Shown here in pieces: positions 1 through 42,052 of a DNA stretch of 42,052 nt; position 1 is the first letter of the stretch, and every line of letters starts with the position of its first letter. The stretch spans positions 1 through 42,052 of the forward strand of contig JANXTB010000125.1 of NCBI GenBank assembly GCA_025356415.1, in the 5' to 3' direction. Source of the stretch: Hyphomicrobiales bacterium (GTDB taxonomy: Bacteria; Pseudomonadota; Alphaproteobacteria; Rhizobiales; Beijerinckiaceae). The position numbers and the translations under genes were made by a program. Under the pieces are notes generated by a model. It worked only from the letters and a program-made list of their open reading frames with translations, made no database searches and was not told where the DNA came from.

Positions 1-1016
1 CAGTTGACCGTGTATTCGGTCATGCCGTTCGCGTAAGCGCCATTCAGCCAAAGGACGTCGCCCGCGGCGATCATCGGCAGGTTGATCTTCACGCCGGCGC
101 CGACAGCCCAGACGGTCTGATCGGCGCTCGCATCGCCGGTGGCGCCGAGAATGCCGGTTGCGTTGGTCTGGTTGACCCTGCTGACCGCACCCATGAGCGA
201 GGCTGAACCCCAACCCTGATCCCAATCGAGGCGGCCGTTAAGCTGCGGCATCTGATTGTAGGCGAACAGGCCGGGAGGCGTTCCGCCGGCGGTGACGAAG
301 GTGCCGGGCACAAGAAGGCTTGGAACCGCATAAGCGGACACATTGCGAATGCCGGAGCTCGCCGTGTCCGACAGATCTTGGATCGCGATCGTGGCCGACA
401 AACCGCCGCCGAGAACAGCGGTGTAGGCAATCTGCTTGGCGCCGTTCGCGAATGACGCCCAGTGGCCCGAGCCGTAGAAGGTCGACGGCATGAAGGCGAA
501 GTTATCGCGCGCCGCGCCGAAGGTGAAGCCGGCGAAACGGATGTAGGCGGCTTCGAGCGTCGGGCTGGCCGAGCTGGACGACAGGCCGGGGCCCGAGGCG
601 TTCAGGATGCCGGTCGTCCGGGCGAGACGGAGCGAGGCGACCGCCTGAACCGTGCCGTAAGGCGTCTGGGTGCGGGCGTCGAGATCGACGCGGCCGCGAG
701 CTTCCCAGCCGTAGATGTTTTCAGAACCACCGACTAGGGAGATCGTGTTGATCCGGGCTCCTGTCGTGCCGTTGATCGTTCCACCCGAGTAGACCGTCTC
801 ACGGCTCGACATCGCGTAGTCAGCGCGGACGCGTCCGCCGATTTTGATGCAGGTATCCGTACCCGGAATGTAGAAGAAGCCCGCGCCATAGGCGTCGCAG
901 ACCTTGACGTATTCAACCGGCGCAGCTTTGCGGGCGGGCAAATCGGCGGCCTGTGCGCCCGCGCCGGCGACGAGCGCCGCGGCGGAGCCAAGCAGAAGGC
1001 TCTTAACGAGCTTCAT
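1..1016 (-). CDS. Alphaproteobacterial porin, C-terminus beyond window
   Basis: Outer-membrane beta-barrel porin for passive diffusion of small hydrophilic solutes. The reading frame runs from an ATG at 1016 leftward to the window edge without a stop, so about 338 residues are visible and the C-terminal strands are missing. The N-terminus is a clear Sec signal peptide ([20 protein letters not shown]...QAADLP) followed by the Rhizobiales porin hallmark: a [18 protein letters not shown] segment with two cysteines, then [11 protein letters not shown]. Alternating Gly/aromatic beta-strand patterning continues to the edge. A GGAGG ribosome site (complement of 1024-1028) lies about 7 bases before the ATG, which fixes the start. 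The family assignment rests on signal, N-terminal motif and composition. The gene stands alone, with an AT-rich upstream region suited to a strong promoter. Confidence 0.93.
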
Positions 1017-1029
1017 ATGAAAACCTCCA

Positions 1030-1336
1030 GATTGAGTGACCACGGAGTTGTTGGCCGGCTTTGGCGTCAACCCCCATACACGAGGAGTGCTCCCCTCGTG
1101 TTTTCACAGTACCAGCCAAAGTAACTGCAACCATCAGAAAGTATTCACGAAACCAGAACGAATTTCAGAGAGTGATAATGTTGCAACTATACTACGTAAT
1201 TTGTCAGGAAAACCCTTACTTTCTTGTCAGGAGAGTCACTACACTTTGGTAATACATTTCATTACTTTAAATCGAGCGGATCTGTGCGATATTCAGCCAT
1301 TCGCGCACGCAGCGGGAATAGATAAGACCCTGACTT
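1030..1336. other. AT-rich intergenic region upstream of porin
   Basis: About 300 bases with clearly lower GC than the flanks and no convincing gene; short open frames here have no recognisable protein features. It must hold the porin promoter on the minus strand. It lies directly before the hairpin at 1337-1368, so a short plus-strand transcript (small RNA, or leader of the receiver-domain gene) may also start here. Confidence 0.5.
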
Positions 1337-1368
1337 GGCCGCTCCTTTGCAGGAGCGGCCTTCTCTTT
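1337..1368 (+). terminator. Strong rho-independent terminator or attenuator
   Basis: A perfect 10-bp stem (ggccgctcct / aggagcggcc) with a 4-base loop ttgc is followed on the plus strand by ttctcttt. The T-rich tail is only on the plus-strand side, which gives the direction. No plus-strand gene ends here: the nearest plus-strand gene starts 47 bases later. It therefore ends either an unannotated small RNA or a leader transcript that could attenuate the receiver-domain gene. Confidence 0.7.
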
Positions 1369-1414
1369 GGGCGGGGCAGCTGCGCTGCGGGATAAGCTAA
1401 AGCTTGGAGTGAAC

Positions 1415-1795
1415 ATGCCGACCGAATGGCGATTGCTGCTCGTCGAGGACGAAGCGCTCGTCGCGCAGACGCTCGAAGAGGCCTTTGGCGAATCGGGATT
1501 CGCCGTTCATTACGCAAGCAGCGGTGCGGCTGGGCTGATCGCGCTGGAGCAAAATTCAGAACGATTCAGCGCGCTTCTGACGGACATCCGGCTGCAGAAG
1601 CCTGGACCGGATGGCTTCGAACTGGCGCACCGCGCGCGTCAACTCCAGCCGACGATGCCCGTAGTTTACATGAGCGGCGATTCAGCGATCGAATGGCTCG
1701 AGCGAGGCGTCCCAAACAGCATGATGCTGCAGAAACCCTTCGCCATCTCGCAACTGTTAACGGCTGTCTCGAACCTCCTGAAGCAACCGATCTAG
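1415..1795 (+). CDS. Single-domain response regulator (receiver only)
   Basis: Stand-alone CheY-like receiver protein of about 126 residues with no output domain. Phosphotransfer residues are visible: the acidic pair in LLVEDEAL near residues 9-11, the phospho-acceptor Asp in LLTDIRL, the Ser of YMSGDS and the Lys of LQKPFA. The start is the ATG at 1415, with GGAG at 1406-1409 five bases upstream; a longer frame from 1367 adds an unlikely N-terminal tail that begins in the terminator. Its partner kinase is not in the window. Such proteins usually work as phosphate sinks or in phosphorelays (family knowledge); the target here is unknown. Confidence 0.85.
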   Translation: MPTEWRLLLVEDEALVAQTLEEAFGESGFAVHYASSGAAGLIALEQNSERFSALLTDIRLQKPGPDGFELAHRARQLQPTMPVVYMSGDSAIEWLERGVPNSMMLQKPFAISQLLTAVSNLLKQPI

Positions 1796-2093
1796 CGCTG
1801 GCCTTGTCTTGCCGGAAGGAACCCGCGGAGGGTTGCACCCACGCACTTATGGATTTTGCAGCGCGCAGAACTTTTCTAAGCGCCATCACACGATCTTTGG
1901 GCGCCTTCGGCGGGAGTGGCTGATTACGTTAAGCCGCTCCTCGCAGCCTTGCATCCTCCCTGCGCTGAACACACCCCAAGGACGCTAAGCAAGCGGCACA
2001 GACATTTACGTGTGCTGACCGAGGTGAGGCCGCATCAAAGTCTGAACGCTGATCCCGACTGATGACGCTTTGAGGCAAGGAGCAACGGAGGCC

Positions 2094-2435
2094 CTACCAA
2101 TAGCGTCTCCGCCAATACCTGCGTCGCCAGTACCTGCGCCGCCATCCGTAGGGGCGATAGTATCTGCGTCTCCAACGATATGGACGGTAGTAGTAACGAC
2201 GTCTCCAATACGGGCGGTGGTAATAGCCATATCGGCGATGGCCCCACTGCGCTTGTTCAACTTTCGCCTGCGCAAGATCTTCATCGTTGGCTACTGCTGG
2301 TTCCAAGCCTTCGCCGTTTTTGGTCTGTCGAGAGTAAAGCAGAGGCAAAGCCTCGGTTCTGGAAGGCAGTACTGAGCCGATCGCCGCAGTCCCTGAGATA
2401 GCGAACAAAGACAAGAGTAAGTTACGTCTATCCAT
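2094..2435 (-). CDS. Arg/Tyr-rich small exported protein
   Basis: About 113 residues. The N-terminus is a signal-like segment with two basic residues before a hydrophobic core (MDRRNLLLSLFAISGTAAIG), a short acidic linker follows, and from about residue 65 the chain is almost entirely Arg, Tyr and Trp, ending in repeats of RRRYW. The ATG at 2435 is preferred over one five codons upstream because a GGAGG ribosome site lies about 8 bases before it. Similar RY-rich exported proteins of unknown function occur in Rhizobiales (general knowledge). The tail is strongly basic and could bind envelope polyanions or nucleic acid, but this is speculation. The repeat DNA is a run of imperfect 15-bp units. 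Confidence 0.7.
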   Translation of the reverse strand: MDRRNLLLSLFAISGTAAIGSVLPSRTEALPLLYSRQTKNGEGLEPAVANDEDLAQAKVEQAQWGHRRYGYYHRPYWRRRYYYRPYRWRRRYYRPYGWRRRYWRRRYWRRRYW

Positions 2436-2864
2436 CTCCGATCCTCCCATTAGGGAACTGATCCAAAGAAGCTGAACGAAACAGGATTCCGCTACCCTGT
2501 TTCTGACAAAGGAACGCGAGCATTTCGCAAGCGTTGCCCGCCGTCCTGCTTTAAGATGAAGAAGATCGTTATTGGCGACCGTTGCTGCGGCCTCAGCAGG
2601 TGGAACGGAGCCTCCTCAAGCGGTGGCGAAAGAGGCGCTGAACCTGTCCAGCCCTTGCTGCCGTATCAGATCCTTTCCACGATCTTGCGCCCCGTGTGAG
2701 GCATGACGATCAGATAAGTTGAGAGCATTGACTGAGGGCCGCCATCAAAGAGCACCAATCAAAATCGTCAGCAGGTTTCAATAGCGTCAAACATCATCCC
2801 AACTTGTAAAGCGAAACAGGGTTAGGCCATCCGCCGACGCTGGCGGCGCGCGATGTGTACGAAA
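2436..2864. other. Gene-free stretch
   Basis: About 430 bases between the RY-rich protein and the esterase gene. I see the ribosome site of the RY-rich gene at its left end and otherwise no gene, repeat or clear hairpin. Confidence 0.5.
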
Positions 2865-3896
2865 TCATTGCGAGTTGTTCGTCAGCTCCTTTTTGACGAG
2901 CCATTGCTCAATGATATCGGCGATCTGCGCGTTGTTTTTTTCCATCATGAGAAAGTGGGAGTTGCCCTTCAGCCCCATGGCCGGGAGCTCGAGGATCTCG
3001 ACGCTGCCGCCCACGGATCTGGCGGTGTCCACCATTTTCAGGTTGGTTGCGTGTTGCGTGGCGAAGAACTCGCTTTTCTCGACGTTGTCGCCATAGATGA
3101 CGATGATCGGAATGTGTTTGAGGGCGGCTGCGGTCGATGCATCGCCACGCAGCGTGCCTTCCACGTCGACAATCGCCTTGACCTTGTCCGGCCTCGCCAG
3201 GGCGGCACGGTAGGCGATTGTGCCGGACTGGCTGTGCACGACAAGAACGCAGGGCCCGACACGGTCGATTTCGGCGACATAGGCGCGGAGAATGGCGTCG
3301 TCCGTCGTAAGCCAGCGCGGCACAAGCTGCCGCACGAGATTTTCATAATCGTCGACGGGGAATTGCGTGCCTGGATAAGCGACGCGTTTTCCCTTGGCGG
3401 ATTGGAAGGAACCCGGCGCGCCAATGCGGTAGGAATCCCAGGCGAAGCCCAAAGTGGCAAAGACCGGCTCGCCTTTGAATAGTTCCGGTTCTGCGAAACC
3501 GGAGCGTCCGCGCTCGACAGCATCGGAGACGTAGACATCCCATCCCTTGCGCAAGAACAGGTTGGCCCAGCCCTCACGACCATCAGGCGTCGTCTCGTAT
3601 GTGACGCCGGTCAGCCCGCCGCCATGCCACATCACCATGGGATATTTGCCGTGCTTCTTCGCAGGCAAAAAATATTGCACGTACATCTGCTCGATAAGGA
3701 AGCTGCCGTTTGGATCGACTTTCTGCGTCTTCCCATCGGGCAATGGCGCCTCGCGAATGGGCCGACCGCTGACGTCGGCGACACGACCGCCCACATGAAA
3801 AGATCCCATGCCGCGGAGTGCGATGAGCTCGTCCGATTGTCCCAAGGCAGGCGCAGCAGCGAGCGCAGCAACGACAAAGATGGCGAGATGCTTCAT
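2865..3896 (-). CDS. Secreted esterase of the esterase-713 type
   Basis: Periplasmic or exported alpha/beta hydrolase of about 343 residues that should hydrolyse an ester. It starts at the ATG at 3896 (ribosome site GGGGAG a few bases upstream), giving a clean Sec signal peptide MKHLAIFVVAALAAAPALGQ. The sequence follows esterase 713 of Alcaligenes closely as I recall it: GSFHVGG near 31-37, QMYVQY near 70-75, the oxyanion region MWHGGGLTG near 89-97, then ETTPDGREGW. Expected catalytic residues are Ser224 in HSQSG, Glu246 in VDVEG (esterase 713 uses Glu rather than Asp) and His314 in GNSH. The natural substrate of that family is unclear. The gene appears to be transcribed alone. Confidence 0.88.
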   Translation of the reverse strand: MKHLAIFVVAALAAAPALGQSDELIALRGMGSFHVGGRVADVSGRPIREAPLPDGKTQKVDPNGSFLIEQMYVQYFLPAKKHGKYPMVMWHGGGLTGVTYETTPDGREGWANLFLRKGWDVYVSDAVERGRSGFAEPELFKGEPVFATLGFAWDSYRIGAPGSFQSAKGKRVAYPGTQFPVDDYENLVRQLVPRWLTTDDAILRAYVAEIDRVGPCVLVVHSQSGTIAYRAALARPDKVKAIVDVEGTLRGDASTAAALKHIPIIVIYGDNVEKSEFFATQHATNLKMVDTARSVGGSVEILELPAMGLKGNSHFLMMEKNNAQIADIIEQWLVKKELTNNSQ

Positions 3897-4024
3897 GTTC
3901 GGCGCTCCCCACTGCATCCGTCATTCGAGACGGTTCGACGCAGACAGTACCGAGTTTTCGAGTGGCGGTGCAGAAATTTTCCGACCGCGCCAGCCGTCCC
4001 ACCAGTCCCGGTCCAGACGATCGG

Positions 4025-4696
4025 TCATGATCTCCAGAACAACGATGTCGTCATAGTAAGATTCGCGGACTCGCCCTTCCGGCGAAAGTCGAGGGACACC
4101 TGACAAGCAGCGACGTCACGCGTCGGCTTTAGCCGACCCTCGCACACAGTGAACGCTGCGTGCGATCTATCCATGACCTCCGCGACGAAGCACAGGTCGC
4201 CGACAAGCTCGGCGCCGCGACGCAGATCTCCTGCCGGAGTCAGGCGGGAAAGCTCCGGGTGTGCGCGCGCAATAGCGGTCACGATCCGGTCAGCCCGTTG
4301 TTCGGCGGTGTGCCGGTGCAGCTGGCCTGCGGCGCGGCGCATAAGGTCGATGGCTGATAACGCCTGCGCCCCAAAAGCTGGACCGAAGCCCTTCACATGA
4401 TCGAGTTCATGCGAGCGCGCGGCGGCTTCGAGCGCCTCGACGCTCGACACCCCAACGCGATGGAGCGCCAAGATTTTTTGCGGCCTCAAACTCGGTATCG
4501 CGAGCATGTCGAGCACGCTCGCCGGGATGGCTTTGCGCAACTCGTCGAGACGCTGTGTCGAGCCTTGAATGTGCAAGTCGCGGATCACTCCCGCGAGAGC
4601 CGCGCCGACGCCGGGTATCTCCCGCAACCTGGCCTGCGCGACGACACGGGACAGCGGCTCGGCAAGCAACTGGGCACATCTCTCCCTCAGTTTTAA
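4025..4696 (-). pseudogene. Truncated PolX-type DNA polymerase remnant
   Basis: The frame encodes about 210 residues matching the N-terminal half of bacterial PolX polymerase/exonuclease: helix-hairpin-helix segments (REIPGVGAALAG; LDELRKAIPASVLDMLAIPSL; VKGFGPAFGAQ) and the start of the nucleotidyltransferase motif as RRGAELVGDLC. Normal PolX is about 570 residues, so the palm remainder and the PHP exonuclease domain are missing. The first part of HhH domain 1 is also missing, since an in-frame stop lies at 4697-4699. A catalytic Asp expected in GDLD is Cys here, and the last ~45 residues do not look like PolX. I read this as a decayed gene. The best remaining start would be a TTG at 4669. 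Confidence 0.75.
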
Positions 4697-4820
4697 TCAT
4701 GGAGAAGATCATGTCACCGCGCTTCGCTCCCATTAGGATCATCTCTCCTTCGACGCTAAGCGACTTGGCTGAGAACTTGCTAGGTTCAGGCGATACTGAC
4801 TCCTCTCGCGGAGCATCCTG

Positions 4821-5819
4821 TTGCGTCACTTCATTCGCGGATTCATCATTCTGCTCTTTGTAGGGGTCGCCGGCTTTATTGCAGCCATCGTGGCGATTGC
4901 GCGACCCTTTCCTCCAATGCCTCCGGAAACAGATGTCTTCGGATTTTCTGGTGAGCGGGAGAAGCTCGTCACGGACGTGCCGCCATTGCAGCGGTATCGC
5001 GCGCGCGACGGCGAGGCGCTCGCCTACAGATTCTATGACGCGCCGAGCGAACGCATCCTGATTTTCGTCCACGGTTCCTCGTACCACGGCGGTGGGTATC
5101 ACCAGTTGGCGGCCCATGTCAGCGCGGCCGGCGCGGCCAAGGTTGTCCTGCCAAATCTGCGTGGCCACTACTTTTCAGGTCGACGCCGGGGCGATGTTGA
5201 ATATGCGGGGCAGTACGAGGACGATATCATCGACCTGATCAGGGAGCTTCGGAAGCAGGGCCACGCGGGCCCCATCGTTCTTGGCGGACATTCGAGCGGC
5301 GGAGGCTTTGTCCTGCGCTTCGCGGGAGGACAGGGGCCGCGGCAGGAGACGATCGCGAGCTATATCGCGCTAGCGCCGATCATTCCCCGGACCTCGGCCG
5401 TGCGCGGCGGCAATGCGGGCGGCTGGAACGTCATCCATCTGCCCCGGATTCTGGGCCTCGTGGCGCTGAACACGCTGGGCGTGCACGGCTTTGACGGCCT
5501 GCCGATCATCGCGTTCAACAAGCCTGCTAACAATTGGGACGGGACCGAGACCCTCGCCTATTCCTGGCGGCTAAATGTTTCCTACCATCCACGCAATGAC
5601 TACGCATCGGATGTGAGGGCGATGCCACCCGGTGCATTAGTGCTGGTAGGCGAACGAGATGAAGCAGTCGATAGCACCGCTCTGCTCGACGTGCTGAAAG
5701 GGGCCGGGTATCAGGGTAGAGCGGAGGTGCTCGAGCAAACTACACATTTTGGCATCTTTCACGATGCTAAGGCGCTGAAGACCGTGACTGATTTTACCGC
5801 CGCAGTCGCAACGCCTTAA
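4821..5819 (+). CDS. Membrane-anchored alpha/beta hydrolase
   Basis: About 332 residues. An N-terminal hydrophobic helix (residues 7-28) should act as an uncleaved anchor or signal, followed by a Pro-rich linker and an alpha/beta-hydrolase fold. The oxyanion-side motif is FVHGSSYHGGG, the nucleophile elbow is GGHSSGG, a late acidic residue sits in VLVGERDEAV, and the likely catalytic His is in TTHFGIF. It starts at TTG 4821 with GGAG about 7 bases upstream. It resembles serine aminopeptidase-S33/monoacylglycerol-lipase-like proteins, but I cannot name the substrate. No operon partner is visible. Confidence 0.75.
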   Translation: MRHFIRGFIILLFVGVAGFIAAIVAIARPFPPMPPETDVFGFSGEREKLVTDVPPLQRYRARDGEALAYRFYDAPSERILIFVHGSSYHGGGYHQLAAHVSAAGAAKVVLPNLRGHYFSGRRRGDVEYAGQYEDDIIDLIRELRKQGHAGPIVLGGHSSGGGFVLRFAGGQGPRQETIASYIALAPIIPRTSAVRGGNAGGWNVIHLPRILGLVALNTLGVHGFDGLPIIAFNKPANNWDGTETLAYSWRLNVSYHPRNDYASDVRAMPPGALVLVGERDEAVDSTALLDVLKGAGYQGRAEVLEQTTHFGIFHDAKALKTVTDFTAAVATP

Positions 5820-5914
5820 ATCCGAGTGATCGATTTTCACAAATCTCCTCCGCCACAAGGCTGTCGTTAGCCCCATTCCTCGCTCGGAAATAACTGAACC
5901 GAAGTCTCGCAAGC

Positions 5915-5973
5915 GTCTGCTTCTGGCGCAAAGCGGACATTAGCGCGCGTCCGCTTCTGACCCAGAGCGGACG
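5915..5973. repeat. Two copies of a short palindromic repeat
   Basis: Two adjacent copies of an approximately 26-bp imperfect palindrome (5915-5940 and 5948-5973) of the pattern gtcYgcttctg...agcggac. A third copy is at 26839-26866. Each can fold into a hairpin with gtccgct/agcggac arms. I recall this pattern as common in intergenic DNA of Bradyrhizobium-like genomes, where it produces spurious small open frames; the copies are probably a dispersed intergenic repeat family. Confidence 0.7.
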
Positions 5974-6060
5974 TCTGGACATAACCTGCGTCTCGGGCGA
6001 GGCTGTCGCAATGTGCGAAGACGAGATGCGGCATCGGCCGGATCGCCCGGGGAGACATGG

Positions 6061-7887
6061 ATGAAAGAGCGCGCGGCCGAGCCCGAGATCCTGCGTAACG
6101 AGCCGGAAGGACTGGAGGCGCCGGTTCCCTCAGATGACGAGGGCGTATGGGGCAGCGACGTCGCGGCCGAAATGATGCGGGCTCTGGACATTCCCTATGT
6201 GGCGCTCAACCCCGGCGCGAGCTTCCGGGGGCTGCACGATTCTCTCGTCAACAAACTCGGAAATCGCCGGCCGCAGATGCTCCTTTGCCTGCATGAGGAA
6301 AGCGCCGTCGCGATCGCTCATGGCTGGGCCAAGGTGACGGGCAAGCCGATGATGGCGATCGTGCACTCGAACGTCGGGTTGATGCACGCCACCATGGCCG
6401 TCTTCAACGCGTGGTGCGATCGCATGCCGCTGCTGCTGTTTGGCGCGACGGGGCCGGTCGACGCCGCCAAGCGGCGCCCCTGGATCGACTGGATCCACAC
6501 CAGCAAGGATCAAGGCTCTTTGGTGCGCGACTACACCAAGTGGGATGACCAGCCGATGTCTCCCAGAGCCGTGCAGGAATCGATCTTGCGGGCCCGGCAG
6601 ATCGTCGAGACGGCGCCGCGTGGTCCGGCCTATATCTGCCTTGATGTCGCCATGCAGGAAACGCGTGTCGACCCGCCCTTGCCTATCCCCGACTTGAGCC
6701 GTTACGCGCCTCCCGACCCGATGGAGCCCGGGCCTCAGGCGCTCGAAGAGGTCGCAAAGCTGCTGCACGCGGCGGAGCGCCCGCTCATTCTGATGGGCCG
6801 CGTCACGAGGGACACCGGCGCCTGGGACGAGCGCGTCGCGCTTGCGGAACGGCTTGGGGCGCTTGTTCTCACCGATCTCAAGGTCGGCGCCGCATTCCCG
6901 ATCGAACATCCCCTGCACGGCGCGCCCGCGGGCAGCCGCATCGGCAAGAAAGGCGCGCAAATCCTGCGGGATGCGGACGTGGTCCTGAGCCTCGAATGGC
7001 GGGACCTCGCTGGCGCCTTGCACACCGCCTATGGAGATCGCACTCCGAGCGCGAAGATCATCCGCGTCGCTGTCGACCAGCATTCGCACAGAGGCTGGAG
7101 CATGGACTACATGGGCCTGCCGGGCGTCGACCGCTACATCATGGCGGAACCCGAACCCATGGTTCACGGGCTGCTCGAAGCGCTCGACAAGCTCGGACCA
7201 CGCGAAACGAAAGCCTGGGCCGGGCGAAAGCCCGAGCCGGGGATAAGCGCGCCCTCGTTTGAAAGCGGGGACGTCACGATCACCGTTCCGCATGTCGCTG
7301 CGGCCTTGCGCAAAATCTTGGCGGGGCTCGAAGTCTGCCTCACCCATCCGCCGCTCTCCTGGGCGGGCGAATTGTGGCCCATCGCTCATCCGCTCGACTT
7401 CCTGGGCGCCGATGGTGGAGGCGGCATCGGCGGCGGTCCCGGCCAGTCCATCGGGGCCGCGCTGGCGCTCCGCGGCAGCGGGCGGCTGGCCCTGTCGGTT
7501 TGCGGAGATGGCGACTTTCTGATGGGTGTGACCGCAATCTGGACAGCGGTGCATTACAAGATCCCGATCCTGTTCGTGATCTGCAACAATCACGCCTATT
7601 ACAACGATGTCCTGCATCAGGAGCATCTCGCGATCGAGCGCGGGCGACCGCCCGAAAACAAGTGGATCGGTCAGGAGATGCAAGGCCCCGAACTTGATCT
7701 GCCGACATTGGCCAGGGGCCAGGGCGCGTCAGGCTTTGGCCCGGTGACGGCGCTGGCCGATCTTGAGAAGACGCTGCAGGATGCGCTCGCGGTGGTCCAA
7801 GCCGGTGGCGTCGCGGTCGTCGATGTGCGCGTTGCGGCCGGTTATCAGGAAAAGGGTACCGCAGAGCCGGCAGCCATTACGCGTTGA
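6061..7887 (+). CDS. ThDP-dependent 2-ketoacid decarboxylase-like enzyme
   Basis: About 608 residues with the three-domain layout of the acetolactate synthase/benzoylformate decarboxylase superfamily. Visible cofactor features are the cofactor-activating Glu79 in LHEESAVAIAHGWA and the ThDP/Mg motif CGDGDFLMG (481-489) ending in CNN (508-510). Ser54 in NPGASF and His102 in IVHSN align with the active-site Ser26 and His70 of benzoylformate decarboxylase MdlC, which favours decarboxylation of a 2-oxoacid. The ATG at 6061 has GGGGAG 6 bases upstream; the GTG at 6013 is less likely. It is 9 bases from a 2-hydroxyacid dehydrogenase, matching an MdlB/MdlC-type pair. It is longer than MdlC (about 528), so the substrate may differ. 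Confidence 0.82.
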   Translation: MKERAAEPEILRNEPEGLEAPVPSDDEGVWGSDVAAEMMRALDIPYVALNPGASFRGLHDSLVNKLGNRRPQMLLCLHEESAVAIAHGWAKVTGKPMMAIVHSNVGLMHATMAVFNAWCDRMPLLLFGATGPVDAAKRRPWIDWIHTSKDQGSLVRDYTKWDDQPMSPRAVQESILRARQIVETAPRGPAYICLDVAMQETRVDPPLPIPDLSRYAPPDPMEPGPQALEEVAKLLHAAERPLILMGRVTRDTGAWDERVALAERLGALVLTDLKVGAAFPIEHPLHGAPAGSRIGKKGAQILRDADVVLSLEWRDLAGALHTAYGDRTPSAKIIRVAVDQHSHRGWSMDYMGLPGVDRYIMAEPEPMVHGLLEALDKLGPRETKAWAGRKPEPGISAPSFESGDVTITVPHVAAALRKILAGLEVCLTHPPLSWAGELWPIAHPLDFLGADGGGGIGGGPGQSIGAALALRGSGRLALSVCGDGDFLMGVTAIWTAVHYKIPILFVICNNHAYYNDVLHQEHLAIERGRPPENKWIGQEMQGPELDLPTLARGQGASGFGPVTALADLEKTLQDALAVVQAGGVAVVDVRVAAGYQEKGTAEPAAITR

Positions 7888-7896
7888 GGATTTCAG

Positions 7897-9108
7897 ATGG
7901 AAGACAACGCGGCCACATTGCTCGATCTCGCTCGGCGATATCCAACTGCGTTCGACTTGCGTGATCGAGCGAAACGGCTGATGCCGCGCTTTGCTTTCGG
8001 CTACATGGACGGCGGCGCCGGCGCCACCGATCTCGGCATCCACCGAAACTGGACTGCGCTCGATAATGTCGAACTTGCGCCACGCTACGGCAAGGTCACG
8101 ACTCCGCCGACATGTGAAGCGCAGCTCTTCGGCAGCTCTTACACAGCTCCCATCGGCATTGCGCCAATCGGCGGGCCCGGCACTGCTTTTCCCGGCGCCG
8201 AGACATATCTGGCGACTGCCGCCCAGAAGGCGCGCGTGCCTTACGTGCTTGGGCTCCTGTCCGGCATCGATGTCGAAGAGGGCGCGCGCCTCGCGCCGGA
8301 CGTGTTGTGGTTCCAGCTCTATCGCTTCGCGCGCAACGACCACCAGATCGGCCTCGACCTCACACGGCGCGCCGCGGCTGCGGGCGTGAAGGCGCTCGTC
8401 CTGACGATGGACACGCCGATCCGGACGACACGCCCGCGGGAGACGCGCAGCGGCATCATGCATCCGTTCAAGATCACGCCTCGCCTGCGCCTCGACGCGC
8501 TCACCTCGCCGCGCTGGACAGCCTCATTGCTTCGCAACGGCCTGCCACGCTTCGCCTCGCTCAAACCCTACATGCCGCCCGGCGCAAGTTTCGAGGCCAC
8601 GACCGAATTCATTCGGCGCGAAGCCGGCGGCGCCTTCAGCTGGGATGAAGTGGCGAAATATCGCGCCGCCTGGCAGGGTCCGCTCGTGCTCAAGGGGATC
8701 CTCCACCCCTCAGATGCAGAACGTGCGCTGAACCTCGGCGCGGACGGGATCATCGTGAGCAATCACGGGGGCCGGCAGATCGAGAGCCTGCCCGCCGCCA
8801 TCGACGTGCTCCCGGCCATCGCCGACAAGGTCGCCGGCCGGGCCGCCATTCTGTTTGATTCCGGCATTCGTTCGGGCGTCGATGCTGCACGCGCAATCGC
8901 GCTTGGCGCAGATGCCGCATTCGCCGGCAAAGCCTTTCTCTGGAGCCTCGGCGCATTGGGCGAGAGAGGACCCGGCCATCTCATCCGGCTCTTGATCGAA
9001 GATCTCCGCGCCACCATGGGACAGTTGGGCTGCGCCTCGCTCGGGGAACTCCGCCACGTCAACCACCGGCACCCCGGCGCCTGGACGCCGGAGGGCTTCA
9101 GCCCGTGA
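7897..9108 (+). CDS. FMN-dependent 2-hydroxyacid dehydrogenase/oxidase
   Basis: About 403 residues of the L-lactate dehydrogenase/glycolate oxidase/mandelate dehydrogenase family, a TIM barrel that oxidises an (S)-2-hydroxyacid to the 2-oxoacid. Expected residues are present: Tyr36 in FGYMDGGAG, the FMN-side QLY at 140-142, Asp172 in TMDTPI, Lys266 in VLKGI, and His290/Arg293 in SNHGGRQ. The FMN phosphate segment FDSGIRSGVDAARAIALGAD is intact. The gene follows the ThDP enzyme by 9 bases, so they should be co-transcribed; together they could turn a 2-hydroxyacid into an aldehyde. The electron acceptor (O2 or the membrane chain) cannot be told from sequence. Confidence 0.88.
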   Translation: MEDNAATLLDLARRYPTAFDLRDRAKRLMPRFAFGYMDGGAGATDLGIHRNWTALDNVELAPRYGKVTTPPTCEAQLFGSSYTAPIGIAPIGGPGTAFPGAETYLATAAQKARVPYVLGLLSGIDVEEGARLAPDVLWFQLYRFARNDHQIGLDLTRRAAAAGVKALVLTMDTPIRTTRPRETRSGIMHPFKITPRLRLDALTSPRWTASLLRNGLPRFASLKPYMPPGASFEATTEFIRREAGGAFSWDEVAKYRAAWQGPLVLKGILHPSDAERALNLGADGIIVSNHGGRQIESLPAAIDVLPAIADKVAGRAAILFDSGIRSGVDAARAIALGADAAFAGKAFLWSLGALGERGPGHLIRLLIEDLRATMGQLGCASLGELRHVNHRHPGAWTPEGFSP

Positions 9109-9194
9109 AATCTGAATAGCTGGCGATCTCTGACACGCTGGCGTGCTGGCATTTGAATTGCACTGGGGTCAAGGCAACTCGGAAGGACGCACAG

Positions 9195-10232
9195 ATGAGG
9201 CACGTATTGCACTCCCTGTTTAGCACCGGATGGAAGCAACTGGCGCTCGCATGTCTGGGTTCAGCCGCTGCCCTGGCGGCCGGTCCATCCTCCAATTTTT
9301 ATGAAGGCAAGCAGATCACCGTGATCGTCGGCAATCCGGCGGGCAGCGGCTATGACGCTTACGCCCGGCTTCTGACGCGCCACATGGGGAAATACCTCCC
9401 GGGAAATCCGTCCTTTGTGGTGCAGAACATGCCAGGCGCAGGTTCGATCAACGCCGCGCAGCATCTCGCCAGTTTCGCCGCCAAGGACGGAACCGCGTTC
9501 GGCACGCTCGTCCCCGGCGCTATCTTTGATCCGCTCATCGACGGGCAATCCAAGTTTCGCTACTCGGCCATCAACTTCGAATATCTCGGAAGCGCGGACA
9601 GTGGCACGCGGCTTTGCTTCACCTCGAAGAAATCCGGAGTGGCCACGATCGAAGATGCGCGCAAGAACAAGGTGATCCTCGCCTCAACCGCGCCGCAGAG
9701 TTCAGCCACCGATTATGCGCTGTTCATGAACGCGCTGGCTGGAACGAAATTCGAGATCGTGATGGGTTACAAAGGGCCGGCGGAATTGCTGATGGCTATG
9801 GAGCGCGGCGAAGCGGCCGGCATCTGCGCGCTCGACTCCGCAACAGTGAATTCCATTCGCCCCGACTGGCTTGAAAACGGCGCGATCAACATTCTGGCGC
9901 AAGCCGGGTTGGAGAAAAATCCTCAGATCAAGGGGCCGTCAATCTTTGAGTTTATCGCTCCCGAGAATCGCGCCGCCGCCGAACTCATCGTTAGCCAGCA
10001 GGAATTCAGCCGACCCTTCATGGCTCCGCCCGGAACGCCATCCGAACAGCTGAAGATCCTGCGCACCGCATTCATGGCGGCGATGAAAGATCCGGAACTG
10101 GTCGCAGAAGCAGACAAGATGCGCATCGGCGTCAATTCAAAGAGCGGCGCCGAGATCACTGCGATCGTGCACAAACTTTACGCGTCGCCCCCTGAACTCG
10201 TGGACCGCGTGAGAAAGATTCTGCGGCCTTGA
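9195..10232 (+). CDS. Bug/TctC-family periplasmic solute receptor
   Basis: About 345 residues with an N-terminal export signal and the Bug-family core: FYEGKQITVIVGNPAGSGYD near 35-54, then YARLLTRHMGKYLPGNP and VQNMPGAGS. The ATG at 9195 has AAGGA about 8 bases upstream, better than the longer frame from 9153. Bug receptors bind carboxylates and often act without a linked TctAB transporter, as here (family knowledge). It ends the plus-strand group after the decarboxylase and dehydrogenase, so it probably binds their hydroxyacid or a related acid. It follows the variant in which the mature protein begins FYxGK rather than the more usual WPxKP. Confidence 0.88.
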   Translation: MRHVLHSLFSTGWKQLALACLGSAAALAAGPSSNFYEGKQITVIVGNPAGSGYDAYARLLTRHMGKYLPGNPSFVVQNMPGAGSINAAQHLASFAAKDGTAFGTLVPGAIFDPLIDGQSKFRYSAINFEYLGSADSGTRLCFTSKKSGVATIEDARKNKVILASTAPQSSATDYALFMNALAGTKFEIVMGYKGPAELLMAMERGEAAGICALDSATVNSIRPDWLENGAINILAQAGLEKNPQIKGPSIFEFIAPENRAAAELIVSQQEFSRPFMAPPGTPSEQLKILRTAFMAAMKDPELVAEADKMRIGVNSKSGAEITAIVHKLYASPPELVDRVRKILRP

Positions 10233-10387
10233 GAGTCTGTGCAATCGCAGGAGCCCGACGCGGAACAGCAGGGCGCGAACGCTAGCAATCGAACCGGCCG
10301 CCGTCTCTCGATGCGATCTGCATGTCATATCAAAGCATGCGCCCTCACTTGCGTTTCAGCGCCCGCGTCGTAAACGGAGTCGTCGCG

Positions 10388-10477
10388 TCACTCCGCCCTG
10401 ATCCCGGCCGCCTTGATCACCGAGCTCCACTTAATGGTTTCACTCACGATCAGGCGGCCGGCGACCGGAAACCCGCA
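10388..10477 (-). pseudogene. C-terminal remnant of a Bug receptor gene
   Basis: Reading the minus strand into the stop at 10390-10388 gives about 29 codons ending ETIKWSSVIKAAGIRAE. This matches the usual Bug-receptor C-terminus (E...KWxxVIKAAGI+xE). An in-frame stop at 10480-10478 cuts off the rest. It is distinct from the intact receptor gene that ends at 10663 on the same strand, so it looks like the end of a deleted neighbour. Confidence 0.6.
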
Positions 10478-10528
10478 TCAGCCTTCTCGCGTCAGGTCAT
10501 TTCGTCACCATCTTTCCGGCTTCCATCC

Positions 10529-10660
10529 GGAAATGCGCAGAACGCTCTTGTGACATTGAAGGCACGTCCGCTCAGCCGCGTGGCGCAGCTCTTTATGGAA
10601 AGCGCGCGGGAAGAAGCTGTGTCGTCCGGCGCGTCGAAACGTCTGCGCGCGCCGGGCTGA
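10529..10660 (+). pseudogene. Probable C-terminal remnant of a LysR regulator
   Basis: The plus-strand frame ending at 10660 reads NALVTLKARPLSRVAQLFMESAREEA near its end. This resembles the last strand and helix of LysR-type effector domains, where LVTxxxRPLSxxAxxFxxxxRE is common. Upstream in the same frame there is no LysR body or DNA-binding domain. I see it as a leftover of a lost regulator gene; the identification is only moderate because the stretch is short. Confidence 0.4.
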
Positions 10661-10662
10661 TT

Positions 10663-11685
10663 TCATTTCACCGAGGATTGCGCGGCCTTGATCGCGTCTT
10701 GCAGGAGATCATTCTCCCGCGCGATCCGATCCACGAATTCCTTCGACGTGCTGCCGACCGTGCCGATCCCGAGATTCCCGAGAATCTTCTTGACCTGCGG
10801 ATCGCGCGCGGCCTCGATCGTCGCCATTTCAAGCTTGTCGAGAACGTCCTTCGAAGTCTTGGCCGGGGCCATCATGCCATTCCAGGCGCTCATGACAAAG
10901 CCCGGGAAAAGCTCGTTGACGGTCGGCACATCCGGCAATTGCTCCATGCGCTTTTCTGACGATGTGGCGAGGAGGCGGACGTGAGGATCCGTCCCTATCG
11001 GGATGAGCTCCGAGGCATTGCCGAAATAAGCTTGAACATGATTTCCGAGCAGGTCGGCAATGGCCGGGCCGCCGCCTCTATAGGGAACGTGGTTGAGCGA
11101 AATACCTGCCTTGGCGAAGAACAGCGCCGGCACGAGATGCGCGCCAGAGAAAACGCCGCCCGACGCATAGGACATCTCGCCGGGGTGGCTCTTTGCGTAA
11201 GCAATGAACTCCTGCAGAGTCTTGACCGGGATGCTGGCGTTCACGCCGAGAACGAATGGCCCTTCGCCAAAGATGCTGATGTAGGCGAGGTCCGTCTTCG
11301 GGTCGTAGCTCACCTTTTCCGTGTAGGGCAAAACGGAAATCTGCTGGAACGCGCCGAACATGAGCGTGTAACCGTCAGGCGCAGCTCGGGCCACCGCCGT
11401 CGTGCCTATCGAGCCTGAGGCTCCGACCCTGTTTTCGACGATGAAATTCTGACCGAACCGCTCGGTGAATTTCTGCGCGAGAATGCGCGCCATCGTGTCC
11501 GTATTGCCGCCCGGCGGGAACGGAACGATGATTGTCACGGTCTTGGTCGGCCATGCCTGACTGAACGCCTCAGTCGGCGCGCTCGCCCATGCGACAAGCG
11601 CGAGAAGCACGACAAGTCCGCGTGCGCCTATCGTCAAATTGGAAAATGAAATGCGGGCTTGCTCCAGGATTTTGTTGATGAACAT
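10663..11685 (-). CDS. Bug/TctC-family periplasmic solute receptor
   Basis: About 340 residues with an export signal (hydrophobic segment near residues 22-36, cleavage near AFSQA) and the typical Bug start WPTKTVTIIVPFPPGGNTDTMAR, then VENRVGASGS and APDGYTLMFG. These are the binding-site loops of the family, which bind carboxylates or similar small acids. It lies 51 bases after the FAD monooxygenase gene and probably ends the operon that starts with the ring-opening amidohydrolase, so it may capture that pathway's substrate. No transporter membrane subunits accompany it. Confidence 0.9.
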   Translation of the reverse strand: MFINKILEQARISFSNLTIGARGLVVLLALVAWASAPTEAFSQAWPTKTVTIIVPFPPGGNTDTMARILAQKFTERFGQNFIVENRVGASGSIGTTAVARAAPDGYTLMFGAFQQISVLPYTEKVSYDPKTDLAYISIFGEGPFVLGVNASIPVKTLQEFIAYAKSHPGEMSYASGGVFSGAHLVPALFFAKAGISLNHVPYRGGGPAIADLLGNHVQAYFGNASELIPIGTDPHVRLLATSSEKRMEQLPDVPTVNELFPGFVMSAWNGMMAPAKTSKDVLDKLEMATIEAARDPQVKKILGNLGIGTVGSTSKEFVDRIARENDLLQDAIKAAQSSVK

Positions 11686-11736
11686 GCTGCGCCCCTTCTG
11701 TAGGTGCTCAAGATACGTGATGCATGCTGTACTGCC

Positions 11737-12951
11737 CTATTCGATCTGTTCCGATTTCTCCCACATCGAGATGAGGGAGGCGCGTTTCACGAAGTCGAGG
11801 TGACGAGCGGGATCCGCATTGATGCGACGCAATTCGTCGAGCCGCTCGCGGCGAACTTCGGGATCTTTTTCCTCGAGCAGTTTCTTGTTGGCGATCGATT
11901 GCGCCTGGACATACTCGATGGCGGTGAGACGGCGCTGGCGGTCGTAACGATCGAGCAGGCTGTCGGCATCGGCGCCTTTCGATATTTCGATCAGCTTCCG
12001 CGCCAGCGTGATCCCGTCCTGGAAGCCGCTGTTCATGCCCATGCCGCCGATCGGATTGTTGACATGCGCGGAATCGCCCGCGAGCACGATGCGACCGCTG
12101 CGGAAGCTCCCCGCCACGCGCTGGTGAACATTGTACATGTTGCGATGGACGATCGGATAAGGCCCCGCGTTCATGCATTCGCGAAAGCGGGCGTTGATCC
12201 ATTCGTCGCTCATCACCTCCTCGTCGGTCTCCTCCGGCTTCGCCGGGAAAACGCAGCGCCAGAGGCCCTTTCCATCCTCGCCCGGCACCTGCATCAGGGA
12301 GACCCAGCGGTCCGGATGCGAGCAATAATTACGCAAGCGAAAACCGTGGATCTCTCCGAGATTTGTCGGCGTCGAAACGATGTTGAAACGCTCGGGCCAT
12401 GTGAAGCCTTCGAAACTGGCGCCCGTCGTCTTGCGGACGATGCTGCGCCCACCATCGCAACCGACCAGATAATCGCCGCGATGCGTGACCACTTCGCCGC
12501 TTGCATCGCGCACATCGCATTCGACATGGTCGGCGGTCTGGCGAACTTCGACGACCTCCACCGGCCGGTGCAGGACGAAGTCCGGATAGCGCTGCGCCGC
12601 CTCAAGCGTCGTGTAGACGGTTTTATGCTGCTCGAGCTGTATGACGTAGGGATGGCCTGAAACTTCCGACAGACGCCCGTAATCGAACTCGGCGACCACC
12701 TCATCCTTCACCCGGTCTCGCCATTGGAAGTACTGCGATTTGAAACCTTGTTCCAGTATGCGTTCGGTCAGCCCGAGCTCCTCGAACAAATCGAGCGTGG
12801 AAGGCTGCAATGTTGCGGCTCGATGATCTTCCGCCGGCTTCGGCGCCATGTCGAACAGCGTCGCCTTGATGCCGTTGCGCGCGAGGTAAAGGCCCGTGAC
12901 AGCCCCGACAGGGCCCGCGCCCGCGATCAGCACATGCTTGACTTTGTCCAC
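11737..12951 (-). CDS. FAD-dependent aromatic-type monooxygenase
   Basis: About 404 residues, single-component class A flavoprotein hydroxylase (PHBH fold). The Rossmann motif GAGPVG is at 11-16, the central motif GCDGGRS at 164-170, and the ribityl-binding motif GDSAHVNNPIGGMGMNSG at 292-309. These enzymes insert one oxygen atom into phenols or hydroxy-N-heteroarenes using NAD(P)H and O2, and a few members also open pyridine rings. It sits 31 bases downstream of the GST gene in the operon of the ring-opening amidohydrolase. It is a paralogue of the monooxygenase at 21818-23020, with the same HVNNP-GGMGMN signature. The substrate is unknown. Confidence 0.9.
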   Translation of the reverse strand: MDKVKHVLIAGAGPVGAVTGLYLARNGIKATLFDMAPKPAEDHRAATLQPSTLDLFEELGLTERILEQGFKSQYFQWRDRVKDEVVAEFDYGRLSEVSGHPYVIQLEQHKTVYTTLEAAQRYPDFVLHRPVEVVEVRQTADHVECDVRDASGEVVTHRGDYLVGCDGGRSIVRKTTGASFEGFTWPERFNIVSTPTNLGEIHGFRLRNYCSHPDRWVSLMQVPGEDGKGLWRCVFPAKPEETDEEVMSDEWINARFRECMNAGPYPIVHRNMYNVHQRVAGSFRSGRIVLAGDSAHVNNPIGGMGMNSGFQDGITLARKLIEISKGADADSLLDRYDRQRRLTAIEYVQAQSIANKKLLEEKDPEVRRERLDELRRINADPARHLDFVKRASLISMWEKSEQIE

Positions 12952-12982
12952 GTCGACTCTCCCGAATGCGTGTTCCAGATTT

Positions 12983-13600
12983 CTAGTGATGCGCCGACTT
13001 GACGAGGGCTCGCTGGACGGCGGGACGCGCTGTCATCCCGGCTCGCCAGCGCTTGATGTTCTCGGCGCCGAGCCCGTCGATCGCGGCCGCGATGTGCGGC
13101 AGCAGCACGAGTGGAAGCAACGCGAAATCGGCGACGCTCAACTCGTCGCAAAGAAAGTCCCGACCTGCGAGTTCATCGTCGATGAAGCGCAAATACGCAT
13201 TCATGCGCTCGCGGAAAACGGCCACGACGCCCTCGCCGGATTCGATTTTCGATCCCAAAAACATCGTCGTGGATGCAGCCGCGACATCGCTCAGCGCCAT
13301 CCACGAAAACTGCTCGGCCCTGATGCGCCGGACTTGATCCTGCGGGATCAGCCGCCCCGCCTTTCGTGCAAGATAGAAAATCATCGCGCCCGATTGCGTC
13401 ACCGTCACAGGGTTGCCGTCAACGCCATCCGGGTCGACGAGCACAGGCACGTGGCCGAGCGGATTGAGCCGCCGGAATTCCGGCCTGTCCTGGTCGCGCG
13501 ACGCGAAGTCGAGCAGCCGCAGCTCATATGGAAGGCCCAGTTCCTCGATGACGAAGAGAGCGCGCCGTCCGTTTGGCGCCGCCGCCGTATAGAGTTGCAT
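12983..13600 (-). CDS. Glutathione S-transferase family protein
   Basis: About 205 residues: an N-terminal thioredoxin-like domain (MQLYTAAAPNGRRALFVIEELGLPYELRLLDF, with NPLGHVPVLVD near 46-56) and an all-helical C-terminal domain (DELSVADFALLPLV). NPxGxVPxL is the usual glutathione-binding turn. It resembles YfcG/Nu-type or maleylacetoacetate-isomerase-like GSTs. The ATG at 13600 overlaps the upstream TGA as TGATG, so the two genes are translationally coupled; a GTG one codon earlier is possible. In catabolic clusters such GSTs act as cis-trans isomerases or reductive enzymes. The role here is inferred only from position between the ring-opening hydrolase and the monooxygenase. Confidence 0.85.
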   Translation of the reverse strand: MQLYTAAAPNGRRALFVIEELGLPYELRLLDFASRDQDRPEFRRLNPLGHVPVLVDPDGVDGNPVTVTQSGAMIFYLARKAGRLIPQDQVRRIRAEQFSWMALSDVAAASTTMFLGSKIESGEGVVAVFRERMNAYLRFIDDELAGRDFLCDELSVADFALLPLVLLPHIAAAIDGLGAENIKRWRAGMTARPAVQRALVKSAHH

Positions 13601-14637
13601 CACGGCGCCGCCTCCGCGCGCAGGATGCAGCAGATGGTTCCGCCGCCCAGAGGCGCCTGTTGAACAGGATCGAAGGTACTGAAGATGCGGGTCGTATGCA
13701 GCGTGGCGCCGAGCACGCCCGAGAGCGCCGCACGCACGTGCTTCTCCGGCGGAGTCGCTGACCCGAAGATCGTTGTCGGCGCGCCAGCGACGTTGCCAGA
13801 GGAATGGACGCCGAGCTTGGCGATTGTTGCGACGAGGCGTCCGGTGTCGAGTTCGCCGTCCGCGTCAAGCGCCAAGCCGGCGCCGACCAGCATTCGCTTC
13901 AGCGAGCGCGCGTCGAGAAGATCCTGCGTGATGACGTTGCAGGCAAAGAGATCGCCGCCCGCTCCTGCGCGATTGCCGATCGCGATCACTTCTATGTTGC
14001 GGATGGCTGGGCCGGTGAATGTCTGAACCCGCTTCGCATAAAGTTCGCCGTTCGTGACGATGGCGTCGTCGCGCAGCGCGCCCTTGTCCACTTCGCCGAT
14101 AGCGAGGCCCGCGCCGAGCGCCGCCGCCGCCCTGCCCTTGCGCGCACGCAGGCCGACGTCGCCGGTCGTGGGTTGAGGCACGTTCACGATGATGGTTTCG
14201 ACATCGCCCGGGCTCATGCCGCCGTCACGCAGCGCGGCTTCCACAGCCGTCTGCACATCGAAAGCGAAGGCCGCCGAGCCGATGCTGGCTTCATCCGGCG
14301 GCGCGATGCGCGCAAGGCCGATTGCGAGCCGTCGACCGGCGCCGCCAGCGTTCCCGTCCGTATCGATGAGAGCGTAGCCGCAAGGCGTCGATGCGCCCTC
14401 TGCCCCGATCACCGTGATGAATTCGGAGCGGTCCGTCAGGCCCTTTTCGGCTAGCAGCTGCTCGACGGCGCCGCGCGCCTTTTCACGGGAGCCATCCGTA
14501 TATTCGCCGGCTACGCGCATCAGCAGCGCCAGCCGCCGGATCTGCGCGGATCCACGCTGATCGAGCGGTTTGCGAAGCGCGGAAAGATCGTCCGGCGCCT
14601 GCATATCGAACTGGATGACATCGACGCTCATCCTCAA
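13600..14637 (-). CDS. Ring-opening amidohydrolase (AtzD/barbiturase family), divergent active site
   Basis: About 345 residues, the usual length of cyanuric acid hydrolase/barbiturase. The threefold repeat layout is recognisable: MRVAGEYTDGSRE near 40-52, GAEGASTP at 78-85, NVPQPTTGD at 152-160, IRNIEVIAIGN at 212-222, IAKLGVHSSG at 272-281, KHVRAALSGVLGA at 299-311 and the C-terminal GGGT at 331-334. Aligned by eye to AtzD, two of three Ser-Lys dyads look changed: Lys42 becomes Arg41, Ser85 becomes Thr84 (next to Ser83), Lys162 becomes Asn152, and the Ser233 region becomes QTFTG. Lys296 and Ser349 are kept as Lys274 and Ser320. It may act on another cyclic amide or by another mechanism. First gene of a four-gene operon, divergent from marR. 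ATG 14631 is an alternative start. Confidence 0.8.
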   Translation of the reverse strand: MRMSVDVIQFDMQAPDDLSALRKPLDQRGSAQIRRLALLMRVAGEYTDGSREKARGAVEQLLAEKGLTDRSEFITVIGAEGASTPCGYALIDTDGNAGGAGRRLAIGLARIAPPDEASIGSAAFAFDVQTAVEAALRDGGMSPGDVETIIVNVPQPTTGDVGLRARKGRAAAALGAGLAIGEVDKGALRDDAIVTNGELYAKRVQTFTGPAIRNIEVIAIGNRAGAGGDLFACNVITQDLLDARSLKRMLVGAGLALDADGELDTGRLVATIAKLGVHSSGNVAGAPTTIFGSATPPEKHVRAALSGVLGATLHTTRIFSTFDPVQQAPLGGGTICCILRAEAAP

Positions 14638-14662
14638 TCCCCGTGTTCAAGCCTTCTTTCTT

Positions 14663-14678
14663 GATAGGCGAGCCTATC
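14663..14678. promoter_or_regulatory. MarR-type operator palindrome
   Basis: Perfect 7-bp inverted repeat gataggc-ga-gcctatc in the 115-base gap between the amidohydrolase operon and the divergent marR gene. Length, spacing and position fit a MarR dimer site. It directly abuts the -35 box of the probable marR promoter, so binding could repress marR and the amidohydrolase operon together. Confidence 0.65.
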
Positions 14679-14680
14679 CA

Positions 14681-14710
14681 TTGACCCCGGATTGTTGCAA
14701 GCGATATGAT
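14681..14710 (+). promoter_or_regulatory. Probable sigma-70-like promoter of marR
   Basis: TTGACC at 14681-14686 and TATGAT at 14705-14710 with an 18-base spacer, about 43 bases before the TTG start of marR. The -35 box begins two bases after the operator palindrome. Confidence 0.5.
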
Positions 14711-14752
14711 TTCATCTGAAACGAAATCTCCTCAGACGAGCCCGGCCCGAAG

Positions 14753-15238
14753 TTGAAAAACTATTTCGAACGACAATTCGAGAACGAAGAATTCCTGCTC
14801 TTCCGCCTGTCGAGCGTGTCTCGCCGTGTGGCCAACGCCTGCGCGGAGGTCTATCTGGCCGAATTCGGCATTACGGTGCCGGAATGGCGGCTGATGGCGC
14901 AGATCGGCAGGTTCGGCTCGATCTCGGCAAAAGACATCGCCGAAAAAATCTCGATGGACCGCGTCGCCATCAGCCGAGCTGCAGCAAAGTGTTTGGCGGA
15001 CAAGCTGATTTCTGAATCGCCGCATCCGGCCGATCGTCGCAGCAAAGTTCTGTCTTTCACGCCGAAAGGCAAGGCGCTCTACAAGAGCGTCATTCCGCGC
15101 GCCTGCGAACTGGCGAATGTCATCGAGTCCGGCCTCACCAAAACCGAAGCCAAGCTGTTGAAGGTTCTGCTCGACAAAGTGGATGCGTCAGTCGCCAAGA
15201 TCGCGCCGACGCTTGCCCGCGACGAGGACGCCGCATAA
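14753..15238 (+). CDS. MarR-family transcriptional regulator
   Basis: About 161 residues with the winged-helix MarR layout: N-terminal dimer helices (FRLSSVSRRVANACAEVYLAEFGIT), the recognition region SAKDIAEKISMDRVAISRAAAKCLADKLI near 57-85, and the wing HPADRRSKVLSFTPKGKALY. The DxRS-K/V-L-TxxG wing signature is intact. MarR proteins of catabolic clusters usually repress until a phenolic or acidic ligand binds (family knowledge). It starts at TTG 14753 with a weak ribosome site. Divergent from the ring-opening amidohydrolase and 22 bases upstream of a C-C hydrolase gene, it probably controls both directions through the palindrome at 14663-14678. Confidence 0.88.
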   Translation: MKNYFERQFENEEFLLFRLSSVSRRVANACAEVYLAEFGITVPEWRLMAQIGRFGSISAKDIAEKISMDRVAISRAAAKCLADKLISESPHPADRRSKVLSFTPKGKALYKSVIPRACELANVIESGLTKTEAKLLKVLLDKVDASVAKIAPTLARDEDAA

Positions 15239-15260
15239 CGAAATTCAAGGGTACAGAAAA

Positions 15261-16322
15261 ATGGCCGATCCACGCCTCGTCATCGCCCGTCATTTCCTCT
15301 CGCGCTTCACCGTCAACGGCGTTGCCGCAAGCGACTTCGAGGACGTGCTGAACTCGCTCGAGTCCTGGGACGACTGGTGCAGCGCGTGGTCGCGGCGCGC
15401 GTCAATCCATGAAAACATGGGGCGCGAAGCGCTCGCAAAACAGCAGTTCATCAGCGCCGCCGATCATCTCTGCCGCGCAGCCGCGACCTACCATTTCGCG
15501 AAATATCTCTTCGTGCAGGATATCGATCAAATGCGCGCGGCCCACATGAGGGCGGTGGAATGCCTCGACCTTGCGTTGCCGCATCTCGACCCGCCCGGCG
15601 AGCGCGTGCTCATCCCCTACGAAGGGCACTTATTGGCTGGCACGCTGCGCAAGCCGAAGGGCGTCGAGCGCCCGCCGATTGTGCTAATGACCATGGGGCT
15701 CGACTCGACCAAGGAAGAACTCCTCACCTTCGAAACGAACTTCCTCGACCGCGGCATAGCGATCCTCGCCTTCGACGGCCCCGGCCAGGGCGAGGCCGAA
15801 TATGACCTGCCCATCAGGGCCGATTACGAGAATGTCGTAGGCCCGGTGATCGACTGGATCGAGGCGGAGCGGAAAGACATCGACGCGGGCCGCATCGCCG
15901 TCTGGGGCATCAGTCTCGGCGGCTATTACGCCCCGCGCGCGGCGGCTTTCGACAAGCGCATCAAGGCCTGCATCTCAAATTGCGGCCCCTATGACTGGGG
16001 CGATCTTTGGGACAAGCTGCCGCCGCTCACCCGCGCGGCGTATATCAAGCGAAGCTTCAGCAGCAGCCCTGAAGAAGCTCGGGAAAAAGCGCAGGGCTTG
16101 TCGCTGAAGGGCGTTGCCGAAAAGATCACCTGCCCGCTCTTCGTCATCGCTGGCGGTCTTGATCGGCTGTGCCCTCCGGAAGACGCCGAACGTCTCGCCG
16201 CCGAGGCCAAGGGCCCGACCGAACTCGTCTACATTCCCGATGGCGATCATGTCGCTCACAATCGGTTTTACATGTACCGCAACCAGTCAGCAGACTGGCT
16301 CGCCGAACGACTCGCACGCTGA
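15261..16322 (+). CDS. Alpha/beta hydrolase, 2,6-dihydroxypseudooxynicotine-hydrolase-like
   Basis: About 353 residues: a helical N-terminal cap (residues 1-110) then an alpha/beta-hydrolase core. Nucleophile Ser218 sits in WGISLGGYYA, the acid Asp301 in GGLDRLCP and His330 in DGDHVAHN. Cap length, PPGE at 111-114, the nucleophile elbow and the HVAHN ending match DHPON hydrolase, which cleaves a C-C bond next to a pyridine ring in nicotine breakdown. The related protein at 32124-33359 shares the same pattern. The ATG at 15261 follows AAGGG and is 22 bases after marR, so they form an operon. Cleavage of a C-C bond in a ring-derived ketone is likely but unproven; FrsA-type esterases are the other option. 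Confidence 0.8.
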   Translation: MADPRLVIARHFLSRFTVNGVAASDFEDVLNSLESWDDWCSAWSRRASIHENMGREALAKQQFISAADHLCRAAATYHFAKYLFVQDIDQMRAAHMRAVECLDLALPHLDPPGERVLIPYEGHLLAGTLRKPKGVERPPIVLMTMGLDSTKEELLTFETNFLDRGIAILAFDGPGQGEAEYDLPIRADYENVVGPVIDWIEAERKDIDAGRIAVWGISLGGYYAPRAAAFDKRIKACISNCGPYDWGDLWDKLPPLTRAAYIKRSFSSSPEEAREKAQGLSLKGVAEKITCPLFVIAGGLDRLCPPEDAERLAAEAKGPTELVYIPDGDHVAHNRFYMYRNQSADWLAERLAR

Positions 16323-16459
16323 CCGTCGCCGCCGTAGATGCACGATCGCCGATGAGTTCGCTAAAAACGCGCGGACCTCGTCGGCATCGTCGAACGTCGA
16401 CGCTGACCGACATTCGCCTCTCCAAGCCTTGCCGCAACCGGTCTACGTTGAAACTTACT

Positions 16460-17101
16460 CTATTTCGCCAACACCACATGCGAAGCATGTTCGGTCGATA
16501 GATGTTCAACGACTCGATACCCCAGACTCGGCAAATCAACGCCTGCGAACACCGCCTCTCCCTGCCCGAGCACCACCGGAGAGACTGCAAAGTGGATTTC
16601 GTCGATCAGCCCCGCCAGCATATATTGCCGCAGAGTAGAAACGCCGCCGCCGATCTTCACGTCAAGCGTCCCGGCTGACGCCTGCGCGCGCTGAAGCGCA
16701 GTCTCGATCCCCTCGACGACGAAGTGGAAGGTGGTGCCTCCCTCCATCTCGATCGATTCACGCGGGTGATGTGTCAATATGAAAGTCGGCGCATGATAAG
16801 GCGGGTTGGGCCCCCACCATCCTTTCCAATCGTCGTCAGTCCACGGCCCACGGCTCGGCCCGAACATGTTCCGGCCAAGAATGAACGCGCCGAACCCGTC
16901 CATCGCGCGTTTTGCGAAGTCCTCGTCCACGCCCTCCGATCCGCCGTCCTTGCCGAACATCGACTGGAAAGTGCGCGTTCCGAAGGCCCATTCGTGGAGT
17001 TCGCGTCCCCTCTCGCCAAGAGGATTTTCGAGGCTCTGCCGCGGGCCCGCACCGAACCCGTCGATCGAAACCGAAAAACCCGCAGCACGAACCTTCGGCA
17101 T
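16460..17101 (-). CDS. Dihydrofolate-reductase-fold (RibD C-terminal domain) protein
   Basis: About 213 residues of the RibD_C/YwjB-type reductase family. Features are VSIDGFGAG at 10-18, a GRNMFGP segment near 76-82, the pattern THHPRESIEMEGGTTFHFV, and the late motif IGGGVSTLRQYMLAGLIDEIHFAVSPVVLGQGEAVF. Members bind NADPH; most, including this type, have no known substrate and are often found in accessory regions. Transcribed alone and convergent with the C-C hydrolase gene. The GGG..T...L..GLIDE motif makes the family secure, the function not. Confidence 0.88.
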   Translation of the reverse strand: MPKVRAAGFSVSIDGFGAGPRQSLENPLGERGRELHEWAFGTRTFQSMFGKDGGSEGVDEDFAKRAMDGFGAFILGRNMFGPSRGPWTDDDWKGWWGPNPPYHAPTFILTHHPRESIEMEGGTTFHFVVEGIETALQRAQASAGTLDVKIGGGVSTLRQYMLAGLIDEIHFAVSPVVLGQGEAVFAGVDLPSLGYRVVEHLSTEHASHVVLAK

Positions 17102-17223
17102 ATTTTCACTCCGCTCGCGGACCGACCCTTATCGTCCGTTTGAGACGTATCACTCTGCCTGAAGCAGATTCAAGCCCGGCAGCTTGATGCGCATATCGAG
17201 CTGCCGGACTGTCTTGCAAGAGA

Positions 17224-17994
17224 TTATCGCAAGCTCTCCAGGCTAACTTCATACCGCTCCTTTCCAGGATCAAACTTGATGCTGTACGACGAAGGGTATT
17301 GACCATCGAAGGTGAACTTTTGAGGATGCGGAATCTGTTGCGTGAACGATGGCTTGCTCTGAAGAAAGCTGAGAGACGCCATGGGTTCGATGAACGTCAG
17401 TTTCTTGTCGTAGTAGCCATAGATGAAAGTAGCCGTGAAGGGCTTTCCATTGAATTCTGGTGACGACAAGTTTATGGCGTGTACGCCCATTTGGGATACG
17501 GCTGTCCCCGGTGGAACTTTATAACCGGCGGGCAGTAACTCGGCTGGCGGTTGTTGGGCGGGATCGCCAGACGCCATGTCGTTTTTGAACATGACGTGAG
17601 CTTGGTGCTCTTCGTTCACCAGGTAAAAATGAAAATCAAAGTGAGGCACGTCGTAAATTTTCGGCGGCGGATGGCCATGGGCTTCCCAATTGATGACAAC
17701 ATGATCAACAATTGTTTTGGGACCACTGGTTGGCATGGCGAGGCTGAACGGAACGTCAGCCATGTTATGATCTGGTTGAGGCAGCCCTGTCAGCATCCCC
17801 GGCGTAAATACGATGCTGATCGCATTGGGTTTGTTGCTGGCGTCCGTGTACACGACCGTTTTTGCTTCACCACTTCCGATTTTTACAGGCGCCCCTTCGT
17901 ATGTCTCTGCGTTCGCAGACACACCAACAAGGGATGCAAGGGCGCATCCTGCCAAACCAAGAAAGTGACGTGCGCAAGTGCTATCGTACCTCAT
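17224..17994 (-). CDS. Exported DUF5602/TTHB210-like protein
   Basis: About 256 residues with an N-terminal export signal ending near VSANA|ETYEG. The core has a His-rich motif VPHFDFHFYLV and an earlier GLPQPDHNMADVPF, so a metal site is possible. It resembles the TTHB210-like (DUF5602) family as I recall it; no function is established. The ATG at 17994 is chosen because GGAGG lies 5 bases before it and the resulting signal peptide is sensible; a longer frame from 18060 adds an implausible leader. Codon use looks somewhat lower in GC than the neighbours. No operon partner. Confidence 0.65.
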   Translation of the reverse strand: MRYDSTCARHFLGLAGCALASLVGVSANAETYEGAPVKIGSGEAKTVVYTDASNKPNAISIVFTPGMLTGLPQPDHNMADVPFSLAMPTSGPKTIVDHVVINWEAHGHPPPKIYDVPHFDFHFYLVNEEHQAHVMFKNDMASGDPAQQPPAELLPAGYKVPPGTAVSQMGVHAINLSSPEFNGKPFTATFIYGYYDKKLTFIEPMASLSFLQSKPSFTQQIPHPQKFTFDGQYPSSYSIKFDPGKERYEVSLESLR

Positions 17995-18195
17995 GCCGTC
18001 CTCCACACATCCTGATGGTACGTTTTGCTTCGCTCCAGCTTGATGCGGAGCGCAGCACAAGCATTAGCTGCCTGCCGCACAAACTAGTCAATCATCATCA
18101 CCGCGGGACTGGCTGCGCCATCTTTGGGAATGGTGGCCAACCAGAGATTTTTGATCCTGTGTCAGTATATTGGCTGCCTCGGATTGCGCCCGCAA

Positions 18196-18840
18196 TCAAA
18201 CCACAGTGCAATAGCGCTTCAGAGTCGCGAGGTAGTCCATCACCTCGCGCTCGGAAACAACGTCCGCGTATTTCGCATTCATGTCGAAGAGATTGGCCTC
18301 GTGCGGGGAAGGATGCCTGTCGCCGCATGCATCAGCCACAACCATCGTCCTGAAACCATGCGACATGGAATCGACGCAGCTTGCGCGAACGCAGCCGCTG
18401 GTCGAGAGGCCGGTCAGGATGACGGTATCTATTCTGCCGGCCGTCAGCGTCGAGGCAAGAGATGTTCCAAAGAATGCGCTCGGGTACTGCTTCGTCACCA
18501 CGATTTCATCGCGGAACGGCGTCAATCCATCCGCGAATTCCGCGGTTCTGCGCCCCTTGATAAAATTATGCAGCGGCTTCGACTTTTCATAAAAACGGCC
18601 GCCATTGATGCCGCCTTCTTGATAAACAACTTCGGTCAATACGACGGGGACACCAGCTGCGCGCGCCGCCTCGCGGATGCGAAGCGCAGATTGGAGCGCG
18701 CCTTCGACACCGGCGTAGAGTTCGGATGCCGGATCGAAATAGGCGCGCGCAAAGTCGACGAGAACCAGCGCGGGGCGTTCTCCAAAGCCGATTTTCCCAC
18801 CAAAAGCACGCTTGAAATTTTCAATAAGGTCATCGGTCAT
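18196..18840 (-). CDS. Isochorismatase-fold amidohydrolase (maleamate/N-carbamoylsarcosine type)
   Basis: About 214 residues with the full cysteine-hydrolase triad: Asp29 in VLVDF, Lys117 in VTKQYPSAFFGT and Cys150 in TSGCVRA. The N-terminal pattern ALVLVDFARAYFDPASELYAG closely matches N-carbamoylsarcosine amidase and maleamate amidohydrolase NicF rather than nicotinamidase or true isochorismatase. It should release ammonia (or ammonia and CO2) from an amide or ureide. The ATG at 18840 overlaps the leuD-type stop as ATGA, with CGGGAG upstream, so it is the last gene of the operon. Placed after a LeuCD hydratase, a maleamate-like substrate fits well. Confidence 0.85.
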   Translation of the reverse strand: MTDDLIENFKRAFGGKIGFGERPALVLVDFARAYFDPASELYAGVEGALQSALRIREAARAAGVPVVLTEVVYQEGGINGGRFYEKSKPLHNFIKGRRTAEFADGLTPFRDEIVVTKQYPSAFFGTSLASTLTAGRIDTVILTGLSTSGCVRASCVDSMSHGFRTMVVADACGDRHPSPHEANLFDMNAKYADVVSEREVMDYLATLKRYCTVV

Positions 18841-19457
18841 GCTGACGGCTCCCGAAAAAGCCAAGGCTGCTGCTCACGGTGAAGCGCCTCGAAGGCGGCG
18901 ATCGCGTCGCCTTTTTCTCTCAGGATCACGTCGGTCTCGTCCCATCCATTCAGCAGCGCAGTCCGCTGACCATCGGGAAGATCGATCGAGGCGACCTTGT
19001 CGCCGGCGACGGACAAAAGACGCGTCTCAAGGTCGACAGAGAACAAGGCGCCCTGCTCTGCTGCAGCGCCAAGGCGCATGACAATCTCTTCTGGAAGCGC
19101 GAGCGTCAGGAGACCATTCTTGAGCGCGTTGCCCGCAAATATTTCGCCGAAATCAGGCGCGATGACACACCGGATTCCAAAATCGGTGAGCGCCCACACC
19201 GCTTGTTCGCGGCTCGATCCGCAACCAAAGCCCGCGCCGGCTATCAGGATCTTCGCCTGTGAGAACGGCGGCTGATCGAGGATGAACCCGGGCGCAGGCT
19301 GCCCCTGCGCGGTAAAGCGCCGATCGTGAAAGAGGTAGCGGCCAAGACCATCGCGCTCCATCAACAGAAGATAACGAGCGGGATAAATCGCGTCCGTATC
19401 GATATTTCGTTCCGGCATGAAAGCCGCGTGTGATTCAATGGCGACGAAGGGCGTCAT
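18837..19457 (-). CDS. leuD-like: LeuD-type small subunit of an aconitase-family hydro-lyase
   Basis: About 206 residues, the swivel domain of isopropylmalate isomerase-type enzymes: [14 protein letters not shown] at 17-30, [14 protein letters not shown] at 77-90, and [17 protein letters not shown]. The serine/arginine of GSSRE binds the substrate carboxylate. It overlaps the LeuC-type gene by four bases (ATGA) and the next gene likewise, so subunits are made in step. In this setting (ICL-type lyase, amidohydrolase, no leuA or leuB nearby) a catabolic role such as maleate, citraconate or dimethylmaleate hydratase is more likely than leucine synthesis. Confidence 0.88.
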
Positions 19458-20866
19458 GCATTCGAACCCATGAGTTTGCGCACGTCGGTCAGTCGACCTG
19501 TAACCGCAGCGGCGGCCGCCATCACAGGGCTCATCAGGTGGGTGCGTCCACCCACTCCCTGTCGTCCCTCGAAGTTGCGGTTCGACGTGGATGCGCTCCG
19601 TTGTCCAGGCGCGAGCGTGTCACCATTCATGCCGACGCACATCGAGCAGCCCGGCTCCCGCCATTCAAAGCCGGCTTCGCGGAAGACGGCGGCGATCCCC
19701 TCCTGTTCGGCCTGCTCGCGCACGAGGCCCGACCCCGGCACGACGATGGCTTTGACGCCCTCGGCGACGTGGCGGCCCGCCACGACAGAAGCTGCGGCGC
19801 GCAGATCCTCCAAACGGCTGTTGGTGCAGGATCCGATGAAAACGACGTCGATGCCGATGCTCTCCAAAGGCATGCCGGGATGCAGCCCCATATAGGCAAG
19901 CGCGCGAATTTGCCGTTGGCGGCGCGCCAGCACAGACTCTGTCTCGGGATCTGGCGCACGCGCCCCGATCGGGAGCGCGTCCTCCGGCGATGTGCCCCAG
20001 GTGACGAAGGGCTCAACCTCGCCGGCATCGAGCGTGATCTCGCTGTCGAAAACCGCATCGGGATCGGACGGCAGGGTTCGCCAATACGTAACAGCGCGGT
20101 CGAACATGGCGCCTTTCGGCGCCATGGGACGACCTTCAACGTAAGTGAAAGTGGTCTCGTCCGGCGCCACCAATCCAACCCGGGCGCCGGCCTCGATCGA
20201 CATGTTACAGAGCGTCATACGCTCCGCCATCGACATGGCGGAGATTGCAGGCCCCGCATATTCGACCGCATGTCCCGCTGCGCCATTCGCGCCGATCCGT
20301 GCGATCAGAGCAAGAGCGATGTCCTTGGCGGTGATGAAAGGATGTGGCTGCCCCACGATATTGACGCGCATCGTGCGGGCGCGCTGTTGGCGGATCGCCT
20401 GCGTGGCCATCACGATCCCGCATTCGGATGCGCCTATCCCGAAAGCCAGCGCGCCAAAGGCGCCATGGGTTGACGTGTGGCTGTCACCGCAGGCCAGCGT
20501 CATGCCGGGCAGAGTGAAACCCTGTTCAGGGCCGATCACATGGACGATGCCCTGCCGGCGATCATGCAGGGGAATGAACGGAATCTTATGCCGAGCGACA
20601 TTTTCAACAAGACGCTGCGTCTGCGCCCTCGCCATCGGATCGGCGATGGGCAGATGACGATCAACAGTCGGCACAGCATGGTCTGGCACTGCGAGACTGG
20701 AGTCCGCACGATGCGGCGTCCGGTTCTTCTGTTCGAGCGCGACGAAAGACTGCGGCGTGCTCACTTCGTGCAGAAGGTGTCCGTCCACGTAGAGCAGTGA
20801 AGAGCCGTCATCGTAATCGCAGATGACGTGGCTCGACCAGAGTTTGTCGTAGAGCGTCCTGCCCAT
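19454..20866 (-). CDS. leuC-like: LeuC-type large subunit of an aconitase-family hydro-lyase
   Basis: About 470 residues carrying the [4Fe-4S] site: the Cys of [16 protein letters not shown] near 340-350 and the pair in [11 protein letters not shown] near 405. The N-terminus ([31 protein letters not shown]), [13 protein letters not shown] and [15 protein letters not shown] are all LeuC hallmarks, so the enzyme should be active. It starts 18 bases after the ICL-family lyase gene. LeuCD relatives include maleate and 2,3-dimethylmaleate hydratases in pyridine and gentisate breakdown (known), and the context favours such a role. Leucine biosynthetic duty cannot be excluded without seeing whether the genome has another leuCD. 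Confidence 0.9.
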
Positions 20867-20884
20867 CGTTACGCCTCATGCCAC

Positions 20885-21748
20885 TCAAGGAACCTGGGCG
20901 AATTTCTTTTCGAAATCCCAGACGTCCTTGAAGCCGAGCAGTTCATTAAATTCTGCGAAGGAATAAAGTTCGATGTCCTTGCTGGTCACGCCGTTCTTCT
21001 GCAGGTCGGAATAGGCTTTCCTCAGCGCGGCGCCTGCGGCGAGAAATCCAATCGCTGGATGGATCGCCACGGCATAGCCGAGCTCTTTCAACCGATCTGC
21101 CGAGAGCAAAGGCGTGCGACCGCCGTTGACCATATTGGCGAAGAGCGGCGCCTTGATCGCGTCCGCGATCGCACGCATCTCGCCCTCGGTTTCCGGAGAT
21201 TCAACGAAGACGATATCGGCGCCGGCTTTCGCGAAGGCTTGACCGCGACGGATCGCCTCGTCGAGGCCGAGACCGGTGCGCGCATCCGTGCGCGCAATGA
21301 TCATGAAATCGTCGCTGCGCCGGCTGTCCACCGCGACCTCGATCTTGCGGAGCATGTCGTCGAGGGGAACGACGCGGCGGTTCGGCGTATGTCCGCACTT
21401 CTTCGGAAACTCCTGATCCTCGATCTGGATCGCGGAAACGCCGACGTCTTCGTACCCACGCACAGTATAACGCACGTTGAGAAGGCCGCCGTAGCCGGTG
21501 TCAGCATCGGCAATCACCGGTCGCTTCGTCTGCTTCACGATCTGGCCGATCCGCTCCACCATATCGCGGTACGTCGCGATGCCAGCGTCCGGCAAGCCAA
21601 GATAGGACGCGACAGTGCCATAGCCGGTCACATAGAGGGCGTTGAAATCGATCGTGTCAGCAATGAGCGCCGAGATGAGATCGAACACGCCTGGCGCCAA
21701 AATGAATTCGCCGTTCTGGATCGCCTTCTTGAGTTTGGGGTCGGCCAT
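20885..21748 (-). CDS. Isocitrate lyase/PEP mutase-family C-C lyase
   Basis: About 287 residues, a TIM barrel. Metal-binding Asp residues are seen in ADADTGYGG near 80-88, and the flexible catalytic loop is FPKKCGH near 114-120. The Cys of K-K/R-C-G-H marks true lyases (isocitrate, 2-methylisocitrate, 2,3-dimethylmalate lyase) as opposed to PEP mutase or oxaloacetate hydrolase. The product is normally pyruvate or glyoxylate plus a carboxylate. It sits directly upstream of LeuCD. The same pair, a hydratase of the LeuCD type plus an ICL-family lyase, ends nicotinate fermentation in Eubacterium (DmdAB plus dimethylmalate lyase), a precedent for hydrate-then-cleave logic. Confidence 0.88.
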   Translation of the reverse strand: MADPKLKKAIQNGEFILAPGVFDLISALIADTIDFNALYVTGYGTVASYLGLPDAGIATYRDMVERIGQIVKQTKRPVIADADTGYGGLLNVRYTVRGYEDVGVSAIQIEDQEFPKKCGHTPNRRVVPLDDMLRKIEVAVDSRRSDDFMIIARTDARTGLGLDEAIRRGQAFAKAGADIVFVESPETEGEMRAIADAIKAPLFANMVNGGRTPLLSADRLKELGYAVAIHPAIGFLAAGAALRKAYSDLQKNGVTSKDIELYSFAEFNELLGFKDVWDFEKKFAQVP

Positions 21749-21817
21749 CTTTTGCTGCTCTCTGTGGTCAGTAATTTGTGAGTTTCTGGCTTATGCCGAC
21801 GCAGTCAACTTGGCGCT

Positions 21818-23020
21818 CTACTCGATTGTCTCGAGCTCTCTGAGCGACTCGATCATCGATGAACGCATCAAATAGGCCTTGTGTGCGGCCGGATCGGCGA
21901 CAGTCGCGCGAAGCTCGTCGTGATAGGCCTTGCGCGCAGCAGGATCGACCTCGTTCATGATGCGCCTGTTGCGCAGCGTCTGCGCCTGCACGGCTTCAAG
22001 GGCCGCCTTGCGGCGCTGCCGCTCATAACGGCCCATGATATCGAGCGACGCGCCCTTCCAGACCTCAGCGAGCTTTTCAGTCAGGTTGACTGCATCCTGG
22101 ATGCCGCCGTTCATTCCCATCCCGCCGAGCGGATTGTTGACGTGGGCGGCGTCGCCCGCAAGGAAAATGCGGCCGGAGATATAACGCTGCGCGACGCGCT
22201 CGTTGACCTTGTAGGCGGTGGCGTGAGCGATATCGTAATCGTTCGGGTTGGCGCAGACTGCTTGCAGGCGCCGCTGCATCAACGCAGGGTCCTTGATTTC
22301 GTCCTCGCTCAGGTTGGGATCGGTCGGCAGAAGAACGCGCCACAGCGTCGGCGTGCGCAGCAGGACGGCCCACTCGCTCGGATCCGTCATGTAGGCGATG
22401 GTGGCGAGATTTTCGATATGATTTTCGAACGGGAAACTCGTCGACATCGACAGGAAGATTTCGGGGATCGTCTGGCCTTCGAACGGAATGTCCAGCACCT
22501 TGCGGATCACGCTGCGTGCGCCGTCCGTCGCGATGAGATAACGTGCGCGCATGGTCTCTCCAGAGCCATCCGCGCGGCGCACCTGCAGACTGACGCCGTC
22601 ATCATCCTGCGCAACATCGACAGCCTCGGCCTCGTAGACGATTTCGACGCAATCGTCAGCCTCGAGAATCGTGCGCAGCTCCTCCGAGAGTTTCCACTGC
22701 TCGCACTGGAGCCGATACGGATGTGCGGTCTCGCCAGCAAGCAGCGACAGCTCGAAAGTCGCCACGACGCCCTCGCGCCGATCGCGGAACTGCCACTGCG
22801 GCGCGATCAGGCCGCGCTCGATCAGCCGGTCGGTGACGCCGAAGCGATCGAGGATGTCGAGCGTCGGTGGATGAAACGTCGATGCGCGGAGATCTTTCGG
22901 AAGCTCGCGGCTCGCCTCGATAAGAGTTGTCCTGATCCCCGCCTTCCCGAGGCAGGCTGCGGCCACGAGACCGCACGGGCCAGCCCCGACAATGATCACT
23001 CGATCTTCGATTTTCGACAT
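21818..23020 (-). CDS. FAD-dependent aromatic-type monooxygenase
   Basis: About 400 residues, class A flavin monooxygenase: GAGPCG at 12-17, a central DGARS motif, and GDAAHVNNPLGGMGMNGG near 275-292. It starts at ATG 23020, with GAGG about 9 bases upstream, instead of the longer frame from 23089. Its paralogue at 11737-12951 shares the whole layout. No ring-cleavage dioxygenase is present in this cluster, so this enzyme either only hydroxylates, or, like 2-methyl-3-hydroxypyridine-5-carboxylate oxygenase, also opens the ring; the second idea is speculative. The TGTCCGGACA palindrome 54 bases upstream suggests its own regulated promoter. Confidence 0.9.
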   Translation of the reverse strand: MSKIEDRVIIVGAGPCGLVAAACLGKAGIRTTLIEASRELPKDLRASTFHPPTLDILDRFGVTDRLIERGLIAPQWQFRDRREGVVATFELSLLAGETAHPYRLQCEQWKLSEELRTILEADDCVEIVYEAEAVDVAQDDDGVSLQVRRADGSGETMRARYLIATDGARSVIRKVLDIPFEGQTIPEIFLSMSTSFPFENHIENLATIAYMTDPSEWAVLLRTPTLWRVLLPTDPNLSEDEIKDPALMQRRLQAVCANPNDYDIAHATAYKVNERVAQRYISGRIFLAGDAAHVNNPLGGMGMNGGIQDAVNLTEKLAEVWKGASLDIMGRYERQRRKAALEAVQAQTLRNRRIMNEVDPAARKAYHDELRATVADPAAHKAYLMRSSMIESLRELETIE

Positions 23021-23073
23021 CGACGCCAACCTCAAACCATTTGCATCAGAATGATGCGCCACTGTGTCCCAGA

Positions 23074-23083
23074 TGTCCGGACA
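23074..23083. promoter_or_regulatory. TGTCCGGACA operator-like palindrome
   Basis: Perfect 10-bp palindrome centred 59 bases before the monooxygenase start. The same decamer lies upstream of the MFS gene at 26552-26561, and a one-mismatch form lies upstream of gntR at 25019-25028. This fits a GntR-family dimer site. Confidence 0.55.
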
Positions 23084-23267
23084 AATCAACCAAGCTTGTG
23101 AAGATTCACGTCCACCGCGACGAAAAGAAGCGCCGCCTTGAGTGCTAAAATTGACAAAAAGCCTTGCAAATCCGAGCTACCAAGCCGCCCCTCTGTATTT
23201 GTCAGTTCGTGCAAAGATGTATGGACCACTTCACGGTTTGTGAGGGACGAGCCTTGGTTTGGCCCCT

Positions 23268-24014
23268 TTAGAAATCCATCAGCAGGCGGCCGAAGCCCTG
23301 CTTCTTGTCGGTAATACTGTTCGCCCGCAACGCATGCCAATAGGTCGCGGTATTGATGGCGATGACCGGCTTGCCGAGCCATAATTCAGCCGCCGCCGCC
23401 AACTCGACCATCGACATGTTCGTGCCGATCTGGACGATGGCGTCGACATCGTCGCCATCAAGTTGGCGCAGCGTCTGACGCAAGGTCGCGGTGGTGACTT
23501 CCGCGATGTTGATCCAAGACTGGCATTGCAGCGCGACGTCTCGCACGACCTCAAAGCCCATGTCACGGAAATAGCCGATGACCTCGAGGTTCATCGACGG
23601 CCAATACGGGGAGACAATGGCGATTTTTTTGACGCCGCCATAAGCTTTGAGCGCCTGAGCGCAGGCATGACTGCCAATGCTCACATCAAGTCCGCACTCG
23701 TCCTTGATGGACTTTATGAACGCGTCGGCGCCCTTCGCGCCGCCAAAAAATGTCACCGCCGACATGCCCATCACCATATAGTCGGGCTCGCAGGTCATGA
23801 CGCTGCGAACAGCTTCCAAGGTATTTCCGGCAATCACTTTCGTCGCCTCATAGGCTGACTCGTTGCTGATCGCGCTGGCGTTGGGCGTGAAGATCCGGCT
23901 GTAGTGATTGGTGACGCCAATCGGTCGCATGGCTTCGAAATCGGGCTGCACGATCGTATTTGTGGATGGACCAAGAACGCCGAACTTGCGTCTCCAGCCT
24001 TGTGCGTCAGTCAT
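23268..24014 (-). CDS. Maleate isomerase/arylmalonate decarboxylase-fold protein without catalytic cysteines
   Basis: About 248 residues, the normal size for the Asp/Glu racemase superfamily branch of maleate isomerase (NicE) and arylmalonate decarboxylase. Conserved features: GVLGPSTNTIV at 12-22, the first loop MVMGMSAVTFFGG at 80-92, and the C-terminal AIVQIGTNMSMVE and GKPVIAINTATYWHALR to FGRLL. The two positions that hold Cys in isomerases and racemases are Met84 (next to Ser85) and Gly197, so neither catalytic Cys is present. The ATG at 24014 has GAGGAG 8 bases upstream. First structural gene after gntR. It could be a decarboxylase or ligand-binding enzyme using other residues. A 247-base gap separates it from the monooxygenase. 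Confidence 0.75.
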   Translation of the reverse strand: MTDAQGWRRKFGVLGPSTNTIVQPDFEAMRPIGVTNHYSRIFTPNASAISNESAYEATKVIAGNTLEAVRSVMTCEPDYMVMGMSAVTFFGGAKGADAFIKSIKDECGLDVSIGSHACAQALKAYGGVKKIAIVSPYWPSMNLEVIGYFRDMGFEVVRDVALQCQSWINIAEVTTATLRQTLRQLDGDDVDAIVQIGTNMSMVELAAAAELWLGKPVIAINTATYWHALRANSITDKKQGFGRLLMDF

Positions 24015-24091
24015 GTCCGTACTCCTCAATGCGTCTCGGGCAAAAATCAGTCGCGAGGTTTCATGCAGCCTCCGCCGCAAGCCGATCAGCT

Positions 24092-24121
24092 ATTGTACGT
24101 ACAAAAAAAACTGTAAGGCAA
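24092..24121 (-). promoter_or_regulatory. Candidate promoter for the racemase-fold gene
   Basis: On the minus strand, TTGCCT (24121-24116) and TACAAT (24097-24092) are 18 bases apart, about 78 bases before the start at 24014. A perfect TGTACGTACA palindrome (24094-24103) overlaps the -10 box. The GACAA/TTGTC element at 24131-24151 lies just upstream. Confidence 0.4.
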
Positions 24122-24130
24122 ATTGGTTTT

Positions 24131-24151
24131 GACAAAATTAGGCAACTTGTC
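24131..24151. promoter_or_regulatory. GACAA...TTGTC inverted repeat, copy 1
   Basis: Twenty-one bases with GACAA and TTGTC ends and a GGCAACTTGTC right half, placed between gntR and the racemase-fold gene. It shares the CAACTTGTC half-site with the copy at 25003-25022 upstream of gntR. Two copies flanking the regulator gene suggest binding sites of this GntR protein. Confidence 0.5.
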
Positions 24152-24181
24152 TGATCTGGTCAGCCTAGATCTCAGGGGCGC

Positions 24182-24958
24182 TCAGGCCTCGTTGGACCGG
24201 CGACGATCGATCTGCATCCGGTAAGTAAATTGGTCACCCCGATGCCAGTTGAACGATGCGATCAGCGTCCCGCTCCGGGTGACGTAGCGACGCAGCAATT
24301 GGAGCGACAGGCTCCCTTCCTCGAGGCCAAAACAATTCGCAACCTCGCGCGGCATGCTAGCGGCCCGTATCTCCTGGTAGACGTGGTCGATGGTGCAGCC
24401 AGTCCGCTCTTCAAGAATGGAATAGAACGGCGCCTTTTCCTGCTTTGGAAAAAGAGCCACCACATCAGCGTATTCACTCGGCACGTAGGAATCGATGTAG
24501 CAGATGGGCGTTCCGCCGGGCTTGGTCCAACGCACGCCGGCGACATGCAACCATTTCTGCTTCGGCTTCGCCTCGAGACGGGCCAAGGTTTCAACATCGA
24601 GAACGACAGGTTCGATCCTGTGAATGACGAAATGAGTGTCGAGCGAATTCTGGAAAAGGTCGGAAATCGACTGGAAGGACTGCACGTAGCGCGCGTTCGA
24701 TTCAGCGGAGATCACTGAGGTTCCAGCGCCCTGCCTGCTTCGCACCATTCCTTGTTCGATCAGGCGGCGCAAAGCTTCGCGCACAGTATGCCGGCTCGTC
24801 GAAAATTCCTCGCTGAGTTCCGCCTCTGTCGGAAGGAGGCAGCCAATCGGATATTGGCCAGTGGTGATGCGCTGCCGTAGTTCATTCGTAATGCGTGCAT
24901 AAAGCGGCGCATCGAGATTGAAGGCGTTCTTCGAGGGCTTCTTTTTCGCTTGCGGCAT
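24182..24958 (-). CDS. GntR-family regulator with UTRA ligand domain (HutC type)
   Basis: About 258 residues. The N-terminal winged helix spans roughly 18-82 (PLYARITNELRQRI, LPTEAELSEEFSTSRHTVREALRRLIEQGMVRSRQGAGTSV) and the UTRA domain follows from about 95 to the end (GTPICYIDSYVPSEY, SLSLQLLRRYVTRSG). HutC/FarR-type members sense pathway metabolites and usually repress. It lies between the MFS gene and the catabolic genes on the same strand, with inverted repeats upstream (25003-25022) and downstream (24131-24151), so autoregulation and control of the downstream operon are likely. Confidence 0.9.
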   Translation of the reverse strand: MPQAKKKPSKNAFNLDAPLYARITNELRQRITTGQYPIGCLLPTEAELSEEFSTSRHTVREALRRLIEQGMVRSRQGAGTSVISAESNARYVQSFQSISDLFQNSLDTHFVIHRIEPVVLDVETLARLEAKPKQKWLHVAGVRWTKPGGTPICYIDSYVPSEYADVVALFPKQEKAPFYSILEERTGCTIDHVYQEIRAASMPREVANCFGLEEGSLSLQLLRRYVTRSGTLIASFNWHRGDQFTYRMQIDRRRSNEA

Positions 24959-25002
24959 GAGTTTGTCAATTATTCCAGTTGCTCCGCAATCTTATAGATT
25001 CA

Positions 25003-25028
25003 GACAAATTGCGCAACTTGTCAGGACA
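25003..25028. promoter_or_regulatory. Overlapping operator elements upstream of gntR
   Basis: GACAAATTGCGCAACTTGTC (25003-25022) is a near-perfect 20-bp palindrome with one mismatched pair. Its right end runs into TGTCAGGACA (25019-25028), one base different from the TGTCCGGACA sites before the MFS and monooxygenase genes. A TATAAG -10-like box lies at 24996-24991 on the minus strand, so the element covers the -35 region of gntR. Confidence 0.55.
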
Positions 25029-25055
25029 TGGCCGTCCTCAGGACGAAACGCAAAG

Positions 25056-25081
25056 GGGGCAGGTCGATCGCGACCTGCCCC
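25056..25081 (-). terminator. Hairpin terminator after the MFS gene
   Basis: Perfect 11-bp stem ggggcaggtcg / cgacctgcccc with a 4-base loop atcg, 31 bases after the MFS stop on the minus strand. The minus-strand continuation has a short T run (ctttgcgttt). It separates MFS transcription from gntR. Confidence 0.65.
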
Positions 25082-25112
25082 TGGACATTCTAGCAGCGAC
25101 TGCGCCCTACGT

Positions 25113-26468
25113 TCAGCGGGCCGCGCCGGTCGCGGGCTGCGCGGAGCCTGCGGTCACAGGCGCCGTGGACCTTGGCATCAACAACATCGCGATAGAAGCA
25201 AGCACCGCGGGGATTGCGCAGGCCATGAAGACCCCGCTGTTGGTCCAATGCAGCGCCAGCAGGAATGCTGCGATGAGCGGCCCGACGATCGATCCCATGC
25301 GGCCGAGCGCCAACCCCCAGCCGAGCCCGGTTGAACGCGCGGACGTCGGATAGAATGCAGCTGCATAGCCGTTCACGCCGGTGACCGACGCGATCAGGAA
25401 GAAGCCCGCGCAGAATACAGTCACGAAGACCAGGTAGATGCTGGAGCTCACGAGGCCCGTCAGGATGATGAAAGCCGCCATGCCCAGGAACGTCGCAGCC
25501 AATGCGAAATTCCCTTTCTTGTCGACGAAGTGACCGAGGGCGAGGCCGCCAACCAGACCGCCGATCTGGAAGAGCGCCGTCGACGCGACTGCTTCACGAG
25601 CGCTCGCGCCCGCCGAGGACATCAGCGTCGGCAGCCATTGCGCCAGCAGGAACAGATCGAGGATGCCCATGAAGAAGGCGACCCACAGGAGAACCGTCCC
25701 GACGGCGCGTCCATCGGCGAACAACTTGCGCACGGGAACGCCGCTTTCGCGCACGTCTTCCACCGTAAAGCGCGTCGCCTGCACGTTCGGAATGTCAGGT
25801 GCGATGCGTGTGACAATGTCGCGAAGCGCCTTGGACGAGCCGTCCTGCAAGGCAAGCCAACGGGGCGACTCGCGAAGCACGAAAAGCAAAAGCACGGCGA
25901 GGCACAACGGAAGCAGCGCGCCGGCCCAGAGAACCGAACGCCAGCCATAAAGCGAGATCAGTTCGGCGGACATGAACGCGCCGAGCGACGAGCCTACCGG
26001 ATTGGCGAGCGACACTAGCATGACCATCGAGCCGCGACGCTGTTCGGGCGCATAGTCGGACGCCATCGTCAGCGCGGTCGGGATGCCCCCGCCGAGACCA
26101 ATGCCGGTAAGAAACCGCCAGACCATAAGCTCATTAAGCGTTGACGACTGAGCGGCCGCGATCGAGAACAAGCCGAAGATGCTGACCGAGATCAGGATGG
26201 CGATCTTGCGGCCGAAGCGATCGGCCACGGGGCTGATCAGGAATGACCCTAGAAAAAGGCCGAACAGGCCGGCGCTGAAGACCGGACCAAGCGCGGGACG
26301 CTGCACCTTGAATTCAGCGATGAGCGCCGGCCCGATAAAACCAATGGACTGTGTGTCAAAACCATCCACGGCAACGATGAGCGCGCAGAGCGCGATCATG
26401 CCGATCTGAAACTTGCTCAGCTTTTTTCGGTTCATCACCGAACTTAGTTCTATGGCTGCATCGCTCAT
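25113..26468 (-). CDS. MFS transporter, aromatic acid:H+ symporter type
   Basis: About 451 residues with twelve predicted membrane segments. The AAHS signature DGFDTQSIGFIGPAL sits in helix 1 (near 34-48); the loop 2-3 motif appears as PVADRFGRKIAI, and helix 4 has RFLTGIGLGGGIPTAL. The intramembrane Asp of DGFD is needed for acid transport in PcaK, BenK and NicT relatives (known). It should import an aromatic or heteroaromatic acid with protons across the inner membrane. It is the first gene of the minus-strand cluster, has its own terminator and carries an operator palindrome 82 bases before its start. Confidence 0.9.
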   Translation of the reverse strand: MSDAAIELSSVMNRKKLSKFQIGMIALCALIVAVDGFDTQSIGFIGPALIAEFKVQRPALGPVFSAGLFGLFLGSFLISPVADRFGRKIAILISVSIFGLFSIAAAQSSTLNELMVWRFLTGIGLGGGIPTALTMASDYAPEQRRGSMVMLVSLANPVGSSLGAFMSAELISLYGWRSVLWAGALLPLCLAVLLLFVLRESPRWLALQDGSSKALRDIVTRIAPDIPNVQATRFTVEDVRESGVPVRKLFADGRAVGTVLLWVAFFMGILDLFLLAQWLPTLMSSAGASAREAVASTALFQIGGLVGGLALGHFVDKKGNFALAATFLGMAAFIILTGLVSSSIYLVFVTVFCAGFFLIASVTGVNGYAAAFYPTSARSTGLGWGLALGRMGSIVGPLIAAFLLALHWTNSGVFMACAIPAVLASIAMLLMPRSTAPVTAGSAQPATGAAR

Positions 26469-26549
26469 GTGACCCTCGGGCTCTCGCCGCTCGCCGGCGG
26501 CAACTGACGAGTTGGAATACGTCGTTCAAATGCGCCGCGACCCCTGATG

Positions 26550-26563
26550 TTGTCCGGACAACC
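26550..26563. promoter_or_regulatory. GTTGTCCGGACAAC operator palindrome
   Basis: Perfect 14-bp palindrome upstream of the MFS gene, containing the TGTCCGGACA core found before the monooxygenase gene (23074-23083) and, with one change, before gntR (25019-25028). The pattern resembles GntR-family operators. Confidence 0.6.
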
Positions 26564-27048
26564 TGATAGTGGCGCCTCGTCAGCGAGTGTCAAGCGAGGA
26601 TAAGCGGACCTGTTGACCAACGTTTATTCGTCAGCGTCGACCTGTTGAGCAAATTGCAGCACGTTTGCTCGTGATGAGAAATTTTCAGCCAAACTGATCG
26701 AGTCTTCCGCAAATCGACCGAGTTGCACTCGAGCGCTGACGTGTTCGAAGACGAGGTGAACGGCGCGAGAACGACCGAGGCCGAGGCTCCCTGGCGGTCG
26801 CGTGAAAGAATGCAACTGGGCTGTTTCACGGGCTGATGATGTCCGCTTCTGGCGCAAAACGGACATCACGACAGGCAAGCCTAGAAGCGTCTGTGAGACG
26901 TCCTTCGCCGGATCACCGAGCAGATATTCACCGTCCGCATTCGTCCGCTGCTAGGCCGACGCCATAGGTGACGGATTCAGTGCGGCTGCAAACTTCAAAA
27001 GGCAAAGGAAGCCTCTGCGATTGAACCCTCCGCACGACCTGGGCTCAA
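26564..27048. other. Gene-free stretch with a dispersed repeat
   Basis: About 480 bases with no convincing gene on either strand. Small frames here translate the palindromic repeat at 26839-26866 and show no protein character. It probably separates the catabolic cluster from the next group. Confidence 0.5.
26839..26866. repeat. Third copy of the short palindromic repeat
   Basis: A 28-bp imperfect palindrome with atgtccg / cggacat ends, nearly the same as the copy at 5915-5940, sharing the internal gcttctggcgcaaa. See the pair at 5915-5973. Confidence 0.7.
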
Positions 27049-27288
27049 CTAAGCGCGTTTCCGCCAACGGTCAGGCGTCAAGCCGACGCTCTTTGAACCG
27101 CAACCCGTGCATGAGTATCGTTTCAAACGCGCGATGTCGGGGAAAGGCGTGTCGTCAGGCAGCCGTAATGCATCCCACGAAACGCGGACCGAGCGACCGC
27201 ATCCGGGGCAGGAAACCAAGACGCCGTCGATCCCCTCTAAATGCAAGTGAGAAATGCTAGGCGGGGGAGGCCGATTTTGGGTCTTCAT
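27049..27288 (-). CDS. Small zinc-ribbon protein of unknown function
   Basis: About 79 residues with two CxxC knuckles, SCPGCGRS near 27-34 and SCTGCGSKS near 59-67, separated by about 28 residues, which should form one zinc ribbon. The rest is basic and hydrophilic. The layout matches small hypothetical proteins common in Bradyrhizobium-like genomes as I recall. It starts at ATG 27288 with GAGATG upstream. Function unknown; nucleic-acid binding is possible. Confidence 0.65.
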   Translation of the reverse strand: MKTQNRPPPPSISHLHLEGIDGVLVSCPGCGRSVRVSWDALRLPDDTPFPDIARLKRYSCTGCGSKSVGLTPDRWRKRA

Positions 27289-27402
27289 AGATCATCTCGC
27301 GACAATTCTGGGCGGGCCAACGATGTACATTCCGCCCATGTAATTCCTAAGGTCGCGTGAATACCGTGCGGAACCGCTTCATTTTGAAGATAAAAGCTAA
27401 CA

Positions 27403-27525
27403 CTATCTCTTTGCGCTGGTGACCGTCTTCCCTCGGTAGAAGTCGAAAACGGTGTCGGCCGCCGCCGGACCCGCAGTGACGATGGGCACGCACAAAGCCG
27501 CAAGTAGTCGGAATATTCCGGCCAT
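27403..27525 (-). pseudogene. Truncated Bug receptor gene, N-terminal end only
   Basis: Forty codons from ATG 27525 to a TAG at 27405-27403. They encode a signal peptide (MAGIFRLLAALCVPIVTAGPAAAD) and then TVFDFYRGKTVT, the exact start of a mature Bug-type receptor of the FYxGK class, after which the frame turns to unrelated sequence and stops. A strong GGGAGGG ribosome site lies upstream, and the gene begins 26 bases after the intact receptor on the same strand, so it was probably a tandem receptor gene whose body was lost. Confidence 0.65.
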
Positions 27526-27550
27526 GACGCCCTCCCGGCGACTGATCGAG

Positions 27551-28579
27551 TCAGTAGTACTTATCCAATACGACGTGCCTTATTTCGCGCAGCTGTTCGG
27601 GGGTGATCTTCTCGCCCAGAAGACCATTGATCAACGCCGCGACTTCGTCTGGCGGAGCATATTGAACCGGCTGCCCCTTGCTCGCGAATTCGGCTGCGAC
27701 GTCCGGATCCAGCAATGTGTCGCGAACGACGTCTCGCAGATAGGCGAGGCGCCCCTGCTCCATCCCTGGCGGAACCATGATCACGCGCCCGAGGCGGCGC
27801 AGGTCTTCACGGAAATCGATCCACCATGCCGCGTTAGCGTCGAGTGAGGCGATATCGAAGAGGCTCGGCGTATCCGGCATGAGGCTCGACCTGTCCCGGC
27901 CCACGAAGAAGAGCGCCTTTAACTGGCCGCTCCGGGCGTAATGGACGCTAGTGTCGTCGACGAGGACCGTAGAATCCGTTTCGCGGTTGATGATCGCAAG
28001 CGCGATTGTCTTGGAGGACTGATACCCGATCGCCAGCTTGCACGGCAGTTTCATCGCGTGACAGAGGATCGCGATCGTGTCCGCAACGCCGTCGGTCTTG
28101 CCATTGACAGAAAACCAGATCGGCTTTTCAGGCTTGAGGAACTTCGGCGCTGACGAAAAGGGCCCCTCAGGGTGAACGAGCACTGCGCGGGGCGCCGAAT
28201 TGACGCGCGCCAGGATCGGGAAGGTTCGCAGATCGAAACGCGCGCCGGGCTCGTCCAGCATTTTGCCGAATGTCGCGCCCTCGGCTGGGGCCAGAATCAT
28301 GGTTAGCCCGTCGGGCGCCGCCTGCCATACATGGTTCATCGCGATGAGCATGCCCGCGCCAGGCCGGTTTTCGACCACCACCTTCGCGCTAAGTTTTTTC
28401 TCGAGATGCGGCGCCATCATGCGGGCGTAGAGGTCGTAGCCGCCACCAGGGCCGCCGCCCACAACGAAGCGGATGATCTTGTCCTTGAAGAAAACTGATT
28501 CGGGATTCTCCGCAGCCTGTCCAATATCGGGAACCAGAGCGAAAAAAATCGCGCACAGCCCAAGAAACCCTCGGCGCAT
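27551..28579 (-). CDS. Bug/TctC-like periplasmic solute receptor
   Basis: About 342 residues: signal peptide MRRGFLGLCAIFFALVPDIGQA, then FFKDKIIRFVVGGGPGGGYDLYAR and VVENRPGAGMLIA, the binding loops of the family. The pattern is of the same FF/FY class as the receptor at 9195-10232. The ATG at 28579 has GGGGAG 8 bases upstream. It is followed by the truncated receptor at 27403-27525 and no transporter or catabolic gene is in the same unit. Ligand unknown, probably a carboxylate. Confidence 0.85.
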   Translation of the reverse strand: MRRGFLGLCAIFFALVPDIGQAAENPESVFFKDKIIRFVVGGGPGGGYDLYARMMAPHLEKKLSAKVVVENRPGAGMLIAMNHVWQAAPDGLTMILAPAEGATFGKMLDEPGARFDLRTFPILARVNSAPRAVLVHPEGPFSSAPKFLKPEKPIWFSVNGKTDGVADTIAILCHAMKLPCKLAIGYQSSKTIALAIINRETDSTVLVDDTSVHYARSGQLKALFFVGRDRSSLMPDTPSLFDIASLDANAAWWIDFREDLRRLGRVIMVPPGMEQGRLAYLRDVVRDTLLDPDVAAEFASKGQPVQYAPPDEVAALINGLLGEKITPEQLREIRHVVLDKYY

Positions 28580-29099
28580 GAAGCTATCTCCCCGGTCGGA
28601 AGCCTGTCCCGGCTTCTCGAGAAGGAAATGATCCGCCGGGCGGCTTTTGAAGTCAAACGGCCCACCTCGCAGGCGCCTTCGGTGGATACGCGATGCCGGA
28701 CCTGGCAGCCGCGAGACGGAGCGCGTGCGCTACAATAGAACCATCGCATTTGGTCGATGTGCCAAGGAGGCATAGCCGTTTTGGACGCGTAACTACCTAC
28801 GGAGCTAGATTGCCTTTACCGGCATCTAGAAACTCTCCCGTTTGTGGCGAGTGCAAACGCCGATGCTTCGTGATCGCCAACGGCAATCATTGATCTAGAG
28901 GCTCAGGAGCCTGCAATGTTCTGGCCCACTCGCCACAAATCCCTAGCCGGGACGAAAGCCTTGATCTCGATCGTGGTCATTTCATCCATCGAAGCAGCTC
29001 GATCTACAATGCCTGTCCGTGCCGATCAGCAAGCAAATTCCAGTCTGCATCCATCCACGGGAGCCATAGTATCGGCCCTGTCCGTCGCGGCGGCCGTTT
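28580..29099. other. Gene-poor stretch with a spaced inverted repeat
   Basis: About 520 bases without a secure gene. It contains a perfect 13-bp inverted repeat, tttgtggcgagtg (28841-28853) and cactcgccacaaa (28927-28939), 73 bases apart. A 68-codon frame at 28916-29122 with a hydrophobic stretch overlaps the next gene and is too weak to call. Confidence 0.45.
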
Positions 29100-29555
29100 T
29101 CATCCCGCAAGCTCATCAATAAACTCCGCGAATTGCGGATTGAACCGCTTGCGTATTTCCGACCAGCAGGCGCGCGCTCCGGTCGAGGCCATCACGGCCT
29201 TTGTGCTTTCACGTATTCCGAACCAGTGCTGCTCGTGCAGCATGTGGGTCTCTGTCTGGAAGAACACGCTCTCGGCACGGCGCAGGAAGCTCAGGAGCAT
29301 GAACATGTATTGCACTTGCTCTACTTCATCGAGCTTCTGAAAGTCTCTGCCGCCTCGCAGATAGAGGCCGCTGAGGCTTTTATCTTTCGCAATGTCGAAG
29401 GAAATGGCCGCGAAGGAATTGACGACTTGCTGGAACGCGGTGGCGCGGACCTCTCTGGTGTTGTTCCTGATCTGGAGCGCGGCGTAAATGACGGTGAAGA
29501 TCACGCCTATCCCGCTGAGCGCGGTGCTGAGTGACGCAAGGTCCTGCAAGCTCAT
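29100..29555 (-). CDS. Unknown membrane-anchored protein
   Basis: About 151 residues. One N-terminal transmembrane helix (LSTALSGIGVIFTVIYAALQI, near 8-28) is followed by a mostly helical soluble part with ALQIRNNTREVRATAFQQVV and an HEQHWFGI segment. Similar small proteins with this anchor and an N-N-T-R-E linker are common hypothetical proteins in proteobacteria. The start at 29555 has GGAGG 5 bases upstream. Function not recognised. Confidence 0.6.
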   Translation of the reverse strand: MSLQDLASLSTALSGIGVIFTVIYAALQIRNNTREVRATAFQQVVNSFAAISFDIAKDKSLSGLYLRGGRDFQKLDEVEQVQYMFMLLSFLRRAESVFFQTETHMLHEQHWFGIRESTKAVMASTGARACWSEIRKRFNPQFAEFIDELAG

Positions 29556-29704
29556 TCTTGCCTCCCGTGCTCGTCAATTCTTGCCAGTAGACTAAACCTA
29601 AGTTGTTCGGGGTGTGAAGCTTGTCTGGCGCCCTCGCCCATTGCATTCAGGCAACGCCTCTGCTCTCACTGGTCCACAGGCGCCTTTTGAAATCAGGAAC
29701 CAGC

Positions 29705-30238
29705 ATGACCATGGACATTTCATCGCCGGCACAAGCGCCGCCGTCGCGGCTCAAACATTTCTATCGCTTCCACGCGCCACACGAGCATCTCGAACCGGTT
29801 TTCGGCAACGACTGGTTCGCCCTGAGGGCCGAAGCATTCGCGCGTTTCTTCGGGACGCCGACATTCCTGATCGGGCAGACTGTCGCCGTCTCGGTGTGGA
29901 TTCTTCTGAACGTTCTTGGCATCGTTTCTTTTGACATCTATCCGTTCATCCTCTTGAACCTCGCCTTCAGTCTGCAGGCCGCCTATGCCGCGCCGCTGAT
30001 TCTCCTTGCGCAGACACGCCAGTCGGACAGGGACAAGGCGCATTCGCGCGCGGATGCGCAACACCGCGAGGAGCTTCATCTTGCGAGCGAGGAAAGGCAG
30101 AAGGTGGCTGAAACACAAACCTCCTTGCTTCTGGAATTGATGCGACAAAACACAGCCATGACGGAGAACATCAAGGCGCTCACCGAACGTGTCGCATCCT
30201 TGACGCTCGAAGTTCATAAAAGCGTCTGCACGAAGTAA
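29705..30238 (+). CDS. DUF1003 membrane protein
   Basis: About 177 residues: two close membrane helices near 60-105 (FLIGQTVAVSVWILLNVLG; PFILLNLAFSLQAAYAAPLILLAQTRQ) and then a long charged coiled coil to the end (RQSDRDKAHSRADAQHREELHLA...). The NLAFSxQAAYAAPLILLAQxRQxxRDK pattern is the DUF1003 signature. The function is unknown. The ATG at 29705 has AGGA 7 bases upstream. It is followed 12 bases later by the metal transporter gene, so the two probably form an operon. Confidence 0.85.
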   Translation: MTMDISSPAQAPPSRLKHFYRFHAPHEHLEPVFGNDWFALRAEAFARFFGTPTFLIGQTVAVSVWILLNVLGIVSFDIYPFILLNLAFSLQAAYAAPLILLAQTRQSDRDKAHSRADAQHREELHLASEERQKVAETQTSLLLELMRQNTAMTENIKALTERVASLTLEVHKSVCTK

Positions 30239-30250
30239 CGAGGAAGTCGC

Positions 30251-31153
30251 ATGTCCGGCGCCACGAGTTCGAAATCAGTCATCTACGCTGCGCTCCTCGG
30301 CAATCTCGCAATCGCGGCGACCAAATGCGTCGCAGCCTTCTGGACGGGATCGAGCGCGATGCTCAGCGAGGCGGTGCATTCGCTGGTCGATACATCCAAC
30401 CAGGGCGTCCTGCTCTACGGCTTGCGCCGCGCCGCGCGGCCTGCGGATGAAAAGCATCCGTTCGGCTATGGCATGGAAATCTACTTCTGGTCGTTCGTCG
30501 TTGCGCTTTTCATTTTTGCGCTGGGCGGCGCGGTTTCCGTTTACGAGGGGATCTTGCACGTCCTAGATCCCGAGCCAGTTGAAAGCCCGCATGTCGCTTA
30601 CCTCGTGCTGATCGCCAGCATGATCTTCGAGGCGCTGTCCTTTCGCGTCGCCTGGCGCGAGATGCGCGAGCGCTATCCGCATCTCGGGCCTTGGGCCGCG
30701 ATCCGGTCGAGCAAGGATCCGAGCGTCTTTGCCGTCCTGCTGGAGGATGCCGCGGCATTGGCCGGCCTCGCGCTGGCGCTTGCGGGCTTGAGCCTCGCGC
30801 AATGGCTGCAGGACCCGCGTTTCGATGGCATTGCGTCCATCGCCATCGGCCTGCTGCTTGTCTTCACTGCGGCCATCCTGTCGCGCGAAGTGCTGAGCCT
30901 GATGACCGGCGAAAGCGCATCCAGGGAAGTGCTGGGCCTCGTCAGGAATGTCCTGAACGCAGATGCGCGCGTGACAAGCGCGCCCGAGATCCTGAGCCTG
31001 CATCTGGGCCCCAATAATATCCTGCTCGCCATCTCGATCGATTTCGACGATGCGCTGACGAGCCCGGAGATCGAGGCGACCGCGCATGATCTCACCGCGG
31101 CGCTAAGCAAATCTCACCCGGCGATCACGCGCGTCTATCTCCGGCCAGCGTAA
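30251..31153 (+). CDS. Cation diffusion facilitator-family transporter
   Basis: About 300 residues with about six membrane helices and a C-terminal cytoplasmic domain. The first metal half-site is the H...D of AVHSLVDTSNQG (helix II); the second, usually HxxxD, appears as LLEDAAALAGL (E-D) in helix V. This is the pattern of the SLC30A9-like/CDF branch with weaker metal assignment, so the ion (Zn, Co, Mn) cannot be given. The HPFGYGMEIYFWSF segment is typical of the branch. It exports divalent cations against protons in known relatives. Confidence 0.88.
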   Translation: MSGATSSKSVIYAALLGNLAIAATKCVAAFWTGSSAMLSEAVHSLVDTSNQGVLLYGLRRAARPADEKHPFGYGMEIYFWSFVVALFIFALGGAVSVYEGILHVLDPEPVESPHVAYLVLIASMIFEALSFRVAWREMRERYPHLGPWAAIRSSKDPSVFAVLLEDAAALAGLALALAGLSLAQWLQDPRFDGIASIAIGLLLVFTAAILSREVLSLMTGESASREVLGLVRNVLNADARVTSAPEILSLHLGPNNILLAISIDFDDALTSPEIEATAHDLTAALSKSHPAITRVYLRPA

Positions 31154-31173
31154 AAAACGCTTGCGGTGCAGCG

Positions 31174-31890
31174 CTAGACTGTCTTCTTCGCCAGCCCGAT
31201 CACATGCTCGCGCATGAGCACTTCCGCGCGCCAGCCCTCGCCAGCGGCGATGAGCTGGTAGAGGCGGTGATGATCGTCATGCCGGCGGCGCACGTCGTCA
31301 TGCTTGAATGATACGATATGGCGATGCGTCGAGCCCGGCATGTTGAGCGTGAGACGCACGGCTTCCATCAGCATGCGGCTTTGCGCGGCGGCGAGGATGG
31401 CGTCGTGGAACATGACGTTCATGGCGCGATAGGCGATGAGGTCGCCCTCGGTCAGAATGTCGTGCTGAAGAATGACGTCGCCATCGCGCAACGCCTGCTC
31501 CATCGCGACGCGCTGTTCCTCGGCAAGCCCGCGCTCGGACGCCAAGCGGCACGCCAGCCCTTCGAGGCTTGCGCGAATCTGGTAAGCGTCGAGCACCGCC
31601 TGCATCGGAAATTCGCGCACGGTGAAACCGCGATTGTGCGCATAGTCAACGAGGCCTTCCGCCGCGAGCGCATGCAGCGCGGCGCGCGTCGGCGTGCGCG
31701 AGACGCCGAGCGCGCGTGACAGATGCACTTCGTTGATGCGCTCGCCCGGTGCGAATTGTCCCGTCAGGATCGACTCGCGCACCCGGTCAGCGGCGGAAAT
31801 GGAGCGGGGCGCGGAACGTGCAGCCTCCTCGACACCCTCGATCTCGAGCGTCTCCGAAAGTGTGGCGCCTGGCGGTCCATGCTCGCTCAT
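31174..31890 (-). CDS. GntR-family regulator with FCD ligand domain (FadR type)
   Basis: About 238 residues: N-terminal winged helix (ADRVRESILTGQFAPGERINEVHLSRALGVSRTPTRAALHALAAEGLVDY, about 34-83) and an all-helical FCD domain after it. FCD metal-site residues are probably among Asp/His in FHDAIL, HRHIVSF and DDHHRLY. The ATG at 31890 with GAGGGG upstream is preferred over a GTG two codons earlier. It is divergent from the hydrolase/ABC-importer operon with about 230 bases between, so it most likely controls that operon in response to a carboxylate ligand. Confidence 0.88.
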   Translation of the reverse strand: MSEHGPPGATLSETLEIEGVEEAARSAPRSISAADRVRESILTGQFAPGERINEVHLSRALGVSRTPTRAALHALAAEGLVDYAHNRGFTVREFPMQAVLDAYQIRASLEGLACRLASERGLAEEQRVAMEQALRDGDVILQHDILTEGDLIAYRAMNVMFHDAILAAAQSRMLMEAVRLTLNMPGSTHRHIVSFKHDDVRRRHDDHHRLYQLIAAGEGWRAEVLMREHVIGLAKKTV

Positions 31891-32045
31891 ATTCACCCCT
31901 CGCTACCCCAAGTGAATACATCAGCGAGGATCAACCGAGCAAGTGCATGCTGGTGCGCATAAATTCGGCACGAAAGCCCGCGTTTTCGGCAGAATGCACG
32001 TGAAATATGGTCCACTTTGGCTCAAGCTGACATTATCATTCGCCA

Positions 32046-32059
32046 AACTGTGTGCAGTT
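32046..32059. promoter_or_regulatory. Inverted repeat in the gntR/catabolic operon gap
   Basis: AACTG-tgtg-CAGTT, 64 bases before the probable end of the leader of the plus-strand operon, lies between the divergent GntR gene and the hydrolase gene. It is the only clear dyad I see in the gap; an operator role is a guess. Confidence 0.3.
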
Positions 32060-32123
32060 CGATTGACAGAGCCACAATCCCGGGCGACGCTCCGGGGTGG
32101 CTTTCTTGGACCGGGACGAACGA

Positions 32124-33359
32124 ATGGCTTTGCTCGACGACGATAATGCGATCGAGGCGATCACCGAAAATCGGCAGGCGCATTATGAGCCCATGGGCTG
32201 GCATCATTGGCCGGAGCACCCGTGGCTTTCCTATCAATTCCGCCGGGGCCTCGGCGAAACGCAGGAAGGCGGCGGCGCCGTCTCCGAAGTGTTTCTCGCC
32301 GCCTCGCGGATGATTCCCGGCGATCTCGAAAGCTGGCACGCGGAATGGAAGCGCATCGGCGATTTCAACTGGACGCGCGGTCTCGAGGAAGAAGCCAAGG
32401 GCCACATCCGCACCGCGATGAACTGCTTCCTGCGCGCGGCTGATTATTATCGCCAGGCGGAGTTTCATCTGGAGCCCGACGATCCACGCCGCCTGCCGAC
32501 GTTCGAGCGCATGGAAGCGTGCAGCCACAAGTTTCTGCAATATCTGAACCCGCCCGGCGAGGTCGTCGACATTCCTTACGAGAACGGCGCTTCGCTGTGC
32601 GGATATTTCGTGCGCGCGCCCTTCCCCGGCGCCAAGCTGCCGGTGCTGATCTGCATGGGCGGGCTCGATTCCATCAAGGATGAAATGTGGTTCATGCAGG
32701 CGCACGGTTGCCTGCAGCGCGGCATTTCCGTGCTCATGGTCGACATGCCCGGACAGGGCGGCACCTTGCGCCGGCATGGCATCGTCAATCGCGTCGACAC
32801 CGAAGTCCCAGTCGGCAAATGCATCGACTGGCTCGTGGCGCGCGACGATGTCGACGCCTCGCGCATCGCCGTCTGTGGCTCATCATTGGGCGGCTATTAC
32901 GCGGCGCGCGCGGGCTGCTACGAGCCGCGCCTCGCCGCCTGCATTTCGCATGGCGCGATCTGGTCGATCACCGATATCTGGGGTGGCAAGGGCGAAGACT
33001 TCGGCCTCGCCATGCACATCAAATGGGTGTTCGGCACGCCCACCATGAAAGCCGCGATGGAAAAGGCCGAGCCCTTCACGCTGGAAGGCCATCTCGACCA
33101 CATGCGCTGCCCCTATCTCGTGCTGCATGGCGGGCATGACGTGCTCACCGTCTCCGCCTCGCGCAAGACATATGAATACGCCATAGCCAAAGGCGTGAAC
33201 GCGACGCTGCGGCTGACGGATGAAAACGAAACCGGCGCCGAACATTGCCAGCATGACAATCCGACCATCGGGCAGGAGATTTTGGCCGACTGGCTCGCCG
33301 ACGTGTTCAAGATCGACGAGCGCGCGCTGCTGAAAACCGGCTGGAACAATCTGATCTAG
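32124..33359 (+). CDS. Alpha/beta hydrolase, 2,6-dihydroxypseudooxynicotine-hydrolase-like
   Basis: About 411 residues; helical cap then alpha/beta core. Nucleophile Ser254 in CGSSLGGYYAARAG, Asp339 in LHGGHDVLT and His374 in GAEHCQHDN; ACYEPRLAACIS-like sequence after the elbow matches DHPON hydrolase strongly, including the Glu of EPRL that I recall as catalytically relevant there. It should split a C-C bond in a ring-derived ketone. It is closer to DHPON hydrolase than the related protein at 15261. The ATG at 32124 is preferred, with a GTG at 32097 as an alternative. First gene of the operon; the next starts 9 bases later with GGAGG. Confidence 0.82.
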   Translation: MALLDDDNAIEAITENRQAHYEPMGWHHWPEHPWLSYQFRRGLGETQEGGGAVSEVFLAASRMIPGDLESWHAEWKRIGDFNWTRGLEEEAKGHIRTAMNCFLRAADYYRQAEFHLEPDDPRRLPTFERMEACSHKFLQYLNPPGEVVDIPYENGASLCGYFVRAPFPGAKLPVLICMGGLDSIKDEMWFMQAHGCLQRGISVLMVDMPGQGGTLRRHGIVNRVDTEVPVGKCIDWLVARDDVDASRIAVCGSSLGGYYAARAGCYEPRLAACISHGAIWSITDIWGGKGEDFGLAMHIKWVFGTPTMKAAMEKAEPFTLEGHLDHMRCPYLVLHGGHDVLTVSASRKTYEYAIAKGVNATLRLTDENETGAEHCQHDNPTIGQEILADWLADVFKIDERALLKTGWNNLI

Positions 33360-33368
33360 GAGGGCGAC

Positions 33369-34001
33369 ATGAATCTCGGCATCGACATCATCCGCCCCGC
33401 TATTGTCGCGATCGATTGTCATCGCGGGCATCTCGATCCGTCTGTCGCGACCATGCCGGCCGCGCCCGACACGGCGGCGCGACTTGTGGCTGCCAACAAG
33501 GCGTTTTTTGACGCCGCGCGTCCCTTGGGCGTGCCGGTCATTCATCTCGTCACCACCTATCGCGACGTCGAGGAAATCCGCGCCAATCCGTTCTGGCGCA
33601 CGCGTGCGGAAGACCCGAATGCCACGCGCAAGAATGTGCTGCGTCATAATCTCGCCGGGTCGCCGGGATGCACCATCATGCCGGGGTTGCATGAAACCGG
33701 CGACATGATCGTCGACACCAAGAAGCGCTACGATTGCTTCCAGGGCACGGACCTCGACATGACGCTTCGCACGCACGGGATCAACACGTTGCTGATCACC
33801 GGCATCAACACGAATTCCTGCGTGCTCGCCACCGCCTGCGCCGCAAACGTGCGCGACTATGCCGTCATCGTCATCGAGGATTGCGTGGACACGATGGACA
33901 CGCCCGAACATCACACCGCCGCGCTGCTCTGCCTGCGCACGGCGTTCGGGCACGTTATGTCATCTGCGGACGCGCTCAAGCTGGTCGGCTCGAAATCATG
34001 A
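33369..34001 (+). CDS. Isochorismatase-fold amidohydrolase
   Basis: About 210 residues with the cysteine-hydrolase triad Asp16 (AIDCHRGH), Lys118/119 (DTKKRYDCFQGTDLD) and Cys151 (NTNSCVLAT). KxRYxxFxGTxLD is the active-site loop of biuret hydrolase, N-carbamoylsarcosine amidase and ureidoacrylate amidohydrolase RutB-like enzymes, which act on linear amides and ureides. Its last four bases overlap the OsmC start (ATGA). In this operon it should hydrolyse the amide released by ring opening. It belongs to a different subgroup from the paralogue at 18196. Confidence 0.85.
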   Translation: MNLGIDIIRPAIVAIDCHRGHLDPSVATMPAAPDTAARLVAANKAFFDAARPLGVPVIHLVTTYRDVEEIRANPFWRTRAEDPNATRKNVLRHNLAGSPGCTIMPGLHETGDMIVDTKKRYDCFQGTDLDMTLRTHGINTLLITGINTNSCVLATACAANVRDYAVIVIEDCVDTMDTPEHHTAALLCLRTAFGHVMSSADALKLVGSKS

Positions 34002-34492
34002 CGACGATTCGCAAGAAGCCGATCATTCGCGTCGAGCTCGAAGGCCATTGCCCGACGATGAGCCTGACCGAAGTGCGCGTTCGCAAACATTCGTTCGTCA
34101 TCGACGAGCCGCCCTACAGGCACGGCACCGACGTCGGCCCGACGCCGCTCGAAACCATGCTGGGCGCCCTGATCAGTTGCACGAATGTGATTTCCCGCCG
34201 AATCGCGCATGAGAAGAATATCGATCTCAAGATCAGCCGCATCGGCTGCGTCGGACACCTCGACCACCGCGGGATCGATATGGAAGCTGATGTGCCCGTC
34301 CCCTTTCCGAAAATCGAACTGACCATCGAGGGGACGACGAACGGCACCGATGACCAGATGGCCGCGCTCCGTCGCGAACTCAAGATTCGCTGCCCCATGT
34401 CCGTCATTCTCACCCAAGCCGGCACCACAATCGAAGAGAGCTGGTCGTTGAAACAAAGCCCCGCTGAGGCGCTATCCGGGAGCCACGCATGA
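33998..34492 (+). CDS. OsmC-family protein
   Basis: About 164 residues of the OsmC/Ohr fold: GTDVGPTPLETMLGALISCTNVISRRIAHEKNI near 43-75 has the conserved Cys (ISC) after P-x-E-x-x-L-x-A-L, and a second Cys occurs in KIRCPMSVIL near 128-138. These two cysteines are the usual peroxidatic pair of the family. Unlike typical OsmC it sits inside a catabolic operon, overlapping both neighbours by ATGA. It may protect against peroxides or act on a thiol or hydroperoxide intermediate; the role is not known. Confidence 0.85.
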   Translation: MTTIRKKPIIRVELEGHCPTMSLTEVRVRKHSFVIDEPPYRHGTDVGPTPLETMLGALISCTNVISRRIAHEKNIDLKISRIGCVGHLDHRGIDMEADVPVPFPKIELTIEGTTNGTDDQMAALRRELKIRCPMSVILTQAGTTIEESWSLKQSPAEALSGSHA

Positions 34493-35379
34493 CCGAACCC
34501 ATGATTCCTCCGCAACGCCAGACCTATTCGGCGATTGTCGACCGCGAGCCGCTGAAGCTGCCCAACGATGGCCGCATCATTGTCTGGTCCATCGTCAATT
34601 ACGAATTGTGGGATGTGTCGCGCCCGATGGCGCGTCAGGTGATCCCTGCGCCGACCGGCCAGGTGCTGCTGCCCGACGTGCCGAACTGGTCGTGGCATGA
34701 ATACGGAATGCGCGTGGGCTGCTGGCGTTTCTTTGAACTTTTCAAGAAGCTCAACATCCGCCCGACGCTCTCGATCAACGCACGCGTCTGCCTCGATTAT
34801 CCGCGCGTCGCCGGACAGGCGCGCGACGACGGCTGGGAGTTCATGGGCCACGCTTATGAGCAGATGCCGATCCACAAGATCGAAGACCAGGCGGGCATGA
34901 TCAACAAGTCGATGGACGTCATCGAGAAGTTCACCGGCGAGCGCCCGATCGGCTGGCTTGGACCGGGCCTGACGCAAACTTACGAAACACCCGACCTGCT
35001 CACCGCCGCTGGTGTGAAATATATCGGCGACTGGGTCTATGATGACGAGCCGACCGTCATCAAGACGGTCAACGGCCCGCTCGTCACCCTGCCCTACACG
35101 GTCGAGCTGAACGACATTCCGATGATGGCGGTGGCGCATCACGAGTCGGAATATTTCAAGACGCGCTGCTGCGATTATTTCGACCGACTCTATCAGGAAG
35201 GCGAGACGCGCCCGCGCGTGATGGCGATTGCGATCCATCCCTATATTTCGGGCCAGCCGCACCGCATCAAATATCTCGAGCAGGTTTATGAGCACATCAA
35301 CAGCCATCCGGGCGTGGTGCACATGAATGGCAAGGAGATTTACGATTGGTACAATGGGCAGAAGAAGGTGCACCCATGA
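34489..35379 (+). CDS. PuuE/cyclic-imide-hydrolase-type polysaccharide deacetylase-fold protein
   Basis: About 296 residues, NodB-homology fold of the subgroup that includes PuuE allantoinase and bacterial cyclic imide hydrolase rather than true chitin deacetylases. Marks: VNYELWDVSRPM near 37-48, PNWSWHEYGMRVG near 64-76, FMGHAYEQMP near 118-127, and LGPGLTQTYETPDLL near 160-174. The WHEYG and GHAYEQ motifs are the PuuE counterparts of the metal/acid motifs. The protein should hydrolyse a cyclic amide or imide. It is closely related to the second copy at 36080. ATG overlaps the OsmC stop as ATGA. Confidence 0.85.
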   Translation: MTEPMIPPQRQTYSAIVDREPLKLPNDGRIIVWSIVNYELWDVSRPMARQVIPAPTGQVLLPDVPNWSWHEYGMRVGCWRFFELFKKLNIRPTLSINARVCLDYPRVAGQARDDGWEFMGHAYEQMPIHKIEDQAGMINKSMDVIEKFTGERPIGWLGPGLTQTYETPDLLTAAGVKYIGDWVYDDEPTVIKTVNGPLVTLPYTVELNDIPMMAVAHHESEYFKTRCCDYFDRLYQEGETRPRVMAIAIHPYISGQPHRIKYLEQVYEHINSHPGVVHMNGKEIYDWYNGQKKVHP

Positions 35380-36083
35380 GCGGCTATGTCATTACACCGC
35401 CGCCCGTGGCCTCCTTGCCGGTGATCGGCACGGATGCGCGCTTTCCCGTGCGCCGCATCTATTGCGTCGGACGCAATTATCTCGCCCATGTGCGCGAGAT
35501 GAACGAAGGCGCCGACGAGCGCGATCCGCCATTCTTCTTCCAGAAGCCAGCAGATTCCATCGTCCATGACGGCGGCGTCTCGCCCTATCCAACTTTGACG
35601 AAATCGCTGCACCACGAGGTCGAACTCGTGGTCGCGATCTCGAAGGGCGGCGCTTTCATTCCCAAAGCCCAAGCGCTCGATCATGTCTTCGGCTATGGCG
35701 TCGGCGTCGATCTCACGCGCCGCGATCTGCAGACGGTTGCGAAGGACAAGGGCTGGCCTTGGGAAATGGGCAAGTCCTTCGATCATTCCGCGCCGCTCAG
35801 CGCCATCGCACCCGCAAGCGTTGTCGGACATGACGAGACACGCAAGATTCGCCTGACTATCAACGGCAAGGAGCGCCAGTCCTCGACCGTCGCGCATATG
35901 ACATGGTCGACGCCGGAGATCATCTCGAAACTCTCCGAGCATTACCGGCTCGAGGCCGGCGACATCATCATGACGGGCACGCCAGAAGGCGTTGGCGCGG
36001 TGAACATCGGCGATGTCATCGAAGCGCAAGTCGAGGGCCTGCCCACGCTGACCTTCACGATCACGGAGCCGCTCAAGCCATGA
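35376..36083 (+). CDS. Fumarylacetoacetate hydrolase-family protein
   Basis: About 235 residues of the FAH C-terminal domain: YCVGRNYLAHVREM near 29-42, FFFQKPADSIV near 54-64, the metal-binding HHEVELVVAIS near 80-90 (Glu/Glu) with GVGVDLTRRDLQ near 108-119, and MTGTPEGVGAVNIGDVI near 201-217. Single-domain members are acylpyruvate or maleylpyruvate hydrolases and oxaloacetate decarboxylases. The gene is wedged between two PuuE-type genes with ATGA overlaps at both ends, so its product works on the same pathway, likely cleaving a 2,4-dioxo acid into pyruvate plus an acid. Confidence 0.9.
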   Translation: MSGYVITPPPVASLPVIGTDARFPVRRIYCVGRNYLAHVREMNEGADERDPPFFFQKPADSIVHDGGVSPYPTLTKSLHHEVELVVAISKGGAFIPKAQALDHVFGYGVGVDLTRRDLQTVAKDKGWPWEMGKSFDHSAPLSAIAPASVVGHDETRKIRLTINGKERQSSTVAHMTWSTPEIISKLSEHYRLEAGDIIMTGTPEGVGAVNIGDVIEAQVEGLPTLTFTITEPLKP

Positions 36084-36973
36084 CGCCGCAAGAGCGCCTT
36101 TCCTATTCGGCCATCACGCAACGCCCGCGCCTCGAACTTCCGGGCGGCGCGCGTCTTGCCGTGTGGATCATCGTCAACATCGAGGAATGGGACATTCATT
36201 CCACGATGCCGCGCACGGTGCTGACGCCGCCGGCGGGCGGCGCGCCCATTCCGGATATTCCGAACTGGGCCTGGCACGAATACGGCAATCGCGTCGGCTT
36301 CTGGCGCATGCTGAAGCTGTTCGATGAATTCAACGTGCCGGGCGTGCTCGCCATCAATGGTTCGGCCATTGAGACCTACAAGCCGATCGCGCAGGCCGCG
36401 CTCGATCGCAACTGGGAATTCATGGGCCACGGCTATAGCCAGAAGAACATGCAGAAGGTCGAGAACGAAACACTCGACATCCAGAAGACGACCGATGCGA
36501 TCAAGAATTTCACCGGCAAGGCGCCGCGTGGCTGGCTCGGACCGGGCCTGACGGAAACGTGGGATACGCCCGACATCCTGCAGGAGCAGGGGTATGATTA
36601 CGTCTGCGACTGGGTGCTCGACGACCAGCCGGTGCCGCTGAAAACGCGCAGCGGGGCTGAGATCCTCAACGTCCCCTACACGCAGGAATGCAATGACGTC
36701 GCGATGATGCTCATCCAGCATCACAAGGCGTCGGAATATCGCGACCGCGCACTCGACCAGTTCGAGCAATTGCATGAAGACTCGCGCGATGGCGCGCGCG
36801 TGATGGCGCTCGTGCTGCACCCCTACATCATGGGCGCGCCGCACCGGATGAAGTACTTCAAGCAGGTGCTCGAAGTCATTCGCCACAAGGAAGGCGTCGT
36901 CTTCTGGACCGGTGAACAGATCGCCGACTGGTACGCCTCCGAGCGCGCCCGCACCGCCAAGACCGGAGCTTAG
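36080..36973 (+). CDS. Second PuuE/cyclic-imide-hydrolase-type protein
   Basis: About 297 residues, paralogue of the protein at 34489: VNIEEWDIHSTM, PNWAWHEYGNRVG, FMGHGYSQKN, LGPGLTETWDTPDIL and DWVLDDQP correspond segment by segment. The two copies differ in pocket positions, for example SWHEYGMR versus AWHEYGNR, and in the C-terminal region. Either they form one hetero-oligomeric enzyme or they act on two cyclic amides in turn. The ATG overlaps the FAH stop (ATGA); the next gene begins 5 bases after the stop. Confidence 0.85.
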   Translation: MTPQERLSYSAITQRPRLELPGGARLAVWIIVNIEEWDIHSTMPRTVLTPPAGGAPIPDIPNWAWHEYGNRVGFWRMLKLFDEFNVPGVLAINGSAIETYKPIAQAALDRNWEFMGHGYSQKNMQKVENETLDIQKTTDAIKNFTGKAPRGWLGPGLTETWDTPDILQEQGYDYVCDWVLDDQPVPLKTRSGAEILNVPYTQECNDVAMMLIQHHKASEYRDRALDQFEQLHEDSRDGARVMALVLHPYIMGAPHRMKYFKQVLEVIRHKEGVVFWTGEQIADWYASERARTAKTGA

Positions 36974-36978
36974 CGCGC

Positions 36979-37830
36979 ATGCTGGCCTTCCAGATCATGA
37001 ACGGGCTGACCTTCGCGGCGCTGCTGTTCGTTGTCGCGTCCGGCTTCACGCTGATCTTCGGCCTGCTGCGCATCGTCAACCTTGCGCATGGCGCGCTTTA
37101 TTTGTTTGGCGGCTACATCGGCTTCACCATCAGCAAGCTCACGGGTTCGTTCCTGATCGGCGGCATCGGCGCGATGCTGTGCGTCGCCATCATGGGTCTG
37201 TTGCTGGACCAGGGGCTGCTGCGCTTCGTGCGCGGCTTCGAGCTCAGGCAAGTGATGCTGACGCTCGGCGTCGCCTTCGTGCTGAACGATCTCGCGCTCG
37301 TCATGTGGGGTGGCGACACATTCACTGTCGCGACGCCGGAATGGCTGCAAGGCGCGGTGGTGATCGGCTCGCTGTTCTATCCGAAGTTCCGCATCTTCGT
37401 GCTTGTCGTCGGCATCCTCGTGTTCATTTCGCTCTGGCTGCTCATCAACAAGACGCGGCTCGGCGCGCTCATTCGCGCGGGCGTGGACGATCTTGAAATG
37501 GTGGAAGCCTGCGGCATCGACATCCGCCGCGTGTTTCTCGTCACCTTCATGCTGGGCTCGGCGCTTGCGGGATTGGGTGGCATGCTCGGCGGCACGTTTC
37601 TCGCGCTTTATCCCAGCGCCGATGCGGAGATTCTCGTCTTCAGTCTCGCGGTCGTCATCATCGGCGGGCGCGGTTCGCTGGTCGGCGCGGCCATCGGCTC
37701 GCTGCTGATCGGGCTCCTCAATACATTCGGCCAGGTGTGGTTTCCACAGCTCGCCTATTTTGTCATTTTCGGCCCCATGGCGGTGCTGCTCGCATTTCGT
37801 CCGCTCGGCCTGTTCGGAAAGGCTGCGTGA
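36979..37830 (+). CDS. Branched-chain-type ABC permease (LivH family)
   Basis: About 283 residues, about eight membrane helices. NLAHGALYLFGGYIGFTISK near 34-53 and the cytoplasmic coupling motif RAGVDDLEMVEACGIDIRRVF near 170-190 (usually R.....E.A...GI) are LivH hallmarks. It ends in the TGATG overlap with the LivM gene. With LivM, LivG, LivF and the receptor it forms a complete HAAT importer. In catabolic clusters such importers carry amides, aromatic acids or urea instead of leucine (family knowledge); here an imide-like or ureide-like substrate is suggested by neighbours. Confidence 0.9.
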   Translation: MLAFQIMNGLTFAALLFVVASGFTLIFGLLRIVNLAHGALYLFGGYIGFTISKLTGSFLIGGIGAMLCVAIMGLLLDQGLLRFVRGFELRQVMLTLGVAFVLNDLALVMWGGDTFTVATPEWLQGAVVIGSLFYPKFRIFVLVVGILVFISLWLLINKTRLGALIRAGVDDLEMVEACGIDIRRVFLVTFMLGSALAGLGGMLGGTFLALYPSADAEILVFSLAVVIIGGRGSLVGAAIGSLLIGLLNTFGQVWFPQLAYFVIFGPMAVLLAFRPLGLFGKAA

Positions 37831-38771
37831 TGAGCGCGCTCTTCACCTCGCCGCTGCGCATCTTCTGGCTGGCGCTGCTCGCCTGCGGAATGCTCGCGCC
37901 GCTGTTCCTGCCCACTTATTATGTGAGCGTGGCGACGCAGATCCTGATCTTCGCCGTGCTCGCCATGTCGGTCGATGTGCTGGCCGGGTTCGCGGGCCGC
38001 ACGCCGCTCTGCCACGGCGCGATCTTTGGCACGTCAACCTATGTCGTTCTCTATTGCGCCGCGCATGCGGGCCTGCCACTGCCACTCGCCATGCTGCTCG
38101 GCGTGCTTGCGGCGACCGTGCTCGCTGCCGTCTTCGGCCTGCTCGCCGTGCGTACATCGGGCGTTTACTTTCTGCTGCTGACTCTGGCTCTGGGCTTGAT
38201 CGTCTGGGGCGTGTGCCTGCGCTGGACGCAGGTCACCGGCGGCGAGAATGGATTGCGCGGGCAATTGCGGGCGCAGGTGGGCCTGTCGTCACGCGAGCTT
38301 TACGCCGCCGTGCTCTTCGTCGTGGCTATTGTGACATTCGCCATGTGGCGCTTCGTGCGCTCGCCTTTTGGTCTGACGCTGCGCGGCGTGAAGGATGGCG
38401 AGAGCCGCATGTCGAGCCTTGGGTACAATGTGCCCTTGCATCTCATCATAGCTTTCACCGCGTCGGGTTACTTTGCGGGGATCGCAGGCGCGCTCTACGC
38501 CGTGTTCAACGATTTCGTCAGTCCCTCCACCGTGCAGCTTTCTCAATCGGTATCGGGCCTGTTGATGGCTATCGTCGGCGGTATCGGCACGTTGTTCGGC
38601 GCGTTCGTGGGCGCCTTCCTGATCATTGCGCTCGAACAGGCGGTGAGCATGTTCACCGAGCGCTGGCTGATGGTGCTCGGCCTGACCTTCATCGGCATCA
38701 TGATTTTCGCGCCCGAAGGGGTGCTCGGAAAAGCGCGGCTGATCATGGCGGCCCGCAAATTGCAGAAGTAG
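37830..38771 (+). CDS. Branched-chain-type ABC permease (LivM family)
   Basis: About 313 residues, about eight to ten membrane helices. LivM features: AVLAMSVDVLAGFAGRTPLCHGAIFGTSTYVV near 40-71 (the L..GxxG.x..GHxxFF-type segment) and the EAA-like loop FVRSPFGLTLRGVKDGESRMSSLGYNVPLHL near 173-203. The start at 37830 shares one base with the LivH stop (TGATG), so the two are coupled. The rest matches the LivH partner. Confidence 0.9.
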   Translation: MSALFTSPLRIFWLALLACGMLAPLFLPTYYVSVATQILIFAVLAMSVDVLAGFAGRTPLCHGAIFGTSTYVVLYCAAHAGLPLPLAMLLGVLAATVLAAVFGLLAVRTSGVYFLLLTLALGLIVWGVCLRWTQVTGGENGLRGQLRAQVGLSSRELYAAVLFVVAIVTFAMWRFVRSPFGLTLRGVKDGESRMSSLGYNVPLHLIIAFTASGYFAGIAGALYAVFNDFVSPSTVQLSQSVSGLLMAIVGGIGTLFGAFVGAFLIIALEQAVSMFTERWLMVLGLTFIGIMIFAPEGVLGKARLIMAARKLQK

Positions 38772-38830
38772 CGTCACTGGCAGAAGCAAAACTTGATACA
38801 AGAACCATGGCTAATCATCGGAGAGGGCAC

Positions 38831-40096
38831 ATGAGCAAAATCATTACGGATCGCCGCAGTTTCCTGAAATCCACCACCGCCGCAGCCGCACTGGTCGGCA
38901 TGCCGGCCATCGTGCGCGCGCAAGGCGCGTCGCGTCCGATCAAGATCGGCCTGCTCGCCCCGCTCACCGGCGTCATCGCGGCCGGCGGCAAGGAGCTGGT
39001 CGAAGGTTTCGAAATGTATTGGGAGCAGGTCGGCAAGAAAGTCGGCGACCGCGCTGTCGAGATCGTCATCGAGGACGATGCATCTAACCCTGACACGTCG
39101 CTGCAGAAGGCGCGCCGTCTGGTCGAACAGGGCAATGTCGATTTCCTGTTCGGCAACATTCTCGCCAATACGGGCCTCGCCGTCGCAAACTATGTGAAGG
39201 GCACCGGCACGCCTTACTTCATTCCCGTCATCGCGGCCGACGACCTGACGCAGCGCACGCGCATTCCCAACGTCATTCGCGTTGCGGGCTACACCGCCAG
39301 CCAGACCGCGCGTCCGCTGGCCGACTGGGCTTACAAGCAGGGCTATCGCAAGGTTGCAACGATCTCGCAGGATTACACCTTCGGCCATGAACAATGCGGC
39401 GGCTTTGCGCAGATGTTCACCGAGCTCGGCGGCAAGATCACCCAGCAATTCTGGCATCCTCTGAACACCGCCGACTTCAGCCCCTATCTCGGCCAGCTCG
39501 CCAATCTCGGCGTCGACGCCGTGTTTGCCATGGAGACCGGCGCCGATGCGACGCGCTTCATCCAGCAATATGCAAGCTTCGGCCTCAAGGGCCGCATCCC
39601 GCTGATGGGCGCAATGAATGCGACCGACCAGTCGGTCATTCGCACCATGAGCAACGAAGCCGAAGGCATCGTCTCCTGCGCGCATTTTGCGGAAGGCTCG
39701 AAAGAACCGGCGACCGTCAAGTTCGTCGCCGATTACGAGAAGCGTTACCAGAAACTCCCGTCGATCTATGGCTTCTCGCATTACTCGGGCGCCATGTGGG
39801 TTGCCGAAGCGCTGAAGACGATCAAAGGCAATGTCGAGGATCGGCCGCTCTTCCTGAAGACGGTGCTGGCGACAGAGCTCAAGGATTCGCCGCTCGGCAA
39901 GACCGTAAAGCTCGATGCTTACGGCAACCCGATCTACGACGTTTCGATCCGCAAGGTTGAGAAGCGCGCAGATGGCAAGCTCTGGAACGTGCCGATCACG
40001 TCCTATCCGCAGGTCTCGCAGTTCTGGAAATACGATCCCGAGACCTACATGAAGCAGCCGCCCTACTCGCGCGACTTCCAAGGCATCAAGAGCTGA
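38831..40096 (+). CDS. ABC importer substrate-binding protein with Tat signal
   Basis: About 421 residues, type I periplasmic binding fold (LivJ/AmiC-like). The N-terminus has a twin-arginine signal, DRRSFLKSTTAAAALVG...AIVRA, so the protein should be exported folded through Tat. Binding-protein features are IKIGLLAPLTGVIAAGGKELVEG near 37-59, EIVIEDDASNPD and the domain hinge around QDYTFGHEQ. GAGAGGG ribosome site 5-7 bases before the ATG. Placed after LivHM and before LivGF, an order less usual than receptor first. It sets the ligand specificity of the importer. Confidence 0.9.
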   Translation: MSKIITDRRSFLKSTTAAAALVGMPAIVRAQGASRPIKIGLLAPLTGVIAAGGKELVEGFEMYWEQVGKKVGDRAVEIVIEDDASNPDTSLQKARRLVEQGNVDFLFGNILANTGLAVANYVKGTGTPYFIPVIAADDLTQRTRIPNVIRVAGYTASQTARPLADWAYKQGYRKVATISQDYTFGHEQCGGFAQMFTELGGKITQQFWHPLNTADFSPYLGQLANLGVDAVFAMETGADATRFIQQYASFGLKGRIPLMGAMNATDQSVIRTMSNEAEGIVSCAHFAEGSKEPATVKFVADYEKRYQKLPSIYGFSHYSGAMWVAEALKTIKGNVEDRPLFLKTVLATELKDSPLGKTVKLDAYGNPIYDVSIRKVEKRADGKLWNVPITSYPQVSQFWKYDPETYMKQPPYSRDFQGIKS

Positions 40097-40112
40097 TAAT
40101 CAAGAGCTGATC
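40085..40112 (+). repeat. 14-bp tandem duplication at the receptor stop codon
   Basis: atcaagagctgata is followed at once by atcaagagctgatc, 13 of 14 bases identical, so the last codons IKS-stop are present twice. The second copy is untranslated. It looks like a recent slippage duplication. Confidence 0.8.
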
Positions 40113-40126
40113 GCCGGATACGAACA

Positions 40127-40150
40127 GGCCCGCCGGTTTTTCGGCGGGCC
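40127..40150 (+). terminator. Intra-operon hairpin after the receptor gene
   Basis: Perfect 9-bp stem ggcccgccg / cggcgggcc with a gttttt loop, followed by gccttctccttttt. It is a good terminator, placed between the receptor gene and LivG. Partial termination would keep the receptor in excess over the ATPases, as needed for importers. Confidence 0.75.
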
Positions 40151-40178
40151 GCCTTCTCCTTTTTATGAGCATGCGAAC

Positions 40179-40961
40179 TTGGCCGACCCGATCCTCAGCC
40201 TCACCAATGTCACCGTGAAATTCGGCGCCCTGCGCGCGGTCGACAGCGTCTGGATGACGCTCGAGCCCGGCGAGCGTCGCGCGGTGCTCGGCCCCAATGG
40301 CGCGGGCAAGACGACATTGTTCAACGCCATCACGGGCGCCATTCTGCCGACCACCGGCAAGATCTTTTTCGACGGCGTCGACATGACCAACATGCCGCCG
40401 GAAAAGCGCGCTTATCTTGGCGTCGCGCGCACGTTCCAGATCACCAACCTCTTCGGTCAGATGACCGTGTATGAAAACATGAAGCTCGCCGCGCGCGGCT
40501 TGAGCCCGAGCAAGTTTTCTCTGTTTGGCGCCGATACTCTGACGAGCGAGCAGGAAGAGCGCGTGCGTAGCGCGCTTGCGGCGTCTCGTTTGAACGGGCG
40601 TGAAAACGCGCCGGTGCGCGAAATGTCCTATGGCGAACAGCGCCAGCTCGAAGTCGCCATGGCGCTGGTCGGCACGCCGCGCCTGCTGCTGCTCGACGAG
40701 CCCGCCGCGGGCTTGTCGCCTGCCGAGCGTGGTTATCTCGCCGAGATCATTCGCGGCCTGCCGCGCGATCTCACTGTCGTGCTGATCGAGCACGACATGG
40801 ACCTCGCGCTGGCGCTCGTCGACACCGTCACGGTAATGCAGAACGGCAAGGTGATTGTGGAAAGTGACCCCGCCGGCATCCGCACGAATCCGCTTGTGCA
40901 GGAGGTTTATCTTGGACGCCCGCACAAGGCTGTCGCCGCCGATCTCGAGGGAGGAAACTGA
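40179..40961 (+). CDS. ABC importer ATPase (LivG family)
   Basis: About 260 residues. Walker A GPNGAGKTT near 36-44, signature MSYGEQRQLEVAMAL near 150-164, Walker B LLLLDEPAAGLSP near 170-182 and an H-loop in IEHDMDLAL. The signature is Y-G-E-Q-R rather than S-G-G-Q, common in LivG. TTG at 40179 is the only in-frame start after the hairpin; the ATG codons at 40165 and 40171 are out of frame. Its stop shares one base with the LivF start (TGATG). Confidence 0.92.
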   Translation: MADPILSLTNVTVKFGALRAVDSVWMTLEPGERRAVLGPNGAGKTTLFNAITGAILPTTGKIFFDGVDMTNMPPEKRAYLGVARTFQITNLFGQMTVYENMKLAARGLSPSKFSLFGADTLTSEQEERVRSALAASRLNGRENAPVREMSYGEQRQLEVAMALVGTPRLLLLDEPAAGLSPAERGYLAEIIRGLPRDLTVVLIEHDMDLALALVDTVTVMQNGKVIVESDPAGIRTNPLVQEVYLGRPHKAVAADLEGGN

Positions 40962-41665
40962 TGCTCGAGATCGACGGTCTGCACTCTTATTATGGCGACG
41001 CGCATGTGCTGCAAGGCGTTTCGCTCAATGTCGCGCCGGGTGAAATCGTCGCGCTGCTCGGCCGCAATGGCATGGGCAAGACAACGACGATCCGGTCGAT
41101 CATGAATTTGCGCCAGCCCGTCGTGCGCCAGGGCGAGATCCGCTATCGCGGCGAGCGGCTGAACGATCTGTCGCCGCACGCCATCGCGCGGCGGAAGATT
41201 GCGCTGGTGCCGCAGGGCCGGCGGCTATTCGCGTCGCTTACCGTCACCGAACATCTGACGATGCTGAAGCCCGCATCCGCCAAGCATGGCTGGACGATTG
41301 CGCGCGCGTTCGATGCGTTTCCGCGTCTCGCAGAGCGCAAGCACCATCGCGGCAACCAATTGTCGGGCGGCGAACGGCAGATGCTGGCGGTTGCGCGCGC
41401 GCTGATGATCGATCCTGAAGTCGTGCTGATGGATGAGCCGTCCGAAGGACTCGCGCCCGTGATGGTGCAGGCGTTGGAAGGCGTCATCGCGGCGTTGCGC
41501 GGTGAAGGGCTCGGCATCCTGCTCGTCGAGCAAAATCTCTACAGCGCGCTGGCGCTCGCCGACCGGATATATCTGATCGAGACGGGACGCATCGTCCACC
41601 ACGGCTCGAAAGCTGAGCTGGAGGCGGATCCCTCTGCGCTGCAACGCTATCTTGGCGTTCATTAG
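40961..41665 (+). CDS. ABC importer ATPase (LivF family)
   Basis: About 234 residues. Walker A GRNGMGKTT near 34-42, a Q-loop in VPQGRRLFASLTVTEHL, signature LSGGERQMLAVARAL near 132-146 and Walker B VLMDEPSEGLAP near 154-165. It has a GGAGG ribosome site 6 bases upstream and pairs with LivG as the ATPase dimer. It starts in the TGATG overlap of LivG. Followed 9 bases later by the AtzG-like gene. Confidence 0.92.
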   Translation: MLEIDGLHSYYGDAHVLQGVSLNVAPGEIVALLGRNGMGKTTTIRSIMNLRQPVVRQGEIRYRGERLNDLSPHAIARRKIALVPQGRRLFASLTVTEHLTMLKPASAKHGWTIARAFDAFPRLAERKHHRGNQLSGGERQMLAVARALMIDPEVVLMDEPSEGLAPVMVQALEGVIAALRGEGLGILLVEQNLYSALALADRIYLIETGRIVHHGSKAELEADPSALQRYLGVH

Positions 41666-41674
41666 GATCGCGAC

Positions 41675-41872
41675 ATGCGCAACGAAGATCTGTCCGCGAT
41701 TGCGGGCGTCCTCAATCAAGTTCCAGCGACCGGCGAACGCACCGCGCGACTCGCGCCGCTCGTGCTGGAGACGAACACGCTTGTGCGCACAGCCGCCGAT
41801 GCGCTCATCACTCTCGATTCGACTCCGTTCAGCTTTCAGGCGCTGAAGGCCGCCTTCGAGCCTTCGGCATGA
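41675..41872 (+). CDS. AtzG-like small subunit (DUF4089)
   Basis: About 65 residues, all helical, with a pattern resembling AtzG/GatC-like partners of amidases (DUF4089): LAPLVLETNTLVRTAADALITLDSTPFSF. In Pseudomonas sp. ADP, AtzG is needed for AtzE (1-carboxybiuret hydrolase) stability (known). The gene overlaps the start of an amidase gene by four bases (ATGA), the same pairing. The identification depends on size, position and pattern. Confidence 0.7.
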   Translation: MRNEDLSAIAGVLNQVPATGERTARLAPLVLETNTLVRTAADALITLDSTPFSFQALKAAFEPSA

Positions 41873-42052
41873 GCGACGATATTATCGAACAGGGCGTGGT
41901 CGCGATTGCGGACCGCATCGCCAAGGGTGAGATCACCAGCGAAGCAGTCACCGCGCTGGCGATTGCGCGGCTCGCGACGCGCGGGCGGCGTTTCAATGGC
42001 GTCGTTCTCCTGCAGGCCGATGAAGCGCGCGCCGCGGCGCGTGAGGCCGACA
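41869..42052 (+). CDS. Amidase-signature enzyme, N-terminus only (AtzE-like)
   Basis: Only 61 codons are inside the window, from ATG 41869 to the right edge. They read as an amidase N-terminal helix region (AIADRIAKGEITSEAVTALAIARLATRGRRFNGVVLLQADEARAAAREAD), as in AtzE, GatA and related proteins where this is followed by the GxGGSS signature. The catalytic Ser-cisSer-Lys is outside the window. The coupling to the AtzG-like gene supports an AtzE-type amidase acting on a linear ureide or amide; substrate unproven. Confidence 0.7.
   Translation, partial: MSDDIIEQGVVAIADRIAKGEITSEAVTALAIARLATRGRRFNGVVLLQADEARAAAREAD

Follow-up and report, generated by a model that had tools for sequence, protein, structure and literature searches.

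Genomes are usually screened for aerobic aromatic-ring breakdown by way of ring-cleavage dioxygenases. The aerobic nicotinate (nic) pathway comprises NicC, NicX, NicD, NicF, and NicE; nicotinate fermentation in Eubacterium barkeri is anaerobic, proceeds via an enamidase and a B12 mutase, and employs DmdAB and Dml; and cyclic imides are degraded by an imidase and a half-amidase. In the Aspergillus nidulans hxn nicotinate pathway, flavin oxidation is followed later by a cyclic imidase, HxnM, and an amidase, HxnN; the published account relates HxnM to cyclic imidases and PuuE and describes HxnN as FAAH1-like (PMC9304392).

Here we describe a gene module in a stretch of 42,052 nucleotides (the window) from a Hyphomicrobiales bacterium. 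We give about an even chance (roughly 0.5) to its being a GntR-controlled catabolic operon for an N-heterocycle, with six enzymes, Amd-FMO-ICL-LeuC-LeuD-Iso, and a plug-in lower pathway at its end. With the E. barkeri route the module would share a LeuCD-type hydratase whose alkylmalate product passes to a lyase of the ICL superfamily, but its flavin monooxygenase and cysteine amidohydrolase stand where the anaerobic pathway has an enamidase and a B12 mutase. Its likeness to the nic pathway lies in the FMO, the maleamate-type amidohydrolase, and the maleate-isomerase fold; however, no NicX-family gene was found in the window's genome, Amd lacks the cysteine pair, and the module ends via LeuCD and a lyase. 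The logic of a PuuE-type imidase plus a half-amidase, known from cyclic-imide degradation, appears contiguous with LeuCD-ICL on two plasmids described below; compared with that degradation, the module has an FMO and Amd in front and a hydratase and lyase at its end. The proposed route would resemble hxn in its flavin monooxygenase start, cyclic-imide hydrolysis, and amide hydrolase and in having no ring-cleavage dioxygenase; it would differ in that hxn reduces the ring first, uses a FAAH1-like amidase, and ends at hydroxyglutarate, and in that the module's LeuCD, ICL-family lyase, and Amd do not figure in the portion of the hxn description drawn on here (PMC9304392).

Organization and proposed control of the module

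All eight ORFs are intact, lie on the minus strand, and have no internal stops. Pfam and NCBIfam searches confirmed the families of this one-direction gene set and matched none of the eight proteins to a ring-cleavage dioxygenase, both as given in a preliminary description of the locus. With likely ATG starts, the intergenic gaps are 167 bp (GntR-Amd), 247 bp (Amd-FMO), 69 bp (FMO-ICL), and 18 bp (ICL-LeuC), and LeuC/LeuD and LeuD/Iso each overlap by 4 bp, so the last four genes are indeed separated by <20 bases or overlapping, as had been stated. Relatives are counted below in a wider set of 114 related FMO genes and in clade A, the 12 closest FMO units, the window's included.

The first gene encodes an MFS transporter (25113-26468), whose best NCBIfam match is the aromatic acid/H+ symport family (TIGR00895, 348.5 bits, below the cut-off). 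Between it and gntR is a terminator-like hairpin (25056-25081, minus strand; 11 pairs, nine of them GC), which we treat as suggestive since a scan of 9.6 kb for such hairpins yielded 11 where 9.1 were expected. An MFS homolog lies within 6 kb of only four of the 114 FMO genes. The transporter had been counted as part of the module; it is co-directional, but the hairpin and the rarity of this neighbor argue against a shared transcript, and it is probably transcribed separately from gntR onward.

The regulator (24182-24958; PF00392 and PF07702) is of the GntR/UTRA, HutC type. A palindrome search identified GACAAATTGCGCAACTTGTC at 25003-25022, upstream of gntR, as a candidate operator; a second copy (24131-24151), upstream of Amd, adjoins a promoter-like site at 24121-24092. 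Two palindrome matches occur in the window against 0.06 expected, for a pattern derived from these same sites, and the promoter scan found one site against 2.7 expected. From this arrangement we infer that Amd-FMO-ICL-LeuC-LeuD-Iso may form an operon under the control of the module GntR.

Enzyme families and catalytic residues

The FMO (21818-23020; PF01494, FAD_binding_3) is a class A flavin monooxygenase. Its closest solved relatives are 6ain (PnpA) and 7da9 (HspB, 6-hydroxy-3-succinoylpyridine 3-monooxygenase), both hydroxylating enzymes; ring-opening types, rifampin monooxygenase and a Baeyer-Villiger enzyme, are found lower in the list.

Iso (18196-18840; PF00857) has the isochorismatase fold. 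Its Asp37, Lys125, and Cys158 (numbered from the TTG at 18864), the catalytic residues of this enzyme type, align with 26st and 3ot4 and give it the Asp-Lys-Cys set of CSHase/NicF-type amidohydrolases. The best solved relatives include N-carbamoylsarcosine amidohydrolases, and Iso resembles 3ot4/3uao, a maleamate amidohydrolase listed as a putative isochorismatase. With fold and Cys both kept, the earlier assignment as a cysteine amidohydrolase is supported, a maleamate-like half-amide being the predicted substrate.

Amd (23268-24014; Amdase, PF17645) has the fold of maleate isomerase and arylmalonate decarboxylase (AMDase) but carries Met84 and Gly197 in place of the catalytic cysteines (the isomerase pair, or the second Cys of the decarboxylase). 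Cys is absent at both in all 12 aligned Amd members, and both are kept in all four MaiA-like Amd2 sequences. Because Met and Gly occupy these positions, the original suggestion that this racemase-fold protein isomerizes or decarboxylates its substrate loses its support; isomerization by the known mechanism is ruled out. C194S and C188S mutants of this fold family are named in titles. Of the 114 FMO genes, 36 have the Cys-less Amd within 6 kb (31 within 500 bp), and 428 kb of control DNA gave no Amd match. Three of the 12 clade-A units have no Amd within 6 kb: L034 and L039, on cut contigs, and L035, where Amd is farther away.

The lyase (20885-21748; PEP_mutase/ICL family match) has the reported K-K-C-G-H loop, at residues 116-120 (KKCGH/KRCGH in the superfamily), together with the conserved acidic residues, and its catalytic residues are kept. 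Position 236 is Leu in all 19 rows of the lyase clade versus Arg in all three methylisocitrate-type PDB chains (1mum, 3eoo, and 4iqd). The absence of the Arg and the score against the PrpB profile TIGR02317 (266.9 bits; cut-off, 354.4) speak against a 2-methylisocitrate lyase, and the missing Arg favors alkylmalates as the predicted substrates. In the tree, 3fa3, the 2,3-dimethylmalate lyase used for comparison, sits on a long branch outside the module lyase clade.

LeuC (19454-20866; Aconitase) and LeuD (18837-19457; Aconitase_C; with a loop differing from DTDMIIPKQYL) are the large and small hydratase subunits and score above the TIGR00170 and TIGR00171 cut-offs, respectively. A second leuC/leuD pair, on contig C84, adjoins rplS-trmD-rimM (three names assigned by eye), and the module LeuC forms its own clade apart from this leucine-neighborhood LeuC. 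Since the other pair occupies that position, the module LeuCD is, judged by sequence and context, not the leucine enzyme; the proviso in the preliminary description, that it might be the genome's only isopropylmalate isomerase, does not apply. The distinct LeuCD clade and the kept lyase motifs support the ending first envisaged, hydration and then C-C cleavage.

Recurrence in other genomes and plasmids

Searching other genomes for the gene order, a check put forward at the outset, showed that ICL-LeuC-LeuD-Iso recurs across genera: It is found in the same order, at 62%-87% identity, in two same-genus genomes and one Rhodobacterales isolate (loci L033, L034, and L077, besides the window). Such conservation elsewhere shows that the combination is no chance assembly. 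LeuCD lies within 6 kb of only four of the 12 clade-A FMO units (the window, L033, L034, and L035). Contig ends truncate six of the 12 on one or both sides, but LeuCD is also missing from five uncut or nearly uncut units (L036, L038, L040, L041, and L042), which shows that the hydratase need not be encoded in cis.

The sphingomonad plasmids pJE1 and pTomTYG65b carry Iso-PuuE-PuuE-LeuC-LeuD-ICL contiguously, with no FMO annotated in the stretch; the pJE1 LeuC groups with that of the module at a support of 0.944, and the pJE1 LeuD has the same IYPAR loop as the module LeuD. On a Skermanella plasmid, a tripartite tricarboxylate transporter is followed by leuC-leuD-ICL alone, a pairing that makes LeuCD-ICL look like a diacid module. 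In a parallel set (type B), FMO, the Amd fold, LeuCD, and ICL are accompanied by an isochorismatase-fold protein that lacks the Cys; the amide step is thus not common to all sets. Among the 21 type C clusters, 19 have FMO and Amd and 12 have Iso; the other recurrent families are of transport, NmrA, DUF1330, Lrp, and transketolase types, and dioxygenases are not among these.

PuuE genes occur near seven of the 12 clade-A FMO units; around all 114 FMOs they are barely enriched (0.96 vs. 0.70 per 100 kb). One PuuE is conserved in G003, G027 (93%), and G030 (77%); the window's genome, which is 93% complete, has no close ortholog of it, the best match reaching 36%. No PuuE is linked within the module. 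Two such genes lie ∼8-10 kb off on the plus strand: a cyclic-imidase/allantoinase-like protein ∼8 kb upstream (34489-35379; TIGR03212, 109.7 bits, below the cut-off) and a second (36083-36973; PF01522). These are 33% and 34% identical to the G003 PuuE, neither is an ortholog of the relatives' linked gene, and both are possible ring openers.

The proposed pathway and its ring opening

The sequences establish which genes are present, how they are conserved, which catalytic residues are kept or lost, that LeuCD forms a clade of its own, and that the genes for the last three steps recur as a block; we infer all substrates, all products, and the order of the steps. The FMO would oxidize a heteroaromatic ring, and the product, directly or after tautomerizing, would be a cyclic imide or lactam. 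The ring would then be opened hydrolytically, without a dioxygenase, by a cyclic imidase of the PuuE type, by the Cys-less Amd, or by both. Iso would then hydrolyze a maleamate-like half-amide to ammonia and a maleate-type diacid, probably alkyl-substituted; LeuCD would hydrate this to an alkylmalate; and the lyase would cut the alkylmalate, yielding a short acid along with pyruvate or glyoxylate as the 2-oxo acid. The preliminary description, which had the FMO as ring opener unless the substrate came in already opened, offered an incomplete choice: The PuuE genes next to relatives and in the sphingomonad plasmid operons suggest that a cyclic imide is opened by hydrolysis to the half-amide, and the FMO need not be the ring opener.

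Ring opening by the FMO has a precedent in vitamin B6 breakdown, where 2-methyl-3-hydroxypyridine-5-carboxylate oxygenase oxygenates and splits the pyridine ring, and such an FMO would supply an enamide to Iso and then LeuCD and the lyase. The intact PF01494 enzyme, its lower-ranked ring-opening relatives, the lack of a close ortholog of the relatives' imidase in the window's genome, and the type C clusters without another recurrent ring opener are consistent with this, but its two closest solved relatives hydroxylate and the tightly linked Amd would be left without a role; we consider it unlikely. Alternatively, the Cys-less Amd may hydrolyze or tautomerize the FMO product, replacing a dioxygenase and imidase. 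Its linkage to FMO genes and absence from the controls, the reduced type C clusters, and a fold kept despite the loss of both cysteines point this way; against it are the PuuE genes that adjoin Iso or lie near it in relatives and plasmids and the three clade-A units without a nearby Amd, and this fold family is not known to include a hydrolase, so that we think it equally improbable. More broadly, and still only as a doubtful conjecture, the Cys-less Amd may be a new ring-opening enzyme acting on its partner FMO's hydroxylated product, the Proteobacterial FMO+Amd(+Iso) radiation being a family of dioxygenase-free hydrolytic N-heterocycle pathways whose window branch ends via a dedicated LeuCD and alkylmalate lyase.

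In an aerobic nicotinate-type route, an unlinked dioxygenase would open 2,5-dihydroxypyridine and the module would handle maleamate and maleate only. Iso and the FMO do resemble 3ot4/3uao and HspB, three LigB-family genes lie elsewhere in the window's genome, and G083, a clade-A carrier from another genus, has a complete NicX-family gene on a separate contig. However, PF02073, the family of the 2,5-dihydroxypyridine dioxygenase NicX, has no match in the window's genome (93% complete) and none over the cut-off in the 11 same-genus genomes searched, that genome included, and maleate would normally need an isomerase, while Amd lacks the Cys pair; we regard this route as very unlikely, and the nicotinate comparison of the preliminary description stands as an analogy only. 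That LeuCD-ICL belong to leucine or 2-methylcitrate metabolism and are here by chance is hardly credible: LeuC and LeuD exceed isopropylmalate isomerase equivalog cut-offs, but the separate leuC/leuD pair, the module LeuC clade, the gene order kept across genera, and the lyase without the methylisocitrate Arg all stand against it.

For the operon reading that we prefer, the module offers six enzymes, with named strains and plasmids, that are directly testable. The database names of related genes ("3-isopropylmalate dehydratase," "arylmalonate decarboxylase," and "isocitrate lyase/PEP mutase family") may be misleading. The module and its relatives suggest flavin-started pathways with hydrolytic N-ring opening, one branch of which has a hydratase and a lyase as its last enzymes. 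If real, these pathways would escape dioxygenase-based genome searches.

Gene content, regulation and conservation

All eight genes of the module (18196..26468) are intact and lie on the minus strand, as an ORF check of the window shows. Profile searches assign GntR plus UTRA domains to the regulator gntR, and match Amd (a maleate-isomerase/AMDase-fold protein that lacks both catalytic cysteines) to Amdase, FMO (a class A flavin monooxygenase) to FAD_binding_3, ICL (a lyase) to PEP_mutase/ICL, LeuC and LeuD to their own families, and Iso (a cysteine amidohydrolase) to isochorismatase. For the MFS transporter the nearest model is an aromatic-acid symporter, with a score under that model's cut-off. 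FMO retains GAGPCG, ATDGARS and LAGDAAH, which we take to be class A flavin monooxygenase motifs, and LeuC retains the cysteines of GSCTNS and CSMC, presumably its cluster motifs. The tight packing of the last four genes claimed in the preliminary description is borne out, the gaps from ICL to Iso being 18 bp or overlaps, and we likewise find no ring-cleavage dioxygenase among the module genes. A terminator-like hairpin (25081-25056) separates MFS from gntR, so that MFS likely belongs to a neighboring transcript.

The module has a GACAA...TTGTC palindrome at 25003-25022, upstream of gntR, and another at 24131-24151, upstream of Amd. These two window matches compare with 0.06 expected, and one of 100 shuffles reached two, the pattern having been derived from these same sites; a looser form also occurs at 3168, away from the module. 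Across 28 module-type loci (507 kb), GACAA-N9..12-TTGTC has nine matches, compared with one in 400 kb of controls; six of the nine lie upstream of module genes and three do not (window 3168, L040, and L075). Related palindromes are found upstream of FMO or ICL in four loci (L037, L039, L072, and L082). The palindrome is present without mismatch in 6/111 upstream regions of module genes versus 0/2000 control windows, and with up to one mismatch in 22/111 versus 61/2000, a comparison biased by a motif taken from the window, by controls that are mostly coding DNA, and by divergent gene pairs counted twice. The candidate sites are weakly consistent with a single GntR repressor for the genes from Amd to Iso. 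The HutC-type sequence GTnTAnAC was rejected as the module operator: Its two window matches both lie away from the module.

Two genomes of the same genus (G003 and G027) carry FMO-ICL-LeuC-LeuD-Iso in module order at 72%-87% identity, and in a third (G030) the set is split into two pieces. In G027 an MBL gene is inserted between FMO and ICL; an MBL hydrolase as a required component is ruled out, since none was found in the window's genome (G000) or in G003 at E 1e-30. Farther afield, among the best 80 of 571 related loci, Rhodobacterales strain BW5 has Amd2-ICL-LeuC-LeuD-Iso (Amd2 being a MaiA-like protein that keeps both cysteines), preceded in that locus (L077) by FMO-Amd-PuuE. In Agrobacterium rosae, Rhizobium straminoryzae, Kandeliimicrobium, and Pseudooceanicola, the 20.9 kb examined contain FMO-Amd-PuuE and ICL-Iso and lack LeuCD. 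Since the majority of these best 80 loci have the lyase with neither FMO nor Iso nearby, the presence of this lyase does not by itself indicate the module. Among the titles and abstract openings listed from the CC-licensed PMC literature, outside which most subscription papers fall, none describes this gene set, and these searches gave neither expression nor biochemical data on module genes. We conclude that the module is a real, conserved gene set, predicted to form a catabolic operon.

Four types of flavin monooxygenase cluster

We collected 114 FMO units by searching the window and 150 genomes of relatives (cut-offs of 240 bits and 36% identity, with duplicates excluded). Amd lies within 6 kb of 41 of these FMOs, Iso of 29, ICL of 21, LeuC of 15, LeuD of 14, PuuE (cyclic-imidase/allantoinase-like) of 11, and AtzD of six; in 428 kb of control DNA from 22 loci, three PuuE matches and a single Iso match turned up, and Amd, ICL, and AtzD gave none. 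Control rates for LeuC and LeuD are inflated, since the controls include two loci picked for LeuC (L056 and L057). Thirty-six of the 41 Amd neighbors lack Cys at both positions and the other five keep the first. The Amd structure alignment leaves out L073. A Cys-less Amd lies at most 500 bp from FMO in 31 of the 114 units; counted against the earlier proposal of hydrolytic ring opening followed by Iso, LeuCD, and lyase, it is missing within 6 kb in 78, some of them cut by contig ends. A MaiA-type isomerase with both cysteines was sought in G000 by sequence identity: Of its 10 Amdase-family genes, the best reaches 31% to Agrobacterium Amd2.

A tree of 112 FMO proteins (two of the 114 were omitted for internal stops or length), together with the neighboring gene families, underlies four cluster types. 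Type A, or clade A, comprises 12 units including the window, with ICL in 10, Amd and Iso in nine each, a linked PuuE-family gene in seven, and LeuC in four. That LeuCD is nearby in just four of 12 also counts against the proposal, with six of the 12 cut by more than 1 kb on a side by a contig or stretch end. The eight type B units (L048, L068, L159, L160, L164, L168, L169, and L170) all have LeuC, ICL, and an Amd-fold protein, six have LeuD, and seven have an isochorismatase-fold protein. Their FMO, Amd-fold, LeuCD, and ICL proteins are paralogues at about 23%-56% identity to those of the window; the Amd-fold protein keeps only the first Cys (8/8), and in all four isochorismatase-fold sequences inspected the catalytic Cys is replaced (TNGGVAST), a further point against the proposal.

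Type C (21 units) has Amd in 19, TctC in 16, and Iso in 12, with ICL near one (L189) and LeuCD near none. Its other recurrent families, judged from one representative each, are NMT1-like binding protein, NmrA, DUF1330, Lrp, and transketolase types, so there is no recurrent dioxygenase in type C (rarer ones are possible). Type D (seven units) includes the window's second FMO, FMO2 (11737-12951), and has a cyanuric-acid-hydrolase/barbiturase-family gene in six. Across the cluster types, the neighboring families show flavin oxidation repeatedly paired with hydrolytic partners.

In the window, FMO2 sits in a second flavin cluster on the minus strand (10663-14637) with a PF09663 cyanuric-acid-hydrolase/barbiturase-family protein, a GST, and TctC. 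At 6013-10232, a ThDP-dependent decarboxylase-like gene, an FMN alpha-hydroxyacid dehydrogenase, and TctC are co-directional.

Candidates for ring opening

A nicotinate route through NicX, the 2,5-dihydroxypyridine dioxygenase family, was rejected for the module after a PF02073 search, which gave no match in G000 and none over the cut-off in the 11 same-genus genomes searched (G030 has a weak match below it). Some carriers may have an unlinked dioxygenase, since a clade A carrier of another genus (G083) has a full NicX-family gene on a different contig from its module. LigB genes occur in 11 of the 12 genomes searched; G000 has three, all on contigs other than the module's.

On the hydrolytic side, PuuE is enriched in clade A only; around all 114 FMOs no enrichment is seen (0.96 vs. 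0.70 per 100 kb in controls). HxnM of Aspergillus is described as a cyclic imidase related to PuuE (PMC9304392). The PuuE of G003 has a 93% identical counterpart in G027, on a separate contig, and a 77% identical one in G030, and at best 36% in G000, whose assembly (4.62 Mb, 429 contigs) is 93% complete. In G000, therefore, a paralogue may serve, or the assembly may lack the gene, or ring opening may fall to Amd or FMO. Of the 11 family members in G000 (E 1e-20), two lie in the window (34489-35379 and 36083-36973).

Both stand in a stretch (31174-41665) that encodes a GntR regulator, an alpha/beta hydrolase, an isochorismatase, OsmC, PuuE, FAH, PuuE, and, by eye, a branched-chain amino-acid type ABC transporter; these genes possibly form a further cyclic-amide route. 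Two FrsA-like alpha/beta hydrolases (15183-16322 and 32097-33359) resemble, we assume, 2,6-dihydroxypseudooxynicotine hydrolase.

LeuCD and the lyase as a probable lower pathway

The preliminary description had raised the case that LeuCD might be the genome's only isopropylmalate isomerase. It is not: Among several further LeuC genes in G000, one on contig C84, 57% identical to the module LeuC and with a leuD nearby, adjoins rplS, trmD, and rimM (names assigned by eye), the usual alphaproteobacterial leucine neighborhood. In a tree of 16 LeuC sequences the module copies (those of the window, L033, L034, L035, and L077) group as a single clade (support 1.000) that leaves out the C84 copy. Leucine biosynthesis as the module's role was rejected on the basis of this separate pair and the distinct clade. 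The 11-residue LeuD loop has the module form or close variants in all five module copies; the C84 copy reads DTDMIIPKQYL. A second LeuC-LeuD-ICL cluster, with TctC, lies on contig C209 of G000 (L052, 5722-9714) at 34%-45% identity to the module, and its LeuC match has one in-frame TAG.

Iso retains Asp37, Lys125, and Cys158. Among its best matches of known structure are N-carbamoylsarcosine amidohydrolases and 3ot4/3uao, the latter taken to be maleamate amidohydrolase. The lyase retains the KKCGH loop and acidic residues. Its position 236 is Leu in 19/19 clade rows, Arg in 1mum, 3eoo, and 4iqd, Tyr in petal death protein, and Gly in dimethylmalate lyase; the Arg presumably binds the extra carboxylate of methylisocitrate. 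Replacement of this methylisocitrate lyase Arg by Leu would favor alkylmalates as substrates, and its retention in all eight type B lyases hints at a tricarboxylate-like substrate there. The lower half of the proposed pathway (Iso, LeuCD, and lyase) is likely.

On two sphingomonad plasmids, pJE1 from Sphingomonas sp. JE1 and pTomTYG65b from Sphingobium, Iso-PuuE-PuuE-LeuC-LeuD-ICL form a contiguous run, in a stretch without an annotated FMO. The pJE1 LeuC falls within the module LeuC clade (support 0.944), and its LeuD shares the IYPAR loop. The full order in both (L262 and L259, respectively) is HMG-CoA lyase, isochorismatase, two polysaccharide-deacetylase-family genes, leuC, leuD, lyase, zinc dehydrogenase, and acyl-CoA synthetase. 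This block is plasmid-borne and predicted to be catabolic; among the CC-licensed PMC papers listed, none mentions Sphingomonas sp. JE1 or TomTYG65. A luciferase-type monooxygenase (PF00296, RutA-like by eye) and an amidase stand beside ICL-Iso in L076 (12295-14932), L077 (14354-17566, with an additional nitroreductase), and L083 (6037-9984), possibly another upper pathway into the ICL-Iso block.

On a Skermanella plasmid, leuC-leuD-ICL directly follows a tripartite tricarboxylate transporter. From this arrangement and those of pJE1 and pTomTYG65b, LeuCD-ICL looks like a plug-in block, which would be fed by an imported acid, by an imidase and a half-amidase, or by FMO-Amd-Iso.
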